A stretch of 64,000 nt of DNA. Origin: Persicirhabdus sediminis (GTDB taxonomy: Bacteria > Verrucomicrobiota > Verrucomicrobiia > Verrucomicrobiales > Akkermansiaceae). A model generated the notes under the pieces. The model was not told the origin of the DNA. It was given only the letters and a program-made list of their open reading frames with translations, and made no database searches. The DNA is taken from assembly GCF_016595495.1 (NCBI RefSeq), contig NZ_JAENIM010000009.1:62001-126000 (forward strand), read 5' to 3'. Position 1 is the first letter of the stretch, and every line of letters starts with the position of its first letter. Below, one piece after another: positions 1 to 64,000 of the stretch. The position numbers were made by a program, and so were the translations under genes.

Positions 1-1446
1 CTATTCCTCATCGATAAGAAGGCCATCATTGGTCGCCAAGTAAGTTCATCAACCTACGACATTTTTGAAACTGAAAACCTATCAGACCGTTCATTAATCG
101 ACTTGCTTCGCCCACTGATCACAGAGAAAGATACGCGTACTCTGGAGAGCTTCCTACAGTTGCAGTTCAATCCAAAGACCAGCTCCAAGCAGCTGATCAA
201 ATTCAATCCATTGAAGAAGATTGAGATTACCCTTAACTGGGACGGTCAAGGGTTCATCAATAAGCACCTCGGTTTCAACTTTGAGCGTATTGTTGATAAC
301 GGTGAAATCGTTGCCATTCTCGTAACTGTTACTGACGTTACCGAAACCGTAGCTCTAGAAAACCAGCTGAAGCAGGCTAACCAAGATCAAGAGCGCAAGA
401 CAGGTCTCATCCTTGATATCATTCGTTCTGATAGCCAAGAGTTAGAAATCTTCCTCGCCCAGACAGATAAAGCGCTGAATAAGATCAATGATACCCTTAA
501 GGAAGAAGGTGTCGGCGATAAAGCCACTGACGAGGTCAACAATAACAGCCACCTCATTGAGACCATTTACCGCACAGTTCACAACATTAAGGGCAACGCA
601 TCCATGCTCAAACTTAACAGCATTGTGGAAACCGCTCACCAAGTTGAAGACAAGCTCAGCATGCTGCGCAAGAAACAACATGTTACCGGCGACGAGTTCC
701 TTGGCGCCCTGGTAGAACTCGCCTACATGCGCGAGCTTCTCAATGATTACGAAGAGCTCACCCAGTCACTGCTTCGCGACTTTGTACAACCAGCACCTAG
801 CGCGTCAGCCGCCCCTCTAACTACCTCAGAAAAACTCAACAATGAGTTAGTGAAGTTCACTAACGATATTTCTGCTGAACTCGCTAAGCCAGTACAGCTG
901 CAAGCAGATCTGAATGTAGATTCATTAGGTGATAACGAGCTCGCAGTGAACAAGGACATCATCATCCAGCTGATTAGAAACTCACTAAGCCACGGCTTCG
1001 AAGATGCTGATACTCGTAAGCAGCTAGGAAAATGGGAACGTGGATCTATCTTGCTCTCAAACTCTATCGATAACAGCAGCGACAATGCACTTGGCCAGCC
1101 GGCTCACGTATTCAAATACCGTGACGATGGCGCCGGTCTTGATCCAGCTAAGCTTGCAGAATCAGCTGTTGCCAAAGGTCTCATCACAGCTGAACAAGCA
1201 GCAAGCCTGAAAGACAATGAAACTATCAGCCTGATCTTCCAGCCAGGTTTCTCCACTGCCTCATCCGCAGACCAACATGCTGGTAGAGGTGTTGGTATGG
1301 ACATCATTAGAAACCATATCGTGAAGCAACTCGGCGGCAAACTGCGCATGAGCTACAAAACTGGCCAGTACCTAGAACTCAGCTGGTATTACCCTGTAGC
1401 AAAAAATAGCCCGTCAGTGCCTGCTCCGCAAATGGCTCAAGCATAA
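1..1446 (+). CDS. PAS-Hpt-CheA-type sensor histidine kinase (5' end outside window)
   Basis: The frame is open from base 1, so the gene begins upstream and only its C-terminal part is seen. A PAS-like fold is followed by the usual PAS exit segment ending near base 350 (VTDVTETVALENQL) and a short coiled coil. An Hpt domain follows, with phosphoacceptor His at 580-582 in the motif HNIKGNA. The ATPase domain has the N box (IRNSLSHGFE, around 980), the DDGAGL box (around 1125) and the CheA-like G2 box GRGVGMDI (around 1290). The order Hpt then ATPase is that of CheA, but no CheW-like P5 domain follows: the protein stops about 50 residues after the G2 box. It heads a cluster with a receiver protein and a CheX phosphatase, so it probably phosphorylates the next gene's product. 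No receptor or CheW is in view. Confidence 0.85.
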   Translation, partial: LFLIDKKAIIGRQVSSSTYDIFETENLSDRSLIDLLRPLITEKDTRTLESFLQLQFNPKTSSKQLIKFNPLKKIEITLNWDGQGFINKHLGFNFERIVDNGEIVAILVTVTDVTETVALENQLKQANQDQERKTGLILDIIRSDSQELEIFLAQTDKALNKINDTLKEEGVGDKATDEVNNNSHLIETIYRTVHNIKGNASMLKLNSIVETAHQVEDKLSMLRKKQHVTGDEFLGALVELAYMRELLNDYEELTQSLLRDFVQPAPSASAAPLTTSEKLNNELVKFTNDISAELAKPVQLQADLNVDSLGDNELAVNKDIIIQLIRNSLSHGFEDADTRKQLGKWERGSILLSNSIDNSSDNALGQPAHVFKYRDDGAGLDPAKLAESAVAKGLITAEQAASLKDNETISLIFQPGFSTASSADQHAGRGVGMDIIRNHIVKQLGGKLRMSYKTGQYLELSWYYPVAKNSPSVPAPQMAQA

Positions 1447-1471
1447 TTTAACCTCCAACTAACAAACTATC

Positions 1472-2047
1472 ATGAAACTGCTTATTGTAGATGACTCCGC
1501 GATGATTCGCAGAGCTATTGCCTCAGCCTACCAAGGGACAACATTCACGGACATTCAAACCGCATCTGACGGATTACTAGCTGTTACTATCTTCAAGACC
1601 TTCCTGCCTGACGTTGTCACGCTGGATATCACCATGCCTCACATGGATGGTTTAGCTGCGCTCACACAGATGCTTGAAATCAAACCAAATACTAATGTGT
1701 TGGTGATTTCAGCCCTAGCAGATCACCACACCGCCATTGAGTCCCTCTCCAGAGGTGCCAATCAGTTTATTTGTAAACCGTTCACACCTGAAGACCTCAA
1801 AGAGGCCCTAGACGACCTCACCTTGGGATCTCCAAATAAGCTGAATAACTCAACCAGCCGCCAAGAAGAACAAAGCATCAAGCTACAAACTTCTGCGATC
1901 CTAGAAAAAAAAATGCCAACGCCACCCGAGGGACTAACTGATAGCGCAACTCCAAAAGCCGACGATTACCCGTCTGGTTATGTTACTCCACCAAATGTGA
2001 AACCACAGGTTAGTCTCACAGAACACGAAAAATCAGTTAAACCCTAA
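1472..2047 (+). CDS. CheY-like response regulator with disordered tail
   Basis: A receiver domain fills residues 1-120: acidic pair D7/D8, phosphoacceptor D52 in LDITMPHMDG, conserved S80 and K102 followed by Pro. About 70 residues of Pro/Ser/Lys-rich, apparently disordered sequence follow, with no DNA-binding or enzymatic domain. It is therefore a single-domain signalling receiver with a tail. It lies 25 bases after the CheA-type kinase and 20 bases before the CheX gene, so kinase, receiver and phosphatase form one cassette. The output partner is not visible; the tail may bind it. Confidence 0.88.
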   Translation: MKLLIVDDSAMIRRAIASAYQGTTFTDIQTASDGLLAVTIFKTFLPDVVTLDITMPHMDGLAALTQMLEIKPNTNVLVISALADHHTAIESLSRGANQFICKPFTPEDLKEALDDLTLGSPNKLNNSTSRQEEQSIKLQTSAILEKKMPTPPEGLTDSATPKADDYPSGYVTPPNVKPQVSLTEHEKSVKP

Positions 2048-2067
2048 TACCCAAATATCAGTATAAT

Positions 2068-2601
2068 ATGAGCGAAAACGATAATAATGTTGGCAAGATC
2101 GATGAAGATATTGTCCGCTTTTTCATCTGGGCTGTGTGGAATTTTTTCCAAAAGCAGTCGCCGATAGAGCCAACGGTTGATCCACCTTACCTGTTTGATC
2201 GTTTCAAGCACGACGAGTATACAGGCATCATTGGGGTATCCGGCTCTCAGAAGGGCGCTGTTTACTTCACCATGGGGAAAGACATGCTAGATCATATTAT
2301 TAATACCAACTACGGTAAAAATATTGATCCTAACACGACCGAAGAGGATCGCGAACACCTACGTACCGACTTTGCTGGTGAAATGGCTAACACAGTTTCA
2401 GGTAACGTCAGAAACTATCTTGGGGAAGATTTCCTAATTAGTGTTCCTGTTGTAGTGAAAGCAGGCAAGACACCTCTCATCCTACCCAATAAAGTGACAG
2501 GTATTGTATTCCCAATCGAATGGGACGGTCACCGCAGCCACCTCGTCGTTGCCTTAGAAAACAGCCAACTGCCAGATAATGATGAGTTCATTATGAGCTA
2601 A
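2068..2601 (+). CDS. CheX-type phosphatase domain protein
   Basis: 177 residues matching the CheX branch of the CheC/CheX/FliY phosphatases. The family's catalytic ExxN signature is visible at E105-M-A-N108 in GEMANTVSGN. Family members remove phosphate from CheY-like receivers, and the gene directly follows a receiver gene, so it probably resets that protein. Only one ExxN motif is present, as in CheX; CheC has two. An extra ~30 residues precede the core. The start at 2068 gives a compact operon and has no Shine-Dalgarno. Confidence 0.82.
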   Translation: MSENDNNVGKIDEDIVRFFIWAVWNFFQKQSPIEPTVDPPYLFDRFKHDEYTGIIGVSGSQKGAVYFTMGKDMLDHIINTNYGKNIDPNTTEEDREHLRTDFAGEMANTVSGNVRNYLGEDFLISVPVVVKAGKTPLILPNKVTGIVFPIEWDGHRSHLVVALENSQLPDNDEFIMS

Positions 2602-2639
2602 ATAAGCATAAACCTCACCCCCAAACCTAAAATCAAACA

Positions 2640-3212
2640 ATGAATGACTCCGATCTACCAGTAATTTTCAAACGCTACCAAACAGCTGTAGACCTCGAGA
2701 ATGGAAATCATCAACTACCTCCCATCATTTGGAAGGTACTGAAGCTGTTGGCCCAACCAATGGACAGATTTTGTCTGTCCAAAAAGCTATCCACAAGTTC
2801 CTCGGAAACACTTGAATTGATCGAGTTTGCTCTGAAAAACGAACTGATCGAAGTCATCGAGGCCAATACAGTTAGCTACGAAGAATACCTGAGCACATAC
2901 TCACAGGCATCCCTGCCAGCTGCTGTGGATTACAATATCGAAGAACCATTTGTTATCTTGCCGTCAGAGAATACTCCTAACGCATCGAACAATCAACCAG
3001 CCGCTAAACAAAATGGCTCAGTGCAATGCGCATCTATCGCTAGTGCGGCTGGTCACGTTAGCCAAGACATCGACCTAGATTCAGGCAATGACCTGCCAAC
3101 AATCAAACAAGTCAGTCTTGCGGACCTACGTGATGATGACTCTGTGATCGTTAGCAATAATGACCATGACGCAGCCAAAGATCAGGCGGTCACATTAGAG
3201 ATCGCCACCTAG
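2640..3212 (+). CDS. Unknown protein, last gene of the kinase/receiver/CheX cluster
   Basis: 190 residues not recognised as a known family. Residues 1-85 look alpha-helical and could form a small winged-helix-like unit (PPIIWKVLKLLAQPMDRF, then SSSETLELIEFALKNELIEVI); this is a guess from the helix pattern. Residues 110-190 are rich in Asn, Asp, Ser and Ala and look disordered. It lies 38 bases after the CheX gene and just before a strong terminator, so it is probably transcribed with the phosphorelay and may be its output or scaffold. Confidence 0.7.
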   Translation: MNDSDLPVIFKRYQTAVDLENGNHQLPPIIWKVLKLLAQPMDRFCLSKKLSTSSSETLELIEFALKNELIEVIEANTVSYEEYLSTYSQASLPAAVDYNIEEPFVILPSENTPNASNNQPAAKQNGSVQCASIASAAGHVSQDIDLDSGNDLPTIKQVSLADLRDDDSVIVSNNDHDAAKDQAVTLEIAT

Positions 3213-3257
3213 CGGGTTTTCCTAATAATTGCGAGATGACTTGTCTCGCCTAAATAA

Positions 3258-3291
3258 AATTGGCTGCACAGAGTGATCTGTGCAGCCAATT
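3258..3291. terminator. Bidirectional intrinsic terminator
   Basis: A perfect 14-bp stem (AATTGGCTGCACAG and its complement) with a 6-base loop lies between convergent genes ending at 3212 and 3323. A weaker hairpin (GCGAGA...TCTCGC) lies just before it at 3231-3249. The A/T-rich flanks could serve both directions. Confidence 0.8.
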
Positions 3292-3322
3292 CGTTTAAAC
3301 TAATCGCTAAATTGCCTTTAGC

Positions 3323-3769
3323 TTAACGAAGCGCTAAGGCACCTTGAGTCTGAGCAATGCGAATATCGAGCTGGCTCACTGAATCTAATTTCTCAACTTC
3401 GAGAATAGCTGGATGGAAGCCAGCTAGAGAAAGGTCGGTATTATTTTCCAAGATTTCAGCCAGAGCATCCTGCTGCACTTCACCGTCAACAGTGATAGCC
3501 TCCAGTTGCTCAGGAGTCAGCTGGGCGGTTCGCCCCTTAGGCAAATAAATCGCCCCTGTGCTGAAATCCACAGCAAAAGCAACAACGCCTGGAATGAAAA
3601 AGAACAATAGTCCTACGGCGTCGAGAGCGACGACGGCAGGATCCAGCTGACCAGATTTCTGGCCTCGGCGTTCTGGGTGAATAATAGTACCGCAGGAAAC
3701 CGCTTGGAGTGCGACTGCAGCTGTGAGAATGGGGGCCAGATGACGGGTCAATCGGCTTTGGTTTAACAT
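3323..3769 (-). CDS. YceK-like small lipoprotein
   Basis: 148 residues. The N-terminus has a signal-like hydrophobic run ending in AVSCGT, with Cys26 as the probable lipidation site (not a perfect lipobox). The following block, with HPERRGQ, DPAVVALDAVGLLFFFIPGVVAFAVD and GAIYLP, is the conserved core of YceK/DUF1375-like lipoproteins found widely in marine proteobacteria. The C-terminal ~60 residues vary and look helical. Function is unknown; it is probably anchored to the cell envelope. It stands alone between the terminator at 3258-3291 and the antiporter gene. Confidence 0.7.
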   Translation of the reverse strand: MLNQSRLTRHLAPILTAAVALQAVSCGTIIHPERRGQKSGQLDPAVVALDAVGLLFFFIPGVVAFAVDFSTGAIYLPKGRTAQLTPEQLEAITVDGEVQQDALAEILENNTDLSLAGFHPAILEVEKLDSVSQLDIRIAQTQGALALR

Positions 3770-3846
3770 AACGTAGCCTATACACCAGAGCCCCCAGCTG
3801 ATGACAAGGCCTTATCAATCATTTAAAACCAACGATTTACACAAAC

Positions 3847-4815
3847 CTAACGTTGCACCACATATATGCAGTAAGCCAGATAGCCAGCTAACAAAAATGC
3901 CCCCTCCAGACGAGACAAATGGCGGCGTGTCACCATAAACGGTAAAATCAACACACTAACGCCGACCATCGTAGCCATATCCGCCCAGTTGATTTCGTGA
4001 GCCTTAATGGCACTGATAGAACCTGTGATGCCAACTACTGCCAATAAGTTGAAAATACATGAACCAATCGCGTTACCCGTGATCAGATCACCTTGGTTGC
4101 GAATGGATGCGACAACGGAAGTTGCCAGCTCAGGTAACGAAGTACCAAAAGCGATCATCGTGAGAGCAATCACAGAAGCTGGCACACCTAATACGATGGC
4201 AATCTTCTGGCCGTTTTCAACCAATAAGTTAGCGCCAAAAACCAGCGCAACGAGCCCCATGACAATGAAAATAACATTACGTTTAAGGCGCCCCTTTTCA
4301 CCAGCATGTTTTACAGCCTCAGCCAGCTCGTCAATATCCTCAGTATCCGAACTCTCAGGCTCGTGTCTAGCAAAGTAGATGCTAGCAACTACATAAATAA
4401 CAATCATGGCCGCTAGGATAAAACCTTCCCAACGCTGAAGCACACCATCCCACAGCATCGCCGCAAAAATCAAACTACTAACAATAAGGATAGGCATCTC
4501 ACGGCGGATGATTTGTAACTTAATCGTGATTGGTTTGATCAAGGCGCCCACGCCAAGTATCAGCGCAATGTTACAAATGTTGGAGCCAATCACATTGCCT
4601 AGTGCCATATCTGGCTGGCCAGCTCGGTTAGCATTTACGCTTACTAATAACTCAGGAGCACTAGTACCAAAGGCCACAACAGTAAGGCCTACTACCAGAG
4701 GTGAAATCCCTAACCTTAAGGCAATTTCTGAGCTACCGGCGACTAACCACTCAGCTCCGTAGTAAAGCAAGGCCAAGCCGACGATTAAAAGCAATACGCT
4801 AACGAACATTTCCAT
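3847..4815 (-). CDS. Calcium/sodium antiporter (CaCA family, YrbG-like)
   Basis: About 322 residues with ten predicted membrane helices in two related halves. Each half carries the alpha-repeat signature: VAFGTSAPELLVSV near residue 55 and IAFGTSLPELATSVVA near residue 225, whose Glu residues bind Ca2+ in this family. A charged cytoplasmic loop (about residues 150-180) joins the halves. Inner-membrane exchange of Ca2+ for Na+ (or K+) is the family role. An upstream in-frame ATG at 4836 exists, but the start at 4815 puts the first helix near the N-terminus as in homologues. Confidence 0.88.
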   Translation of the reverse strand: MEMFVSVLLLIVGLALLYYGAEWLVAGSSEIALRLGISPLVVGLTVVAFGTSAPELLVSVNANRAGQPDMALGNVIGSNICNIALILGVGALIKPITIKLQIIRREMPILIVSSLIFAAMLWDGVLQRWEGFILAAMIVIYVVASIYFARHEPESSDTEDIDELAEAVKHAGEKGRLKRNVIFIVMGLVALVFGANLLVENGQKIAIVLGVPASVIALTMIAFGTSLPELATSVVASIRNQGDLITGNAIGSCIFNLLAVVGITGSISAIKAHEINWADMATMVGVSVLILPFMVTRRHLSRLEGAFLLAGYLAYCIYVVQR

Positions 4816-5189
4816 AACGCAAACTGCACTTGGCAAGCCGGAAAAGTAAAGCGAGATCTCGGCGATTCTGGCCCATTTGGACCAGTCAGATCCTTGCTAT
4901 CTTTGTGCAAATCTTATGTGTGCATATTTTGCGGATTTTCTAATTCAATTCCTTTACTCTTGTTCCTCCCAGCAACACCAACTAAAACGCCACACAAGCC
5001 TAAACCCTGAAGGATAGACAGTTACACCAACAACCCATTGATAGAGTCAAATTTAAACCGATGCAATTACGCATATTTTGCTCTAAAATCGCGCAAAATG
5101 CGCACGACTCACAGTAAGAAATGCACAGCACGAAATTGACATTTAATCTATAAATTTTTAGACAAATCCAGCAACCCGCTGCTCACCCT
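4816..5189. promoter_or_regulatory. Divergent promoter region upstream of the cbb3 oxidase locus
   Basis: 374 bases without a gene, between the antiporter (leftward) and the ccoS-like gene (rightward). The 11-mer GCATATTTTGC occurs twice (4922-4932 and 5071-5081), and a palindrome GCGCA-AAA-TGCGC lies at 5091-5103. Such repeats fit a regulator site, but none matches a known consensus. A TTGACA hexamer at 5136-5141 lacks a well-spaced -10. No clean FNR box (TTGAT-N4-ATCAA) was found. Confidence 0.4.
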
Positions 5190-5357
5190 ATGCTCGTCCT
5201 CGCCCTAACTATTTTAATCAGCACTCTGCTTGCAGGCATATTTGTCGCCTGCTTTTTCATGGAGTGGAAAAACGTGCGCGAGAGAAGTATCGAGCAAGAT
5301 TCCTTGCTCCCCTTGGACGACGACACCCCACCAGCATCACCCATTTCTAGAAAATAA
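5190..5357 (+). CDS. ccoS: CcoS-like cbb3 oxidase assembly protein (small ORF)
   Basis: 55 residues. The N-terminal half is one membrane helix (about residues 3-23); then come a short basic stretch and an acidic segment with three Asp in a row (PLDDDTPP). This layout, a helix followed by a short tail ending in a DDD-like cluster, is that of CcoS/FixS, which is needed for cofactor insertion into cbb3 oxidase. It ends 3 bases before the CcoNO start, so it is translated from the same message. It usually lies next to ccoI downstream; here it leads the operon. No CcoI copper ATPase is in the window. The assignment rests on layout and position, not on a long motif. Confidence 0.68.
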   Translation: MLVLALTILISTLLAGIFVACFFMEWKNVRERSIEQDSLLPLDDDTPPASPISRK

Positions 5358-5360
5358 ACT

Positions 5361-7823
5361 ATGAAGACACAAACCGGTAATACCGTAACCATTGAGTACG
5401 ACGATTCCATCGTGCGGCTATTCCTACTCGCTTCTCTAATCACCTCTGTGGTGGCTATGTTAGTAGGCGTGATTATTTCATCTCAGCTGCATACCTGGCA
5501 GATGAATGGATTGGGCACAGCTGGACTAGAATGGATCACTTTTGGTCGCTTGCGCCCACTTCACACAAATGCTGCCATCTTTGCCTTTGTTGGTAATATG
5601 ATGTTTGCTGGTGTGTATTATTCCACCCAGCGCTTGTGCAAAGCCCGTATGGCTAACGATGTGCTTTCGCGGATTAACTTCTGGGGCTGGCAGACCGTCA
5701 TTCTCGGTGCCATTATCACACTCCCTCTCGGTCTAACTCGTGGCAAAGAATACGCTGAGCTGATTTGGCCTATCAACATCCTCGTGGTTTTGGTTTGGGT
5801 TGTATTTGCCGTCAACTTCTTCTGGACACTTCATAAACGAAATGAACCGCACCTCTATGTGGCGCTGTGGTTCTACATCGCTACCATTATTACCGTGGCG
5901 ATGCTTTACATCGTTAACCACCTATCACTCCCTACCAGCCTAACTCACTCCTACCCAATCTTTGGCGGGGTACAAGATGCGCTAGTTCAATGGTGGTATG
6001 GTCACAACGCCGTGGCCTTCTTCCTAACGACGCCGATCCTCGGCATCATGTACTATTTCATGCCTAAGGCAGCTGGACGTCCAGTCTACTCCTACCGTCT
6101 TTCTATCATCCACTTCTGGGCGCTAGTATTTATCTACATCTGGGCAGGTCCTCACCACCTTCTCAACACAGCTCTGCCACAGTGGTTGCAGATGCTCGGC
6201 ATGCTTTTCTCACTCATGCTTTGGGCTCCATCATGGGGCGGCATGCTCAACGGCCTGCTCACTCTGCGCGGTGCCTGGGACAAACTACGTACCGACCCGG
6301 TCATTAAGTTCTTTGCCGCAGGTGTTACCTTCTACGGCATGGCGACATTCGAAGGCCCGCTGATGGCTATCAGAAGCGTTAACGAAATCTCACACTATAC
6401 TGACTGGACAATTGGACACGTTCACTCAGGTACACTCGGCTGGAACGGATTCATGGCTGCCGGCATGTTCTACTGGATGGCTCCGCGCCTCTGGGGCAAA
6501 AAAGACGGCTCTCCTAGCAAACTGTGGAGCACAGCCATGGCCAATACTCACTTCTGGCTCGGCACCGTAGGCATCCTACTTTACATCGGCTCAATGTGGG
6601 CATCTGGTATTCTCCAGGCTCTCATGCTCAGCGCGACTAACGAAGCTGGCACACAGCTGAAATACACTGATTTCCTCGAAACCGTGCAGTCCATTCTACC
6701 AATGCTGTGGTTCCGTACAGCTGGCGGCCTGCTCTACCTAACTGGATTCATTCTCTGCGCCATCAACATCTTCATGACCATCAAAAATGGTAAAGCTGTG
6801 AATGGCACCAAAGAAGTGGTGCTTCCTGAAGCTGACGAGATGGATACTAAAGCTGGCTGGAAAGCTGTCTTCCGTAACGACCCAGTTACTTATTCATTCT
6901 GGGTGATCGTATTCCTAACTCTATGGATCTTCTTACCATCCTACGCTGACGTAGCCGCTCTCGCGATCGCACTTGGCCTCGCAGCTCAGGCATGCTGGTT
7001 ATTTAAAAAGCGTCACCAAGAGTGGAGCAACCTCTACGAAACTCTGGAGAAAAACTGGGTTCCATTCACCCTGCTCGTTGTTGTTGCAGCTGGTCTTGGA
7101 GGGGCGATTCAGATCATCCCAACAGTGCTTGCTAACAAAGGCGCTACCGTAGAAGAGCGTGTGCAGAAACTATACACACCTCTGGAGCTAGCTGGTCGTG
7201 ATATCTACATCACGGAAGGTTGTTATAACTGTCACTCACAAATGATTCGTACGCTGGAGACAGACGTGCGCCGCTACGGTGACTGGAGCCGCATTGGTGA
7301 ATCTATCTACAACCACCCATTCCAGTGGGGATCTAAGCGTACTGGTCCAGATCTCGCTCGTGAAGGTGGCCTACGTCCTGACAAATGGCACTACGATCAC
7401 ATGTTAGATCCACGTGCAATTTCCGAAGGATCTATCATGCCAGCATACCCATGGTTGCTTAAAAAGGAGACTGACATCGACGCACTTCCTAGCAAAATCG
7501 GTGCTCTAAGAGACTTAGGTGTTCCATACCCAGCTCTTAACAAACACGAAATCCTTGATAGCGCTCAGCACCAAGCACTGAAGATCGCTAAAGGTCTCGT
7601 AGCAAGCAACATCACCCTTCCTGAGGACCTAGACGAGTCATTCACAGCTGGATCTATCAGCGAGAACGAACTCGTTCAAAAACTCGCCCAGCGTGAAATC
7701 ATTGCGCTGATCGCTTACTTGCAGAAAATCGGTGCGCACATCGACCTCGAAGTCGACGAATCAGCTGCTCCGAAATTGCTTAACCCTGACACCAAGCAGC
7801 AACCACGTGTAGCTAACCAATAG
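5361..7823 (+). CDS. ccoNO: cbb3-type cytochrome c oxidase, fused CcoN-CcoO subunits
   Basis: 820 residues carrying both catalytic subunit I and the cytochrome c subunit. Residues 1-480 are CcoN, with many membrane helices and the heme/CuB ligands in WWYGHNAV, AGPHHLLNT and IGHVHSGTLGW. After extra helices (about 500-595) comes CcoO, with heme-binding C621-x-x-C624-H625 in CYNCHSQM and the axial Met near 693 in GSIMPAYPW. It reduces O2 to water with electrons from cytochrome c and pumps protons in the inner membrane. N and O are separate genes in proteobacteria; fusion is known from Bacteroidota. The junction is continuous in frame with no stop, so the fusion is real. Confidence 0.95.
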   Translation: MKTQTGNTVTIEYDDSIVRLFLLASLITSVVAMLVGVIISSQLHTWQMNGLGTAGLEWITFGRLRPLHTNAAIFAFVGNMMFAGVYYSTQRLCKARMANDVLSRINFWGWQTVILGAIITLPLGLTRGKEYAELIWPINILVVLVWVVFAVNFFWTLHKRNEPHLYVALWFYIATIITVAMLYIVNHLSLPTSLTHSYPIFGGVQDALVQWWYGHNAVAFFLTTPILGIMYYFMPKAAGRPVYSYRLSIIHFWALVFIYIWAGPHHLLNTALPQWLQMLGMLFSLMLWAPSWGGMLNGLLTLRGAWDKLRTDPVIKFFAAGVTFYGMATFEGPLMAIRSVNEISHYTDWTIGHVHSGTLGWNGFMAAGMFYWMAPRLWGKKDGSPSKLWSTAMANTHFWLGTVGILLYIGSMWASGILQALMLSATNEAGTQLKYTDFLETVQSILPMLWFRTAGGLLYLTGFILCAINIFMTIKNGKAVNGTKEVVLPEADEMDTKAGWKAVFRNDPVTYSFWVIVFLTLWIFLPSYADVAALAIALGLAAQACWLFKKRHQEWSNLYETLEKNWVPFTLLVVVAAGLGGAIQIIPTVLANKGATVEERVQKLYTPLELAGRDIYITEGCYNCHSQMIRTLETDVRRYGDWSRIGESIYNHPFQWGSKRTGPDLAREGGLRPDKWHYDHMLDPRAISEGSIMPAYPWLLKKETDIDALPSKIGALRDLGVPYPALNKHEILDSAQHQALKIAKGLVASNITLPEDLDESFTAGSISENELVQKLAQREIIALIAYLQKIGAHIDLEVDESAAPKLLNPDTKQQPRVANQ

Positions 7824-7837
7824 AACCAACAACGACT

Positions 7838-8020
7838 ATGTTCAAAAGAATCATCATCGAAGATTGGAATCAGATCGGAGGACTCATCTCCTTCATCCTG
7901 ACATTTGGCATCTTTGCCAGCATCATGCTGCGCGCTTGGAGAATGAAACCTAGCGAAGCCGAGCACATGGCCTCACTCGCCCTAGAAGAAGACCTCAAAC
8001 AAAAAGAATCTAACCAGTAG
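7838..8020 (+). CDS. ccoQ: CcoQ-like small subunit of cbb3 oxidase
   Basis: 60 residues with one membrane helix (about residues 13-33, LISFILTFGIFASIMLRAW) and an acidic C-terminal tail. Size, topology and position between the catalytic subunits and CcoP match CcoQ, a single-helix subunit that stabilises the complex. It starts 14 bases after CcoNO and ends 4 bases before CcoP. Confidence 0.8.
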   Translation: MFKRIIIEDWNQIGGLISFILTFGIFASIMLRAWRMKPSEAEHMASLALEEDLKQKESNQ

Positions 8021-8024
8021 ACCC

Positions 8025-8600
8025 ATGACTGATCCACGTACAAACAAAGACATCAATAAAGGTCCAGTTCTGCGCGAGCATACATTCGACGGCATTGAAG
8101 AGTACGACCAGAAATTACCTAACTGGTGGTTATTCACCTTCTACATCGCCATCGTTCTCTACATCGTCTACTGGCTGCTGATGTACAGCACAGGGCTCAT
8201 CAAACCTGATTCTCAGGTCATTGATGAGCACATGGCTAAAATTGAGCAGGTGCAAAAAGCCGAACTCGAAGCCATGTTAGCTAACCTTGATGACCAAACA
8301 CTCATCACCTGGAGCCAAAATGGCGGCATCCTAGCTGAAGGCGAAGAGATCTACAAAGCTAACTGCCTCGCCTGCCACGGAGCAGGCTTGGAAGGTGGCA
8401 TCGGTCGCCCACTCAATGCTGACAAACTCCACTACGGTAATAAACCTATGGAGCTTTTCAACATCGTGCTCAACGGTTCACCGGCTGACGCAGTTGGCTA
8501 TAATGGCCAAAAAATGCAGGCATGGAAGCAGCTTGGCCCAGACAAGGTCGCCAAGGTCGTTGCTTTCGTAGCTAGCAAAAACGACAATATCAAAGAGTAA
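8025..8600 (+). CDS. ccoP: CcoP cytochrome c subunit with a single heme site
   Basis: 191 residues. The CcoP N-terminal region is present (HTFDGIEEYDQKLPNWW, then a helix at about 36-56). One cytochrome c domain follows with C114-x-x-C117-H118 in NCLACHG and a probable axial Met in YNGQKMQAW. CcoP of proteobacteria has two CXXCH motifs and about 290 residues; here one domain is missing and no second motif exists. It passes electrons from soluble cytochrome c to CcoO. A strong hairpin follows at 8614-8645. Confidence 0.92.
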   Translation: MTDPRTNKDINKGPVLREHTFDGIEEYDQKLPNWWLFTFYIAIVLYIVYWLLMYSTGLIKPDSQVIDEHMAKIEQVQKAELEAMLANLDDQTLITWSQNGGILAEGEEIYKANCLACHGAGLEGGIGRPLNADKLHYGNKPMELFNIVLNGSPADAVGYNGQKMQAWKQLGPDKVAKVVAFVASKNDNIKE

Positions 8601-8613
8601 ATTACTCTCTATC

Positions 8614-8645
8614 AAGCTGGGCTGAACGCTCCCTCAGCCCAGCTT
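8614..8645 (+). terminator. Hairpin between ccoP and ccoG
   Basis: A perfect 12-bp stem (AAGCTGGGCTGA and its complement) with an 8-base loop. No T run follows, so it may be a weak terminator or a 3'-end stabiliser that lowers expression of the assembly genes relative to the structural genes. Confidence 0.55.
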
Positions 8646-8713
8646 ATCTCCCCCGCCCCTATCACCCTAGCTTAGCCTAGCAGCTAAGTTAATTTCTCCA
8701 AAACAGACACATC

Positions 8714-10150
8714 ATGTCCACGGGCAGCAAAAAACCTAACCTGGCCTCCGTCACCACGGTCAACAAAGACGGATCTCACTATCGGCTCCACCCAGCTGAT
8801 GTCAAAGGGCGCTTCACACTCGCCCGCAGGCTCGTTGCCGCACTTTGCCTCATTGTATACGTAGCCCTGCCATGGATCAAAATTAACGGCTATCCAGCTG
8901 TCTTTTTAGATACCGCCATGCGCCGCTTCCACATCTTTGGCGTCACCCTCGCCATTCAGGATATGTGGGTTCTCTTTTTTGTCATTACGGGTTTAGGCTT
9001 CACGCTGTTCTTCATCACCTCTCTAATGGGCCGCATCTGGTGTGGCTGGACATGCCCATACACCGTATTTCTTGAGCACGTGTATCGCCGCATTGAGCGC
9101 TGGATAGACGGTGATGCCACCGCGCGCAGAAAACTCGACGCAGAACCGTGGTCGGGCACAAAGATCGCCAAAAGAATTCTCAAACACGGGCTTTTTCTAA
9201 TCATTAGCTGTCTCATTGCTCATGTGTTAGTTTCGTACTTCATGTCATTAGAGGGTTTGTACGCAGCCATTCAAACAGGCCCAGGCGACCATATCTTCTC
9301 ATTTGGCGTCATTATCTTTTTCACCGTCGTTTTGTACGGCTGCTTCGCCTTTTTCCGCGAACAATTTTGCATCATGATGTGCCCATACGGTCGTCTACAA
9401 TCTGCGCTCAGTGATGATGACACCATGATCATTGGTTACGACTTCCAGCGCGGTGACCCTCCCGGCAAACCTAAAGATCCTGATGCAGGTGATTGTATTG
9501 ATTGTCGCCGTTGTGTGCAGGTTTGCCCAACTGGCATCGACATCAGAAATGGCCTCCAGCTAGAGTGCATCGGCTGCGCTAACTGTATTGATGCCTGTGA
9601 TGACATCATGAAAAAACTGCAGCGCCCAACAGGACTGGTCCGCTATGACTCATACAACGGTCTGCATGGTAAAAGGAATCGCATTCTGCGCCCACGGCTA
9701 TTCATGTATTTTGCCCTCATGCTAGTTGGCCTATCAGTGCTCACCTTCACCGTTTCGAAAAAAGCTAGACCATTTACAGCACAGATCACCAAGATGAAAG
9801 GCATCGCCTATCAGCAGGATGATACTGGCATCCGCAACGTGCTGAGAATCTACCTATTTAATAAGCGAGCAGTGGATGCTAGCTATAGCTTTAGAGTAGA
9901 AAATGCTCCTGAATGGCTCAAAGTAAGCGGCTCGACCGACGACTTAAAACTAAAGCCACTTGGTGAAACAACCTACACACTCGTCGTCATTGCACCTGAA
10001 GAAAACTACGATGGCCCATTTGATTTCACTCTAATCGTCGAAGATCAGGGAGGCGCGACCGTTCAGCAACAGGTTAACTTCCTGGGACCTAACCCAAGAC
10101 TCTATCGCAAGCGATTAGATGAAGCCAAAGCAACAGGGACCAACAACTAA
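8714..10150 (+). CDS. ccoG: CcoG: cbb3 oxidase accessory ferredoxin-like membrane protein
   Basis: 478 residues of the FixG/CcoG family. Several membrane helices in the first half surround the motif WCGWTCPY. Two [4Fe-4S] Cys sets follow in CIDCRRCVQVCP (about residue 260) and CIGCANCIDACD (about 285). The C-terminal ~130 residues form the periplasmic Ig-like FixG domain. CcoG is reported to reduce Cu(II) to Cu(I) for delivery to cbb3 oxidase. It follows the structural genes in the same direction. Confidence 0.93.
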   Translation: MSTGSKKPNLASVTTVNKDGSHYRLHPADVKGRFTLARRLVAALCLIVYVALPWIKINGYPAVFLDTAMRRFHIFGVTLAIQDMWVLFFVITGLGFTLFFITSLMGRIWCGWTCPYTVFLEHVYRRIERWIDGDATARRKLDAEPWSGTKIAKRILKHGLFLIISCLIAHVLVSYFMSLEGLYAAIQTGPGDHIFSFGVIIFFTVVLYGCFAFFREQFCIMMCPYGRLQSALSDDDTMIIGYDFQRGDPPGKPKDPDAGDCIDCRRCVQVCPTGIDIRNGLQLECIGCANCIDACDDIMKKLQRPTGLVRYDSYNGLHGKRNRILRPRLFMYFALMLVGLSVLTFTVSKKARPFTAQITKMKGIAYQQDDTGIRNVLRIYLFNKRAVDASYSFRVENAPEWLKVSGSTDDLKLKPLGETTYTLVVIAPEENYDGPFDFTLIVEDQGGATVQQQVNFLGPNPRLYRKRLDEAKATGTNN

Positions 10151-10169
10151 TCCCTAATTTACCATCTCA

Positions 10170-10343
10170 ATGATAGAACTTCCTAAAAAATACGCCTGGA
10201 TGCTGATCATCCTACTATTTGCACTCAGTCTCTCAGCTTGGATAATCTTTTACAAGGTAGCCGATAAGCTCGAGGTGAAACGCATCGATACTGATTTACC
10301 AACTGAAGAACAAGTAGACGTAGCTGACAGGCCCAACAACTAA
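10170..10343 (+). CDS. Small membrane protein in the CcoH position
   Basis: 57 residues: a short basic N-terminus, one membrane helix (about residues 9-29, MLIILLFALSLSAWIIFY), then an acidic tail. It starts 19 bases after ccoG and ends 11 bases before the SafE-like gene, exactly where ccoH/fixH sits elsewhere. CcoH proteins are usually about 140-160 residues with a periplasmic domain, so this would be a reduced form or an unrelated small subunit. The reading frame is clean and membrane-like, so it is probably a real gene. Confidence 0.6.
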   Translation: MIELPKKYAWMLIILLFALSLSAWIIFYKVADKLEVKRIDTDLPTEEQVDVADRPNN

Positions 10344-10354
10344 CCTAATCAAAC

Positions 10355-11155
10355 ATGCTAGAAACCGTCAACACTCCAGCTATCGCCTTTTTATTTGGCT
10401 TAGTAACTAGCCTACACTGCGTTGGTATGTGTGGGCCAATCGCCTGCTCGCTTAGCACACTCAAAGGCGGTGAAACTCAGCAAATGACTTCAGCTGTTTG
10501 TTACCATGGCGGTCGTCTATTGTCCTACTCCCTCATTGGGGCAACCTTTGGCGCCATAGGCATGAAACCTCTACAGTGGTTTTTCAACTCTCCCGCTGTC
10601 TTACTGCCATGGGCTCTGGTGATCATGTTCTTTCTCATCGCTCTCGGGCTGGAGAAAAAAATTCCTCGACCAGCATTCTTCAATCGCTTTGTTGCTAGAG
10701 CTAGATTTAAAGCTGCAAAAACCAGCGTCACCCGCGGATCACTAGCTATGGGCCTATTTACCCCGTTGTTGCCATGCGGCCCGCTGTACATGCTATTTGG
10801 CTTTTCCTTACTAACTGGCTCAGCCATTCGCGGTGCAGAATTCGCTCTAGCATTTGGCCTCGGAACTGTCCCTCTGCTCTGGTTAGCGCAGCACGCATTC
10901 CACAAGATTCAGGCGCAGGTAAAAGCCGCCACCATGCCGCTCATTCGTCGCGGGCTAGCACTTGTGACTGCCATTCTTATGTCTATGCGCCTGGCTGACA
11001 CACTTCCGTGGAACCAAGCTCAGGCTGAAAATGCACCTAGCAGCCAGCTAGAAAATGCCTTACCGCCAGCTGAAAATGATCAGTCTAATGGCGAAAATTC
11101 TGCGGCTGAAAAAGCTGAAGAAGTTAAACAAGCACTACCATCTTGCTGCCACTAA
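10355..11155 (+). CDS. SafE/TauE-like membrane protein linked to cbb3 oxidase maturation
   Basis: 266 residues with about six membrane helices. The motifs HCVGMCGP (about residue 22) and LLPCGPLYML (about 145) are typical of the COG2836 branch of sulfite-exporter-like proteins, usually found beside ccoGHIS. Their paired Cys residues suggest metal, probably copper, handling rather than sulfite export. The last residues are SCCH, another possible metal site. The stop codon overlaps by 4 bases that of the opposite-strand RDD gene. Confidence 0.8.
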   Translation: MLETVNTPAIAFLFGLVTSLHCVGMCGPIACSLSTLKGGETQQMTSAVCYHGGRLLSYSLIGATFGAIGMKPLQWFFNSPAVLLPWALVIMFFLIALGLEKKIPRPAFFNRFVARARFKAAKTSVTRGSLAMGLFTPLLPCGPLYMLFGFSLLTGSAIRGAEFALAFGLGTVPLLWLAQHAFHKIQAQVKAATMPLIRRGLALVTAILMSMRLADTLPWNQAQAENAPSSQLENALPPAENDQSNGENSAAEKAEEVKQALPSCCH

Positions 11156-11718
11156 CTATTTTTCTTTTTCCATCTCGCCAAGGCGCGATCATAGCTGCGG
11201 GTATCCAACCATTTTGGTTTCCCCTGCACCACATAAGATCCAGTCAATCTATCGTGGATCGTACGACGTCGCGCTGAATACATAGACAGCCCATCTATAA
11301 GCACCAGCACGGGAATAGCTGGGAATAAACACATTCTCAGGAATTCACGCAAAATAGACTTTCTGCGAGACAAGAGCTCACCACTTCGCTGGACGATGCG
11401 AATATTCATCGCCCGCTTTCCAATAGAAATGCCCGAATCAACAAGCATAAACCAGTTGAAAACGAGGTAACAAATAAATGCGGCTATAACAAATAATGCG
11501 TGATCAAGCCATTCTTGCTGAGTAGATAAATTGACATCATTTGCCTCAGCTAACATGAGAACAAGATGAGCAGGTAGAGACGCTACCAGCACATCTATAA
11601 AGTAAGCTGCACCACGCTCGAGTATCCCAGCCTTGAGATCGATGATTCCAACTGGCCCCTGTTTCCTATCGGCGTCTTCACGGACCGGTGTTTGATATGG
11701 GTTCACTTCCTCACTCAC
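11152..11718 (-). CDS. RDD family membrane protein
   Basis: 188 residues. The N-terminus (NPYQTP followed by charged residues) is a soluble lead often seen in such proteins. The RDD signature follows: LERGAAYFIDVLVASL in helix 1, then DSGISIGKRAMNIRIVQ and RRRTIHDRLTGSYVV after later helices. Three to four membrane segments are predicted. Function is unsettled; some RDD proteins act as Na+/H+ antiporters. It converges on the cbb3 locus and appears monocistronic. Confidence 0.85.
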   Translation of the reverse strand: MSEEVNPYQTPVREDADRKQGPVGIIDLKAGILERGAAYFIDVLVASLPAHLVLMLAEANDVNLSTQQEWLDHALFVIAAFICYLVFNWFMLVDSGISIGKRAMNIRIVQRSGELLSRRKSILREFLRMCLFPAIPVLVLIDGLSMYSARRRTIHDRLTGSYVVQGKPKWLDTRSYDRALARWKKKNS

Positions 11719-11762
11719 GTACTAACATTAACACTAACGAAGGTAAGATGCGAAAACAAAAA

Positions 11763-11789
11763 AATGCGCCGTGAAACCCACGGCGCATT
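11763..11789 (-). terminator. Intrinsic terminator of the RND efflux operon
   Basis: A perfect 11-bp stem (AATGCGCCGTG and its complement) with a 5-base loop. On the minus strand it is followed by a T run (the A tract at 11757-11764), 23 bases after the RND gene's stop. Confidence 0.85.
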
Positions 11790-11811
11790 AAGAATTAATT
11801 AAGCTGGCTGA

Positions 11812-14800
11812 TTATTCTGCAGCTTTACGTTCATTAATGTGGCCGCCTTTGAGCTTATCAATCAAAGCCTGAAGGATGTAGTAGAGCATTGGTACCACAA
11901 TCAAACTTAGTGCGGTAGCTGCACACATGCCGCCAAATACCACGGTGCCAAGAACCTTACGTGATTCTGACCCGGCGCCAGTAGCTACCAGCAACGGTAA
12001 CACACCCAAGATAAACGAGAACGCAGTCATCAATACCGCACGGAAACGCAACTTGAGCGCATCCAAAGCTGCGTCAAATGGGCTCGCTCCAGCTTCGTAT
12101 TTTTCTTTAGCGAACTCGACGATCAAAATCGCACTCTTCGTTGCTAGACCGATCAACAAAACAACACCAACCTGAGTATACACGTTGTTATCCATGCCAC
12201 GCGCAATCACTGCTAGAACCGCCCCCAAGAGAGCTGTAGGCACTGACATACAAACTGAAACAGGAACTGACCAGCTCTCGTACTGAGCAGCTAGAATCAG
12301 ATAGACGAGAACAATAGCCAACATGAAGATCACCGTCGTTGAGCCCGATGCCTGCTTTTCCTGATAGGACAAGTCGGTCCAAGCCAATGAGGCAAAGTTA
12401 GGTAACTTTTCAGCCGCCATATTTTCCACAATGGCCATCGCTTGACCTGAGCTGAAGCCCGGTGCTGCACCGCCGCGGACCGTAACCGATGGATACATGT
12501 TGAAGCGGGTGATCTGCTGTGGACCATAACTATTCTCTACGGAAGCAACCGCTCCCAGAGGAACCATTTTGCCGTCATCAGCACGAATCTCCAAGTGGTT
12601 AATATCCACTGGCTGGGCACGTGCATCGGATCTAGCCTGAGCCTTCACCTTAAAGTTACGGTTCATGTACACGAAGTCGTTAATGTATGCTGAACCTAGG
12701 AAATTCTGCATCGCTTCAAAAACTGACGCTAGCGACAGTCCACGAGTTAGAACTTGGTCACGGTCAATGTCCACGTAGAGCTGAGGCACATTGGCCCGGA
12801 AGGTACTATTCACACCAGCTAGGCCAGTCTGAGTATTTCCTTCTTCAACAAAACCGTCCGCGACTTGAGCAAGAGACCCAATGCCTGCACCGCCGGTATC
12901 TTGAACCATCGCAGTAAAACCACCAGTTAGACCGACACCTGGAAGTGAAGGAACAGGGAAGCTCATACACAAACCTTCTTGCAGCTGAGCGAACTGAGCA
13001 TTCATTTTCTGGATCAATACATTCTGATGCTGCTCGGGAGGTCTCTCAGACCAGTCTTTGAATACTGCAATTGCGAAACCTGAGTTAGAAGCAGCTACGC
13101 CATCTAGCAATGAATAACCAGTAACAGATAGGTAGTTATCTACCCCCTCAGTACCAGCGATAATATCATTTACCTGACCGATGAAATCCACCGTTCTCTC
13201 CTGAGAAGAACCATCTGGCAGCTGAATGTTGATCATGCAATAACCTTCATCCTCTTGCGGCACAAAACCTGATGGCAATCCAGAGAAGCCGTATAGAGCT
13301 AGCGCAGTCATGCCAACAAACAAGAGAAGACCAAGTGCTGCCTTGCGCATCACGGCTCTGGTTAGCCCAGAGTATACGTTGATGGTCTTATCCAAACCTG
13401 AGTTGAAGAGCTTAAATGGCTTCGCCAACTTATCTTCATCAACGCGTTTGAGCAACATTCCGCAGAGAGCGGGACTGAGAGTCAGAGCATTGATAGAACT
13501 GAAAATCGTTGCCACGGAAATGGTAATCGCAAACTGTTGGAAAAGCGTGCCTGTGATACCTGGCATGAAAGCAACTGGTACGAATACTGATAACAACACC
13601 AGAGTCGTGGCAATAACAGGTCCAGTGATTTCGTTCATCGCCCGCTTAGTCGCTTCCTTGGAAGAGATCGTTTTATCCTGCTGAAGGTGACGAGTAACGT
13701 TCTCGACAACCACAATGGCGTCATCAACTACAATACCAATAACCAGCACCAAACCAAACAAGGTGAACTGGTTGATAGTGAAGCCAATCGCAGCCATCAC
13801 AGCGAAGGTACCAATCAAAGAAACTGGAATCGATGCAGAAGGCACCAGTGTTGCGCGGAAGTTCTGTAGGAAAACAAAAACCGTAATAACAACAAGGATC
13901 AGCGTCGCAAACAAGGTGACAACCACCTCATTCATAGATGCTTTAATAATGTCGGTATTATCGTAAGCAATTTTGTAATCGACACCTTGAGGAAAGCGCT
14001 TTTTCAGCTCCTCTAACTTAGCACTTACCCCTTCAGAAACCTCAATAGCATTTGCCCCAGGAATCTGATAGACAGCCATGGTGGCTGATTCTTGCCCCAT
14101 GAAAGTAGAAGTAAATCCATAGTTTTCAGATCCCAACTCCACATCGGCAACATCTCTAACGCGCACGACGCGACCATCGTCACCAGTCTTAACAACAATA
14201 TCACCGAACTCTTGGGCGTTCACTAGACGACCTTTCAAGTTAACGGTGTATTCGTACATCTGACCAGCTCTGGCGGGAGGCTCACCAATTTTACCACCAG
14301 CTACCTGAACACTCTGGTTAGATACGGCATTGATAACATCAGCCGAAGTTAGGCGACGAGCGTGCAAACGATCTGGATCTAACCACAAGCGCATACTGTA
14401 GTCACCAGTACCGTAGGTATTAACCTTACCGACACCGTTAACTCGAGCAATCTCATCCTTGAGATTCAGCTTCATGTAGTTAGACAAGAATAGACCGTCT
14501 TTACTTTGATCTGGTGAAAACAGAGCAATGAACAAGTTAGTATCCTGACTCTGTTTGTCAGTCTTCACGCCCATTCGTTGGACTTCCTGAGGCAAGTTAG
14601 ACATCGCCGCAGAAACACGGTTCTGCGTCATCACGTTAGCCATATCCAGATCGGTGCCCGGCGCGAAGGTAATGGTGATATTTAGCGAACCATCATTACC
14701 ACAAACACTACGCATATAGAGCATGTGCTCTACACCGTTGATTTGCTCCTCTAGCGGGCCAGCAACTGTATCAGATACAGTCTGGGCATCAGCACCAGGA

Positions 14801-14949
14801 TAGCTCGCACTTACCGTCACGGATGGTGGTGCAATTGTTGGATACCTCTCAATGGGCAAATCCAACATAGCAACACCGCCCATAATGATAATGACAATGG
14901 AAATCACCATCGCCAAAACTGGGCGGTTAATAAATGTATGGGTGAACAT
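11812..14949 (-). CDS. RND multidrug efflux permease (HAE1 family, AcrB-like)
   Basis: 1045 residues, the usual length for AcrB/MexB. The N-terminus MFTHTFINRPVLAMVISIVI, the helix-4 proton-relay pair in GIVVDDAIVVVEN, and the helix-11/12 region TKSAILIVEFAKEKYEAG are all present. The two large periplasmic loops have the typical porter and docking sequences. It exports drugs or other amphipathic compounds using the proton gradient. It is the last gene of an operon in the order outer membrane factor, adaptor, permease, with gaps of about 24 bases. The substrate cannot be told from sequence. Confidence 0.95.
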   Translation of the reverse strand: MFTHTFINRPVLAMVISIVIIIMGGVAMLDLPIERYPTIAPPSVTVSASYPGADAQTVSDTVAGPLEEQINGVEHMLYMRSVCGNDGSLNITITFAPGTDLDMANVMTQNRVSAAMSNLPQEVQRMGVKTDKQSQDTNLFIALFSPDQSKDGLFLSNYMKLNLKDEIARVNGVGKVNTYGTGDYSMRLWLDPDRLHARRLTSADVINAVSNQSVQVAGGKIGEPPARAGQMYEYTVNLKGRLVNAQEFGDIVVKTGDDGRVVRVRDVADVELGSENYGFTSTFMGQESATMAVYQIPGANAIEVSEGVSAKLEELKKRFPQGVDYKIAYDNTDIIKASMNEVVVTLFATLILVVITVFVFLQNFRATLVPSASIPVSLIGTFAVMAAIGFTINQFTLFGLVLVIGIVVDDAIVVVENVTRHLQQDKTISSKEATKRAMNEITGPVIATTLVLLSVFVPVAFMPGITGTLFQQFAITISVATIFSSINALTLSPALCGMLLKRVDEDKLAKPFKLFNSGLDKTINVYSGLTRAVMRKAALGLLLFVGMTALALYGFSGLPSGFVPQEDEGYCMINIQLPDGSSQERTVDFIGQVNDIIAGTEGVDNYLSVTGYSLLDGVAASNSGFAIAVFKDWSERPPEQHQNVLIQKMNAQFAQLQEGLCMSFPVPSLPGVGLTGGFTAMVQDTGGAGIGSLAQVADGFVEEGNTQTGLAGVNSTFRANVPQLYVDIDRDQVLTRGLSLASVFEAMQNFLGSAYINDFVYMNRNFKVKAQARSDARAQPVDINHLEIRADDGKMVPLGAVASVENSYGPQQITRFNMYPSVTVRGGAAPGFSSGQAMAIVENMAAEKLPNFASLAWTDLSYQEKQASGSTTVIFMLAIVLVYLILAAQYESWSVPVSVCMSVPTALLGAVLAVIARGMDNNVYTQVGVVLLIGLATKSAILIVEFAKEKYEAGASPFDAALDALKLRFRAVLMTAFSFILGVLPLLVATGAGSESRKVLGTVVFGGMCAATALSLIVVPMLYYILQALIDKLKGGHINERKAAE

Positions 14950-14973
14950 AATTCAAGTTAGGTTAGCGCTAGA

Positions 14974-16221
14974 TTACTTATCAGCTTTATCAGCGGCCTC
15001 ATTTTCAGCAGCTGGTTTTTGCTCAGCGGCTTTATCAGTTGGCTCGGCTTTAGAGTCTTCAGGACCACGCTCATCAAGAGTTTCTGTGCTTTCGATTAGC
15101 TCAGGAGCCACTGTAGCTCCAGGACGTGCGCGCTGGAGACCTTTTGTGATCACCTTGTCGTCAACAGTAAGTCCCTCGAAAACGATACGTCTAAGACCAG
15201 AGATCTCGCCGGGCTTAACCATCTTGCGCACAACTTCATTTTTCTCATTCACGGTCATCACATAATACCCTTCCATATCACGCTGAATCGCATGAGTAGG
15301 CACGGTGATTACATTCTCGTAGACGTGAGGAATAAGCATTCTAGCAAACTGGCCTGGACGCAAAAGGCGTTCTTTATTTTCAAATAAAGCACGCACTCGC
15401 AGGGTACCTGTAGATTTATCAATGGTATTTTCGATGTAATCGAATTTACCTGTCTCATTAAAAATAGATCCATCAGTTAGCTTGAGCTGTAGATCAAGAT
15501 CAGTGGGCTTCTTATTTTCTTCTTTTTCCAATTTCTGGAAAGAGAGCATGACACGCTCATCGATATTGAAATAGACGTGTAGTGGTTGTAGAGAAACAAC
15601 AGAGGTTAGATCAGCTGCACCACTTACACCTACCATATTACCTGTACTCACCAATCGGTCAGCAACCACACCATCAATTGGAGAGATCACTTCAGTATAG
15701 GATAATTGCAGTTCTGCGGATTTCAGCTGGGCCTCGGCTGATAGTAAGGTCGCCTTGGCGCCTTGCTGCTGAGCTTCTGACTCAAGCACAGCAATTTCTG
15801 AAACCGATTGGTTAGCAAACGCCTCCTGCATTCGTTTATAGGAAGCATTAGCTAGATCGAGTTCAGCTTTGGCTTTCGCCACCATAGCGTCTGCATTATC
15901 GCGAGCGGCGATGTATTCGCCCTGCTCTATCAAAAACAATCGCTGGCCAGCTTTCACATCTTGACCATCTCTGAACTCAATTTTTTCAAGGAAACCAGGC
16001 ACACGTGCCTGAATAACAACATCCTCAATCGCCTGCACCTGTGCAGGGAACTTGGCAAATACAGTAACGTCATTTGTCGTCGGGTTCTGCACACTCACCT
16101 TGGGTGCAGGCGGAGCGACATAATTGTTTGTTTCCTTACAGGAGTTTAGTGTTAGAAGGCTACCGCCAGCCGCAATGAGAGCCACGGCTGGAAGTTTCGT
16201 AATCTTGATAGAGGACTTCAT
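14974..16221 (-). CDS. RND periplasmic adaptor (membrane fusion protein)
   Basis: 415 residues. A lipoprotein signal ends at LNSC (Cys about 28). The biotinyl-lipoyl halves (IQARVPGFLEKIEFRDGQDVKAGQRLF and VISPIDGVVADRLV) flank an alpha-helical hairpin, followed by beta-barrel and membrane-proximal domains (RPGQFARMLIP, GYYVMTV). This is the AcrA/MexA layout. It links the permease to the outer membrane channel. The C-terminal ~40 residues are charged and probably disordered. Confidence 0.93.
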   Translation of the reverse strand: MKSSIKITKLPAVALIAAGGSLLTLNSCKETNNYVAPPAPKVSVQNPTTNDVTVFAKFPAQVQAIEDVVIQARVPGFLEKIEFRDGQDVKAGQRLFLIEQGEYIAARDNADAMVAKAKAELDLANASYKRMQEAFANQSVSEIAVLESEAQQQGAKATLLSAEAQLKSAELQLSYTEVISPIDGVVADRLVSTGNMVGVSGAADLTSVVSLQPLHVYFNIDERVMLSFQKLEKEENKKPTDLDLQLKLTDGSIFNETGKFDYIENTIDKSTGTLRVRALFENKERLLRPGQFARMLIPHVYENVITVPTHAIQRDMEGYYVMTVNEKNEVVRKMVKPGEISGLRRIVFEGLTVDDKVITKGLQRARPGATVAPELIESTETLDERGPEDSKAEPTDKAAEQKPAAENEAADKADK

Positions 16222-16246
16222 GGTTTGCGTTTTTTAATGTTTAAAA

Positions 16247-17668
16247 TTATTTCTGAGCGTTTGACTGCCAGCCACCGCCCATAGCTCTGTAGAGTTGGAC
16301 GTGAGCAATTGACACAGCCCCTTGGCTTTGCGCCAATTCATCTTGCTGAACCGTAAGTGAACGCTCCATATCGAGAACGTTCTGGAAGTTCGTTAGACCG
16401 GTAGTGTAGAGAGTTTTCACTTGCTCAACAGAAGCCTCAGCAGCAACAACCGCACGCTTGAGAGCGAGGACACGTTTGCTTTGCTCGCGGATTTCAACCA
16501 GAGCATTTTCAACGTCTTCCAAACCACCTAACACAGTATTTTTATATGTCAGCTCAGCTCTTTCAGCACGAACTTCTTCTGCGTAGATTTCAGCTCTAAC
16601 GCGGCCACCAGTAAATAGGTTCCAAGTGAACTGAGGTCCGATTCCGTAGGTGAGTCCGCTACCGAGGTTACCACCGTCAAGAGCTTGCAGGGAGATTGTA
16701 CCAGGCAGAGTGAATGTTGGGTAAAGCTCAGCTTCTTTAACACCAATGAGGGCAGTTTGCGCAGCGAGGCGTCTTTCAGCAGCACGAATATCTGGGCGCT
16801 GACGCATGATGTCTGCAGGAATCCCCATTGAGGCTTTCTTGCTAGCGTTAGGAATAGACTTACGCGTTTTTAAGCTGGCTGCTAGTGAGTTAGGTGACTT
16901 ACCGGAAAGAACACCCAAGCGGTGAATTGACTGCATCAGCGCGCTGCGCAGTACTGGTAGAGCGGCTTCGGTAGAGGCTAAGTTAAGCTCGGCCTGTCTA
17001 ACGTCTAGGTCGGGAGCAAGTCCGGTCTCCTTGCGGTTTTCGGTAAGCTTGAGCGTTTCGCGCTGGGTTTCAATGTTATCCTCAGCATATGAGATTCGCT
17101 GCTGAATGGAACGCAGGTTGATATAGTTGCTGGCAATTTCAGAATAGAGAAGAACCAAAGTATCGCGGTAATCTTCCTCACTCGCTAAGAGTTCGGCATC
17201 AGAAGCTTCAACGCTGCGGCGCACACGCCCCCATACGTCTAACTCCCAACCTGCACCAACACCAAGGTCGTAGAGCTGGCGATCGTCGCCGCCTCCAACT
17301 GATGACTCAGAACTGTTGCGGAATGCTGTGGCTGAACCAAACCCCTGTACCGTTGGGTAAAGCGCAGATGTGGTCGCTCCACGCAGGGCTCTCGCTTCTT
17401 CGATGCGCGTAACGGCAATTTTCAAATCTAAGTTATCGCGACCAGCGTCGTCGATGAGCTTGTTCAGCGTAGAATCATTAAATACGCTCCACCAACCCGC
17501 TAACTGAGGTGTCGCCTTGCTGAAGTCTTTATTTAATTCAGCACTCCAGGTATCGGGAACACGCACCTCGGGACGCTGATAATCAGGTCCCACCATGCAC
17601 GATGAAAGCATTACTGTTGTGGTTAATAAACAGGCTCCTGCTAACTTCACTTTCGTTGGTGATTTCAT
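16247..17668 (-). CDS. Outer membrane efflux lipoprotein (NodT/OprM family)
   Basis: 473 residues from the chosen start. The reading frame extends to 17734, but the ATG at 17668 gives a proper lipoprotein signal (MKSPTKVKLAG... ending LSSC) followed by MVGPDYQRPEV, the standard NodT-family beginning. Two repeats of the outer membrane efflux domain follow, with PDLDVRQAE and RRPDIRAAERRLAAQTALIGVKEAELYP-type segments. It forms the outer membrane channel of the pump encoded by the next two genes. First gene of the operon; promoter probably in 17669-17870. Confidence 0.92.
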   Translation of the reverse strand: MKSPTKVKLAGACLLTTTVMLSSCMVGPDYQRPEVRVPDTWSAELNKDFSKATPQLAGWWSVFNDSTLNKLIDDAGRDNLDLKIAVTRIEEARALRGATTSALYPTVQGFGSATAFRNSSESSVGGGDDRQLYDLGVGAGWELDVWGRVRRSVEASDAELLASEEDYRDTLVLLYSEIASNYINLRSIQQRISYAEDNIETQRETLKLTENRKETGLAPDLDVRQAELNLASTEAALPVLRSALMQSIHRLGVLSGKSPNSLAASLKTRKSIPNASKKASMGIPADIMRQRPDIRAAERRLAAQTALIGVKEAELYPTFTLPGTISLQALDGGNLGSGLTYGIGPQFTWNLFTGGRVRAEIYAEEVRAERAELTYKNTVLGGLEDVENALVEIREQSKRVLALKRAVVAAEASVEQVKTLYTTGLTNFQNVLDMERSLTVQQDELAQSQGAVSIAHVQLYRAMGGGWQSNAQK

Positions 17669-17878
17669 ACAATGTTTCTCAATAAAAAATTTAGCTAAAT
17701 GCAAGCAGATGAATGATCCACCCGCCCTAGACATAGAATCATAAGAACACCATATGTCGAGACATTATACCCGCATACATGAGGCTAACACGCTCTAGCT
17801 ATACGAGCGTGTGTAGCACTACTTTCAGGCAACTTTTTGTTACTGCGGCTCAGTTAGCTGAAATCAACGACATGCTGA

Positions 17879-18340
17879 TTAGAAAACTCTAACTTTGAAG
17901 AAGTCCCACAAAACCTGGCGATAGACTTTGCGTTTAAATTCAGGTAATGATTTGATAGGAAAGTCTTTGGGTTTGATCCACTTATAATCGCTAAATTCTG
18001 GTGGCGATTGGTTCACATCGATTTCTACCTGATTGGACTTCTTAAGTTTGCAGAGAAAATAAACCTGCTCTTGGCCATCATAGAGCACCCCCTTTTTGAT
18101 CACAGGTTTAGAATAATGATAGCGGTAGCCCATTTTCAAATCCTTCACTTTGTATGATGACTTAGGCAAACCAATCTCCTCTTTGATCTCTCGAACTAAT
18201 GCAGTTAGGAAGGTTTCTCCGTGATCTACGCCTCCTTGAGGAAACTGCCACGCACCAGCGTTGCCGAAGCGCTCACAGATGAGCAACTTCCCTTTGCGGT
18301 TCATGATTAATGCTGCAACATTAGGGCGATAGTGAGGCAT
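17879..18340 (-). CDS. rppH: Nudix hydrolase, RppH-like
   Basis: 153 residues from the ATG at 18340; an upstream in-frame ATG at 18376 would add 12. The beginning (MPHYRPNVAALIMNRKGKLLI) and the segment AWQFPQGGVDHGET match RppH/NudH, and the Nudix box GETFLTALVREIKEEIGL holds the REIKEE metal ligands. RppH removes pyrophosphate from the 5' end of mRNA and starts decay. The closely related Ap4A hydrolases cannot be fully excluded. It appears monocistronic. Confidence 0.82.
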   Translation of the reverse strand: MPHYRPNVAALIMNRKGKLLICERFGNAGAWQFPQGGVDHGETFLTALVREIKEEIGLPKSSYKVKDLKMGYRYHYSKPVIKKGVLYDGQEQVYFLCKLKKSNQVEIDVNQSPPEFSDYKWIKPKDFPIKSLPEFKRKVYRQVLWDFFKVRVF

Positions 18341-18535
18341 AGATAGATTATTGCCAGCATCATCAGCCAAACGCAATACGACTTTTTATGAAACTTTTCC
18401 CCCGTTCAAAGGTATCATCTGGAGCCTGACTAGCGTGTGAAATATCGGCTCGCCATACTCGCATACGCTTATCCATTAGACATTAGCCTAAAAAGCAGCT
18501 AATGACTGTGACTACAAATTTTAGAATACGACATA

Positions 18536-19048
18536 ATGAAAAGACTAACTACGATACTACTCAGTTCACTGGCTTTCACATTGCTAGCCACAGCTCAGGA
18601 CAAACCTAGCGCCGAAGAAAGTAGCGGCAACCGTCGACTCTGGCAGGCCAATATCAACGACGGATCATACGTCGTAGTGCTCGATCGCATCTCATCTATC
18701 AGCAAACACGAGTATATCCTAGAAGGCACTCCTCTGAAGGTCACCGAGGTAAACATCGAAACCATGGGCTCAGCCCTAGCGCGCTTTTATTACATTGCAC
18801 CGGTGACTGATGACGCGGGTTCTAACGTTGGCAGTCATCTATCAGAGCGCAGTCGCGAACTACTCAGTGAAGCAGGATCACGCGCAGGTGCCGATACAGA
18901 AACCATCGTCGCCAAACAATATCCAACAACTACACACGCAAAAACCATCGAATACCGCATTGCCGACATCGATGATTTAGACAAACTTTTTGAAAGCCTG
19001 CGCAAAGCGGTAAGCACTGGCCGCGGCAGCAAGTTCACTATCCAATAG
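18536..19048 (+). CDS. Unknown secreted protein
   Basis: 170 residues. A clear signal peptide (MKRLTTILLSSLAFTLLATAQD, cleavage after about 20) is followed by a mature protein of mixed alpha/beta character with no motif I recognise. The segment ELLSEAGSRAGADTETIVAKQYP is helical and the C-terminus charged. It is probably periplasmic. It is followed by its own terminator and looks monocistronic. Confidence 0.7.
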   Translation: MKRLTTILLSSLAFTLLATAQDKPSAEESSGNRRLWQANINDGSYVVVLDRISSISKHEYILEGTPLKVTEVNIETMGSALARFYYIAPVTDDAGSNVGSHLSERSRELLSEAGSRAGADTETIVAKQYPTTTHAKTIEYRIADIDDLDKLFESLRKAVSTGRGSKFTIQ

Positions 19049-19090
19049 TAGCGACAGCCAACGGACATTCGTTGCTCATCATTTTCGCAA

Positions 19091-19114
19091 GCCAGCTAGC
19101 TACATCTAGCTGGC
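19091..19114 (+). terminator. Intrinsic terminator
   Basis: Stem GCCAGCTAG with CTAGCTGGC across a 6-base loop, followed by TTTCTTTTTTG. It lies 42 bases after the secreted-protein gene. Confidence 0.8.
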
Positions 19115-19171
19115 TTTCTTTTTTGTATTGAATACAGAAAAACCCCTGAATCACAGCTACAAAAAAGCTAG

Positions 19172-20218
19172 CTAGCTAACATTGCCGCTAGATTCTTTAG
19201 CTTTAAGCTCTCCCCTAACTAACTGAGTGCCGACAACGGAAGTATCCCCCTGCATTTGCTCTATCAATAGCTCAGCAGCTCTTGCCCCTAACTGCTCAAG
19301 TGGCTGGACAACAGAGGTCAAAGCTGGCGTCACTTCTCCAGCCATGTAGGAACCATCCACACCAGCCACACTAATATCTTTTCCTGGCACCAAGCCCAGC
19401 TCCTTAATCATGTCCATGGCGCCGAGGGCGCTGAGATCATTCGCCGCAATCAAAGCTGTCGGCCTATCATCTAACGACAGAATTTGTTTCGCCGCCAATC
19501 GCCCGATAGAGTAATGAAACCCACCGTTAGCGATATACTCTGGTGGCAGCTCCAGCCCATGTTTTTTGATTGCGTCTATAAATGCGCGCCCACGAGTCAC
19601 CGCGTCACTGACCTGCTCTGGGCCAGCAATATAAGCAATTTTCTGATGTCCTAGTGAGACCATATGATCAACCAGGCATTCTATCGCATGCACGTTATCC
19701 ATATCCGCCCAGCTGATAGATGAATGACTTGGCTGAGCGCCCACCACCACCATAGGAGCCTCTTCGAATGTCTGATTCACAATCAACTCATCTTGCTCAA
19801 GGGGAGCTAAAATCATCACCCCATCGACACGCCGCTGGGCGACTAAAGACATTAAATTTTCACCATTTTGGTATTCCCGCGATGAGGTATCTAAGGGAAT
19901 CAATCGCAGATCTTCCTTAGCTAGCCGGTTTTGCGCCCCACGATAGATACCGGCAAAATACTCACTGCCCAACAATCCATCAAAGCGCACACCAAAACCA
20001 ATCAGCTGAGTTTTACCACGAGAGAAATTTCCAGCCAGCGCATTGTAAACATAACCAAGGCGGTCAGCTTCTTCGATGACACGCTCGCGTGTTTCTTTAC
20101 GAACGGATCCAGTTCCTGAAAAAACACGCGAAATTGTCATCTTGGACAAGCCAGTCGCTGCCGCAATGTCCTCCATCGTTGCGCCTTCTGTTCCTCGCTT
20201 TCGTTTTATTTTTTCCAT
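19172..20218 (-). CDS. LacI-family transcriptional regulator
   Basis: 348 residues. Residues 15-60 are the LacI helix-turn-helix and hinge (MEDIAAATGLSKMTISRVFSG, then ERVIEEADRLGYVYNALA). Residues 70-345 are a periplasmic-binding-protein-like sensor domain with the usual AAND, AGVDG and TSVVQP segments. It is transcribed away from a sulfatase-like gene 477 bases off and probably controls it in response to a sugar; the ligand is unknown. Ten residues of basic sequence precede the usual start of the domain. Confidence 0.93.
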   Translation of the reverse strand: MEKIKRKRGTEGATMEDIAAATGLSKMTISRVFSGTGSVRKETRERVIEEADRLGYVYNALAGNFSRGKTQLIGFGVRFDGLLGSEYFAGIYRGAQNRLAKEDLRLIPLDTSSREYQNGENLMSLVAQRRVDGVMILAPLEQDELIVNQTFEEAPMVVVGAQPSHSSISWADMDNVHAIECLVDHMVSLGHQKIAYIAGPEQVSDAVTRGRAFIDAIKKHGLELPPEYIANGGFHYSIGRLAAKQILSLDDRPTALIAANDLSALGAMDMIKELGLVPGKDISVAGVDGSYMAGEVTPALTSVVQPLEQLGARAAELLIEQMQGDTSVVGTQLVRGELKAKESSGNVS

Positions 20219-20695
20219 GGTTTTAGGGTTACTGGGAATTAGAGAAAATCCTCATCTGCGCAACTGGCCATTTTAGCGGGGTCACGAAGATTCGTTTTTC
20301 TTGATTCTGCTTACTAAAAACCAGAAATGTGCTCGGTAACAAGCATAAACGAATTGCGCCTAATGAAATGCCAATTTGAACAGAGCACAATCGCGCTCAG
20401 TGAGGCCAATGACAAATAAGCTCAGAGAAAAAATGGAAGTAAATAATCGCTAAGGCCGACAATACCAGCCCACTAAACAACACTAGCTGAGAACCTTATG
20501 GCATAAGGAAAATTGAGACGCCAATTTTTACCAAACCATCACAATTGTGAAATTTTACGGCTTTTCCCCACCTCATGAGACATCAAATTGGTGCAGAAAA
20601 CCAATTTTAAACTGTAGTTTCAAACTAAATAGATTAAGTTAATCTAATGCCACAATTTCTGCAGCTGCCCGAAAATCCAAGCCATTAAAAAAATC
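20219..20695. promoter_or_regulatory. Divergent control region between LacI gene and sulfatase-like gene
   Basis: 477 bases without a gene. Visible symmetry: an inverted repeat AAATTGG-N9-CCAATTT at 20585-20607 and, right after it, the palindrome AAACTGTAGTTT at 20609-20620. Both lie 75-110 bases before the sulfatase-like start, where an operator could sit. Neither has the central CG of a classic LacI-family operator, so the assignment is tentative. Confidence 0.35.
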
Positions 20696-22081
20696 ATGAA
20701 CATTATGCGCCTTATTTTAGTACTGACATGCCTACTTCCATTAGCAGGCCTGGCTAAACGCCAACCACCCAACATTATTCTTATCTGCGCAGATGATCTA
20801 GGTTACGGAGATGTCAGTTACCACCACGGTCACGCTGAAGACATCATTACACCAAATATCGAGCGCTTAGCCCGCAATGGCGTATGGTTCTCACAAGCCT
20901 ACAGTGCCTCCACACTTGGCGCCCCAGCCCGCTCCGGCATGATGACCGGACGCTATCCCCAGCGCTATGGATACGAAGACAATCCTGGGCCATTTCGACA
21001 GTCTGAAGACGTCACCATCGGCACACCTGATAGCGAAACCACTCTAGCTGAAAAATTTGGCGAACTCGGCTACACCACAGCACTGATAGGTAAATACGAA
21101 GATAGCTACAACCAGCTGAAGCACCCAAATCGACGTGGCTACGACTACTTTTACGGCTTCACCGGATCTATCATCGACTACTACGTCAAAGCGCGTTCAA
21201 AAAGGCAGATCTACAGAAATAACAAACTCGTGATCGAACAACGCTATCTCACAGACGTTTTTGGAGAAGAAGCTGAGAAGTTCATCATTGAAAATAAAGA
21301 CGATCCTTTTTTCCTCCACCTTTCCTTTAATGCTGTCTCAGGACCTATCGTAGCGCCACCTGAGGTGGTGGAAAAGTTCGCACACATTCAAGGCGAGCGC
21401 AGACGCAAATTTGTCACCATGCTCTACATCATGGATAAAAATATTGGCAACCTATTGAATACCTTGAACAAGCATGGGCTGAAGGAAAATACCATGGTGA
21501 TCCTGACTAGCGACACAGGCAGCAAACCTAGAGCAACTCATGCGAGCAACGGCAATCTCAATGGCGAGCGCGGCACTTTTTTCGAAGGCGGCATCCGCGT
21601 CCCCTTAATCATCTCGTGGCCAAGCAAATTGCCAAAAGACTTTGAGCACACACAAATGGTCAGCACCTTGGATATCTACCCAACCATCTTTAGCGCCTGC
21701 AAAGCGAGAAAACCATGGTCGGAAAATGAGCTCGATGGCAAAGACATCTACAGCCAGATCAGCGGCATGGAAGACGCCAGCTCTCACGAGTATTTATACT
21801 GGAGAGCCAATGCCAAGTGGGCAGTCAGGGACAATCATTGGAAGTTAGTCTTCGCCGATAATAAATCTCCCGTTGCTTTGTATAAAATTATTAATGACGA
21901 GAGAGAGCAGAAAAACGTCATCAATGATTATCCAGCTGAGGTGGAGCGCCTCAACAATGCCTTTGTTAACTGGTCAAAGACATTGAAAGCACCACAATGG
22001 GGGTGGCAGCCACAGTACTGCGGGGAAACTAAAATGGATTTTAAAAACCCAAACCCGCAAGCACTGAGCATCGCTGATTAA
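20696..22081 (+). CDS. Sulfatase-fold protein lacking catalytic residues (probable pseudoenzyme)
   Basis: 461 residues with a signal peptide (first 20) and an unmistakable sulfatase scaffold: NIILICADDLGYGDV, PARSGMMTGRYPQR, EGGIRVPLIISWP. The residue that must be Cys or Ser for conversion to formylglycine is Gly75 (context TLGAPARS; codon GGC at 20918-20920). Other usual active-site positions also differ: GKWH is GKYE (residues 132-135), SDNG is SDTG (272-275), the APHxP His is replaced (NAVSGP, 212-217), and the Lys before the EGG motif is Arg292. D33, D34, K133 and D273 remain. The frame is intact, so this looks like a maintained protein without sulfatase chemistry, perhaps binding sulfated glycans. 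It is divergent from a LacI regulator. Confidence 0.85.
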   Translation: MNIMRLILVLTCLLPLAGLAKRQPPNIILICADDLGYGDVSYHHGHAEDIITPNIERLARNGVWFSQAYSASTLGAPARSGMMTGRYPQRYGYEDNPGPFRQSEDVTIGTPDSETTLAEKFGELGYTTALIGKYEDSYNQLKHPNRRGYDYFYGFTGSIIDYYVKARSKRQIYRNNKLVIEQRYLTDVFGEEAEKFIIENKDDPFFLHLSFNAVSGPIVAPPEVVEKFAHIQGERRRKFVTMLYIMDKNIGNLLNTLNKHGLKENTMVILTSDTGSKPRATHASNGNLNGERGTFFEGGIRVPLIISWPSKLPKDFEHTQMVSTLDIYPTIFSACKARKPWSENELDGKDIYSQISGMEDASSHEYLYWRANAKWAVRDNHWKLVFADNKSPVALYKIINDEREQKNVINDYPAEVERLNNAFVNWSKTLKAPQWGWQPQYCGETKMDFKNPNPQALSIAD

Positions 22082-22082
22082 C

Positions 22083-23660
22083 TTAGCGCGCTTGGCTGCA
22101 TGCCGCTTCAGCGCACTTTAATCCATCCAGCGCGGCGGACACAATGCCACCAGCGTAACCAGCTCCTTCAGCACATGGATAGAGCGATTTTACTTCTGGG
22201 TGCTGCAGTGAATTTTCATCACGAGGAATCCTAACTGGGCTACTGGTTCTCGTTTCAAATCCTATCAGATTAGCTTCTTCAGTGATGTAGCCGTGCATGC
22301 CTTTGCCAAACTTTCGCAAACCAGTTTGCATGCGTTTGACGATGAATGACGGCATCACTTCATCCAGCCGCGAGCTGGTGATACCAGGGAAGTAACTTGT
22401 CTTTGGCAAGCTAGCGGAAAGTTTTCCAGCTAGGAAATCTGGCACTCGCTGAGCTGGTGCTTTTTGCATACCACCGCCAAATTGAGACGCGGCAATTTCT
22501 AGCTGCTTTTGGAAAGCGATGCCAGCTAACACGCCGTGTTGTTGCTGAAATTTCTGCGTATCCTCAGGTTCAACGGTGACCACCATGCCGCTGTTAGCAA
22601 ATGGTGAATCGCGCCTTGCTAGAGACATGCCATTGACTACGACCTCGTCATTTTCCGTGGCAGCTGGCACGATGAAGCCACCTGGGCACATGCAAAATGA
22701 ATGCACGCCACGACCGTCGATCTTACATGCTAACGAATACGATGCCGCTGGCAGCTTTTGGTGTCTCGGCTCACCTGGTTTTTGATGGTACTGGATAGAA
22801 TCAATCAGCGGTTGCGGGTGCTCGATACGCACGCCTACAGCAAATGCCTTTTGCTCTAGCCGCACACCATCGCGGTGAAGCAGTTCGTAAATATCACGCG
22901 CCGAATGGCCTGTAGCAAGAATCACAGACTCACCAGAAAACTCACGTCCATCAGCCGTGCGCACGGCTTTCATTTCTCCTCCAGCGATAACAAACTCGTT
23001 CACCTTGGCATTGAAATGCACTTCCCCGCCAGCTGATAGAATGCTCTCACGCATCGCCATCACAACTTTCGGCAGCAAGTTAGATCCAATGTGTGGATGG
23101 GCGTCAGTGAGAATTCTAGCTGGCGCGCCGTGGGCCACGAAGGTTTCATAAACGGTGCGAACTGGTCCACGCTTGGTGGCACGAGTATAAAGTTTGCCGT
23201 CAGAGAAAGTACCTGCACCACCTTCGCCAAAGCAGTAGTTAGAATCTTCTATCACCGTTCCCTTACGCATGATAGGCGCGAGGTCATAACGGCGAGCTGA
23301 GGCGTCTTTACCGCGCTCAAGAACGATTGGTTTCACGCCGAGCTCGATACAGCGCAAGGCCGCAAACATACCAGCAGGCCCGCAGCCAACAATGACTACT
23401 TGTTTTGCGCCAGCTGGAACTTGCGAGTAATCAGCATGCGGAAGTGGTACCTCTGGAAGTTTCCCGCCAAGAGCCACTTCGAGACGCAGCTGGACTTTCA
23501 CTGGAGCGCGGCGCGCGTCATATGACTGCTTAACCAGCCGGATATCAGAAATCTGTTTGGGATGAACTTTGAGCTTTCTAGCTGCTGATTTTTTCCAAGC
23601 CTCTGGCTGATCACTGCGATCTACGGAAGTAATTATGTCGACGACAACTGGCTGACTCAT
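22083..23660 (-). CDS. FAD-dependent oxidoreductase (COG2509 type)
   Basis: 525 residues. An N-terminal ~80-residue extension (with VDRSDQPEAWKKSAARKL) precedes the dinucleotide-binding motif VVIVGCGPAGMFAALRCIELG (about residue 88). Conserved family blocks follow: FGEGGAGTFSDGKLYTR, SVILATGHSARDIYELL and a C-terminal GAGYAGGIVSAALDGL. Members are annotated as FAD-dependent dehydrogenases with uncertain substrates. It is last of a three-gene run with the KH-R3H and thioesterase genes (gaps 11 and 8 bases). Its stop lies one base from that of the convergent sulfatase-like gene. Confidence 0.88.
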   Translation of the reverse strand: MSQPVVVDIITSVDRSDQPEAWKKSAARKLKVHPKQISDIRLVKQSYDARRAPVKVQLRLEVALGGKLPEVPLPHADYSQVPAGAKQVVIVGCGPAGMFAALRCIELGVKPIVLERGKDASARRYDLAPIMRKGTVIEDSNYCFGEGGAGTFSDGKLYTRATKRGPVRTVYETFVAHGAPARILTDAHPHIGSNLLPKVVMAMRESILSAGGEVHFNAKVNEFVIAGGEMKAVRTADGREFSGESVILATGHSARDIYELLHRDGVRLEQKAFAVGVRIEHPQPLIDSIQYHQKPGEPRHQKLPAASYSLACKIDGRGVHSFCMCPGGFIVPAATENDEVVVNGMSLARRDSPFANSGMVVTVEPEDTQKFQQQHGVLAGIAFQKQLEIAASQFGGGMQKAPAQRVPDFLAGKLSASLPKTSYFPGITSSRLDEVMPSFIVKRMQTGLRKFGKGMHGYITEEANLIGFETRTSSPVRIPRDENSLQHPEVKSLYPCAEGAGYAGGIVSAALDGLKCAEAACSQAR

Positions 23661-23668
23661 GGGTATAG

Positions 23669-24019
23669 TTAGTTTGTAATTGGCTGCTTCACTCCGTCTT
23701 CATCCACGTTTACATAGCTTACCATCGTGGTAAAAATCGGCTCACTAGCTGGTTGTTTTCCACGGCAAACCTCTACTCGATAGCTGACTGAGGTAGCGCC
23801 AACACGCACTTGATTGCACCGAATGGTCAAGATAATTCCCTCCCGCACAGAGTGGCGAAAACTCACCTCGTCCATGCCTACGGTAACAAACCGGCAATCG
23901 GCAAAATCTAGGCTAGCGGCAATCCAGCTGGCTTCGTCAACCCACTGGAGCAAGCGCCCACCAAAAAGAAATCCATATTGGTTCAAATCCTCAGGCAATA
24001 CTAAGCGGTGGGTTTCCAT
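23669..24019 (-). CDS. Hotdog-fold acyl-CoA thioesterase
   Basis: 116 residues, YciA-like: METHRLVLPEDLNQYGFLFGGRLLQWVDEAS holds the hotdog helix with the conserved Asn and Asp, followed by the strands VSFRHSVREG and SVSYRVEV. Such enzymes hydrolyse acyl-CoA in the cytoplasm. It is shorter than YciA at its C-terminus (about 130 is usual). Eight bases separate it from the FAD oxidoreductase gene. Confidence 0.85.
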   Translation of the reverse strand: METHRLVLPEDLNQYGFLFGGRLLQWVDEASWIAASLDFADCRFVTVGMDEVSFRHSVREGIILTIRCNQVRVGATSVSYRVEVCRGKQPASEPIFTTMVSYVNVDEDGVKQPITN

Positions 24020-24030
24020 AATGAAAATCG

Positions 24031-24486
24031 TTAGCTGCGCTGAATGATGACTCTTTTATATCTAGCGGCTCCGTCAGGTGAGCTGGTCTTCACCTTCTCA
24101 TCTTCCACCAAAGCATTGTGCACAAGTCGACGGTAGAAGGCATTCAGCGGCTTCATTTTTCTGGCTTTGCCATCTTCGTGAACTTTTTGTGCTAGCTCGC
24201 GCGCCGTCTGGATAATTTTTTCCTCATAGCGATCACGGTAGTGGTCGCAGTCAACACGGATGCGTTTGGCGTCTGGGAAATGTTTGCTGAGGATGCGGTT
24301 TACCAAATATTGAAAATCTTCCAATCGGTCACCATTGGCACCGATCAGATACTTGCCTTCCTCAGTACGAATTTGCAAACACACAGATCCATCGTGCTCT
24401 AGCTCATCGATTCTCGCCTCAAAGCCAAGGTGATCGAGCATCGTCTGCAATATCTTTTTGGCTGCCTCCACTTCTGTCATAAGCAA
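24031..24486 (-). CDS. KH-R3H RNA-binding protein (Jag/KhpB-like)
   Basis: 151 residues. Residues 30-85 form the KH domain (GKYLIGANGDRLEDFQYLVNRI) and 85-151 the R3H domain, ending HNALVEDEKVKTSSPDGAARYKRVII. This matches Jag/KhpB without the N-terminal Jag-N domain. Such proteins bind RNA and influence cell elongation. Jag normally follows yidC and rnpA; here it instead heads a run with a thioesterase and an FAD oxidoreductase. Start could also be the ATG two codons later. Confidence 0.87.
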   Translation of the reverse strand: MLMTEVEAAKKILQTMLDHLGFEARIDELEHDGSVCLQIRTEEGKYLIGANGDRLEDFQYLVNRILSKHFPDAKRIRVDCDHYRDRYEEKIIQTARELAQKVHEDGKARKMKPLNAFYRRLVHNALVEDEKVKTSSPDGAARYKRVIIQRS

Positions 24487-24588
24487 ATGCTAAATAAACC
24501 AATCCAAAAGGTCAACTTTTCAGAGTTATCAGAGACGAATTAAATCTCCCGCTGGATAACTCCGCCGGCAAATGCCATAGATAAAAAA

Positions 24589-24620
24589 ATGCACCCACAG
24601 CCAGCTGGCGGTGAGTGCAT
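24589..24620 (-). terminator. Intrinsic terminator of the HAD gene
   Basis: Outer stem ATGCAC/GTGCAT and inner palindrome GCCAGCTGGC, followed on the minus strand by seven T (A run at 24583-24589). It lies 24 bases after the HAD stop. Confidence 0.75.
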
Positions 24621-24643
24621 CAGAAATATATCTTTGGTGAAAA

Positions 24644-25255
24644 TTACACCACACTAAGCGGAGAAGGAACCGTGATCACTTCCATCCCTGCAGCTAGCGC
24701 CGCTTCTATGCCAGCTGGTGCATCTTCAAAAACCAAACAACGCTCAGGTTTCACCCCAAGGCGCTCCGCCACATCAAAATAGATATCTGGATTTGGTTTC
24801 CCTTTTTTCACGTCATTTGCAGTGACCACTTCATCAAACAGATCGCTGATATTCACTTGCTTGAGTGTTTTTTCAGCCACATTACGAGATCCACCAGTAG
24901 CTACCGCCATTGGCAGCTTGCCGCGAACGTGTTTGGCAAACTCAATCACCTCAGTAATTGGCTTGATTCTGTCCAAATTTCCCATGAATGCCTTGCGTTT
25001 TGCGGCTCCCACAGCTTCGGCGTCTAGGTGAACATCACACTCACCATTGAGATCTCTAACGATATCGCGAGTTGGGCGTCCACCCATCGCGTAAAAGACA
25101 TCTTCAGCAAATACGTTGTACGCGCCAAAGCTATCCAGCGCGACACACCATGCCTCAAAATGAGCTGGCATGGAATCTACCAGAGTTCCATCCAAATCGA
25201 AAATGACGGCATCATAATCCGCCAAGGAAATGTCGAACAAGTTTTCCTTAAACAT
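24644..25255 (-). CDS. HAD-superfamily phosphatase/phosphomutase (beta-PGM-like)
   Basis: 203 residues. Motif I is FDLDGTLVDSMPAH (about residue 18), the cap contains MGGRPTRDIV, motif II is VATGGSR, motif III is GKPNPDIY, and motif IV is FEDAPAGIEAA. The DxD motif and cap sequence resemble beta-phosphoglucomutase-like YqaB phosphatases. It probably acts on fructose-1-phosphate or a similar sugar phosphate; the substrate is not provable. It is downstream of the UTP-glucose-1-phosphate uridylyltransferase gene by 81 bases. Confidence 0.88.
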   Translation of the reverse strand: MFKENLFDISLADYDAVIFDLDGTLVDSMPAHFEAWCVALDSFGAYNVFAEDVFYAMGGRPTRDIVRDLNGECDVHLDAEAVGAAKRKAFMGNLDRIKPITEVIEFAKHVRGKLPMAVATGGSRNVAEKTLKQVNISDLFDEVVTANDVKKGKPNPDIYFDVAERLGVKPERCLVFEDAPAGIEAALAAGMEVITVPSPLSVV

Positions 25256-25336
25256 ACGCGCACTGATATGAACAATCCCAAGACATATTCAAGCTGCCAT
25301 TTTCAACAAAATCGACAGATTGAAATGAATATTTCA

Positions 25337-26764
25337 TTAGCCTAATTCAACCGCTTCATCGCAATAAGCGCCAGCGGCAACCCATTGTGGTTCGGTGGAT
25401 TTGTTGACAAAACTAACGGTTCCCTCAATCACCACACCATCACAGAATCTTACTGGACCTTCGATGCTCAGCTTATCGGCTTTCACCAATGACGGAACGC
25501 CCAGCCCTTGCAGGCTGTCTACCAGTTTATATTCATCAGAAAGTGAGATCACTGGTGGCTTACCATCGCGTTCGGCAGCCAGAGCAATGCGACCATCAAC
25601 TGAGCGCACGTAAGCATCTGAACGCAGAGCAAATAAATCCGCAGTGGATTTCACCGGAGCAAAACGTGAGCGCGGCACACAAACCGCACCAGATCCTTTG
25701 AAGCATTCGATCGCCGCACCCATTGCCGTTTCCAGCTGATACACTGGAGTTGATTCTTTATCGCGCGGGTCTACCGTCTTGCGGTTTTGAATCATTGGCA
25801 GCGGAAGAATTCCGTTCTGCGCTTTCAGTTCGTCACGTAGTGATTGCAGATCAAGCCACAGGTTATTGGTATTAAAGTAGCGGTGAATGTTGATGTCCTG
25901 GAACATGTGAAGATCTTCATCCGGACACTGGGCTACTTCGCGCAGAAGCAGCTGGCCGTCAGATTTTCTCAGCGCCAGATGGCCACCTTTTTTATCCGCT
26001 TCCGTCCGGCGAGTCGCCTCCATCATGAATGGCATGCCAGAAGTTGCAAAATGTTTGAGCAAACATGGATCCAGCACAGCACCTAGGTTGTCCGAGTTAG
26101 AAACAAAGGCGTAACGTACACCATCAGCTAACAATTTATCCAACCAACCACTGCCAACCAGCGCTGGGTAGAGATCACCGTGTCCTGGAGGACACCATTC
26201 TAACTCTGGATTTGCCGGCCAGCTCACTGGGCCGAGCACATCTTCATCACTAGCATCTACCTTAGGTGATGAGTTTTGCATCATCTCAATGTCTTTGCCA
26301 GTCTCGGCAAATCCATCAACGATGTAGCTATCCAAATGCTCAAGTGTATCCGCAGAAGTGCTGAAGCTATTCATCAGCAAGAACTTCACCGGCGCGCCAG
26401 TAGACTCGCGTAAATATTCAATCTGCTCGATAATGATATCCAAAAACGTCAGCTCGTCCTTCACCGGAAGCAAGCTTTTGGCTTTCTGCAATCCCATGCT
26501 GGTTCCTAACCCGCCGTTGAGTTTGATCACTACTGTTTTGGACAGCAGATCTTGGTCGAATTCTTGGCAGGTAAAACCGAGATCAGCTAAATTAGCAAAA
26601 CCATCTGCTCGATCGATGTCTCGCTCAGCTAGATGGCCAGAGCTCTCCTCAAGCAGCTTTTTATAATTATGCTGAAAAGCCAAAATGGCCGACTCATTGA
26701 CGCCTGCACTTTCCATCTTTTCACGGAAAGCTGCAAATTTTTGTAATGGATCCATAGTTACCAC
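25337..26764 (-). CDS. UTP-glucose-1-phosphate uridylyltransferase, UDPGP (eukaryote-like) family
   Basis: 475 residues of the UGP2/UDPGP family rather than the short bacterial GalU type. The nucleotide-binding loop is VVIKLNGGLGTSMGLQKAKSLLPV (about residue 72). PPGHGDLYPALVGSGWLDKLL and YAFVSNSDNLGAVLD are the family's substrate and metal segments, and a C-terminal beta-helix part follows. It makes UDP-glucose from UTP and glucose-1-phosphate. The first Met pair (residues 1 and 4) leaves the exact start open. Confidence 0.9.
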   Translation of the reverse strand: MVTMDPLQKFAAFREKMESAGVNESAILAFQHNYKKLLEESSGHLAERDIDRADGFANLADLGFTCQEFDQDLLSKTVVIKLNGGLGTSMGLQKAKSLLPVKDELTFLDIIIEQIEYLRESTGAPVKFLLMNSFSTSADTLEHLDSYIVDGFAETGKDIEMMQNSSPKVDASDEDVLGPVSWPANPELEWCPPGHGDLYPALVGSGWLDKLLADGVRYAFVSNSDNLGAVLDPCLLKHFATSGMPFMMEATRRTEADKKGGHLALRKSDGQLLLREVAQCPDEDLHMFQDINIHRYFNTNNLWLDLQSLRDELKAQNGILPLPMIQNRKTVDPRDKESTPVYQLETAMGAAIECFKGSGAVCVPRSRFAPVKSTADLFALRSDAYVRSVDGRIALAAERDGKPPVISLSDEYKLVDSLQGLGVPSLVKADKLSIEGPVRFCDGVVIEGTVSFVNKSTEPQWVAAGAYCDEAVELG

Positions 26765-26895
26765 AAAAAACGTGGTAGAACATTTATCCGCACATGGCCA
26801 TGCGAAATCTCAAAAAAATGCCCGCTGACCTAGCAAATCATGACACTAGTCCATTTCTGTTACTAAACCGAAAACAATAAGTAAGACACAAGCGT

Positions 26896-27681
26896 TTAAT
26901 CAGAAGACCTGTAATACCTTCTGTAAACAGAAGGAGTCATGTGCATGATTCGTTCAAATGAACGCGTGAAGCTCGCATGTTCCTGAAAGCCAGTTTGTAG
27001 TGAAATTTCGCCAATATTCAGCTGACTGTTAGCCAATAAATCACAGGCCGCAGCAATGCGAGCTTGTTGGATAAAACCTCTCGGCGTCGTGCCGAGGTGC
27101 TTATGAAATCTCCGCTCTAGAGTACTGATAGACATACCGCTATGTGCAGCTAGAGAAGAGACGGATAGAGACTCGCCCACATTCTGGTGAATGTATTCCA
27201 CGAGCTGGCCAATCGCGCGGTAATCTGACGGCAGCGGATGCACTTGGTCAATCTTGCGAGAAATGCCCGCCGTGCCCATAATCTTATCATCGCGATCATA
27301 GATGGGAATCTTGGTCGTACTGCGCCATTCGATCGCTCCCGTGCGCATGGTCACAAGCTCCATTTTATGCCGAATCGACTCGCCAGTTTCTACAATTTTC
27401 TTTTCATCGGCGCGATAAACCTTCGCCAATTCCGGGGTATGTATATCTTCGTCAGTCATGCCAATTTCCGCACCACGACTGAATGCCTCATAATAGGCAT
27501 GATTAAGAAAAACAAATCGTCCATCACGGTCTTTGATCCAAAAACCTATATCTGGGATCTCATTCAGTAGCTCCAACGCAACCTGACCCGGCTTCATATT
27601 CTGCGTAAACTCATCGACAGTTAAACCACCATTGAATTTCTTCATGTCTATACAACTATTCATATTCCTAATACTGGTCAA
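26896..27681 (-). CDS. PAS domain AraC-family regulator, probable xylose-operon regulator
   Basis: 261 residues. Residues 35-140 are a PAS domain (IPDIGFWIKDRDGRFVFLNHAYYEAF). Residues 160-258 are the AraC double helix-turn-helix (LSVSSLAAHSGMSISTLERRFHKHLG, then GEISLQTGFQEHASFTRSFERIM). AraC-type sugar sensors usually have a cupin or periplasmic-binding domain; PAS is unusual. It is divergent from xylA with a short shared promoter region, so it probably controls the xylose genes and perhaps senses a small ligand. An alternative start is the Met at 27645. Confidence 0.9.
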   Translation of the reverse strand: MTSIRNMNSCIDMKKFNGGLTVDEFTQNMKPGQVALELLNEIPDIGFWIKDRDGRFVFLNHAYYEAFSRGAEIGMTDEDIHTPELAKVYRADEKKIVETGESIRHKMELVTMRTGAIEWRSTTKIPIYDRDDKIMGTAGISRKIDQVHPLPSDYRAIGQLVEYIHQNVGESLSVSSLAAHSGMSISTLERRFHKHLGTTPRGFIQQARIAAACDLLANSQLNIGEISLQTGFQEHASFTRSFERIMHMTPSVYRRYYRSSD

Positions 27682-27697
27682 ATACTTTCACTCTCTC

Positions 27698-27714
27698 AAA
27701 TGACGAAAAATGAC
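27698..27714. promoter_or_regulatory. Putative AraC-type operator (direct repeat)
   Basis: AAATGAC occurs twice at 27698-27704 and 27708-27714, a 10-base period, so both copies lie on one DNA face. Direct half-sites one helical turn apart suit an AraC-type double HTH. It sits between the divergent PAS-AraC and xylA genes. Confidence 0.45.
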
Positions 27715-27805
27715 AAATCTATGATGACTCCAATCATTGTATTTTTACAGATTTAATATATTCTCAATACATCTACCCCCGACGCAACTATTAAACTTTA
27801 AACTC

Positions 27806-29119
27806 ATGTCTAACCATTTCCCAACGATCAATAAAATCCAGTACGAAGGACCAAAAACTCGCAATCCACTCGCATTTCGTCACTACAATCCAGATGAAGT
27901 TGTTGGAGAAAAAACCATGCGTGAACACCTCCGCTTTGGCGCCGCATACTGGCACGTGATGCGCAACGAACTATCAGATCCATTTGGCGCAGGCACTTCA
28001 GTCACTCCATGGGATGACAAAAGCGAATCTCTGAAAAATGCACTCAATCGCATTCCCGTTTTCTTTGAGTTCCTCGAAAAATGCCAGATCGACTACTACT
28101 GTTTCCACGACCGTGACATCTCACCTGAAGGTGCCACCCTGCAGGAAACTCACGATAACCTAGCCTGCATCACCGACGAGCTCGCCAAATATCAAAATCA
28201 GACAGGTAAAAAACTCCTCTGGGGCACAGCCTGCCTATTCAGCCATCCACGTTACGCACAGGGCGCAGCTACTTCACCTAACGCTGATGTTTTTGCCTAC
28301 AGCGCAAGCATGATCAAACACGCGCTGGAAGCCACTCACAAACTCGGTGGTGAAGGATACACATTCTGGGGGGGCCGCGAAGGCTACGGCAGCCTGATCA
28401 ATACCGATATGAAGCGCGAACTCGACCACCTCGCTGCCATGCTTCACCTCGCCGTGGATCATGCTAAAAAAATCGGCTTCACTGGACAATTCTACATCGA
28501 ACCAAAACCACGTGAACCGTCTACTCACCAGTACGACTCAGATGCCGCAGCTTGCCTCAACTTCCTGCGTGAATACAAGCTGCTAGACCACTTTAAGCTC
28601 AACCTAGAAACCAACCACGCAACACTGGCTGGCCATACGATGGAGCACGAAATGGAAGTTGCGATCAATTCTAACGCGCTAGGATCTATCGACGCTAACC
28701 GCGGTGACGAACTCCTCGGCTGGGACACCGACCAATTCCCGACTAACATCTACGGTTGTACTCAAGTCATGCTTCGCCTGCTGAAAATGGGCGGATTCAC
28801 CACTGGCGGACTGAACTTCGATGCCAAGCGTCGTCGTGAATCACACCAACCAGATGACCTATTCCACGCCCACGTCGGCGGCATGGACGCCTTCGCTCGC
28901 GCACTCAAGATTTCCCACGCGATCATCGCAGACGGCCGCATGGATGAATTTGTTTCATCCCGCTACAGCAGCTTCGATCAGGGTATTGGTTCAGATATCG
29001 AATCTGGCAAAGTCGACTTGGAAAAACTCAATGACTACGCGCTCGGCATTGATGCGCCAATTCTTAACAGCGGTCGCCAAGAGATGCTAGAAAACTTGCT
29101 CAACGATTACATCGTCTAA
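27806..29119 (+). CDS. xylA: Xylose isomerase
   Basis: 437 residues from the ATG at 27806; the frame opens 69 bases earlier but homologues begin near this Met. The catalytic His lies in [13 protein letters not shown], and the metal ligands are in [29 protein letters not shown] and [18 protein letters not shown]. This is the class II xylose isomerase layout. It converts D-xylose to D-xylulose in the cytoplasm. First gene of the xylose operon, divergent from a PAS-AraC regulator, and followed by a terminator that probably partly separates it from xylB. Confidence 0.96.
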
Positions 29120-29134
29120 TTTTAGACCATTACC

Positions 29135-29170
29135 AAGCCTACTTATCCAGCTGGATGGGTAGGCTTTTTT
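29135..29170 (+). terminator. Intrinsic terminator between xylA and xylB
   Basis: Outer stem AAGCCTA/TAGGCTT enclosing the palindrome ATCCAGCTGGAT, followed by TTTTTT. It lies 15 bases after xylA and 28 bases before xylB, so it may reduce downstream expression or be read through. Confidence 0.75.
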
Positions 29171-29197
29171 GTAAATTTAATAACAATACCATCAGCC

Positions 29198-30754
29198 ATG
29201 ATCACACTAGGATTAGACGCCTCCACTCAGAGCCTATCAGCTCTCATCATCGACACCTCAAAGGGAACTATTATAGCTGATCACAGCGTGTCATTTGGCC
29301 GCGATCTAGCAAAATACAAATCCCCAGCTGGTTTCATCCCCGGCGGCAAAGATGGCGAGATCCACGCCGACCCACGCATGTGGTTAGATGCCCTCGACAT
29401 GCTCATGGCTAAACTCCAATCCTCAGGCATTGATGTCAGCACCATCGATGCCGTTAGTGGCTCAGGCCAACAACACGCAACCGTCTATCTCGCTGAAAAA
29501 TTCCACCAAACAATCAGCCAGCTAGATAGCTCACAAAACCTATCCAGCCAACTGGACGACTGCTTCTCCCGCCAAACATCCCCTATCTGGATGGACAACT
29601 CGACCGCCAAAGAGTGCGCCGAGATGGCCGACGCTATCGGTAGCCAACAAGAAGTGTGCAAACGCACCGGCTCTATCATGATCGAGCGATTTTCAGCGGC
29701 TCAGATTCGCCGCTTTGCCAAGCTCGACCCCGCTGGCTGGCAAAATACCAACACCGTGCACCTTTGTAGTTCATTCCTAGCTTCCGTGATTAGCGGAAAA
29801 TCAGTTGCCATTGACCACGGCGACGGCGCAGGAATGAACCTGATGAACCTGCAATCACTCAGCTGGGATGACAAAGTTGTTAGCGCCTGTGCTCCCGAGC
29901 TAGCAGAGAAGCTGCCATCACTAGCACCGTCAGCTACAGTGGCTGGCAACATCGCCCCGTACTTTGTTGAAAAGTATGGTTTCAAGGCGGAATGCAAAAG
30001 TATCTTATGGACTGGCGATAACCCTAGCAGCCTCGTCGGCATGGGCGCGGCTGGTGCTGGAAAAATGGTCATCTCGCTAGGCACTAGCGATACCCTATTC
30101 GCAGCTATGCCCGAGCCAGTCACCGATCCAGATGGCTATGGTCACGTATTTGGTAACCCGCTCGGTGGCTACATGAGCCTGATCTGCTTCCGCAATGGAT
30201 CACTTGCTAGAGAGGCGCTCAAAGAGCTACTCGCCGCCAGCTGGGAAGATTTTGCAGCCGCAGGAAAAGCTGAACGCATGGGCCCAGATGGATTCTCTGC
30301 GCCATTTTTCATGGAGGAAATCACCCCGCTAACACGCGCTCCACACACTCAATGTTACGGCAATGTGGATGAGGAAAAACTAAGTAAGTTAGAAAAAATA
30401 CGCTTCCTGCTCGACGGCCAGTTCATAAATATGAAATATCGAGCAGCTTGGCTCGGTATTGATCCGGATGAAATCTATCTTACAGGTGGCGCCGCACAAA
30501 ACGACGGCATCGCCCAAACTGTAGCGGACATCTTCCAAATCCAATCCAGCCGACTACAGGTAAATAACTCAGCCGCGCTGGGAGCTAGCCTCAGAGCAGC
30601 TCACGCCTGTGGGATTTCTATCCAATCATTAGAAAGTGATTTCTGTAAATCCTCAGCTGGCAGCGAACGCTCACCGCAAACAATTTCACCTGAGTCACAG
30701 CTAAAATCAAAACAACTCTACCAATCCCTAATCAACAACATCAAACAAGACTAA
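29198..30754 (+). CDS. xylB: Xylulokinase, eukaryote-type FGGY kinase
   Basis: 518 residues of the FGGY sugar kinase family. LGLDASTQSLSALIID is the N-terminal phosphate motif; AVSGSGQQHATVYL, SPIWMDNST, DHGDGAGMNLMNL and ISLGTSDTLFA follow in order. The blocks SGSGQQH, PIWMDNST and DGAGMNLM are those of animal and plant xylulokinases rather than E. coli XylB. With xylA upstream, phosphorylation of D-xylulose is the likely role. It ends 3 bases before the next gene. Confidence 0.92.
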   Translation: MITLGLDASTQSLSALIIDTSKGTIIADHSVSFGRDLAKYKSPAGFIPGGKDGEIHADPRMWLDALDMLMAKLQSSGIDVSTIDAVSGSGQQHATVYLAEKFHQTISQLDSSQNLSSQLDDCFSRQTSPIWMDNSTAKECAEMADAIGSQQEVCKRTGSIMIERFSAAQIRRFAKLDPAGWQNTNTVHLCSSFLASVISGKSVAIDHGDGAGMNLMNLQSLSWDDKVVSACAPELAEKLPSLAPSATVAGNIAPYFVEKYGFKAECKSILWTGDNPSSLVGMGAAGAGKMVISLGTSDTLFAAMPEPVTDPDGYGHVFGNPLGGYMSLICFRNGSLAREALKELLAASWEDFAAAGKAERMGPDGFSAPFFMEEITPLTRAPHTQCYGNVDEEKLSKLEKIRFLLDGQFINMKYRAAWLGIDPDEIYLTGGAAQNDGIAQTVADIFQIQSSRLQVNNSAALGASLRAAHACGISIQSLESDFCKSSAGSERSPQTISPESQLKSKQLYQSLINNIKQD

Positions 30755-30757
30755 CTC

Positions 30758-31804
30758 ATGGCAAGAAAACTAACACTATTCACTGGGCAATGGGCAGACC
30801 TGCCAATTGCTGAGCTGCTCCCAAAAATTAAAGAAATGGGTTACGACGGTGTCGAACTCGCCTGTTGGGGCGACCACTTCGATGTCCAACGCGCACTTAC
30901 AGAAGACGACTACTGCAGTAATCTCTGGCAACTCATCGAGCAAAATGGCCTCGATTGTTTTGCCATCTCAGCACACCTCGTTGGCCAAGCCGTGTGCGAC
31001 CTCATTGACGAAAGGCATCAAGCAATTTTGCCTGACCACGTATGGGGTGATGGTGAGCCTGAAGGTGTTCGCCAGCGCGCCGCCGAAGAAATTAAAGATA
31101 CCGCCAGAGCTGCTAGAAAGTTTTTTGATGCCGCCCCGTTCACCCCAAAAGGAGGTCGCCCGCCAGCGGTTGTCAATGGTTTCACTGGTTCATCTATCTG
31201 GCACGCTCTCTACGCGTTCCCACCTACCAGCCAGGAATTTTTGCAAAAGGGATTTGATGATTTTGCCGCCCGCTTCCTGCCTATCCTCGATGTTTTCGAA
31301 GAACTGGATGTCAACTTTGCCTTAGAAGTTCACCCAACAGAAATCGCTTTCGACATCGCTTCAGCTCAACGATCGTTAGAAGCTGTTAACTTCCACAAAC
31401 GCTTCGGCTTCAACTACGACCCGAGCCACCTCGGCTACCAAGGCGTCGACTACGTGAAGTTCATCCACCAATTCTCAGATCGACTCTATCACGCTCACAT
31501 GAAAGATGCGTGGTGGGGCCACGGAGACGGCACCGTTGGTGTCTTTGGTGGACATACCGACTTTGCTGATAGCCGCCGTTTCTGGGATTTCCGCTCAGTT
31601 GGACGTGGTGACGTCAACTTTGAAGAAATCATCGTCGCCCTCAATGACGTCGGCTACGAAGGCCCTCTATCAGTCGAATGGGAAGACGCACGCATGGACC
31701 GTGTACACGGCGCTACCGAGAGTGCTGCATTCGTCAGAAAGTTAGACTTTCCGCGCAATACTGACGCCAGCTTCGACGCAGCCTTTGACAACGACAATCA
31801 ATAA
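30758..31804 (+). CDS. Sugar phosphate isomerase/epimerase (TIM barrel)
   Basis: 348 residues of the AP-endonuclease-2-like TIM-barrel family. It opens with a sugar-isomerase pattern ([22 protein letters not shown]). Metal ligands are expected in [10 protein letters not shown] (Glu), [14 protein letters not shown] (Asp/His), [10 protein letters not shown] (His) and [12 protein letters not shown] (Glu). Related proteins epimerise or isomerise keto-sugars. It is translationally coupled with xylB (3-base gap) and the oxidoreductase gene (4-base gap), so it acts on a pentose or related sugar taken up with xylose. The exact reaction is unknown. Confidence 0.85.
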
Positions 31805-31808
31805 TAAC

Positions 31809-32972
31809 ATGAGCTCAAATAGAAAAATTCGCATGGGCATGGTTGGCGGTGGCCAAGGTGCATTCATCGGTGCCGTCCACCGAATCGCTGCAGCCATCGA
31901 CCAACAGATTGAACTTGTCTGCGGTGCTTTCAGCTCAGACGCTGAGCGCTCGCTAGCTTCAGGCCTTGAGTTCTTCCTGCCAGCTGAACGTTGCTACGCC
32001 AGCTACCAGGAAATGATGGAAAAAGAAGCCGCGCTACCAGCTGACCAGCGCATGGACTTTGTAGCTATCGTCACACCTAACCACGTTCATTTTCCAGCTG
32101 CCAAATCCGCCCTCGAAGCTGGTTTTCATGTGCTATCAGACAAGCCTGCAACCCTCGATCTAGCGGAAGCAAAAGAGCTCAGTAAGATAGTAGAAAAAAC
32201 CGGTCTACTCTACGGGCTAACACATAATTACACCGGCTACCCGATGGTCAAACAGGCCAAAGAAATGGTCGCGGCTGGTGAGTTAGGCAAAATCCGCAAG
32301 ATCGTTGTTGAATACCCACAGGGGTGGTTAGCGACTAAGTTAGAAGACAGCGGACAAAAACAAGCCGCCTGGCGAACCGACCCGAAACGCTCAGGTGCAG
32401 CTGGCTGTATTGGAGACATTGGCACTCATGCCGAGAACCTAGCAGAATACATCTCAGGACTGAAAATCTCCGAACTAGCAGCTGACCTAAGCTCATTTGT
32501 TGACGGCCGCTTACTTGATGACGACGGCAATATTTTGCTTCGTTTTGACAATGGAGCCAAGGGAGTACTGCATGCTTCACAGATCTCAGTAGGCGAGGAA
32601 AACAACCTCAACATCAGAGTTTACGGTGAAAAAGGCGGGCTCGAATGGCACCAATACGAGCCCAATACATTGCTCGTCAAATGGCTCGATCAGCCGACGC
32701 AGGTATACCGCACAGGTAATGCTTATCTCGGCGAAGCCGCCCAACTTAACAGCCGCACACCATCCTCACATCCAGAGGGCTACCTCGAAGCATTTGCTAA
32801 TGTGTATCGTAACTTTGCCGATCACATCCGCTGTCTGCTAGATGGCTCGCAGCCTAGCGCTCATGTGCTAGACTACCCTAGCATCGCCGACGGCGTGCGC
32901 GGCATGGCATTTATCGAAGCCACTGTAGCTAGCTCAAAAAATAACGCAGCCTGGACTGAGCTGGACATCTAG
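31809..32972 (+). CDS. Gfo/Idh/MocA-family NAD(P)-dependent dehydrogenase
   Basis: 387 residues from the ATG at 31809; an in-frame ATG at 31785 inside the previous gene would add eight. The Rossmann motif is MGMVGGGQGAFIGAVHR, followed by the CAIVTPNH-like block FVAIVTPNHVH and the family EKP-type motif as DKPATLDLAEAKEL. The dimerisation sheet follows, with GDIGTHAENLAEYISG. It probably oxidises a sugar or inositol-like compound together with the neighbouring TIM-barrel enzyme. It is the last gene of the xylose operon; a hairpin follows at 33040-33084. Confidence 0.88.
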   Translation: MSSNRKIRMGMVGGGQGAFIGAVHRIAAAIDQQIELVCGAFSSDAERSLASGLEFFLPAERCYASYQEMMEKEAALPADQRMDFVAIVTPNHVHFPAAKSALEAGFHVLSDKPATLDLAEAKELSKIVEKTGLLYGLTHNYTGYPMVKQAKEMVAAGELGKIRKIVVEYPQGWLATKLEDSGQKQAAWRTDPKRSGAAGCIGDIGTHAENLAEYISGLKISELAADLSSFVDGRLLDDDGNILLRFDNGAKGVLHASQISVGEENNLNIRVYGEKGGLEWHQYEPNTLLVKWLDQPTQVYRTGNAYLGEAAQLNSRTPSSHPEGYLEAFANVYRNFADHIRCLLDGSQPSAHVLDYPSIADGVRGMAFIEATVASSKNNAAWTELDI

Positions 32973-33024
32973 CAAAATATAAACAGCCGTATCTATCGAA
33001 AACACCTTTCTGTAGAACTGCATT

Positions 33025-33052
33025 TTGATCTTAATTCACACTGTGCTAGTAT
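33025..33052 (+). promoter_or_regulatory. Predicted sigma70-type promoter for maa inside a terminator arm
   Basis: TTGATC at 33025-33030 and TAGTAT at 33047-33052 with a 16-base spacer. Transcription would start near 33059, inside the loop of the terminator at 33040-33084, giving a leader of about 25 bases that lacks the hairpin's left arm. Confidence 0.5.
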
Positions 33053-33084
33053 GCTTTTGATAAGTAACTAGCACAGTTTTTTTT
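33040..33084 (+). terminator. Intrinsic terminator abutting the maa start codon
   Basis: Perfect 11-bp inverted repeat ACTGTGCTAGT (33040-33050) / ACTAGCACAGT (33067-33077) with a 16-base loop; the T tract at 33077-33084 runs directly into the ATG at 33085. It should end transcription coming from the xylose operon. Confidence 0.75.
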
Positions 33085-33687
33085 ATGCCTACAGAGAAAG
33101 AGAAGATGATTGCAGGTGAGCTCTATCATGGGTTCACAGACGAGCTAAATGCTGACCGTCTACGTGCTCGCGAACTGATGCACGACTACAATACCAGCCC
33201 CTACGGTGACACCACTCGCAAACAAGAAATTCTCAGCGACCTGCTAGCTAGCAGTAACAATGCTCATGTCGAAGCGCCGTTCCGTTGTGATTACGGCTAT
33301 AACATTGAGCTCGGAAAAAATGTCTACATGAACTTCAACTGCGTCATTCTAGACGTCTGCAAAGTTACCATTGGCGACAATGTCATGTTTGCCCCCAATG
33401 TGCAGATTTACACTGCAGCCCATCCATTAGATGCAGAAACTCGTATCAGCGGGCTCGAATTTGGCACCCCTATCAGCATTGGTGATGATACATGGATTGG
33501 CGGCAACTCCGTTGTTTGTCCAGGCGTCAATATCGGCAAACGCTGCGTCATTGGAGCTGGCAGCGTGGTTACCAAAGACATTCCAGACGACTCACTTGCC
33601 GTTGGTAATCCAGCTCGTGTGATTCGCCAAATCGATAATTCAGAAAGGCTACGGAAAATTAACGCATGCATGGATCCGCTGCATTAG
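33085..33687 (+). CDS. maa: Maltose O-acetyltransferase-like enzyme
   Basis: 200 residues, the usual Maa length. The beginning TEKEKMIAGELYHGFTDEL, the block FRCDYGYNIELG, then YTAAHPLD with the catalytic His, WIGGNSVVCPGVNIG, GAGSVVTKDIP and VGNPARVIR follow E. coli Maa almost block for block; the hexapeptide repeats form a left-handed beta-helix. It transfers acetyl from acetyl-CoA to a sugar. The start at 33085 is set by this similarity, although a T8 tract precedes it directly, leaving no room for a Shine-Dalgarno. Confidence 0.93.
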   Translation: MPTEKEKMIAGELYHGFTDELNADRLRARELMHDYNTSPYGDTTRKQEILSDLLASSNNAHVEAPFRCDYGYNIELGKNVYMNFNCVILDVCKVTIGDNVMFAPNVQIYTAAHPLDAETRISGLEFGTPISIGDDTWIGGNSVVCPGVNIGKRCVIGAGSVVTKDIPDDSLAVGNPARVIRQIDNSERLRKINACMDPLH

Positions 33688-33725
33688 AACTTGAAAGCGA
33701 GGGCCATTAATCGCATCTTTGCCTC

Positions 33726-34268
33726 ATGCGCAAAGCCTTGCTTATTTTTTCACTCATTCCATCACTAGCATTTTCTAGTGGTCAGAAGGCGCCACCGGCG
33801 TCGATTTCCTTCCACCTCGAATCCGGCGAAGGTGCCGGAGCTAAGATGGTGCGCGAGGTTGAGACCGTTGTCGGCAAAAAGTGGTTCAGCAACTCACCAT
33901 TTGTCAGCAATGGTAACGTCGCTTCGTTTGCCCCATTTCCAGCCAAAGATGGTACCAGCTTTGGTGTTGTCTTTCAGGTGGATGGCCTCACTGCCAAACG
34001 ATTAGAAGCGCTTACCGGCACCAATATCAACAAGTTGGTCATGCCTGTTGTCAACGGTCAGCCAACTCACGTTTTCCGTATTGATGAAAGCATCAAGGAC
34101 GGTCAACTCGTCGTCTGGAGCGGGGTGACTGAGCGGGAAATCAAAGCCTACGACTTCCATTTCCCTCGCATTGGCCAGTCCAAAGAAGAATGGGAAAAGA
34201 ACGTCAAAAAGCTCAAAAAAGAACTCAAGGAAGCCGAAAAACAACGCAAAAGGCTTGAAAAAGACTAA
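33726..34268 (+). CDS. Unknown exported protein with SecD-P1-like middle part
   Basis: 180 residues. A signal peptide (about residues 1-17) is followed by a domain whose central part (LTAKRLEALTGTNINKLV..., then HVFRIDESIKDGQLVVWSGVTEREI) recalls the P1 head domain of SecD; this is a resemblance in pattern only. The last 35 residues are a highly charged helix rich in Lys and Glu, probably a coiled coil. It is 12 bases upstream of the M23 peptidase gene and likely transcribed with it. Confidence 0.65.
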   Translation: MRKALLIFSLIPSLAFSSGQKAPPASISFHLESGEGAGAKMVREVETVVGKKWFSNSPFVSNGNVASFAPFPAKDGTSFGVVFQVDGLTAKRLEALTGTNINKLVMPVVNGQPTHVFRIDESIKDGQLVVWSGVTEREIKAYDFHFPRIGQSKEEWEKNVKKLKKELKEAEKQRKRLEKD

Positions 34269-34280
34269 CCATTAAGGCTC

Positions 34281-35309
34281 ATGAAATCTCTCACCCTATT
34301 GGCTGCAGCAGCACTGCTCGCCCTAACTCCAACTAGCCAAGCTGGCCCATCTCAGCTGCAACTCCCTACAGCTAACGACGCCATCTTCAGCAGCAATCCT
34401 GAGGACTTCTACATGTACTGCGATCGCTCATTCGAGGGCGTGCAGTCAAAACCCTGGACAGCGGGCAAATATGGGTTCGTTAGAAACATGCGCCGCACCG
34501 CAGAAGGTGTGATCGGCACACGCTTTCACGAAGGCATTGATATCAAACCTCTCAAGCGAGATAGCAATGGCGTTCCGCTAGATATTATCCACCCAATAGA
34601 CAGCGGCAAAGTCGTGCACGTCAATGCCGTTTCCAGCCGCAGCAACTACGGAAAATATATTGTTGTAGAACACCGCTGGCCGTCTGGCACCTACTACAGC
34701 CTCTACGCCCACCTTAATCGCATCGACTGTCAGGTCGGCCAAAAAGTAGACCACAAGTCATCCTTAGGAACATTGGGCTACACTGGCGTGGGCATTAACA
34801 AAACTCGCGCTCACCTGCACCTCGAGCTTTGTGTCATGAGTTCACCTCGCTTTGAGACATGGTACGGGCGTCATTACACTAGCCCTAACCACCACAGCAT
34901 TTATAGCGGGCTCAACTTAGTTGGCATGGACATTGCCGAGCTATACAAACTTCAGCGTAAGCACAGCCAGATAAGCATCCCAGATCTAGTCAGCCGCGAG
35001 ACGATTTACTATAAAATTACCGTCCCTCGTAAAGGTCAGCTAGATATCGTCAAACGCTACCCGTGGTTAGTTAGAGGAAATCATCGCTCCGCTTCAGCCT
35101 CATGGGAAATCTCATTTACTGACTCTGGATTCCCGCTAGCAGTCGAGCCATCTAGCAAGAAAGTCGGAGGCCCTGTGGTGAGCTATGTGCGCCCATCCAA
35201 AACTCACCATTCATACCAGACCAAAAAATACCTAAGCGGATCAGGTTCATCTGCATCAGTTAGCTCGTCTGGCTCACGCTACATCCAGCTGATTACTGGA
35301 GCATTCTAG
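34281..35309 (+). CDS. Exported M23 zinc metallopeptidase
   Basis: 342 residues with a signal peptide ending at about TSQAG (22). The LytM/M23 metal ligands are visible: H83 and D87 in FHEGIDIKP and the HLHLE motif in TRAHLHLELC; YSLYAHLN also matches. Such enzymes cut peptidoglycan cross-bridges or, if inactive, activate amidases; here all ligands are present. A C-terminal region of ~110 residues is Ser-rich and without a known domain. Terminator follows at 35331-35362. Confidence 0.9.
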   Translation: MKSLTLLAAAALLALTPTSQAGPSQLQLPTANDAIFSSNPEDFYMYCDRSFEGVQSKPWTAGKYGFVRNMRRTAEGVIGTRFHEGIDIKPLKRDSNGVPLDIIHPIDSGKVVHVNAVSSRSNYGKYIVVEHRWPSGTYYSLYAHLNRIDCQVGQKVDHKSSLGTLGYTGVGINKTRAHLHLELCVMSSPRFETWYGRHYTSPNHHSIYSGLNLVGMDIAELYKLQRKHSQISIPDLVSRETIYYKITVPRKGQLDIVKRYPWLVRGNHRSASASWEISFTDSGFPLAVEPSSKKVGGPVVSYVRPSKTHHSYQTKKYLSGSGSSASVSSSGSRYIQLITGAF

Positions 35310-35330
35310 CAGCGAGAAAGAATTCACCTA

Positions 35331-35362
35331 TCCCAGCTGGAAATATTCAGCTGGGATTTTTT
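35331..35362 (+). terminator. Intrinsic terminator
   Basis: Stem TCCCAGCTG (35331-35339) / CAGCTGGGA (35348-35356) followed by TTTTTT, 21 bases after the M23 gene. Confidence 0.85.
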
Positions 35363-35388
35363 GTGCCATGCTAAAGACCAAAGGATCT

Positions 35389-37233
35389 CTACTGAGCTGC
35401 TGACTTCCGCATCTCTCTCAATTCTCTAGCATTGCGTAGCCGCCGCTTTTGAATCACATATTTAGACCGTCCATTAGTGACAATGGCTTCTTGAGCGGCG
35501 ATCAATTCTTTACGCCGTCTATTGGCCTCTTCCTGCGTCTTGGAGGAACCATTATAATGAGTCGCTTGCAGCGTTTTGTAATCAGCTAGATAATTCCTAG
35601 CTAGCCCTTTATAGATGACTAACTGGCGGCTATCACTTAAATCAGACTGAACTACCTTCCGCATCAACTTAGCAGACTCATCTAGCAAACCTTGCTCCCA
35701 GTATTTCAGCCCCAAGGTGAAATTTGATAGAACCTGCACGGTCATATCAGAACTATCAGCTAGCTTGACCGGCGGTAGAACGGTCAAGGCCTTGACCAGA
35801 TTCTCAAGCTCAGGTGAATGAGCGCCACCGTCGATTTCCCAGAGTGACTGCAGCTTGTATGCACTTGCTTCGGCATCTGCTGATCGACCATCTAAATAAG
35901 CCGATAGACAGGCACCAATTCCAGCCCAACTGCGGCTCGGCTCCATCACTGCCTCATCCGCAAGCAACTGATTAAAAGCTGCCTCGGCATTAGCAAAATG
36001 TCGGTTTTTTAAGCTAGAATAGGCTTTCTGATAGGCTGCTACAATTCTCTTCGCCTCCTCTTCAGTATTCCCCTCGCCTTCCAGCGCGTTTTCTAACTCG
36101 TCAAAGTCAATGGCTTCTTCTACTGCCTCAGCATCACTTGCGTCATCGTCACTATCGACTAATTGTGAAATGACAAATACAAGCGCCGCTGCACCTAACA
36201 AAGCTCCTCCAGCCAGCTGGATTTTTGGCTGCTTCCACCAGCTATTCGCTTGCCGTCTTCGTCCGCGACCGCGCTTGCGTTTGGGCTTTGAACTAGCAGC
36301 GTCTCTGTCGTCAGCAAAGGCTTCAGCTAACAACTCCTCCATCTCTGCGTAACTAGCAAATCGATCATTAGGATCCATTTCCATAGCTGTATCAATCAGC
36401 TCACAGCATGGTTCACTGAGCCAAGGTGCCACTTCAGCAATTGGCTTGATCGTTTTCTTTGCTTCTAAAACTTCTCTTGTCGATTGCGAGTTTGTGCTGA
36501 TAGGTGGATCACCGGTCAGCGCATGATACAAGCTGGCTCCCAGCGCGTAGATGTCGCTACGAAAATCTTCCTCGCCTTTGACGAGCGCTTCTGGAGGCAC
36601 GTAATATGGAGTCGCCCAGATTTCCTCGGCAGTTGCCTTGCCGCCTTGGGTGACCAATGCCAAACCAAAATCCACGATCTTGACCTGATCGTTAGCGTCA
36701 AAGAGTATATTACCCGGCTTAATATCTCGGTGAATCAACCCCGACTCACGTGCAGCTCGCAGACCCGCAATGGTCTCGCCAGCGACCTGCAGCACCTCGT
36801 GCTCAGGCAGTGCGCCATGCGCAGTCATGCGCTGTTCTAAGCTACCGTTAGGCACCAGCTCCATAGCGATGTAAAAATGCCGCCACGCCATGCCCACGGT
36901 GTAAACACGAACCACGTTAGGATGGCTAATCGCAGCCGTAATCAAAGCCTCGCGCTCAAACTCCTCCATGCGCTTCTCGTCTTTAGAGAGCTCTAGATTG
37001 AGCAACTTAATCGCCACCTCACGCTCCAGCTTGGTATCCCAGGCAGAAAACACCTCGCTCATCCCGCCAATGCCCGAGCGCTTGGTCAGCTCGTAGTGGC
37101 CCAGCTGGCATTTCACCCGTGTATGCTCCGAGCAATGCGGACAAATTACATTGGTAAATGGCACCATTTCGGTGACATCCATTTCTGCTCCACAGCCAAT
37201 ACAGTTATCAATGTCGCGCTCAGAATCACTCAT
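35389..37233 (-). CDS. Ser/Thr protein kinase with N-terminal zinc ribbon and membrane anchor
   Basis: 614 residues. Residues 11-34 hold a CxxC...CxxC ribbon (C11, C14, C31, C34). The Hanks-type kinase domain covers about 48-305, with a glycine loop GIGGMSEVF, Lys76 in VAIKLL, HRD motif at 168-170 (HRDIKPGN) and the DFG motif at 188-190. A Lys/Arg-rich linker precedes one membrane helix (about 340-358). The outer ~250 residues look helical, TPR-like. It probably senses an envelope signal and phosphorylates cytoplasmic proteins. Alone in its transcription unit. Confidence 0.93.
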   Translation of the reverse strand: MSDSERDIDNCIGCGAEMDVTEMVPFTNVICPHCSEHTRVKCQLGHYELTKRSGIGGMSEVFSAWDTKLEREVAIKLLNLELSKDEKRMEEFEREALITAAISHPNVVRVYTVGMAWRHFYIAMELVPNGSLEQRMTAHGALPEHEVLQVAGETIAGLRAARESGLIHRDIKPGNILFDANDQVKIVDFGLALVTQGGKATAEEIWATPYYVPPEALVKGEEDFRSDIYALGASLYHALTGDPPISTNSQSTREVLEAKKTIKPIAEVAPWLSEPCCELIDTAMEMDPNDRFASYAEMEELLAEAFADDRDAASSKPKRKRGRGRRRQANSWWKQPKIQLAGGALLGAAALVFVISQLVDSDDDASDAEAVEEAIDFDELENALEGEGNTEEEAKRIVAAYQKAYSSLKNRHFANAEAAFNQLLADEAVMEPSRSWAGIGACLSAYLDGRSADAEASAYKLQSLWEIDGGAHSPELENLVKALTVLPPVKLADSSDMTVQVLSNFTLGLKYWEQGLLDESAKLMRKVVQSDLSDSRQLVIYKGLARNYLADYKTLQATHYNGSSKTQEEANRRRKELIAAQEAIVTNGRSKYVIQKRRLRNARELREMRKSAAQ

Positions 37234-37394
37234 CTTTACCTATTTCATAAGCAGCTCAGCCAGCCGATGCAACGCATAAAAGAAAATGCTTAGATATCCA
37301 TACTATAAGTCAATGCTATGTTTTTCATCCTAGGCCCCCTATAGCCTACACGAATATCGCTGGTAATTTCATCAAAACGTGCTACCAGATCCGC

Positions 37395-38495
37395 GTGAGC
37401 AGCACCGTCAAACCATCACTTCTGGCCCAAACTAAGCAAGATCTCGAGACTATCATCGATGAGCTCGGCGAACGCCCGTATCGCGTCAAACAAATCCTCG
37501 ACTGGATTTACACAAAACGCGTCGACAAAATTGAAAACATGTCAGACGTGCCAGCAAAGCTCCGTGAAAAGCTCGCTGAAGAATATACTCTGCACACACT
37601 GGAACACATCAGTGTCAACGGCGCCAAAGACACCACTCAGAAATTCCTTCTTAAGTTAGACGACGGACGCTACGTGGAAACGGTGCTCATTCCAGCTAAC
37701 ATTGGCGACGGCGGCATTCAGGCTGAACGCCGCACACTTTGTGTATCCTCACAAGTTGGCTGCGCCTACGGCTGTAAATTCTGTGCCTCTGGACTCGCTG
37801 GATTCACCCGCAACCTACGCCCCGAAGAAATCATTGGCCAAATCCTAACGGTGGAAAAAATTTCCGGCGAAAAGATCAACAACATCGTCTTTATGGGCAT
37901 GGGTGAGCCAATGGCCAATTACAAGAATCTCGATAAAGCACTCGATATCATCACCGGCCAATGGGGCGTGAACATCGGTGCTCGCCGTATCAATGTCTCC
38001 ACTTCTGGCCTCGCGCCGCAAATCAAACTTCTAGCTGATAGAGGTCAACAAATCCGTCTAGCCATTTCGCTTCACGGAGCTACTGATGAAGTGCGTGAGC
38101 GCATCATGCCGGTGAACAAAAAGTACCCGCTCAAAGAACTCATCGACGCACTGCGTTACTGGAAAACCCACAGCAAACAGAAATTTACTTTTGAGTTCAT
38201 TCTCATCAAAGGAGTCAATGATTCCTTCGACCAAGCGCGCCAGCTGGCAAAACTAGCCAAATCGCTACACGCCAAAGTCAACCTAATCCCATACAACACG
38301 GTTGAAGGTTTAGAGTGGGAGCGACCAGCTCTGCAGCACTGCAAAGACTTCGCCGCCATCGTTCATAAAGCGGGAGTAACCACCACGCTACGTAACGAAA
38401 AAGGCCACGACATCGCCGCCGCATGTGGTCAGTTGCGCCTCAAACAAGAAACTGCTGAAGGCATCATCGAAGCCCCAGTGAAAACTAAGAAGTAG
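37395..38495 (+). CDS. rlmN: RlmN: 23S rRNA m2A2503 methyltransferase (radical SAM)
   Basis: 366 residues. The radical-SAM cluster motif is C123-x3-C127-x2-C130 in CAYGCKFCASG. The RlmN-specific segments PYRVKQILDWIY, VFMGMGEPMANY and SISLHGATDEVRE are present, and the second methyl-accepting Cys is in AACGQL near the C-terminus. It methylates A2503 of 23S rRNA and A37 of some tRNAs. The start is GTG; no in-frame ATG lies upstream before the frame closes. Confidence 0.94.
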   Translation: MSSTVKPSLLAQTKQDLETIIDELGERPYRVKQILDWIYTKRVDKIENMSDVPAKLREKLAEEYTLHTLEHISVNGAKDTTQKFLLKLDDGRYVETVLIPANIGDGGIQAERRTLCVSSQVGCAYGCKFCASGLAGFTRNLRPEEIIGQILTVEKISGEKINNIVFMGMGEPMANYKNLDKALDIITGQWGVNIGARRINVSTSGLAPQIKLLADRGQQIRLAISLHGATDEVRERIMPVNKKYPLKELIDALRYWKTHSKQKFTFEFILIKGVNDSFDQARQLAKLAKSLHAKVNLIPYNTVEGLEWERPALQHCKDFAAIVHKAGVTTTLRNEKGHDIAAACGQLRLKQETAEGIIEAPVKTKK

Positions 38496-38990
38496 CGCCG
38501 CTGCCCTATCAGCTAGATCATTCCTTGCTCTAGCTATTTATCCCGTCACTCACGGGATAGCCTCTGACTTGTTATGCAATTTAGACTAGCTTTCTATGCT
38601 TTCTTAACCGGCATCAATAATTAGTCGGACATATAGTTCAATCAAAACCTAATAGCGCTAATTGAGTTCATTTACTTGGAGCGCATTGATTGCTAATCGA
38701 TTTGATTCCAGCTATTTCCCGCAGCTGCCGATGCAGCAAGATGCTCAAAACGAGCTATCACTCTAATCAGCAGAATTAGTGATTTTTGATACATTAGATG
38801 AGACAAATGATATCTAGATCAACTAGCTGAAAATGATTAACACTTAAAGACAACCCAACAACTTATTCATGATGAGCAACTTAGATTAAACCTTTTAAAG
38901 GCATGAAACGCTCGATTAAATCAATGGATTAGTTTAACGTGGCGACCACCTGAATCATCAGTTAGATTACACAGGCAAACAATAATTCCA
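38496..38990. promoter_or_regulatory. 495-base AT-rich intergenic region upstream of the PEP-CTERM gene
   Basis: No gene found. Two hairpins stand out: TATCCCGT-N5-ACGGGATA at 38539-38559, 44 bases after rlmN and lacking a T run; and an imperfect TCACTcTAAT...ATTAGTGA hairpin followed by TTTTT at 38758-38787, which is terminator-like though no gene precedes it. The latter could end a short RNA or a long rlmN transcript. The remainder is rich in TTAGAT- and GATTAA-like words. Confidence 0.4.
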
Positions 38991-39749
38991 ATGATGAATC
39001 TACAAAAAATCTCTCTAATGGCTGCAGCCATACTAGCTGTGACTACAGCCTCCCAGGCATCTACAGTAATTGTTAGCTATACAACAGGCGCTGGATCTAA
39101 CGTAAACGAAATCATCACTGCTGATAAAGCGTTCAACTCATCCACTGCTATTATAAACAATGGTGATTCAGGATATAGCGGTCCTAATACTTACGGTGGC
39201 TTCTATCTGCATGGATACACCAATGCAGATAGCCAAGTTAAGGTAGCTGACCACAATGCCAACGGCTGGACTGTTAGAAATAAGGTTGTTGGTGAAACTG
39301 TCACTGGCATCATCGGGTTTAGCACTGGCGGAGTCGATGCTGGAGCTAATGCCTCCCTATCTTCCACTGCTAGCCTCAGTACCCCTGGCTTATTTAACTT
39401 CCATTACTTCATCGAAAACGATGGCAACTTCTACATCAGTGATGCGGTAAACAGTAACAACGAGGGTGGAACTTTTAATTACACCTTGGGTGATCTCAGT
39501 TGGAATAACTACGACCCTGAGTCTTCGGCTGCTGGAATCGCTTTTGCTGGAGATCCTGTGGCGGATCCTGATTTTGCCAACATTGGATTTGTAGGTGTTG
39601 TCATGAGTGGTAACAGGACCGTTGATAGTAGTAGCAGTTCCTTCGACATGCGTTTGCCAGAATTTCAATTTGCCATCGTACCTGAGCCTAGCTCAACCAC
39701 ATTGCTAGCTCTAGCTATGGGTCTAGGCATCACTCGTAGACGCCGATAG
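38991..39749 (+). CDS. PEP-CTERM sorting-domain protein
   Basis: 252 residues. A signal peptide (first ~23, ending SQAS) precedes a Gly/Asn/Ser-rich, probably beta-sandwich mature region. The C-terminus has VPEPSSTT, a hydrophobic helix, then RRRR: the PEP-CTERM signal read by an exosortase, in the form common in Verrucomicrobiota. It is exported, processed, and probably surface-attached or released into matrix. Function of the mature part is unknown. Monocistronic, with its own terminator. Confidence 0.9.
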   Translation: MMNLQKISLMAAAILAVTTASQASTVIVSYTTGAGSNVNEIITADKAFNSSTAIINNGDSGYSGPNTYGGFYLHGYTNADSQVKVADHNANGWTVRNKVVGETVTGIIGFSTGGVDAGANASLSSTASLSTPGLFNFHYFIENDGNFYISDAVNSNNEGGTFNYTLGDLSWNNYDPESSAAGIAFAGDPVADPDFANIGFVGVVMSGNRTVDSSSSSFDMRLPEFQFAIVPEPSSTTLLALAMGLGITRRRR

Positions 39750-39766
39750 ATCAAACTCTATATTCC

Positions 39767-39804
39767 ATCCGCCACGTAGCACTCCTACGTGGCGGATTTT
39801 TTTG
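39767..39804 (+). terminator. Intrinsic terminator of the PEP-CTERM gene
   Basis: Perfect 13-bp stem ATCCGCCACGTAG / CTACGTGGCGGAT with a 5-base loop (39780-39784) followed by TTTTTTG. Confidence 0.92.
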
Positions 39805-39857
39805 TTAATTTGATATAGCTGCCCCGCTCATACTAGAGGACAGTCAAAATAAACAAA

Positions 39858-40268
39858 CTAAACGAGCTGGCGATAGAACCGGAAACCAGTGAATGCCAAG
39901 ATACCAAACGTGGCGAAAAATATCCACACCATCATAGTCTCAGAATTACCAACCAAACGCGAAGATCCTTTTTCTCCGACTAAGTATTCAACCTTAACGT
40001 TTTTACCTTTGAATGGCCAGTCGGTAGCTACCGTATCGCTCTCACTGTGGGGATATCCTTCCTCATCGTAAAAGACATAGTTCACTTTCAACTTCGTGCT
40101 TTTCATAAACCTGCGCCTTGAAGACGTGGTCTTGTAAATATCACTGATCCGCGCATCCACAGTCTCGCCACTGGTTTTATACTTCAGCTCCTTACATGAA
40201 CTAAAGGCCGACACGACGAATAACAGAAAGACAATGAGTAACCATTTGTATTGTTTTAGCTCTTCCAT
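39858..40268 (-). CDS. Small membrane protein, DUF3592-like
   Basis: 136 residues from the ATG at 40268. The frame is open to 40418, but this Met gives a natural start just before the first membrane helix (YKWLLIVFLLFVVSAFSSC). A second helix is near the C-terminus (TMMVWIFFATFGILAFTGF). Between them lies a beta-rich segment (TVDARISDIYKT..., VNYVFYDEEGYPHSESDTV) typical of DUF3592. Function unknown; probably an inner-membrane protein with an external domain. Confidence 0.7.
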   Translation of the reverse strand: MEELKQYKWLLIVFLLFVVSAFSSCKELKYKTSGETVDARISDIYKTTSSRRRFMKSTKLKVNYVFYDEEGYPHSESDTVATDWPFKGKNVKVEYLVGEKGSSRLVGNSETMMVWIFFATFGILAFTGFRFYRQLV

Positions 40269-40637
40269 AAATATATTTGTTAGTTTTGGCAAATGCTGGC
40301 CGAAAATAACTAACACCTGCGAGAAGTGCGCAATATTTGCAAAACTAACGTATGTCAAGGCGGTGTCTGTCAAACTAACTAGATAATTGATTAGAAGCAT
40401 TTCCATATCAAAAACCACAAGCTAGCTAACTGATATTAAACCACTTGAAACTAATTACAGCCTGAAAAACAGATCACACAAACCGAAAGCAAAAGACTGA
40501 TAGGTAACACCTAAGATCCTATCAGCAATCGTCCAAAGGACATTATACGCCGGCAAATCGGTAAATAGACCAATTTAAACAATTAAAATACTGCTAGATT
40601 GAAACACACTGAGCAATCTGTACGTTGTCTATTGCGT
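40269..40637. promoter_or_regulatory. Divergent intergenic region before the sulfatase gene
   Basis: 369 bases between the DUF3592-like gene (leftward) and the sulfatase (rightward). Both genes have in-frame upstream extensions here that I treat as untranslated. The sequence is AT-rich with no gene, repeat or clear operator that I can see. Confidence 0.35.
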
Positions 40638-42137
40638 ATGAAGCTTTTCAGTCCAAAGATCATTTTACCACTGGCTATCACAGCCATCAGCTCAGCGGCA
40701 CTTGCCCAAAGACCTAATATTGTGCTCATCTTCGCTGATGACATGGGGCACGGTGATATCAGTTGCCAAAACCCAAACGGCAAAATTCCAACACCTAACC
40801 TCGACAAACTAGCGAGCCAAGGCATGCGCTTCACCGATGGCCACAGTTCATCAGGTATCTGTACTCCTAGCCGCTTCGCTCTTCTAACTGGCCAGCACCA
40901 TTGGCGTAAATTCCACGGTATCGTTGGATCATTTGGCGAATCTGTTTTTGAACCCGATGATTTCACCATCGCTAAAATGCTCAGTGAGAGCGGCTATAAT
41001 ACCGCCGCCATTGGTAAGTGGCACCTCGGCTGGAACTGGAAGAGCCTAGAGACTGGCAAAAATGATGCCCCTGAAGGAGCCAAGAATGCCCAAGGACCAG
41101 CAGCTTACGACTGGAGCAAACCTATCCCAATGGGTCCGCTAGACCAAGGCTTCGACTATTACTTTGGTGACGGCACTATCAACTTCCCACCGTATTGTTG
41201 GATCGAAAACGATAAAGTGGTTGAGCCTCCAACAGTGATGATGGACACAGATACCTTCAAACCAATCCCTGAAGGTCGTTGGGAATTCCGCCCAGGACCA
41301 ATGCTCGACGGTTGGGATCCATATAAAGTCCTTCCAACACTAACTGATAAAGCAGTCGAGTGGATCGGCAAACAAACTGCCGAAAAACCATTCTTCCTCT
41401 ACTTTGCACTACCGTCACCACACGCGCCAATCATCCCTAACGATGAATACGTCGGCAAGTCACAGGCTGGCCCTTACGGTGATTTTGTTTATGAATCTGA
41501 CGCCATGGCTGGACGTATCATCAAAGCCATCGAAGACAAAGGCTTTGCTGATAATACCATCGTTATCTTCTCTGCCGACAATGGCCCCGAAGGTTACGCA
41601 TACGACCGCCTTAAAAAGACTAACCACAATAGTTCAGGTGAACTGCGTGGCCTCAAACGTGATCTCTATGAAGGTGGCCACCGCGTGCCATTCATCATCA
41701 GTTGGCCAGGAAAAACGAAAGCTGGTAGTGTGAGCAACCAAACAATCAGTCAGGTTGACCTCGCAGCAACATTTGCAGCCGCCGCTGGCACCACGATACC
41801 TAACGATAAAGCAATCGACTCACACGATCTGACTCCACTGCTTGCTGGTGAAGACAAACCAATTCGCAAGTCTACAGTACAAAATACCAAACCTAAAGCA
41901 TTTGCTCTACGATCAGGTGACTGGCTTTATATGAATACCAATTCAGGTTTCACACGTCGTCCCGATGCGACAAAAAACGGTGAAGACTACAAAACCAAAG
42001 GGCTGTTATTTAACCTTAAAGACGACCTCGGTCAGCAAAACAACCTGTTCGATAGCGAGCCTGAGCGCGTTGAAAGAATGGACAAAGAGCTCAACGAATA
42101 CATCGACGGAAAGCGCACTGCGCCAACTCGTCCATAA
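40638..42137 (+). CDS. Secreted sulfatase with intact active site
   Basis: 499 residues from the ATG at 40638, chosen because it starts a signal peptide ([24 protein letters not shown]); the frame opens 39 bases earlier. The sulfatase signature is complete: C75 in [12 protein letters not shown] is converted to formylglycine by a maturase. [33 protein letters not shown] and [23 protein letters not shown] supply the other ligands. It hydrolyses a sulfate ester, probably of a marine polysaccharide, in the periplasm. No maturase (FGE or anSME) is in the window. It is a useful contrast with the altered protein at 20696. Confidence 0.95.
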
Positions 42138-42163
42138 CAAATCTAATTAAGAATTCTATTCTC

Positions 42164-42192
42164 AGGCCGAAGCTAACGCTTCGGCCTGTTTT
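42164..42192 (+). terminator. Intrinsic terminator
   Basis: Perfect 10-bp stem AGGCCGAAGC / GCTTCGGCCT with loop TAAC, followed by GTTTTG. It lies 26 bases after the sulfatase. Confidence 0.88.
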
Positions 42193-42261
42193 GTTATATA
42201 GGAAAAGATACGCCACAAAATAGAAGTTGCAGCTAGCACTCAGAAAGCGCATGCTTAACTT

Positions 42262-44535
42262 ATGGATAACATCCGCGCGAGCATCATTGAGATTCTTAAA
42301 GAGCCTAATTATCGTGGGCTGAATAAAATCGACCTATCGAAAAAACTCGAACTCGGACCGCGCGATCGATCTAACTTTCGTACCCAACTCGCCAAGCTCG
42401 AGCGAGCAGGCATCATCATCCGCGCGAGCAAAGGCAAATACTACCTGCGTGGTGGCGACGACAAACCAATACTCATCGGCCAAATTCGCTTTTCACAGAA
42501 AGGTCACGGTACCTTTTTCCCCGACCTCAACGACAAACAGAATCTTTCATTAGATATCGAACTGGAAAAATGCCGCCGCATTCACATCCCCCATACCAAG
42601 GGAGGTGTGGCTCTAGATGGAGACATTGTCACCGTACAGATAGACCGCTGGGGAGAAGAACGCAAAGCCCGTGGAGGCAAACAACGACGAGGCGCTGAAA
42701 AAGGACGCCGGCGTGGTGATAAACGCCAGCCAAAGCCAGTAGAACTTTCCAACAACGATCCTGTTGGTCGTGTCGTCGACATTATCAAAAGACGTAACAA
42801 GTATGTTGTTGGCACCTATTTCCAGCGCGGTAAATTCAGCTATTTTCAGCCAGAAGATCATACCTTGCCCGAAAGCTTCGACATCATCGAGCCTAGCAAA
42901 GCCAAATCCGGTCAGATGGTAGCGGTGGAAATTGTAAAATGGACAAGTCCGTTTGAGATTCCACAAGCACGCGTCAACGAAATCCTCGGCTGGCCAGGAG
43001 ATGTTGGCATCGACATGCTCAGCATCGTTTTCAAAAATGGCATCAAAACCGACTTTCCACCGCAGGTAAGCGCAGATGCGGATGCGGTGCCTCATACCAT
43101 CGATGAGGACGAAGTGGCGCGGCGCGACGATTGGCGCGAGCGCCTGATCATCACCATCGACCCTGCTGACGCCAAAGACTACGACGATGCTATTGCGGTA
43201 GAAAAGGCTGACAACGGCAACTGGCTATTAGCCGTTCACATTGCTGATGTTTCTCACTATGTAAAGCCTGGCAGCCCGCTAGACGAAGAAGCTAGATACC
43301 GCGGCAACAGCACTTATCTAGCTGACAGAGTTATCCCTATGCTGCCTCCAGTACTATCAGATAACATGTGCAGCCTGCGCGGTGGTGTTGACCGCCTAAC
43401 CAAGTGCTGCGTGATGGAAATCTCACCAACTGGAGACTTACTGAAATCAACCTTCAGCGATGCCATTATTCACAGCAAAGCACGCATGAGCTACGAAGAA
43501 GCTCAGGTGATGCTAGAGGGCGATACTGGCGAAGAAATTGGCGACATGGTTCGCGATGCCTGGCAGTTAGCTTCCATGCTGCGTAAAAATCGATTCGTCA
43601 AAGGTGCTCTGGACTTAGACTTCCCGGAAGTTAGGGTGAAGTTAGACGAAAAAGGTGTCCCCGTCGACATCATCAAAAGTGAGCACAATGAAAGCCACAA
43701 GCTGATTGAGGAGTTCATGCTGCTAGCTAATGAGGCGACCGCTAGACTTCTTAAAGGTAGAGCCACAGGAACCATTTACCGCATTCACGAAGATCCAGAT
43801 GCCGACAAACTGATGGAGTTTAGCCAAACGGCAGCAACACTCGGGTTTAGGTCTGGAGACCTCACTAACCGCAAGCACATCCAAAGCCTGCTCAAGCAAG
43901 CTAAAGGAACTATGGAAGAGCACGCCATCAAACTCGGCCTGCTGAAAAGCCTCAAACGCGCTGCCTACGGCAAAGAACCACTGGGCCACTACGGACTCAA
44001 TAAAGGCGATTACTGTCATTTTACCAGCCCTATCAGACGCTACGCTGACCTCATTGTGCATCGATCATTAGAACGCCATCTGAGCAACCCACCTGCTCAG
44101 ATAGATCCAATTCTAAAGTCAGCTGAGCTCGACAAGATAGGCGAGCACATTTCTAACACCGAGCGTACTAGTGCGGCAGCTGAAAACGAAAGTCAGAAGC
44201 TCAAGATGATGGAATACCTCTATCTCTGCACACAAAAAGAAGAGCCTCCGATCTTCAAATGCGTGGTGATAGAAGCACGCCGCATGGGCATCTTTGTTGA
44301 AGCTATCGACATCATGACTAAAGGACTCATCCGCGTCGACCACTTCCCCGCTGGTGATTGGTTGTTTGATTCCGAGCTACAAAAATACACTAACCACGAC
44401 GGCATGAAGGGCAGCTTGAAAGAAATCAAAGTTGGCCAAAAAATCGACGCTCACGTCGCTAGAGTGGATATTGAAGCCAAGATGATCGACTTCAAATTCG
44501 TGCAAGCTGCAGCAAAAAGATCACGCAAAAAGTAG
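42262..44535 (+). CDS. rnr: Ribonuclease R
   Basis: 757 residues. An N-terminal winged-helix domain (residues 5-70) is followed by cold-shock domains with a Lys/Arg-rich insert near residue 135-155. The RNB catalytic domain has TIDPADAKDYDDAIAVE (Asp cluster, about residue 295) and SPIRRYADLIVHRSL (about 590). An S1 domain closes the protein, ending in a basic tail. RNase R degrades structured RNA 3' to 5' in the cytoplasm. A terminator precedes it, so it has its own promoter in the ~70 bases before the start. Confidence 0.95.
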   Translation: MDNIRASIIEILKEPNYRGLNKIDLSKKLELGPRDRSNFRTQLAKLERAGIIIRASKGKYYLRGGDDKPILIGQIRFSQKGHGTFFPDLNDKQNLSLDIELEKCRRIHIPHTKGGVALDGDIVTVQIDRWGEERKARGGKQRRGAEKGRRRGDKRQPKPVELSNNDPVGRVVDIIKRRNKYVVGTYFQRGKFSYFQPEDHTLPESFDIIEPSKAKSGQMVAVEIVKWTSPFEIPQARVNEILGWPGDVGIDMLSIVFKNGIKTDFPPQVSADADAVPHTIDEDEVARRDDWRERLIITIDPADAKDYDDAIAVEKADNGNWLLAVHIADVSHYVKPGSPLDEEARYRGNSTYLADRVIPMLPPVLSDNMCSLRGGVDRLTKCCVMEISPTGDLLKSTFSDAIIHSKARMSYEEAQVMLEGDTGEEIGDMVRDAWQLASMLRKNRFVKGALDLDFPEVRVKLDEKGVPVDIIKSEHNESHKLIEEFMLLANEATARLLKGRATGTIYRIHEDPDADKLMEFSQTAATLGFRSGDLTNRKHIQSLLKQAKGTMEEHAIKLGLLKSLKRAAYGKEPLGHYGLNKGDYCHFTSPIRRYADLIVHRSLERHLSNPPAQIDPILKSAELDKIGEHISNTERTSAAAENESQKLKMMEYLYLCTQKEEPPIFKCVVIEARRMGIFVEAIDIMTKGLIRVDHFPAGDWLFDSELQKYTNHDGMKGSLKEIKVGQKIDAHVARVDIEAKMIDFKFVQAAAKRSRKK

Positions 44536-44609
44536 ATTCATACGTTCTATTCTTGTCGATAATCAAACCAGTGCTAACTTTATAATTAGCCTGCAAGGTT
44601 CACATTATC

Positions 44610-45800
44610 ATGGAATTAGAACTCAACCGCATTTGGACGATCGTCGTTGCCCTCGCTTGTATCGAGCTGGGCAAGCGACTTAACAGAAAGTTCAGCTGGC
44701 TAGAAAAAGGCAACATCCCGCCATCTGTCTCAGCTGGCCTCGTCGTCTCCCTTTTGCTCGCGCTGGTACGTGAATTTGGCTGGCTGGATGTTAGCCTAGA
44801 TCCAGTACCGCGAGACTCTCTCTTGTTAGTCTTTTTCGCCTCATTAGGTTTTGGCGCCCATCTTGGCAAACTCGCATCAGCAGGCAAAGGCACGCTGATG
44901 GTTTGCATCGCCATCGTTGTTCTCATCTTCACCCAGAACATCATCGGCATGGGCGTGGCAAAAGCTTTTGGCCAGCCGGCTGAACTGGGGCTCTTTTGTG
45001 GTAGTATCGCCTTTCTCGGTGGCCACGGAACCGCAGTAGCTTGGTCAAATACAGAGATGGCGCACTCTATCAACGGCGCATTCGAGTTAGGCGTAGGCAG
45101 TGCCACTTTGGGCTTAGTTTTGGGTGGCTTAGTTGCCGGCCCCGTAGCCATGTTTTTATCGCGGCGAAATACTGAGGAAATCAAACACTCTACCTTGTTT
45201 GAGAAAGACGTTGTTGTCGAAGTTGAACGCGATCACGTATTCTCATCAGATCGCTGGATCATCTCTCTGTTATTTATCTTAGCCTGTGTCGCCATCGGTA
45301 TCCCCATGCGTGAGTGGCTGGTAAGCCAAGGCAAATCTATCCCGCCATTTCTGGCCGTAATGTTAGTCGCAGTGGCTCTCACTAACATTGCTGACCTGGT
45401 TAACAAACCAATGGACAAGGAAGTCTCAGATCTGGTTGGTACAGTATCACTACGCATCTTTCTAGCAATGGCGATGCTCTCATTAGATTGGGGCGAGCTG
45501 GCAGAATACCTACCGCTGTTGATCACGGCGTCTATCTTGCAGGTTGTTGGCATACTCATTATCACCTATTTCCTCGTCTATCTATCATTCGGAAAAGGTA
45601 ATGAAGGATCCAGCGCAGCTGGTGGGTTCATTGGTTTTGGCTTAGGAGCCATGCCTGTTGGCTTAGCCGTGATTCGTCGACTAACTGATACTTTTGGCGA
45701 CTGCCCTCGAGCCATCCTATCCCTAACTCTAGCAGCTTCATTATTCTGTGACACAGCCAATGCCGTGCTCATTTCTGCACTTTTCAAATGGCTTGGATAG
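44610..45800 (+). CDS. gltS: Sodium/glutamate symporter (GltS family)
   Basis: 396 residues with about ten membrane helices in two inverted halves. The paired re-entrant-loop signatures are FLGGHGTAVAWSN (about residue 130) and FIGFGLGAMPVGLAV (about 345); GKRLNRKFSWLEKGNIPPSVSAGL at the start also fits GltS. It imports glutamate with Na+ across the inner membrane. It is followed in the same direction by an exported glutaminase and a porin, which suggests uptake of glutamate released from glutamine. Confidence 0.88.
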   Translation: MELELNRIWTIVVALACIELGKRLNRKFSWLEKGNIPPSVSAGLVVSLLLALVREFGWLDVSLDPVPRDSLLLVFFASLGFGAHLGKLASAGKGTLMVCIAIVVLIFTQNIIGMGVAKAFGQPAELGLFCGSIAFLGGHGTAVAWSNTEMAHSINGAFELGVGSATLGLVLGGLVAGPVAMFLSRRNTEEIKHSTLFEKDVVVEVERDHVFSSDRWIISLLFILACVAIGIPMREWLVSQGKSIPPFLAVMLVAVALTNIADLVNKPMDKEVSDLVGTVSLRIFLAMAMLSLDWGELAEYLPLLITASILQVVGILIITYFLVYLSFGKGNEGSSAAGGFIGFGLGAMPVGLAVIRRLTDTFGDCPRAILSLTLAASLFCDTANAVLISALFKWLG

Positions 45801-45895
45801 CCAGCACATTTACAAACAACCATTTTAATCTGGACTTAAATCATTCATAACGATTAGTTTAGCAGATGCATATTGCTCAGAAATGCTAACTAACA

Positions 45896-46897
45896 ATGAA
45901 AAGTCTAATCACCACCATAGGAATAGGCATTGGCCTATCAATAAGCCTAGCAGCCGACGAACTGCCAACTAAGGAAGCGTTAAAAAAAGCTGCTGAAGAA
46001 GCGCACGCGAAATTCAAAGACGAGAAAGAAGGCAAAAATGCCGACTACATTCCCGCTCTAGCAAAAGTCCCTAGCGAACTTTTTGGTATCGCCATCGTCA
46101 CCGCTGACGGCGAGGTCATAGAAGTTGGCGACGTCGACTACAGCTTCTCAATGCAGTCCTGTTCTAAGGTTTTCACGATGTGCATGGTGATGGAAGAATC
46201 TGGAGCTGAGGCTATTTTTGAAAAAATCAACGTCGAGCCCACAGGCATGCCATTTAACTCTATCAAAGCGATAGAACATGGCGACGGGCGAGCTGACAAC
46301 CCACTGGTTAATGCGGGCGCCATTGCCACGGTGAGCATGATTAAAGCCGACTCACCCGAGCAGCGATGGAAAAAAATCAGCGATTATTATAACCTGCTAG
46401 CGGGCGAGGAACTCAAGGTGCTAGAGGACGTCTACGTCTCTGAAGCTGAGACAAACTTCCGCAACCGTGGCATCGCCAACGTTCTATTTAATTCCGGCAA
46501 CTTATTCTGCGACCCGCTAGAAGCCACTGACGTTTACACCCGCCAGTGCTCTGTCGGAGTGACTACCGCGCAGCTGGCGATGATGGCGAGCCCACTGGCT
46601 AACGATGGTGTCCATCCAGTTAGCAAAAAAACATTTCTCAAAGAAGACGAGGTGCCAAAAGTGCTCTCTATCATGACCATGGCAGGCTTCTACGACGGCG
46701 CAGGACAATGGGCATGGAAGACTGGCTTACCTGCTAAGACGGGTGTGGGCGGAGGTATCTTTGCCATCGTGCCAGGCAAAATGGTTATCGTCGCCTTCTC
46801 ACCACCAGTCGACCAATACGGCAATAGCGTGCGCGCGCAAAAAGCCATCCAGTACATTGCCGATAAGTTTGAGTATAACATCTTTGACGAAGACTAA
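45896..46897 (+). CDS. glsA: Exported glutaminase
   Basis: 333 residues. Unlike cytoplasmic GlsA, it has a signal peptide (about 1-20, ISLAADE) and is probably periplasmic. The serine-dependent glutaminase fold is evident: SxxK motif S88-C89-S90-K91 in MQSCSKVF, then NPLVNAGAIATVSMI, RNRGIANVLF, TRQCSVGVTTAQLAMMASPLANDG and KTGVGGGIFAIVPGK. It converts glutamine to glutamate and ammonia. It lies between a glutamate symporter and a porin gene (18-base gap). Confidence 0.94.
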   Translation: MKSLITTIGIGIGLSISLAADELPTKEALKKAAEEAHAKFKDEKEGKNADYIPALAKVPSELFGIAIVTADGEVIEVGDVDYSFSMQSCSKVFTMCMVMEESGAEAIFEKINVEPTGMPFNSIKAIEHGDGRADNPLVNAGAIATVSMIKADSPEQRWKKISDYYNLLAGEELKVLEDVYVSEAETNFRNRGIANVLFNSGNLFCDPLEATDVYTRQCSVGVTTAQLAMMASPLANDGVHPVSKKTFLKEDEVPKVLSIMTMAGFYDGAGQWAWKTGLPAKTGVGGGIFAIVPGKMVIVAFSPPVDQYGNSVRAQKAIQYIADKFEYNIFDED

Positions 46898-46915
46898 CAT
46901 TAAGCAGCTGAAATT

Positions 46916-48439
46916 ATGAATACGATACCGCAACTTAGAAAAGGCCTATGCCTGCTAACGATAGGATTACTCGCCTACCCTCAGCTGGCTGCAGCGGCAA
47001 CCACTGAGGAAGAGCTTGCTGAGCTGAAAGCCACCGCGGCTGAGATGCAAAAAACTATCCAGCTGATGAATGCTCGCATCCAGGATCTAGAGAAAAAAAA
47101 TGCAGCGATGGCAAGTAGCAAGCCAGCACCAGCACCAGCTAGAGCGAGCCAGCCAGCGGCGCCTAAACAAAGCACTCCACAGCTAGCTAACAAAACAGAG
47201 GATCTCGACCTCTATCAACGGTCACCATCGTACCTCAGCTTAGAGACGATAGCCGATGGTGGTGAGCTAGGGCACAAAAGTCCCGTGCGCTATCGTCATA
47301 CCATGAACGATAGGCAAATAGCCGCATCTCGACCAGAAGACTATACTCTTGATCCCAAGTACCGTGGATTCATCCCCGTGCCTAACACACCAGTTCTGAT
47401 CAAGTTTAATGCCAAGCCAAGGTTAGACTTTACCTACGATAACAATCTAGCTGGCAGCAATACACGTTTTGTTCCTTCTAAATTTCCGCTAGAAGGAAGT
47501 GCTGATTACGGTGGTAATGGACAAGCAAACCTCAATGCTAACGGCACCCAGCTGAGTGTCGACGTGCGAGCTCCTGAGCGCCCCGGCAATGTTCGCTTTT
47601 ACTACCAGAACGACTTCTTTGGCGATGAGAATGCTAACATGCGCTACCGTCTGCAGCACCTTTACGGCCAGTATTACGGGCTGAAAGTTGGCTTCACCTA
47701 CAGTGCTTGGGAAAACCCGGACGTCTGGCCAGATACGGTCGACTACGAAGGCCCTAACTCGGTGATTTTTGCCCGCCGACCACTAGTGCAATATACCCAC
47801 GCATTCAACGAATGTTGGAACTCCACCATTGGCATGGAGCAGCCAGACTTTTACGTCGATGCGCCTAAGAAGTTAGCGCGCATGCCCGACTTCGCCGTCA
47901 ATACCCGCTGGGAAAATGAGAACTTTGGCCACGTCCAGCTCAGCGGCATCATCCGCGATATCGGTGCGCGTGACGTCAACGGAGACGACTTCCACGAGCT
48001 CGGCTGGGGCATTAACCTCGGTACTAACATCAACCTCACAGAGTGCGACTCCTTGCAGTTCCTCGGCGTCTATGGTGAAGGCATTGGCGGCATGGGCAAT
48101 GATACCAGCTTCCTCAATAGTGATGCTGGATTCACCGCTGACGGTGACCTCGAAGCGCTAGCCTACTGGAGTGTGATGGCTGGCCTAACACACCGTTGGA
48201 GCGATCGCTTCCGCTCAACGGTGACCTACGGTTACGCCCATCTCGACCCAGCCTCCGGCCAGGACGAGCAGTTCTATAACTTCAGCCACTACGCATCCGC
48301 TAACTTGATCTGGCAGATCAAACCACGTTGGTCGCTCGGCGCAGAAGGCCTCTACGGTTATAAAGAAGCTCAGAACGGCGATAGCAGTGACGACCACTTC
48401 CGCTTCCAGCTCGGCATGGTCTATTCCCTATTTGATTAA
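46916..48439 (+). CDS. DcaP-like outer membrane porin
   Basis: 507 residues. After a signal peptide (about 1-28) comes a coiled coil (TEEELAELKATAAEMQKTIQLMNARIQDLEKK, cited in part), an Ala/Pro-rich linker, then a beta-barrel with aromatic-ended strands and a terminal Phe before the last Asp (MVYSLFD). Coiled coil plus 16-strand-type barrel is the DcaP trimer layout; DcaP porins pass small organic anions. Downstream of glsA by 18 bases, so probably the entry pore of the same uptake set. Followed by a strong terminator. Confidence 0.82.
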   Translation: MNTIPQLRKGLCLLTIGLLAYPQLAAAATTEEELAELKATAAEMQKTIQLMNARIQDLEKKNAAMASSKPAPAPARASQPAAPKQSTPQLANKTEDLDLYQRSPSYLSLETIADGGELGHKSPVRYRHTMNDRQIAASRPEDYTLDPKYRGFIPVPNTPVLIKFNAKPRLDFTYDNNLAGSNTRFVPSKFPLEGSADYGGNGQANLNANGTQLSVDVRAPERPGNVRFYYQNDFFGDENANMRYRLQHLYGQYYGLKVGFTYSAWENPDVWPDTVDYEGPNSVIFARRPLVQYTHAFNECWNSTIGMEQPDFYVDAPKKLARMPDFAVNTRWENENFGHVQLSGIIRDIGARDVNGDDFHELGWGINLGTNINLTECDSLQFLGVYGEGIGGMGNDTSFLNSDAGFTADGDLEALAYWSVMAGLTHRWSDRFRSTVTYGYAHLDPASGQDEQFYNFSHYASANLIWQIKPRWSLGAEGLYGYKEAQNGDSSDDHFRFQLGMVYSLFD

Positions 48440-48467
48440 TTCCATTGAGATAGCACAGTAATAGCAC

Positions 48468-48498
48468 GAGGTGATGGGGAAACCCATCACCTCTTTTG
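48468..48498 (+). terminator. Intrinsic terminator of the gltS-glsA-porin unit
   Basis: Perfect 11-bp stem GAGGTGATGGG / CCCATCACCTC closed by a GAAA tetraloop, followed by TTTTG. Confidence 0.92.
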
Positions 48499-48599
48499 TT
48501 ACACCACACAGCTCACTGAATTACAAAAAGGTTGTCAGTGACGGTCAGCATTTTCATCGTCAAGCTAGCTGGCATTTGCTAGAAGACGATATTCGCCAT

Positions 48600-49910
48600 A
48601 TGAAACGTCGTCACGAACTGTCACTAATTCTGGGCTGTATAGCTATCCTAGCACTTATATTTGCCAGCTGGATATTCACAGCTTCGTCTAGCCCTGACTC
48701 TGACAATCTGGATTCAGCTAATATAGACATTTCAGCTAGATTAAAATCTATCTACAAACAGCATCCAAATCTTCGCCCAGCAGATATTGAAAGAAACAGC
48801 AAACAAGAGCACCAGCTGAATGAACTGCTAACAGGCGAAAATCTCATAAAGCTGAAGATGCAGATAGAACCATTTGAACAAGCTATCCAAAGCAATAAAA
48901 AAATCACCCTAGAGCAAGCCGAGACTTATTTAGCCGAACACGAAGTTCTGATCCAACAACTCATCGAACTAGGCCCAATAAATGCCCCCCTGCTGCAGAC
49001 CGATGCTGGAGGAAACGATGCACAGCTTCATGGGCTAGCCAATTTCAACCTGCACAAAACTCTCACCGATATGCTTGGCGTTAGCCTTGTCTGCTATGCA
49101 AAAACTCAGCAGCTCGAGCGAGCCGAATTAGTCGCCGATGCCTTGCACAGCCACGCCCTGATGAAATCGCAAAACCTACAGGAGGCAACTGTGATCAGCC
49201 TAATAAGGAGCATGACACTTGATTATTATCTATATGCAGCTGGAATCAATTCACTAACAACAGACTTCAGCTCGCAGCTAAGATATCCAGATATCAAATT
49301 AAGCGACCTCCTCAGGGGCGAAAGCCAATACGCGATGACTATGCTCTATTCAGAAACCAAAATCACAGCTGATGGAAAACTCATCATTCCAGCTAACGTT
49401 TTTCAGGAAGAATCATTTGAGTTAGAGCCAGACAACAAAAATCTTATCCAAGAGCTTACTAATAACGTCAAAAAGAACCTCAACAAGAACGAGCCACAAC
49501 ATATCGAGCTAGACGAGTTAGAAGCTGGCTTCCTTCAAATGCTGAACAAACTTCAATCAGATATTAGAGCCCACGAAAGCCGCTCTGACAAAGCTCTTGA
49601 TAAACCTTTCTTCAAAGCTCAGCAGAGCCATCTAGCTGGATTGAGTCCCGTAGCAAATGAGCTCTGTACATTCTATTTCATTGGCTTGGAGGAATACAGT
49701 AAAGGTTTACAATACGCAAAAATCTCAGATGAAATGAAGCAAACAGCCCTCGAGATTTGCCACGCACGCCAGCACGATTTCCCCTATACTAAGAAACTAC
49801 CAAGCAATCCGGAGACTGGCGCGTCTATCCTCTGGGATAAACAAGCAATGCTGCTGGTAACAGAGATCTTTGATGAGAAAATTGAAGTCCAGATTCCCAT
49901 TTCCAACTAG
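48600..49910 (+). CDS. Unknown membrane-anchored protein
   Basis: 436 residues from the ATG at 48600; the frame extends to 48471, inside the previous terminator, so the later start is preferred. One membrane helix lies at about residues 9-28 (SLILGCIAILALIFASWIF). The rest is helical and charged with no motif I recognise; it probably faces the periplasm. It resembles in style the single-anchor, TPR-like proteins of this phylum. Monocistronic, with terminator. Confidence 0.7.
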   Translation: MKRRHELSLILGCIAILALIFASWIFTASSSPDSDNLDSANIDISARLKSIYKQHPNLRPADIERNSKQEHQLNELLTGENLIKLKMQIEPFEQAIQSNKKITLEQAETYLAEHEVLIQQLIELGPINAPLLQTDAGGNDAQLHGLANFNLHKTLTDMLGVSLVCYAKTQQLERAELVADALHSHALMKSQNLQEATVISLIRSMTLDYYLYAAGINSLTTDFSSQLRYPDIKLSDLLRGESQYAMTMLYSETKITADGKLIIPANVFQEESFELEPDNKNLIQELTNNVKKNLNKNEPQHIELDELEAGFLQMLNKLQSDIRAHESRSDKALDKPFFKAQQSHLAGLSPVANELCTFYFIGLEEYSKGLQYAKISDEMKQTALEICHARQHDFPYTKKLPSNPETGASILWDKQAMLLVTEIFDEKIEVQIPISN

Positions 49911-49931
49911 CTAACATGTGAAACAAACAAA

Positions 49932-49966
49932 AAACCTGTCAGGGTGACCTGACAGGTTTGAGATTT
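49932..49966 (+). terminator. Intrinsic terminator
   Basis: Perfect 12-bp stem AAACCTGTCAGG / CCTGACAGGTTT with loop GTGA, followed by TGAGATTTTC. The A-run before the stem allows use from the other side too. Confidence 0.8.
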
Positions 49967-50025
49967 TCTAGCTGGGCATGTTAGCTTTGGCTGAACTATT
50001 CAGCCAGCTGGCTAACAAGCTATGC

Positions 50026-51492
50026 TTAGCTTCTGTTTTTCAGCTGTGGGAAGAGGACAACGTCGCGGATAGTAGGTGCGCCGGTGAGCATCATGACGAG
50101 GCGGTCGATGCCGATGCCGATGCCGCCAGCAGGAGGCATGCCGCTTTCCAGAGTTTCCACGAAGTCGTGGTCGATGAGCTGAGTTTCTTCACCTGCTTGG
50201 TCAGCAAATCGCTGAGCCTGCTCTTGTGAATCGTTAAGCTCTGAGTAACCCGGTGAGATTTCTTGGCCGTTGATGATGAGCTCGTAGACGTCTACCACAT
50301 TGCCATTTTCTTTGTTCACTTTGGCTAGAGGAACGAGCTCCTTAGATACGTGAGTAACAAAACATGGATCGAATGTGTGCTCTTCTACCAGTTTCTCAAA
50401 TACCTGCTGAGTCACCTCGTAGTCTTCCATGGCTGGTGAGATTTCTACGCCCAGCTCGCCACATTTTTCACGGCGCTGCTCAGGTGTGAGGTCAAACCAA
50501 TCGTCGCCAGCGACACCTTTGATGAGGTCGTGGTACGGCAGACGCTTCCATGGGCGCTGCAGGTTGATAGTGCGGATGACTTCGCCTTCTTCGTTTTTGT
50601 GTTCGATGTTGAGTCCGCCGCAGTATTTCTCTGCTAGATGGCAGGTCATTTCTTCTACCAGGTCAGCCATTTGCTCGAAGTCTGAGAATGCCCAGTAGGC
50701 TTCTAGCATGGTGAACTCTGGGTTGTGACGACGGGAGATCCCCTCGTTACGGAAGTTGCGGTTGAGTTCGAAAATTTTGGTAAATCCACCTACTAACAAG
50801 CGCTTGAGGTGGAGCTCAGGAGCGATGCGCATGGTGAGCGGCATGTCGAGAGCATTGTGGTGAGTCTCGAATGGACGGGCAGCGGCGCCGCCAGCAACAC
50901 CGTGCAGCATTGGAGTTTCCACTTCGAGGAATCCACGGTCGTGAAGGAACGAGCGGATTTCAGCAATCATCTGTGAGCGCTTGATGAAAATATCAGCGCT
51001 AGACTGGTTGCTCATGAGGTCGAGGTGACGCTTGCGGTATTTGGTCTCGCGGTCAGAAACGCCGTGCCATTTGTCAGGCATTGGGCGCAGTGCTTTAGAC
51101 AGCACCGTTAGGCTGTTCACCTTTACAGATGGCTCGCCTTTGCCGGTGGTGAATGTTTCACCATCGATGCCAATCCAGTCACCCATGTCGAGCAGCTTGT
51201 AGGCAGCCCAATCGGTTTCTGAAACTCCTTTTTTGTTGAGATATCCTTGAATGCGGCCGTGTACATCGCCGATAGAGAAGAATACGCTCTTGCCCATATC
51301 GCGGATGGCGAGAAGACGCCCAGCCAGCTTGACCTGTTTCTCGTCAGAAAAATCGGCCTTCAGCTCACCTGGAGTGGTGGTGGTTTCAAACTTACTGCCG
51401 TAGGGGTCGATGCCTAGCTCACGGAGCTTGGCTAACTTCTCCTTACGCACGGCGATCAATTCTGCTTCTGTAGATTGTGGCTGTTCGCTCAT
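50026..51492 (-). CDS. lysS: Lysyl-tRNA synthetase (class II)
   Basis: 488 residues from the Met at 51492 (frame open to 51531). The OB-fold anticodon-binding domain occupies about 55-155. The class II motif 2 is FRNEGISRRHNPEFTMLEAY and motif 3 is GGIGIGIDRLVMMLTG, the LysS signature. It charges tRNA-Lys with lysine. Single gene, with a terminator of the upstream fmdB-like gene before it. Confidence 0.96.
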   Translation of the reverse strand: MSEQPQSTEAELIAVRKEKLAKLRELGIDPYGSKFETTTTPGELKADFSDEKQVKLAGRLLAIRDMGKSVFFSIGDVHGRIQGYLNKKGVSETDWAAYKLLDMGDWIGIDGETFTTGKGEPSVKVNSLTVLSKALRPMPDKWHGVSDRETKYRKRHLDLMSNQSSADIFIKRSQMIAEIRSFLHDRGFLEVETPMLHGVAGGAAARPFETHHNALDMPLTMRIAPELHLKRLLVGGFTKIFELNRNFRNEGISRRHNPEFTMLEAYWAFSDFEQMADLVEEMTCHLAEKYCGGLNIEHKNEEGEVIRTINLQRPWKRLPYHDLIKGVAGDDWFDLTPEQRREKCGELGVEISPAMEDYEVTQQVFEKLVEEHTFDPCFVTHVSKELVPLAKVNKENGNVVDVYELIINGQEISPGYSELNDSQEQAQRFADQAGEETQLIDHDFVETLESGMPPAGGIGIGIDRLVMMLTGAPTIRDVVLFPQLKNRS

Positions 51493-51563
51493 TACGAGGC
51501 AGGGCATAGACGGCGAGCCAGCAGAATTCAAGCCTAGAGTTATGCCCAGCTAGAAAAGAAAAT

Positions 51564-51590
51564 CAGCCAGCTAGAAAATCCAGCTGGCTG
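51564..51590 (-). terminator. Intrinsic terminator between the FmdB-like gene and lysS
   Basis: Stem CAGCCAGCT / AGCTGGCTG with a 9-base loop, followed on the minus strand by T-rich sequence (ATTTTCTTTT). It lies 30 bases after the FmdB-like stop. Confidence 0.75.
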
Positions 51591-51619
51591 ACCATTAAAA
51601 TAAAATATTCTGAGCTCCT

Positions 51620-51844
51620 CTAGCCTTTATCTTTAGCGGCGTCGGACTTGTATGAGGCGCTGCGGTAGTCTGTTTCATAGAACCCGCTACCTTTGAAAAT
51701 CACCCCGCCGCCAGCACCCAGCAGGCGCTTGACTTCACCATCACAATCCGGCTGCGGACAAGCGGTGAGCTTATCGTCGCTCATCTTCTGAAATACCTCA
51801 AAGACGTGGTCACACTGCTGGCATTTGTAGTCGTAGTTTGGCAT
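51620..51844 (-). CDS. FmdB-family zinc ribbon protein
   Basis: 74 residues. The zinc ribbon MPNYDYKCQQCDHVFEVFQKM with a second Cys pair in ACPQPDC is the FmdB family signature; the typical FKGSGFYETDYR block follows. Function is unsettled (regulator of formamidase in the name-giving member). The tail is Lys/Ser-rich. Confidence 0.9.
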   Translation of the reverse strand: MPNYDYKCQQCDHVFEVFQKMSDDKLTACPQPDCDGEVKRLLGAGGGVIFKGSGFYETDYRSASYKSDAAKDKG

Positions 51845-51987
51845 AAATTGATAAAGAATTTTGACTTCGCCGCACTCAGTAGCGCATCAAACGTAAAAAT
51901 CAACCACGGAAATAAGCCTCGACCATCCTTGACTCGACACCAAACTAAGTTGATAGTCTCTGCGCCCCTGATAATTCAGAGTCACTT

Positions 51988-52626
51988 ATGAAGTTCCTTT
52001 CTCTCATCACCATCTCCTCGCTCGCAGTCGTTCTATGTCAATGCACACCCTATGCAGATGACTCTAGCTACTCGTGGGAATCCGGCACCCGTTATCTAGC
52101 CGGCTATGGTCCAGTCGGTGGTGATAGCTTTGGAAATAAGAAACCAGCTCGCGATGGTCAGAACCCTAACGACGGTGGTTATTGGGACGGCGACAGCGCC
52201 TCTGGCCCAGCCAAGATCCGCATCAACCGCGCCGAACAAAAAGCCTACTTTTATAAAGGCTCACAGCTCGTTGGCGTGACCCCTATTTCTTCAGGCGACT
52301 ACAAACACACCACGCCAGCTGGCAGCTACAAAATCAGCCAGAAAAGCATCGACCACAAATCCTCACTCTATGGATCTATCGTCAATGCTAGCAATGGCTC
52401 CGTAGTTAATGGCAATGCAGACGTGCGTAAAGATCGCCCAGGACCAGGTGAAATCTACAAACCGGCACCAATGCCGTATTTCCTCAGATTCAACAGCGCC
52501 ATTGGCATGCACGCTGGTTACCTGCCAGGCTACGCTGCCTCACACGGCTGCGTTAGAATGCCCGAGCACATGGCGGAAAAATTCTTCCATCACGCCAGCA
52601 TCGGCACGCCGGTGATTGTGGAATAA
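51988..52626 (+). CDS. L,D-transpeptidase (YkuD) with possible lipoprotein anchor
   Basis: 212 residues. The N-terminal hydrophobic segment ends near Cys17/Cys19, a weak lipobox at best, so export is sure but lipidation is not. The YkuD catalytic set is H175 in MHAGY, H186, C188 and R190 in SHGCVRMP. It forms 3-3 peptidoglycan cross-links or attaches proteins to the wall. Monocistronic; directly followed by the tandem repeat array. Confidence 0.92.
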   Translation: MKFLSLITISSLAVVLCQCTPYADDSSYSWESGTRYLAGYGPVGGDSFGNKKPARDGQNPNDGGYWDGDSASGPAKIRINRAEQKAYFYKGSQLVGVTPISSGDYKHTTPAGSYKISQKSIDHKSSLYGSIVNASNGSVVNGNADVRKDRPGPGEIYKPAPMPYFLRFNSAIGMHAGYLPGYAASHGCVRMPEHMAEKFFHHASIGTPVIVE

Positions 52627-52677
52627 TTAGTAGAAAGTTTTCAGTTTTCAGTTTTCAGACTGGCTAGGTCAGTGACC

Positions 52678-53520
52678 TTAGCAGTTCTGGCGAAGCCTTT
52701 TGGAGTGCGGAGATCCTTCTCCGCTTTGCTAGCGAGATGACATCGCCACAGACCTAAGCTTCAGCCAATCAGCTCACATTCACAGGCGCCATCTACCAGC
52801 TAGAAATCACCCACTCTAGCCCCAAGCCCACACCAGCTAGAAACACCCAATCTAGCGACTAGCCCACACAAGCTAGTCCAGCTACGTTAGCAGTTCTGGC
52901 GAAGCCTTTTGGAGTGCGGAGATCCTTCTCCGCTTTGCTAGCGAGATGGCATCGCCACAGACCTAAGCTCCAGCCAATCAGCTCACATTCACAGGCTCCA
53001 TCTACCAGCTAGAAATCACCCACTCTAGCCCCAAGCTCACACCAGCTAGAAATTTACCCACTCTAGCCACTAGCTAACGCTAGCTAGTCCAGCGGCGTTA
53101 GCAGTTCTGGCGAAGCCTTTTGGAGTGCGGAGATCCTTCTCCGCTTTGCTAGCGAGATGACATCGCCACAGACCTAAGCTCCAGCCAATCAGCTCACATT
53201 CACAGGCTCCATCTACCAGCTAGAAATCACCCAATCTATCGACTAGCCCACACCAGCTAGAAATTTACCCACTCTAGCGACTAACTATCGCTAGCTAGTC
53301 CAGCGGCGTTAGCAGTTCTGGCGAAGCCTTTTGGAGTGCGGAGATCCTTCTCCGCTTTGCTAGCGAGATGACATCGCCACAGACCTAAGCTCCAGCCAAT
53401 CAGCTCACATTCACAGGCGCCATCTACCAGCTAGAAATCACCCAATCTAGCCACTAGCTCTCGATAGCTAAACCAGCTAGAAATCACCCACTCTAGCCCC
53501 AAGCCCACACCAGCTAGAAG
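52678..53520. repeat. Tandem array: four ~210-base units, each with a hairpin and smaller repeats
   Basis: Four units start at 52678, 52887, 53098 and 53309 (periods 209, 211, 211). The first ~150 bases of each are nearly identical (TTAGCAGTTCTGGCGAAGCC onward) and contain the perfect hairpin GCGGAGA-TCCT-TCTCCGC at 52707-52724, 52916-52933, 53127-53144 and 53338-53355. The rest of each unit holds two or three copies of a ~36-base element built on ACCAGCTAGAAAT...ACCCA..TCTAGC, nine in all. No reading frame spans the array. Not a CRISPR: units are adjacent and lack unique spacers. Confidence 0.93.
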
Positions 53521-53544
53521 TTTACCCATTCCCCCATACGCAAA

Positions 53545-53573
53545 AAAGCCAGCTGGGTGGACCAGCTGGCTTT
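53545..53573 (-). terminator. Intrinsic terminator of the beta-helix gene
   Basis: 12-bp stem AAAGCCAGCTGG / CCAGCTGGCTTT with a 5-base loop; the A run at 53542-53547 supplies T's on the minus strand. It lies 12 bases after the stop. Confidence 0.88.
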
Positions 53574-53585
53574 GATTAGAAATCG

Positions 53586-55769
53586 TTATTTCCCAACAGA
53601 ATAAGGTGGCTGATGTGGCCACGGGCGCACCTGCTTGAGGATATGGCCACCGCGCATGTACCAGCTGCCGTCGTCGCGCATCATCTGCACCATCCACAAG
53701 TCGTAGTTATCAGAAACCTGCCAGCGGCTGATTTTACGTCTACCCAGCTGCAGGCTGTTGGAAATCCCCTGGTCACCAGCAAAGTGCAAGCGCTCAGCAT
53801 CAAAACCTAACTTCGCCAAAATATCAGCTGGTTCGTCATCTGGAAATTCTTCGCAGAGCGGGTGGATTTTCTCATCCGCAGCTAGAGCTTCATCATCGGT
53901 ATACAGTTTGATATCCGTGCGCGGCTCAGGCAGCAGATCATCACGTCGCTGACCTTCTGGAATCCATCGTTTCTCCCACTCAGCTTCTAGGCCAGCTAGA
54001 CGCAGTGCTGGCTCATGGCCAGTTAGTCGGTCACGGCTAACATCAAAGAAGTTGCTATCGCCCCAGATCATCCATGCTTCTTTACTGCGGTTGAAGGCGA
54101 CGTGGTTCACACACTCAAATGAGATATTGCCATCCACATCGTAGGCTTTACTGCCCTCATCAAAAAACACAGCTCTAGCAGCTGGCCAGTGATGAGTTGG
54201 CGCTTTGTGAATAGAATGCAGCACATTGTTATGAATCACAGTGCCGCGCTGGTAACCGAGCGTATAAATGGCGCCGCCGTCTTGCACTTCGCGCTGACCA
54301 TCGTAAATATGGTTAGCGATCACGCGGAAATTTTCAATGCCTGTTGGAGTATCATCCCATCTCCAGCCGATGCTGATGCCGCTGTAGGGCATGTGAGCGA
54401 TGGTATTGTGCTCGATGGTAGTATCTTTAGCAAAGATGCCATAAACACCAACTGCACCAAAGAACGTCACGCCACAGTCGTGGATGTAGCAGTTAGCCAC
54501 GCGGTTGCCCACTGGCATTAGATCATTATCTTTTCTAATTCCAACAGTCACAGCATTGCCGCCAACGTCATGGAAATGGCTACCAACCACTTCGTTATCA
54601 TTACTACCTTCTAGCACGTCTAAGGCACTTGCTCCCAGCTGGGAGAATTCACACCCTAACACACGGCTATTTTTCACATGGCGAAACTCCATAGCCGCTG
54701 GATAGCGAACGCGATCAAATCCTTTGCCATCAGATTCTCTTTTAATAATCAGCACATTACATGCCTGGCCACCTTCATAACCTTCAGGGTCGTAGGTGAA
54801 TTTAGAATGGGCAAAACGAATATTTTCAAACCCCAAACCTACTACAGGAGCCTCCTCAGTACCGTCCAACCTAACGAGCTGCGGCAACATTGGAATCACC
54901 ACATCAGCCTCAGCCATATTGACTCCTTCGTGCGGCCAGACTGTTAGCGTGCCAGTAGCTGGATCATAAAACCACTCACCTGCTTCATCTAAGAAACCGA
55001 GATCATTTTCAAAAAAGTAAACATCCCCCGGACGCATCTGTAAGTGACGCGTCACTGGCGCGTGTGGAGGTTTCAAAGTAACCACACTAGTCTCTGCATC
55101 CACCGAGGAAATCTGCTTGTGGCTCGTCGACCACACTTTAGAAGCACGCACACGGACGTGGTCTAAGTTTTCTAACTTCAACAGCGGAGCCACATCTTCT
55201 AGGGTCACCGTGTAAGTTTCAAAATCAGGTGATAGACCGCCCGCTTTGATATCGCGGTAGCGTTTATCCCCTTCTGATAAATTCGGCCAGCGCGCAATCG
55301 TCTGACGTTTACCATCCACCCACAGCGCGTTGCATTGGCCGTCAAGTGTCTCACGAATATCTTCTGGCAAAGTAGCCTGCCATGTTGGTGAATTCTCTAC
55401 CTGCTTCCAGCCAGTAACCTGATAACCACCGCTCCACTCAGCCAGTCCACCAGCTGGGCCAGCGAAGCTCACACGGACATTTTCTCCACCGCTGTCTTGC
55501 GCATCAAAACTCAGTACCTCATCGAGCTGGTAGCGACCTTCGGCAAAATTGACCCGCAAGTGCAGATGTTCGTCTGCGCCAGCTTCGGCGACCAATGCAC
55601 GAACGCGTTTGCGAGCTTCTGCCACACTGGCTAGTGGTGACGCTTGGCTGCCGTCAGCGGCATCGTTGCCAGTTGGCGATAGATAAATCGCCTGCTTCTG
55701 GTCCGCGGCTATCGCCATGCCGGCATAACCCATCGCACTGATTATAAATAAACTCGTGACTCGTTTCAT
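53586..55769 (-). CDS. Secreted right-handed parallel beta-helix protein
   Basis: 727 residues from the Met at 55769, which begins a signal peptide (MKRVTSLFIISAMGYAGMAIAAD); the frame extends to 55835. The start of the mature part (IYLSPTGNDAADGSQASPLASVAEARKRVRAL, cited in part) is the usual lead of beta-helix carbohydrate-active proteins. Repeating strands with NVLIIK, NNEVVGSHFHDVGGNA, NTIAHMPYSGISIG and GTVIHNNVLHS form the helix. Probably a polysaccharide lyase or glycosidase-like protein acting outside the cytoplasm; no catalytic residue can be named. Confidence 0.87.
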   Translation of the reverse strand: MKRVTSLFIISAMGYAGMAIAADQKQAIYLSPTGNDAADGSQASPLASVAEARKRVRALVAEAGADEHLHLRVNFAEGRYQLDEVLSFDAQDSGGENVRVSFAGPAGGLAEWSGGYQVTGWKQVENSPTWQATLPEDIRETLDGQCNALWVDGKRQTIARWPNLSEGDKRYRDIKAGGLSPDFETYTVTLEDVAPLLKLENLDHVRVRASKVWSTSHKQISSVDAETSVVTLKPPHAPVTRHLQMRPGDVYFFENDLGFLDEAGEWFYDPATGTLTVWPHEGVNMAEADVVIPMLPQLVRLDGTEEAPVVGLGFENIRFAHSKFTYDPEGYEGGQACNVLIIKRESDGKGFDRVRYPAAMEFRHVKNSRVLGCEFSQLGASALDVLEGSNDNEVVGSHFHDVGGNAVTVGIRKDNDLMPVGNRVANCYIHDCGVTFFGAVGVYGIFAKDTTIEHNTIAHMPYSGISIGWRWDDTPTGIENFRVIANHIYDGQREVQDGGAIYTLGYQRGTVIHNNVLHSIHKAPTHHWPAARAVFFDEGSKAYDVDGNISFECVNHVAFNRSKEAWMIWGDSNFFDVSRDRLTGHEPALRLAGLEAEWEKRWIPEGQRRDDLLPEPRTDIKLYTDDEALAADEKIHPLCEEFPDDEPADILAKLGFDAERLHFAGDQGISNSLQLGRRKISRWQVSDNYDLWMVQMMRDDGSWYMRGGHILKQVRPWPHQPPYSVGK

Positions 55770-55872
55770 AGTTGTATGGTGGAAACCCAAAGCTGTAACA
55801 TAAACCCATTTACCGCTAGCGCAAAAATCCAACAACTTGCAGGAAAAATGAACGCTCAGAAGAAACGATCAA

Positions 55873-58437
55873 CTAACGCCATTCGTGGCGTGGGTAGCGT
55901 CCAGCGAGGTCTTTTTTCATCTGCGGGTAGCCGGTTTTCCAGAAACCAGCTAGGTCTTTGGTGATCTGCCACGGTCGCTGGTTTGGCGCTAAAATATGCA
56001 CCAATAAATCAACATTGCCGCCGGCAATCTGCGGCAAGCTGTCCACATCGTAGAGGTGCTGAAGGCGCAGCGCAATCCACGGTTCTTTACCCTCGGCATA
56101 ATAAACTTTAGCTTTGCGGCCATTGGCTAGAACAACTTGCTCAGGAGCATAGGCAGCTAACACCTCGTGCTGAGCTGGCGACAGCCATTGGCGCAAAACC
56201 GGCATCACCTTGCGGCTCTTGATTTCTTTGTACGACTTAGCTCCCAAACAAAGCTCGGTAAATAGCACCTCTCTATCAGCTGAGGAAAACCCGGGCATTT
56301 CTAACTCAGGCATCCACTCACTCAAGTTCACCACACGCGCAATCCAGCGGTCGACGTCGCGATCCCAAAACTTGAGCACAAGTTCACCAGAAGCCACGCG
56401 CTCAGCTAACAACTCAGCAGCACGCTCAGCATCAGGTTCCCCGCCCACCTTTGAATCAATCACAATATCTCGCCAGCGCAGCTCATGGCGCTGCACCACG
56501 CGGCGCACTTGTTCATCGTAAATAGCTTCATTTAGCTCGCTGAGATGCACCTGATCAGCCCTGCCTATCAGCTCTTGTTTGTCTATCACCGTACAGCGTT
56601 TGAGATGTACCGTGATATCTTTGCCGCCAACTTCGGTTACTTCGGCAGCCACAAATAACTCACCGCCGCGAGCCACACTTTGTTTGTCTAGCTGGCCACG
56701 GCGCCCGCCTACCAATCGGCAAGCCAATGTTGAGCTGCCCATTTTTTGTCCCAGCCTATCAGCAAAGGGAACAAACATCGCGCTGGCTAGAGAGAATTGG
56801 TTCTCGTCAAAATTCACCTTCTTCCACGGCAAATTCAGCCGTCTGCACATCTGCTCAAGCTGGCGGAACGATTGGCCTAACTCACGTGCGCCACGAGCTG
56901 ATAGACCTTTATTTCTGCAAGCTGATGGGTTCAGTCGGTTTTGGTTTTGCGTCCACTGGAAGGCGCGCCAGTAGGCGGCAAAATCACTAACATCACCGTC
57001 GTAAGTAAAGCTCTCCAAGGCATCGCCCTGCGGTAAAAATAAGCTCTCAGCTTGCTCAGCGGCAGCAACAAATGCAGCCTCTGCCACACAGCCATGCTGC
57101 GCGGCTGATAGAATCAGACAAGCATAACGTGGATGAATCGGCATGCGCATCATCCAGCTACCATCTTCGGTGAGCATTTCTAGCTCGTCGATGGCCCCTA
57201 GCTGGTGCAGCAGAGCCAATGACTTGCTGACAGTTTCCTCCTTCGGCGCGTCTAACCATCGGTAATCTGCAATTTCATCCACCCCCTGAGATTTCAGCCC
57301 AAGCAGAGCCTCGGTGATGTCCATGCGCTGGACTTCTGGGCTATCAAAATCGTCGCGCTTGGCATGTTCAGCTTGCGACCACAAACGCACACACAAACCT
57401 GGAGCGGTTCGCCCAGCGCGACCAGCACGTTGGTCAGCAGACGCTTTGGAAATCTTCCTAATTAACAAACTATCGAGTCCACGCGTCGAATCGTAAACGG
57501 CAATGCGCGCGAGCCCAGAATCTATCACCGCCGTAATGCCCTCGATGGTCAGTGAAGTCTCCGCCACGTTGGTTGAAACAATGATCTTTTTGCCGCTACC
57601 GTGAATCGCCAATTCTTGTTGGTCGATGGGTAAGTTAGAATACAGCGGGTAAACATGATAGCCTTTCGCCCAGCTAGCATTTTCTAGCAAGGTGATGGTT
57701 TTGCGAATCTCATAACCACCGGGCATAAATACCAACAAGTGGCCGTCAGTTTGCGCCACCAGCTCTTTGGCTGCATCGGCAGCTTGCTCCCAGACGGGTT
57801 TATTTCTGGCCACCTCGCGGGCGCCGCCAGCTGGCTGATAGGCAGCGCTGCGGTAGTGAATATCCACTGGGTAGCTACGCCCCATTGCCTCTAGCGATGC
57901 ACATGGTGATAGATATTGCGCCAGCCCAGATTGCTCCAGCGTCGCCGACATCACTACCAGCTTCAGATGATTATTGCCGCCATCTTGTAAATCTAAACAA
58001 CGCGCCAAACAAAGGTCGCTAGCCAGCCGACGTTCATGAAATTCATCAAATACCACACAGGCCACTCCAGCTAGATCTGGGTCGTCTTGAAGCATACGCT
58101 GCAGCAGACCATCAGTTAGAAATAATATCTTTGTCTGTTTATTGTACTTGGAATCAAAGCGCACCGCGTAGCCAACTTCCTCGCCAAGTTTGACACCTCG
58201 CAGTTTGGCCACCCAGGTGGCTAACATGCGCGCTGCAATCCGTCGTGGCTGGACAACCAAAATCATGCCCTCAGCCAGCTGGCTATCGAGAATCATCTGC
58301 GGCACACAGGTCGACTTACCCGAGCCCGTTGGGGCCTTGAGCAAGACACGGTTGCCACTGCGCAACGAGCTTTCCAGCTCAGATTTGATTTCTAGTACCG
58401 GTAAATCCACCGCCACATCACATCTGGCGCAGCTCAC
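55873..58437 (-). CDS. hrpB: HrpB: DEAH-box ATP-dependent helicase
   Basis: 854 residues. Walker A APTGSGKST (about residue 36), motif II DEFHERR (a DEAH variant, DEFH, typical of HrpB), SATLEQSGL, and the QRAGRAGRTAPG motif are in order. The C-terminal HrpB domain ends RPWQITKDLAGFWKTGYPQMKKDLAGRYPRHEW (cited in part), its family hallmark. Cellular role is unclear. The frame's first codon is GTG at 58437; later GTGs are possible starts. It lies 51 bases after the HAD gene on the same strand. Confidence 0.94.
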   Translation of the reverse strand: MSCARCDVAVDLPVLEIKSELESSLRSGNRVLLKAPTGSGKSTCVPQMILDSQLAEGMILVVQPRRIAARMLATWVAKLRGVKLGEEVGYAVRFDSKYNKQTKILFLTDGLLQRMLQDDPDLAGVACVVFDEFHERRLASDLCLARCLDLQDGGNNHLKLVVMSATLEQSGLAQYLSPCASLEAMGRSYPVDIHYRSAAYQPAGGAREVARNKPVWEQAADAAKELVAQTDGHLLVFMPGGYEIRKTITLLENASWAKGYHVYPLYSNLPIDQQELAIHGSGKKIIVSTNVAETSLTIEGITAVIDSGLARIAVYDSTRGLDSLLIRKISKASADQRAGRAGRTAPGLCVRLWSQAEHAKRDDFDSPEVQRMDITEALLGLKSQGVDEIADYRWLDAPKEETVSKSLALLHQLGAIDELEMLTEDGSWMMRMPIHPRYACLILSAAQHGCVAEAAFVAAAEQAESLFLPQGDALESFTYDGDVSDFAAYWRAFQWTQNQNRLNPSACRNKGLSARGARELGQSFRQLEQMCRRLNLPWKKVNFDENQFSLASAMFVPFADRLGQKMGSSTLACRLVGGRRGQLDKQSVARGGELFVAAEVTEVGGKDITVHLKRCTVIDKQELIGRADQVHLSELNEAIYDEQVRRVVQRHELRWRDIVIDSKVGGEPDAERAAELLAERVASGELVLKFWDRDVDRWIARVVNLSEWMPELEMPGFSSADREVLFTELCLGAKSYKEIKSRKVMPVLRQWLSPAQHEVLAAYAPEQVVLANGRKAKVYYAEGKEPWIALRLQHLYDVDSLPQIAGGNVDLLVHILAPNQRPWQITKDLAGFWKTGYPQMKKDLAGRYPRHEWR

Positions 58438-58488
58438 AACTGCAAGCCAATCTTTGCACGACGAACTAACACACCATGCAAATTTCTC

Positions 58489-59289
58489 CTAGCTGGAGAA
58501 ATAATGTTCTAATGACTCGATGGCGCCACGGCTAGCTGGCTGGCTGGCAGTGTACCCCCCTAGTTTGTCGACCACTTGTTTGATTTCCTCAGCGGCATTG
58601 CTAGGGCATGCTAACATGCCGGCGACATTGAGATCCATCATGCCAAAATCATTATGGCCATCGCCAATGGTGAAGCGGTTTTGCGCCTCCACGCCTAACA
58701 TCCCGCCCACCTCAGCTAGCGAGCTGCCTTTATTATAATGTTTATGGCTAAATCTCAGGTAGATGGAATTGCGTTCGTAGCTGAGATTCGGGTGGCGGTT
58801 AGCCTGGCGCGCGATCTGCTCGACGATGCGATCCATTTCCTCATGTGAGCTAGCCACCACTCCGGCTGGTTCTTCTTTGTCGGCAGCCCACTCGGCCTCG
58901 GTATTCTCTTTGACCCAGCGCTGCATTTCTTTGAGCAATCGGCGCGATCGCCAGAATAACCAGCGGTGATCGCGGTCGCATTTGCGGTTCCATTTCTTAG
59001 CTGGCTGCCAGCGACCAATGCCAGCTGGCATGAAAATCTCGCGCTCGCGGGCGATGACAAAATCGGGCAGAAATGGGAATTTGCCTTCATTAAACCCCTG
59101 CACCATCTGAAAAAGTGACCGCCCAGTATTGATTCCCCACAGTGCTCCGCGCTCGCTACGCAGCGACTCTATCAGCTCAAAAAATGCGGGTTCCACGGCG
59201 GGATTACTAGCTGGATCATGCAGCGTGCCGTCAAAATCAAAAGAAAGGAGGTAGCGTGCTTGTCCTGGCTGCGGTAATGAATTTCTCAT
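58489..59289 (-). CDS. HAD-superfamily phosphatase, Cof/sucrose-phosphatase-like
   Basis: 266 residues. Motif I is SFDFDGTLHDP (about residue 16), motif II is GINTGRS, and the C-terminal motif is TIGDGHNDFGMMDL with the metal-binding Asp pair. The cap between them fits the Cof-type IIB subfamily, whose members act on sugar phosphates. The substrate is unknown. It precedes hrpB and may share its transcript. Confidence 0.88.
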   Translation of the reverse strand: MRNSLPQPGQARYLLSFDFDGTLHDPASNPAVEPAFFELIESLRSERGALWGINTGRSLFQMVQGFNEGKFPFLPDFVIAREREIFMPAGIGRWQPAKKWNRKCDRDHRWLFWRSRRLLKEMQRWVKENTEAEWAADKEEPAGVVASSHEEMDRIVEQIARQANRHPNLSYERNSIYLRFSHKHYNKGSSLAEVGGMLGVEAQNRFTIGDGHNDFGMMDLNVAGMLACPSNAAEEIKQVVDKLGGYTASQPASRGAIESLEHYFSS

Positions 59290-59424
59290 AGTCTGCGAAA
59301 ATCTAATGGCTGACGCGACGAGACTAGCCCAGCTCAGCGGTCACGCAAGGATCGATACAGCCAGCTGGCAAGATGGCTAAAAAATTGCTGTTCATCTCGC
59401 CAAGATGGTCTATTTTGCCGCCAA

Positions 59425-60192
59425 ATGAGCGAAAAATCGACAAAGCAACAAGAGAACCCATTGGCCAACATCATGTGGAATGTGCTCATTCCCGTCGTCG
59501 CGCTAAGTTTTCTAAGCAAAGGCGACAATAACCCGCTCGAGCAAGCCGCCAACGAGAAGCTGTGGCACATTGGTCCCGTATGGGGCATGATCCTCGCCGT
59601 CAGCCTACCAGTGATCTACGGCATCCACTTTTTCATCAAAAACAAAAAGGCCAACTTCTTCTCCATCCTCGGCATCATCAGCATCCTGCTCACTGGTGGC
59701 ATCGCCCTGATGACTTTCCAGAAAGATGGCACCGTGCAGGATCACGCACCATTCTGGTTTGCCCTCAAGGAGGCCGCCGTGCCAATGATCTTTGGCATCA
59801 CCATTCTGGTTTCGCATTGGACCAAAACACCGCTAGTTCGAGTCTTCCTCTACAACCCTGATTTTTTCAACATCCCGAAGATCGAAAAAACCGTGCGCGC
59901 TAAAGGAGCTGACAGCGAATATAACAAACTCATCTTCACTGGCACCCTGCTGCTTTCCGGCTCATTTTTCATCAGCTCAGCGATGAACTACTTCCTCGCC
60001 ATGTACCTGCTCAACGGCAATACCGGCAGCCAGGAAGTCTTCAACGAAGCCGTTGGCAAACTCACCGCTTGGGGATTTGCCGTGATTGGTCTGCCAATGA
60101 TGGTCATCCTCATGATCACCATGTGGAAGCTCGTTTCTGGCCTGCAGCGTATGACTGGCATGGATAACGAAGAAATCCTCCTGCCACGCTAA
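59425..60192 (+). CDS. VC0807-like integral membrane protein
   Basis: 255 residues with about six membrane helices. PLANIMWNVLIPVVALSFLS, the helix near VWGMILAVSLPVIYGIHFF and the block NYFLAMYLL fit the VC0807-type family of unknown function. A soluble loop carries VRAKGADSEYNKL. Monocistronic; 155 bases follow without a gene before the pseudopilin. Confidence 0.75.
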   Translation: MSEKSTKQQENPLANIMWNVLIPVVALSFLSKGDNNPLEQAANEKLWHIGPVWGMILAVSLPVIYGIHFFIKNKKANFFSILGIISILLTGGIALMTFQKDGTVQDHAPFWFALKEAAVPMIFGITILVSHWTKTPLVRVFLYNPDFFNIPKIEKTVRAKGADSEYNKLIFTGTLLLSGSFFISSAMNYFLAMYLLNGNTGSQEVFNEAVGKLTAWGFAVIGLPMMVILMITMWKLVSGLQRMTGMDNEEILLPR

Positions 60193-60348
60193 TTCACACC
60201 CGTGAATTCATTTTCAAGCACTTAAAATCTGCCCGTCAGCTCGTATTTCTAGCTGGCCAGATGCCAACAGGCGGCAGAGTTTTAGCAGAAATATATGATT
60301 GCCCCAGCAGCCTCGCCGGCTAGTGTGAGCTAATCTTTATTTATCTTT

Positions 60349-60924
60349 ATGAAAATAAACGCATACACACCATCAAAGTCGGCACGCGGATTCACCCTCA
60401 TGGAGATCATGGTTGTCATCGCCATCATCTTAGCTCTAGCAGCCCTCGGCGTCGGTGGCTTCACCGCCGTGAATGAAAAAGTTCGCCGCGATAGCGCAAA
60501 GCTGCAGATCCGCTCCATGTCAGCAGCTCTAGAAACCTACAAAAATGAACAAGGTGACTACCCAATAGGCAACGGCAACGCCGGCAGCTCCAGCGAAGTC
60601 TACTCCGCTCTATTTGGTGACTACAACTTCGACGGTACCACCGACGATGGCGAAGTCGTTTACCTCGCCACTCTCGACCCTAACGCCGCGCTGAAAAGCC
60701 GTATCGCATTCTCATCTAGCAACTCATACATCCTCGTCGATCCATGGAGAGACGTTTCTGAGCCTAGTAAAAACGAATACCGCTACTACCGCAGCGAGCA
60801 AGAAAGCGATCCTAGCCAAATGAACCCAGACTTCGACCTCTGGTCAAATGGCCCTGACGGTGAAGGTGGCCCTAACGGCACCGAAGCACAGCGCCGCGAC
60901 GATATCACTAACTGGGACTACTAA
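60349..60924 (+). CDS. GspG-like type II secretion pseudopilin
   Basis: 191 residues. The prepilin signal is RGFTLMEIMVVIAIILALAALGVGGF, with cleavage after Gly and the conserved Glu at +5, followed by the helical spine and a GspG-type C-terminal block with NEQGDYP. It should be the major or minor pseudopilin of a type II secretion or type IV pilus-like machine, but no other machine gene is near. Verrucomicrobiota often carry many solitary copies. Ends with a terminator. Confidence 0.87.
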   Translation: MKINAYTPSKSARGFTLMEIMVVIAIILALAALGVGGFTAVNEKVRRDSAKLQIRSMSAALETYKNEQGDYPIGNGNAGSSSEVYSALFGDYNFDGTTDDGEVVYLATLDPNAALKSRIAFSSSNSYILVDPWRDVSEPSKNEYRYYRSEQESDPSQMNPDFDLWSNGPDGEGGPNGTEAQRRDDITNWDY

Positions 60925-60946
60925 TACTCAGCTTACCCATTTTCCC

Positions 60947-60979
60947 AACCTGCTCCAGCTCACTGGCGCAGGTTTTTTT
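60947..60979 (+). terminator. Intrinsic terminator of the pseudopilin gene
   Basis: Outer stem AACCTGC / GCAGGTT with an inner CCAG/CTGG pairing, followed by TTTTTTT; 22 bases after the stop. Confidence 0.85.
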
Positions 60980-61015
60980 ATGCCTGCGAAATGCCAGCTA
61001 GCTGGAGGTCTGCAT

Positions 61016-62086
61016 CTAGCAGTCTATCGAAAAATGCTTTTTAAGTTTCTTCACCGTGTGAGCCCAGCGTGCCGCAGTCGGTTTACACACTGTGTTTTGG
61101 TTGCCAAAAAATCCAGTTTCTCGGTAAGCTTCATGGTTAGGAACCGTCATTAGCCAGTTCACCGCCACAAAGTACTCAGCCTTTTTGGCGTCATCGTCAT
61201 ATTCGCGGTGATAGTCACCTTTGCTCAGAAAACTACGCTGTCCAAACTCGCTAGCGACGACTGCGGGTGCTGTCACCTCGCCCACGCCAACAAATCCACA
61301 TTTAGGAATATTCACCCAGATGCGATCCCCTGCTGCGAGTTGTTTCAAAGTTTTTGAATACCAATCACCGCCGCCAGCGCTGACAAATCCATATTCAACT
61401 GCCTCCGCCCAGCTGCGTCGATCACTCTCGCCAAAGGAAACATAATATTCCCCATTCCATGGTTCACGCGCCCCACTAGTTGCATTTTTGGCGTTGATGC
61501 TTGTTTCCACAGGATCAGCCAGCCAAGTACGACTGAGCAGTCGCTCATTCCGGTGCTGGAATACCTCAAAAAATAAGACGTTGATGGCGACGTCCAGCTC
61601 GTTGAGGTAATTGACTATTCGCTCGGTACTAGCATCGAGCTTCGAGGCAACGACTACTATCTGATGGCTACTATTCAGATCTTCTTCATTCAGCTTGCCG
61701 CCAAAGAAATTCTCGAAGCAGAGGTCGAGGCTCTCAGCTGAGTGATTCAGCCTTTCTCTACAGTGATCATAAATCTCGGCAATGTCATTAGATTCAAGTG
61801 TCTTGATCCATGACGCGTAGTCCAATGCCTGAGCAACGACATCGCGTGGTGTCTTGTCCTTTTTTAGCTCAATCACCACAAGATTGCCCTCAGCATCAAT
61901 CGCCAGCAGATCGATAAATCCCCCATGTGTCGTTTGCACTTGCTGACCAATCAGCAACCAGTGATCAGAGAGAATCGACGGCTCCTGCACAATCATTCCC
62001 TCCAGCTGCGCCTCTGAATCCAGCGCTGTTGATTGAAGACGCTTGGGCTGCTCAGAGACATTCCAGAGAGTATTGGTGATAGGCAT
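61016..62086 (-). CDS. NucS-like PD-(D/E)XK nuclease with PUA/EVE-like C-terminus
   Basis: 356 residues. The N-terminal nuclease core shows E29 in AQLEGMI, D59 in GGFIDLLAID, E73-x-K75 in VVIELKKD, and Q86 in VVAQALDY: the full PD-(D/E)XK ligand set, in the DUF91/NucS-like order. A middle region (100-200) is alpha/beta. The C-terminal ~150 residues (GDWYSKTLKQLAAGDRIWVNIPKCGFVGVGEV) look like a PUA/EVE-type base-reading fold. A nuclease coupled to a modified-base reader suits type IV-like restriction or DNA repair. It flanks a decayed restriction locus. Confidence 0.78.
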   Translation of the reverse strand: MPITNTLWNVSEQPKRLQSTALDSEAQLEGMIVQEPSILSDHWLLIGQQVQTTHGGFIDLLAIDAEGNLVVIELKKDKTPRDVVAQALDYASWIKTLESNDIAEIYDHCRERLNHSAESLDLCFENFFGGKLNEEDLNSSHQIVVVASKLDASTERIVNYLNELDVAINVLFFEVFQHRNERLLSRTWLADPVETSINAKNATSGAREPWNGEYYVSFGESDRRSWAEAVEYGFVSAGGGDWYSKTLKQLAAGDRIWVNIPKCGFVGVGEVTAPAVVASEFGQRSFLSKGDYHREYDDDAKKAEYFVAVNWLMTVPNHEAYRETGFFGNQNTVCKPTAARWAHTVKKLKKHFSIDC

Positions 62087-62311
62087 ATGATCGTTAATTA
62101 GCTAGAAGTTATCAGTAGCTGCTTGGAGCGTTAAGAAAGGTATTAAGAAAACGAAATATAAATAATCCTGTTTACAATTCGGGGTTTTGGGTACAAGTTC
62201 CTATTAATGCCGCAAGGCAGATCTTCCTAGCCTTATGGCTCAGGATTCGGTTTTTTCCTCGTTCGCCCGATAAGTAACGGGGATTTTTTGTGCCTATAAG
62301 TAATGGTGCCA

Positions 62312-62830
62312 TCACGTATTTGACCAAATTTTCTTTGCATTTTTGAGATAATGCGAGAGCTGCTGCCGGCTGACGCAGTAAGCGGTGGAAAATTTGAACC
62401 CTCCACTTCTTAAAGGTTCCAGCCAAATAATATAGCCTTGCGCCCATGATACATATGCTCGCTTCCCGGGAAAAGGGCGACTGCCTTCTTCGGGCACGCG
62501 GAGAGGAACTTCCCAGCATTCGGTTTTCAGCCCTCTGCCCTCTATAATAATTTTGATCCAATCGATTCGCTCGACACGCTTGCGGTCGACTTTATTTTTA
62601 CTGAATTCAGAACGCTTTCTATCCTTTGATGTATTGAAGGCATGATGGTACCGATCTTCAAAAAAACGCACGGATAAGCCGTCATGAGAAGTAATGTCAC
62701 CTGACCGCCGGCCTGACTCAAGGTAATCTTCTTTATAGATCCGCAGCCCCTCATCATAGACCTGCTCATCAGAGTAAGCTGAAAAGTCGAAGATTCCATG
62801 AGCTTTCAAAGATACGCTGCCTTGCTTCAT
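62312..62830 (-). CDS. Small basic protein, possible RNase-toxin-like fold, paired with DUF3800
   Basis: 172 residues, basic. No firm family. The order RYHHAF (60-65), KRVERIDWIKIIIEG (84-98), then KRAYVSW (123-129) and GFKFSTAYCV (144-153) resembles, in pattern only, phage/polymorphic-toxin nucleases of the barnase-EndoU-colicin E5 class (PBECR-like), which end in an FxTAY-type strand. H62/H63, K123 and T149 would be candidate catalytic residues. It overlaps by 4 bases the end of the DUF3800 gene, so both are translated together. About 225 bases without a recognisable gene separate it from the NucS-like gene. Confidence 0.55.
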   Translation of the reverse strand: MKQGSVSLKAHGIFDFSAYSDEQVYDEGLRIYKEDYLESGRRSGDITSHDGLSVRFFEDRYHHAFNTSKDRKRSEFSKNKVDRKRVERIDWIKIIIEGRGLKTECWEVPLRVPEEGSRPFPGKRAYVSWAQGYIIWLEPLRSGGFKFSTAYCVSRQQLSHYLKNAKKIWSNT

Positions 62831-63519
62831 CTCAACTGGATCTTGAAAAGATTTAATTTTGAAAGCGCTGGTGAGCTATCAGTACTAGTGAGGCTGTAGC
62901 CACGTTTCTCTTCGATGTATTGAATTAGGTCAGCTTTGGGTGAGTCTGACTGGACGCCTGACCATTTGGCAGCCGTTGCCCCAGTAAGAAGGTCTGCAAT
63001 TTGGGCTAGCGGGCTGTCCTGCGAGTTAATTACATTCAGGCTTTTGAGCTTAGATCCATGTGCAAGTTTGGCGTCGATACAGCGCTTCAGAACCTTGTAT
63101 CGATCAAACACCTTGTTTTTTTTGAAATCCAGTAACACGGAATGCTCGCCAGGCAGCTCCAACCACTTGATCAACATCTCGTAATAGAATTTATAAAAAC
63201 CAAGCTCATCATCGCCACCTTGAAACTCGTCGTATTTGATTTGCTTCTTATCGATAATGATGCAACGAAAATGGATTGGATTTTCGAAGTAGTAATCGAT
63301 CAATGCCTTATAAGAGCCTAGCATCAACCTACTGGTCTTTGACCATTTAACCTCCGCCCCTATTGAATGTTCAGAGTAGAGGGCTCTGAGGCCTTTTAGG
63401 AGTTTACTTTTCTGGGCTGTAGGTACCCAGATACCGCCGATTGTCATATAACCATCAGATGAACCGCTGTCATGACGGCTCTCATCGCAGTAGATAGTGT
63501 AGTTCAAAGGTGTGGCCAT
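62827..63519 (-). CDS. DUF3800 protein
   Basis: 230 residues. The opening YTIYCDESRHDS (D12, E13), the TIGGIWVP block and a C-terminal DSPLAQIADLLTGA are the DUF3800 signatures; the acidic residues suggest an RNase H-like nuclease fold. DUF3800 genes are often near phage, restriction or toxin genes. Here it starts 6 bases after an hsdS remnant's stop codon and overlaps the next gene by 4 bases (ATGA-type). That spacing implies it was once the next gene in a type I restriction operon. Confidence 0.85.
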   Translation of the reverse strand: MATPLNYTIYCDESRHDSGSSDGYMTIGGIWVPTAQKSKLLKGLRALYSEHSIGAEVKWSKTSRLMLGSYKALIDYYFENPIHFRCIIIDKKQIKYDEFQGGDDELGFYKFYYEMLIKWLELPGEHSVLLDFKKNKVFDRYKVLKRCIDAKLAHGSKLKSLNVINSQDSPLAQIADLLTGATAAKWSGVQSDSPKADLIQYIEEKRGYSLTSTDSSPALSKLNLFKIQLR

Positions 63520-63525
63520 GATAGA

Positions 63526-63624
63526 TCAGATGGTAGCTTTCTCGACGATGGTGTCGGTGAGGGTTCCTTGGGTGGTTTGGGCGGATTGCAGTTTGGCTTT
63601 GAGGCTGTCGCAGAGAGTAATAGG
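63526..63624 (-). pseudogene. hsdS: hsdS remnant: C-terminal end of a type I restriction specificity subunit
   Basis: About 32 codons, reading LCDSLKAKLQSAQTTQGTLT and then DTIVEKATI before TGA (63526-63528). Typical HsdS proteins end with exactly this LCD-xLKxxLxxAxxTQ...LxDxIVExA helix. In-frame stop TAG (63625-63627) lies just before, and no start codon or earlier HsdS sequence precedes. The rest of the gene is missing. Confidence 0.75.
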
Positions 63625-63649
63625 CTAGTCACCTTGTCTAAACGCTGCA

Positions 63650-63838
63650 CTATTGGCGCTCAGAGGATTTAATTACCATTCGGTTACGTGTTGTAAATGT
63701 GACTTCACGGCGAATTTGCGTCATCTCATCCCAAGCAGCGTCGAGAATTGCAGGGGTGATAAATTTAGCGTCAATGTCTGACTCACTGAGTTCTAACTTA
63801 TCTTTCTTGTCCATTATTGAGAGTTTCTGGGAGTTCAC
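63650..63838 (-). pseudogene. hsdR: hsdR remnant: N-terminal start of a type I restriction endonuclease subunit
   Basis: A 62-codon frame. The segment SESDIDAKFITPAILDAAWD followed by EMTQIRREVTFTT is the well-conserved beginning of many HsdR proteins, which continue for 700-1000 residues. Here the match ends after about 50 residues; a few unrelated codons (RNRMVIKSSERQ) lead to a stop. The helicase and nuclease domains are gone. It lies 26 bases upstream of the hsdS remnant on the same strand, so a deletion appears to have joined the head of hsdR to the tail of hsdS. Confidence 0.75.
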
Positions 63839-63941
63839 TGTTTTCAGCTAACACCGATAAAGCATTACTAATGAAAATCGATAGTAAAATAAGGAAATCT
63901 AATGAAATCACAGAGCTAGCAGGCTAACTAGCTAGACACAA

Positions 63942-63975
63942 AAAATGGCAGCCCACACACACGGGCTGCCATTTT
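63942..63975. terminator. Intrinsic terminator upstream of the island
   Basis: Perfect 13-bp stem AAAATGGCAGCCC / GGGCTGCCATTTT with an 8-base ACACACAC loop; A and T tracts allow use in either direction. It probably ends a gene beyond the right window edge or bounds the island. Confidence 0.8.
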
Positions 63976-64000
63976 ATAATCTTCATGAAGGCTTCGGTTT

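Follow-up and report, generated by a model that had tools for sequence, protein, structure and literature searches.

The window (the whole stretch of DNA analysed, 64,000 nucleotides from Persicirhabdus sediminis) contains the gene of a sulfatase-fold protein, here called the pseudosulfatase, together with a divergent regulator gene and two palindromes. Coordinates are those of the window.

19172–20218, minus strand: LacI-family regulator, divergent neighbour; nearest relative found 45% identical (genome G174).
20539–20550, no strand: 12-bp palindrome TCACAATTGTGA, weaker operator candidate; an equally long one is present in 11% of shuffles.
20630–20646, no strand: perfect palindrome TAGATTAAGTTAATCTA of 17 bp, roughly 50 bp ahead of the start codon and a candidate operator for LacI; compared with shuffles.
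20696–22081, plus strand: S1_19-like pseudosulfatase, 461 aa, predicted to be secreted; from the frame, Pfam, PDB sequence and fold matches, and the AlphaFold model.
20696–20755, plus strand: predicted Sec signal peptide MNIMRLILVLTCLLPLAGLA; read from the sequence, with residues 1–20 of low pLDDT.

The frame is open over 461 amino acids without internal stop, with normal codon usage and a normal GC content at the three codon positions. The Pfam Sulfatase profile (PF00884) matches residues 25–334 with 188.9 bits (curated cut-off 25), which places the protein in the sulfatase fold. An AlphaFold model, for which plasmid-derived rows were left out of the alignment, has a mean pLDDT of 91.1 and a pTM of 0.90. 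The intact fold and 461-codon frame described in an earlier note on this DNA, made from the letters alone, are thus borne out; the signal peptide it named agrees with a hydrophobic, signal-like N-terminus, also read from the sequence, and is a prediction.

The nearest solved structures by sequence are the S1_19 carrageenan sulfatases PsS1_19B, ZgCgsA and Ps i-CgsB (280 to 224 bits). PsS1_19B, an exo-G4S kappa-carrageenan sulfatase of S1 subfamily 19 (PDB 6prm; 6psm for the C77S complex), has its whole-length fold in common with the pseudosulfatase (phmmer 280 bits, TM 0.86), and its C77S form with bound kappa-neocarrabiose is the best PDB fold match of the model. These top matches by sequence and by fold place the protein in S1_19 by descent.

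Gene surroundings and the LacI neighbour

Palindromes with arms of at least 8 bp and a spacer of 0–1 are present in 1.5% of shuffles (the test applied to the 17-bp palindrome), and the 17-bp palindrome is present as a single copy within the window. Regulation of the pseudosulfatase by its LacI neighbour may be supposed from this arrangement. The neighbour reported in the earlier note is indeed there, in divergent orientation; its being kept found no parallel, as the same LacI beside the same sulfatase was seen in no other genome examined.

The related LacI of genome G174 (same family) is also divergent from a sulfatase, which is of another type and Cys-bearing. At this locus (L206; G174 C1:252000-266000, positions 4784–11005) the LacI is of the same type as that of the window, the sulfatase is unrelated to the pseudosulfatase, and a GH1 gene flanks the pair on the opposite side from a transporter-like gene that comes after the sulfatase; this last gene resembles the MFS_2-type sugar transporters found at loci of active relatives of the pseudosulfatase. 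The locus suggests a LacI class controlling single sulfatases.

Downstream of the pseudosulfatase lies a conserved housekeeping block (FAD protein, thioesterase, R3H), common to many family relatives. Of 29 relatives inspected, none has a sulfatase next to the FAD gene within 1.5 kb, hence there is no positional orthologue; since the block of these relatives has no adjoining sulfatase, the LacI–pseudosulfatase pair seems to have been inserted or relocated in this lineage specifically. No polysaccharide-degradation genes neighbour the pseudosulfatase.

Substitutions in the active site

Five of the ten catalytic residues are changed (C75G, H135E, H215S, N274T, K292R), among them the Cys that is indispensable for catalysis.

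20918–20920, plus strand: codon 75 GGC (Gly), formylglycine position of CxPxR; column 100% Cys in 60 homologues.
21098–21100, plus strand: codon 135 GAA (Glu), replacing an invariant His; codon reading and 60-homologue alignment.
21338–21340, plus strand: codon 215 TCA (Ser), replacing the catalytic-acid His; alignment, equivalent to H233 of PsS1_19B (PMC6923384).
21515–21517, plus strand: codon 274 ACA (Thr), replacing the metal-ligand Asn; codon reading and 60-homologue alignment.
21569–21571, plus strand: codon 292 CGC (Arg), replacing the sulfate-binding Lys; codon reading and 60-homologue alignment.

All of these had been described in the earlier note, and each was read from its codon: Gly75 (GGC) in CxPxR, GKYE for GKWH (residues 132–135, codon 134 being TAC and codon 135 GAA), SDTG for SDNG (Thr, ACA), Ser (TCA) where the His of APHxP is absent, and Arg (CGC) for the Lys ahead of EGG. 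The intact sulfatase it offered for comparison (40638–42137) has Cys75 as stated, within SGICTPSR.

In the alignment of 60 homologues the Cys75, His135, His215 and Lys292 columns are 100% conserved and Asn274 is conserved at 97%. This count leaves out a plasmid member (L108) with Ser at the Cys position; Ser there is usable by anaerobic maturation enzymes. Asp33, Asp34, Arg79, Lys133 and Asp273, whose roles we take from established sulfatase structures, are kept in the pseudosulfatase.

S1 formylglycine sulfatases are defined by Cys or Ser in [CS]xPxR (PMC5066984), and Gly75 lies outside this definition, as do the five of ten changes among the conserved metal- and sulfate-binding residues. As read from its sequence, the protein is unable to form formylglycine; because formylglycine, two pocket His (one of them the catalytic acid), a metal-ligand Asn and the sulfate-binding Lys are all missing, it is not a formylglycine sulfatase, and it is almost certainly catalytically dead as a sulfatase. 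With its catalytic residues lost and its (predicted) fold kept, the protein answers to the definition of a pseudoenzyme.

The probability is negligible that the DNA was misread or misassembled, or that the protein is a sulfatase whose active site has shifted and escaped recognition; nothing in favour of either was found. An error would have to account for multi-base changes at five separate sites (at least 11 substitutions) in an open, undamaged frame, with ordinary genes on both sides as the contig continues, and sequencing error was rejected on these grounds; the ungapped alignment across CxPxR speaks against a shifted site.

A repurposed enzyme is improbable. It would use Asp33, Asp34, Asp273 and perhaps Glu135, with Arg79 and Lys133, and a metal-bound water would replace formylglycine in a different hydrolysis. 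Each of the five active-site residues kept is either a metal ligand or a charge deep in the pocket, Glu135 could serve as a new ligand or base, and the alkaline-phosphatase superfamily, in which the nucleophile has been switched more than once, offers a precedent. However, Gly is unable to act as a nucleophile, the general acid is missing, and the new residue set was found in no homologue, so that there is no conserved new signature.

Variation at GKWH was also seen in the clade of active relatives: in L106, L073, L103 and L194–L198 the Trp, conserved in other members, varies (V, E, S, Q) and the His is kept (GKxH). This is possibly a change of pocket specificity that preceded the losses in the pseudosulfatase.

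Distribution, descent and constraint

The genome (4.17 Mb) has 73 Pfam sulfatase genes: 71 with the Cys motif, the pseudosulfatase, and one (L187) without the motif that looks like a distant membrane-anchored branch, not an S1 sulfatase. The pseudosulfatase is the only one of the 72 S1-type proteins without Cys. One clear copy of an anaerobic sulfatase-maturating enzyme (475 bits) is present; therefore the other sulfatases of the genome can be activated. About 20 of the paralogues are S1_19-like, at no more than 40% identity to the pseudosulfatase.

The homologue searches covered the genus, the family (260 genomes), the order (387) and the phylum (388) and, elsewhere in the phylum, a class (338) and a further order (43), sets that overlap, as well as GTDB contigs, plasmids and viral contigs. 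Among all of these no Gly form and no homologue above 43% identity was found, a distance at which dN/dS is saturated. The part of the open-access literature covered contained no account of a natural bacterial pseudosulfatase. PF00884 proteins with Thr instead of Cys or Ser are discussed in SulfAtlas (PMC5066984); like the pseudosulfatase they are Pfam sulfatase members without the formylglycine motif, but they form established branches, whereas the pseudosulfatase is a single loss inside a Cys-type subfamily.

In a tree of 60 proteins the pseudosulfatase falls inside Cys-bearing clades, without a firm exact sister, so the loss of Cys is derived. No other end branch among the 60 is as long (1.36; median 0.35), which is compatible with relaxed constraint. 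The best reading of these data is a lone, probably fast-evolving case in one genome.

Slow decay, with function gone, little constraint and a stop codon not yet met, would agree with this longest branch, with presence in a single genome and with a position that does not adjoin a degradation operon. It is nonetheless unlikely. The path from ancestral to present catalytic codons requires at least 11 nucleotide changes in the five codons (1, 2, 3, 2 and 3, in order), and the frame is still open; with simulated unconstrained drift of 0.1 changes per site, 0.7% of runs kept an open frame, and with 0.3 none of 600 did, so that drift of such size almost always yields stops. Non-catalytic columns conserved in the clade are retained at the rate of active members (15 of 96 lost, or 16%, as against 15% in L106, the most divergent active relative), compared with 5 of 10 lost among catalytic residues (one-sided Fisher p = 0.02; p = 0.01 with a broader column set). 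Together with the normal codon usage and the model, this evidence, though indirect, speaks for a folded protein under selection and against gene decay, and the pseudosulfatase is very probably maintained by selection.

The selected pseudoenzyme proposed in the earlier note is upheld as regards fold, frame, codon usage and at least 11 changes without a stop; conservation of the dead form across orthologues, for its part, was not observed, as no second genome with the Gly form was found. The same note had held that orthologues with Cys would speak for recent inactivation or error. All close homologues found do have Cys, yet none exceeds 43% identity and the searches gave no true orthologue; neither a recent inactivation nor an error is shown by them.

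Sugar-facing loops and possible function

Two segments characteristic of a subfamily are retained; residues were matched to PsS1_19B with the numbering offset taken from C77.

20978–21001, plus strand: loop DNPGPFRQ (residues 95–102); F100 aligns with F103 of the aromatic shelf of PsS1_19B (alignment).
21992–22024, plus strand: segment PQWGWQPQYCG (residues 433–443); Y441 aligns with shelf Y455 of PsS1_19B (alignment).

The loops DNPGPFRQ and PQWGWQP are rare elsewhere in the subfamily, and both are common to the pseudosulfatase and four relatives (L194, L195, L196, L106) at no more than 43% identity. Unlike the pseudosulfatase, these relatives all have Cys and all ten catalytic residues. They were found in other genomes within the phylum and on a Persicobacter plasmid; one of the source genomes has 712 sulfatase candidates and may resemble the sulfatase-rich Kiritimatiellales of PMC6388578. 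Their loci with readable surroundings contain LacI, MFS_2 sugar transporter, glycoside phosphorylase or GH2 genes. At one compact sugar locus (L205; G846 C27:1-18000, positions 183–12443) LacI, two tandem NPGPFRQ-type sulfatases and GH2 are present, with a glycoside phosphorylase and a transporter on the other strand; it may be a clue to the substrate of the active subfamily. Co-transfer of LacI with this subfamily was rejected, the LacI of L205 being only 26% identical to that of the window.

In PsS1_19B three aromatic residues (Phe103, Tyr455 and Tyr458) form a shelf that grips the terminal sugar, and crystals of the C77S mutant contain the intact sugar in bound form (PMC6923384); an S1_19 protein without a nucleophile thus still binds sugar. 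The positions of Phe103 and Tyr455 are kept in the pseudosulfatase. C77S is an engineered nucleophile-free sugar binder; the pseudosulfatase is a natural protein with Gly for Cys, and differs further from PsS1_19B by Glu and Ser in place of two His, Thr in place of Asn and Arg in place of Lys. Core-conserved columns are kept in 14 of 14 cases in the two shelf loops and in 90 of 115 elsewhere (p = 0.04, with loops chosen post hoc, a weak statistic).

In the sulfate pocket two His are gone, the Lys is present only as Arg, and Glu135 is gained. Glu135 in this damaged pocket makes the former mode of sulfate-ester binding less likely, which weakens the sulfated-glycan binding put forward in the earlier note; the sensor partner put forward with it has neither a membrane anchor nor a signalling neighbour. 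Binding of a sugar end, perhaps desulfated, fits better, as the kept parts are the sugar-facing loops. Sequence and the analogy with PsS1_19B give sugar-end binding as the retained function a little less than an even chance.

A non-catalytic partner is a further, rather remote reading, in which the protein would form a dimer with an active S1_19 paralogue (e.g., of the tandem pair L002/L003 in the same genome) and tune it. PsS1_19B is dimeric in solution (PMC6923384) and the genome supplies the S1_19-like paralogues noted above, but the gene is unlinked to any active one.

The mechanism proposed here starts from an active S1_19-type exo-sulfatase, from which a secreted pseudoenzyme would have derived. 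The protein would be kept for ligand binding, most likely of the non-reducing end of an oligosaccharide via the shelf loops, and would serve in the periplasm or extracellularly for lectin-like capture or protection; the divergent LacI repressor may control its expression. That a secreted pseudoenzyme from such an exo-sulfatase was kept as a sugar-end binder is, in our estimate, evenly balanced between true and false. A bolder version, a sulfatase turned lectin or metal-water hydrolase, with a site rebuilt under selection on the Asp metal site and the new Glu, and acting as a LacI-switched secreted sugar-end receptor, is doubtful.

The pseudosulfatase would be a single dead member in a large sulfatase set; its reading as a pseudoenzyme is well supported and its specific function is a guess. 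Sulfatase counts serve to infer which sulfated sugars can be eaten, and a dead member with a good predicted fold implies that counting by Pfam matches alone gives too many. If binding were demonstrated, the protein would illustrate the natural conversion of a sulfatase to a sugar receptor.

What the first reader, a model, noticed from the sequence alone, without database searches (positions are those of the whole stretch)
62312..63838. Surviving DUF3800 / small basic protein pair inside a collapsed type I restriction operon
On the minus strand the order is hsdR head (63838-63650), hsdS tail (63624-63526), then, 6 bases on, DUF3800 (63519-62827) overlapping by 4 bases a 172-residue basic protein (62830-62312). 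The restriction genes are destroyed but the two downstream genes are intact. Either they are recent passengers, or they function on their own: two translationally coupled genes, one with an RNase H-like acidic signature (DUF3800) and one with a possible EndoU/barnase-like pattern, could be a defence or toxin-antitoxin unit formerly tied to type I restriction. Seen: gene order, spacing, intact frames. Known: DUF3800 is common near phage and restriction genes. Inferred: that the pair acts as a system.
Basis: partly seen in the sequence, partly recalled or inferred. Interest (0 to 1): 0.8.

Follow-up and report, generated by a model that had tools for sequence, protein, structure and literature searches.

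The report
Two-RNase gene pair outliving its restriction operon
Beside the ruins of a bacterial DNA-cutting defence operon sit two intact, overlapping genes that belong to a widespread pair, also carried by phage P1, whose predicted shapes are those of two RNA-cutting enzymes, so an unproven candidate defence pair becomes easy to test in the laboratory.

Summary
On the minus strand stand an hsdR head, a 25-base junction, an hsdS tail and, 6 bases on, DUF3800 (gene A, 230 aa) overlapping by ATGA a 172-aa basic protein (gene B). The pair is not unknown: it matches PADLOC candidate system PDC-M04 (A 9.5e-61, B 2.3e-11). Added here: (1) B follows A in 77 of 80 relatives; A and B distances correlate (0.83). 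(2) Type I R-M genes flank 27 of 80, but only 10 of the 29 well-flanked loci and 6 of 45 viral contigs, so the pair also lives alone. (3) Phage P1 rlfA-rlfB are this pair. (4) B is predicted to have a BECR fold, nearest colicin D tRNase (Z 5.4, modest), with His, Arg and Ser/Thr kept together in 104 of 107 rows. (5) A resembles RNase HII (Z 11.5) with an invariant D-E-D-D set. Most likely it is a self-contained two-RNase module against phages or rival elements that outlived its operon. Activity is untested; neither the sister-strain test nor the A-B interface could be settled.

The parts
62827..63519 (-). gene A: DUF3800 / PDC-M04A / homologue of phage P1 RlfA, 230 aa, predicted RNase HII-like fold with D12 E13 D131 D176
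   Evidence: ORF; Pfam DUF3800 7e-10; PADLOC 9.5e-61; fold of the 48%-identical relative L109; conservation
62312..62830 (-). gene B: PDC-M04B / homologue of phage P1 RlfB, 172 aa, predicted BECR-fold RNase with H63, R85, T149
   Evidence: ORF; PADLOC 2.3e-11; AlphaFold2 pLDDT 90.1, pTM 0.86; VIA-align; conservation
62827..62830 (-). ATGA overlap of A stop and B start (translational coupling inferred)
   Evidence: the same -4 spacing is the commonest class in relatives, 28 of 112
63526..63624 (-). hsdS tail relic (32 codons and stop)
   Evidence: translation; identity recognised from recall
63650..63838 (-). hsdR head relic (62 codons, EcoAI-family HsdR N-terminus)
63625..63649 (-). junction between hsdR head and hsdS tail; one internal deletion of the rest of hsdR, hsdM and most of hsdS is the simplest reading (inferred)

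Best explanation
The pair is a member of PDC-M04, the same two-gene family as phage P1 rlfA-rlfB. A and B are made together by translational coupling (inferred from the overlap). A is an RNase HII-like, metal-dependent nuclease (fold and D-E-D-D set shown by prediction; activity inferred). B is a small BECR-fold ribonuclease of the colicin D / RelE type with a helix-borne His and a strand-4 Thr (fold and residues shown by prediction; activity inferred). Together they probably cut RNA in the infected cell, host tRNA or phage transcripts, and stop the phage or a rival element; the trigger is unknown. Being self-contained, the module rides in type I R-M operons, in DUF499/methylase loci and alone in prophages, and here it outlived a deletion that removed most of its host operon.
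For: Family. P1 RlfA scores 1e-95 on PDC-M04A and RlfB 1.3e-51 on PDC-M04B; hhalign of the B profile with RlfB 99.9%. Pairing: 77 of 80 genome loci at E<=0.01 (74 of 80 at E<1e-6) and 38 of 45 viral loci at E<1e-6, where five of the seven misses are contigs that end inside A or within about 25 bases of it. Spearman 0.83 between A and B distances in 107 loci, permuted maximum 0.17. B fold: pLDDT 90.1; the top eight VIA-align rows are four of colicin D (1tfo first, Z 5.4, 2.9 A over 86 residues), two RelE, one CDI toxin and one ParE, above the first unrelated row at 3.2. H63 lies in helix 60-65 and T149 in strand 145-152, the fourth of the meander, as the BECR definition asks (PMC3482391, passages); H63, R85 and S/T149 are all kept in 92 of 93 rows and 104 of 107 when the rows that I had left out are put back. 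A fold: RNase HII 1eke Z 11.5 over 167 residues, Foldseek 1.1e-5; D12 and E13 120/120, D131 and D176 121/121. Defence context: type I genes near 27 of 80 loci, fusion of A to an Eco57I-type methylase, R-M plasmid locus L185. Autonomy.
Against: No activity was shown in anything that I could read. The B match is structurally modest (Z 5.4; Foldseek finds nothing below 0.001 in the PDB), and Z under 8 can mean only a common arrangement. Colicin D's own motif (Hxx[ED], two Lys) is not kept. P1 annotates rlfAB as 'possibly associated with lytic replication' behind a C1-controlled operator, which fits a lytic function as well as a weapon. CRISPRi finds both non-essential for P1 (PMC10695390, one passage). 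The A model is of a relative read through its stop codon, not of the window protein alone. That the pair is under selection here since the deletion is not shown.
Confidence: 0.55

Rival explanations
1. Toxin-antitoxin pair: B is the RNase toxin and A (made first, overlapping) binds or silences it; A's nuclease site is secondary or regulatory.
For: Coupled, overlapping small genes; B has a RelE/colicin D-like fold; A seldom occurs without B within this subfamily (3 of 80 loci); the pair survives loss of R-M, so if B is toxic something within the pair or elsewhere must keep it harmless.
Against: A keeps a complete D-E-D-D set in 121 rows, unlike a mere antitoxin; the fused model has pTM 0.67, so no A-B interface is established; other, mostly weaker-matching DUF3800 proteins occur without a B partner (12 of 30 class-wide loci).
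Confidence: 0.2
2. PrrC-like latent nuclease: the type I complex holds the pair silent and releases it when a phage disables restriction; here it is an orphan, or works in trans with the intact type I system elsewhere in the genome.
For: Same kind of place as prrC, embedded in a type I operon (PMC3874165, passage); RloC has been reported beside an hsdR relic with a whole hsd locus elsewhere (PMC2610378, passages); this genome has an intact hsdMSR on contig C39.
Against: 19 of 29 well-flanked loci and 39 of 45 viral contigs showed no type I genes, so R-M cannot be the general silencer; the hsdR relic finds only itself in the genome, so the resident hsdR is not a close relative of the lost one.
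Confidence: 0.08
3. Nucleic-acid processing helper of mobile elements (for example of primers or R-loops at a lytic origin), as P1's annotation suggests; its place in R-M loci is hitch-hiking.
For: P1 rlfAB lie just after repL/oriL behind a C1 operator; A is RNase HII-like; the pair is frequent in viral contigs that hold A (38 of 45).
Against: rlfA and rlfB are non-essential in P1 by CRISPRi, and some P1-like plasmids have lost or replaced them (PMC6906374, passages); recurrent hsdS-A-B-hsdR order and a fusion to a methylase argue for more than hitch-hiking.
Confidence: 0.1
4. Dead cargo: the pair is a relic on its way out, intact only because the deletion is recent.
For: The R-M operon is gone; even the 62-codon hsdR head is still open, so the deletion may be young; no sister genome to test decay.
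Against: The family-invariant residues are kept in both proteins; differences from the nearest relative L103 fall mostly on third codon positions (0.63-0.65 against 0.25-0.42), although most of that divergence may predate the deletion.
Confidence: 0.07

Closest known systems
PDC-M04 (PADLOC-DB 2.0.0 candidate defence system; that PDC candidates come from the 'guilt-by-embedding' preprint of Payne et al. 2024 is taken from a citing paper, PMC12988326, passages)
   Same: Both proteins match its models and are adjacent in the same order.
   Different: Here the surrounding R-M operon is deleted; the preprint could not be read, so what it says of M04 is unknown to me.
Phage P1 rlfA-rlfB (P7 rapA)
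   Same: Same two families, same order, 1-base overlap; the candidate active-site residues can be read in both P1 proteins.
   Different: 25% identical in A; carried by a phage-plasmid behind a C1 operator near the lytic replicon instead of an R-M operon.
Colicin D tRNase and RelE-type toxins (BECR fold)
   Same: Helical segment plus four-strand meander, His on a helix, Ser/Thr in strand 4.
   Different: No match to any Pfam family; colicin D's Lys pair and Hxx[ED] are absent; extra N-terminal helix and two strands; genetically tied to A and not to an immunity protein.
RNase HII
   Same: A resembles it in fold (Z 11.5) and has adjacent Asp-Glu in strand 1 and two further Asp.
   Different: Belongs to DUF3800 and matches no other Pfam family; has its own near-invariant E56, K58, W59, R85, Q173, K195.
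DUF3800 accessory nucleases of CRISPR V-A2 and VI-F
   Same: Same broad family, described as RNase H fold (PMC10910872, PMC12669027, passages).
   Different: There in class 2 CRISPR loci, in part with TPR domains; here with a BECR protein in R-M or prophage loci.
PrrC / RloC anticodon nucleases in type I loci
   Same: RNase effector embedded in type I R-M operons.
   Different: They have ABC ATPase motifs and another catalytic triad; the present pair is often R-M-independent.

Membership tests
PDC-M04 | match to a PDC-M04A model | tested here: met
   9.5e-61, positions 4-228 of 232
PDC-M04 | match to a PDC-M04B model | tested here: met
   2.3e-11 over 18-78 of 151, 3.6e-9 over 11-157 of 171
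PDC-M04 | A and B adjacent, A first | tested here: met
PDC-M04 | protection against phages | not testable with these tools
   needs bench work; no paper held prints PDC-M04
BECR-fold RNases (B) | N-terminal helical segment followed by four-strand meander | tested here: met
   predicted model: helices 60-65, 83-87, 89-96, then strands 103-108, 123-128, 133-139, 145-152, with a further strand 166-171; definition from PMC3482391
BECR-fold RNases (B) | conserved Ser/Thr in strand 4 | tested here: met
   position 149: T 84, S 9 of 93; T 91, S 14 of 107, the other two E and a gap
BECR-fold RNases (B) | structural match to solved members above background | tested here: inconclusive
   best Z 5.4 to colicin D, first unrelated row 3.2; Foldseek PDB nothing below 0.001
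Colicin D family (B) | [KH]K, Hxx[ED], [ST], [TS]xxK motif | tested here: not met
   H63 and T149 are there, Hxx[ED] and a Lys pair before H63 are not conserved; no Pfam match
RNase HII (A) | fold | tested here: met
   1eke Z 11.5, 3.8 A over 167 residues; 3puf Foldseek 1.1e-5, on relative L109
RNase HII (A) | D-E-D-D catalytic set (recalled; one search gave no paper to confirm it) | tested here: inconclusive
   D12, E13, D131, D176 invariant; their superposition on RNase HII residues was inferred from aligned ranges, not measured
RNase HII (A) | sequence family membership | tested here: not met
   only DUF3800 reported by Pfam
PrrC/RloC | ABC ATPase plus ACNase triad | tested here: not met
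   no such Pfam domain in either protein
type II toxin-antitoxin system | toxicity of one gene relieved by the other | not testable with these tools
   bench work; A-B interface unsettled, pTM 0.67
DUF3800 with associated ncRNA (Rfam DUF3800-I etc.) | a DUF3800-type RNA near the gene | tested here: not met
   no DUF3800 RNA in window 60501-64000 up to E 10; nothing over gathering in L032-L039

The most novel reading that the evidence does not exclude
Phage P1 RlfAB and the R-M-embedded PDC-M04 pair are one portable two-RNase immune device: an RNase HII-like subunit senses or cuts RNA-DNA hybrids made when foreign DNA replicates or is transcribed, and its BECR partner then cuts tRNA or mRNA so that repair by phage RNA ligase fails. 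Prophages carry it to shut out rivals and bacteria keep it as a second line behind restriction, where it can outlive the restriction enzyme.
Probability: 0.25. Interest if true: 0.8.

Novelty: new member of a known kind. Interest (0 to 1): 0.55.

Why it matters
The window locus itself is one more copy of a catalogued candidate. What is added is a handle: the candidate turns out to be rlfAB of phage P1, a textbook phage with simple genetics, and both proteins now have specific, mutable predicted active sites. That makes the open question of what a restriction-embedded DUF3800 pair does directly testable in laboratory E. coli. If the two-RNase reading holds, it gives a further example beside PrrC/RloC of restriction loci hosting RNA-cutting back-ups, and would explain why such modules persist when the operon around them collapses.

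Tried and rejected
Single-protein scans with the window's own proteins found no relatives (B in genome contigs; A in viral contigs; B in plasmids): the window copy is divergent, and family alignments were needed. A DUF3800-linked ncRNA was looked for and not found. A decay test by sister strains was impossible: one genome in the genus. 'PDC-S11 is part of the unit' was rejected: by phmmer the S11 gene occurs in none of the loci L033-L182 except L055, which is the own genome. Three weak B matches in 633-656-aa proteins of the phylum search were rejected as chance, as the 93-row profile gave them no support; that leaves the own genome and one other (L194, with A beside B) of 387. Solved structures by sequence: nothing for B up to E 10, only E>0.25 for A. 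Foldseek of B against the PDB was uninformative. Promoter- and terminator-like sites were about as many as in shuffles. A read-through A-B chain was folded to look for an interface, but pTM 0.67 leaves the placement open, so nothing is claimed. A paper confirming the RNase HII residue numbers was not found (listing), so that set is recalled. Print: no paper held has both 'DUF3800' and 'rlfA' or 'rlfB' (listing), none has 'PDC-M04', and a 2026 defence-prediction paper has no DUF3800; a 2013 HEPN survey notes in a table that P1 RlfA has an RNase H fold (PMC3710099, passages).

Full report
Observation. The minus strand of the window's last 1.5 kb reads hsdR head, 25-base junction, hsdS tail, six bases, gene A, gene B, at the coordinates given. 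A stop and B start overlap as ATGA. The hsdR head is the N-terminus of an EcoAI-family HsdR. The hsdS tail is recognised from recall by its C-terminal helix. Whole-genome searches found no HsdM, HsdR or HsdS domain on this contig. The simplest history (inferred) is one internal deletion that took the rest of hsdR, hsdM and most of hsdS.

Identity. Both proteins match the PADLOC candidate system PDC-M04 (A 9.5e-61; B 2.3e-11 and 3.6e-9). PDC systems are described as putative candidates from guilt-by-embedding, most of them without experimental validation (PMC12988326, passages). No paper held prints 'PDC-M04', and the source preprint is not held.

Recurrence. A 14-row A profile and a 12-row B profile were built. 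In the best 80 of 246 genome-contig loci, which by their titles come from many phyla, B lies directly downstream of A in 77 at E<=0.01; L114, L135 and L180 have no B hit there. In 45 viral contigs found with A alone, 38 have B at E<1e-6. Of the seven misses L066, L075, L100, L101 and L102 end inside A or within about 25 bases of it, L077 has weak B hits only, and L073 has 0.6 kb of room but no hit. In the class-wide search for A (32 of 384 genomes), 17 of the 30 loci fetched, the own one included, have B; 12 are matches, mostly weaker, to other DUF3800 proteins without B, and one is truncated. The B start nearest to the A stop lies within 4 bases of it in 95 of 112 loci, most often at -4 (28) or +1 (27); choosing the nearest start favours such values. 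Distances among A proteins and among B proteins correlate at 0.83 over 107 loci, against at most 0.17 in 500 permutations; common descent adds to this.

Context. Of 37 close upstream neighbours scanned (from 80 loci), 12 match HsdS (Methylase_S); of 38 close downstream neighbours, 14 match HSDR_N and 4 DUF499. By phmmer with seeds from these loci, type I genes lie within 7 kb on the same strand in 27 of 80; many loci are cut short by contig ends. Among the 29 loci with at least 5 kb on both sides, 10 have type I genes. Seven of the 80 (L104, L106-L109, L111, L115) have DUF499 genes and/or a methylase family shared with L109, two of the upstream neighbours matching DUF1156. A Phyllobacterium plasmid has hsdS, hsdM, a GIY-YIG gene, hsdS, A, B and hsdR in a row. 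In L040, L044 and L088, A is the C-terminal part of a 1553-1565-aa Eco57I-type methylase, with B next to it. In viral contigs 6 of 45 show type I genes; there, and in genomes of Streptococcus timonensis, Sutcliffiella halmapala and a Rhizobium, the pair stands without them, several times near what look like integrase or lysin genes (judged by eye). The pair is therefore independent of R-M, though often with it.

Phage P1. A tblastn of A against phage records hits rlfA of P1 and rapA of P7. P1 rlfA (51740-52444) and rlfB (52444-52908) overlap by one base, lie after kilA and repL and follow a C1-controlled operator. RlfA scores 1e-95 on PDC-M04A, RlfB 1.3e-51 on PDC-M04B, and hhalign gives 99.9% for RlfB against the B profile. 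Both are non-essential for P1 by CRISPRi (PMC10695390, one passage), and some P1-like plasmids have lost or replaced them (PMC6906374, passages). P1-type rlfAB is in 121 of 5,426 complete E. coli genomes, 123 of 127 places on plasmids.

Structure and active sites. AlphaFold2 of the window's B on a 93-row alignment gives pLDDT 90.1, pTM 0.86. VIA-align ranks colicin D first (Z 5.4, 5.2, 5.0, 4.3), then RelE 4.1, a CDI toxin 3.7, an archaeal RelE 3.6 and ParE 3.4, before the first unrelated row at 3.2. Foldseek alone has nothing below 0.001 in the PDB, but among viral models finds A0A8S5VG57 (6e-5) and a protein named 'Nuclease' (2.2e-4). H63 is kept in 92, R85 in 93 and T/S149 in 93 of 93 rows, all three in 92; with the 14 rows that had been left out, all three are kept in 104 of 107. 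This meets the published BECR description (PMC3482391, passages) but not the narrower colicin D motif. For A, a read-through A-B chain of L109 (its A is 48% identical to the window's) folds at pLDDT 90.0, pTM 0.67. Its A part matches RNase HII/H2, Z 11.5 to 9.6 in the first thirteen rows, and Foldseek 1.1e-5. D12 and E13 (120/120) and D131 and D176 (121/121) are invariant, the D-E-D-D set recalled for RNase HII; the superposition of those residues was not measured. A CRISPR survey also calls DUF3800 an RNase H fold with a catalytic rearrangement (PMC10910872, passages).

Mechanism. Shown: pairing, order, autonomy, predicted folds and invariant candidate active sites. Inferred: both cut nucleic acids, most likely RNA, and jointly hamper phages or rival elements. 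A 2013 survey proposes that combined RNases make multiple cuts to defeat phage RNA repair (PMC3710099, passages). Type I loci are known to host an RNase back-up, PrrC (PMC3874165, passage), and RloC has been found beside an hsdR relic with a whole hsd locus elsewhere (PMC2610378, passages). This genome likewise has an intact hsdMSR on another contig, C39, and one further weak HSDR_N match on C34 (1e-5) that was not followed up; the relic finds only itself in the genome, so the resident hsdR is no close relative of the lost one.

Verdict. A real, intact member of a catalogued candidate family, in a collapsed operon, with a clear link to P1 rlfAB and a predicted two-RNase make-up. Whether it is a defence effector, a toxin-antitoxin pair or an element's helper needs the bench.

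Noticed in passing
window 61016-62086 (-): Next gene downstream is a full-length PDC-S11 candidate (6.5e-149) with a NucS_C endonuclease domain; with the pair and the R-M relic it makes a small defence cluster.
   Followed up: partly
L192 (own genome, contig C39) 527-12393: The intact type I R-M system found in the genome has a CBASS-like set (2TM effector, cyclase, E2) and a PDC-S05 gene between hsdS and hsdR, and AbiEi/AbiEii directly behind hsdR.
   Followed up: partly
L193 (own genome, contig C34), about G000:C34:14629-14814: A second, weak HSDR_N match (1e-5, part of a 357-aa frame) of unknown nature.
   Followed up: no
L046:8477-9127 (-): Front of A is joined in frame to most of B between an upstream 460-aa gene and an HsdR-like gene, a 216-aa chimera that looks like a deletion within the pair.
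   Followed up: no
L086:5995-8724: A is split by about 1.5 kb that holds a 454-aa ORF (possibly a transposase, judged by eye), while B behind it stays open.
   Followed up: no
L104, L106, L107, L108, L109, L111, L115: Near relatives of the window's A sit in loci with DUF499 genes and/or an L109-type methylase and not, as far as seen, type I R-M, a second recurrent host system for the pair.
   Followed up: partly
window 63942-63975 (-): A 15-pair hairpin upstream of the hsdR head, perhaps the terminator of the gene before it, so the pair may be read from its own or the old hsdR promoter (the number of such sites is about that of shuffles).
   Followed up: no
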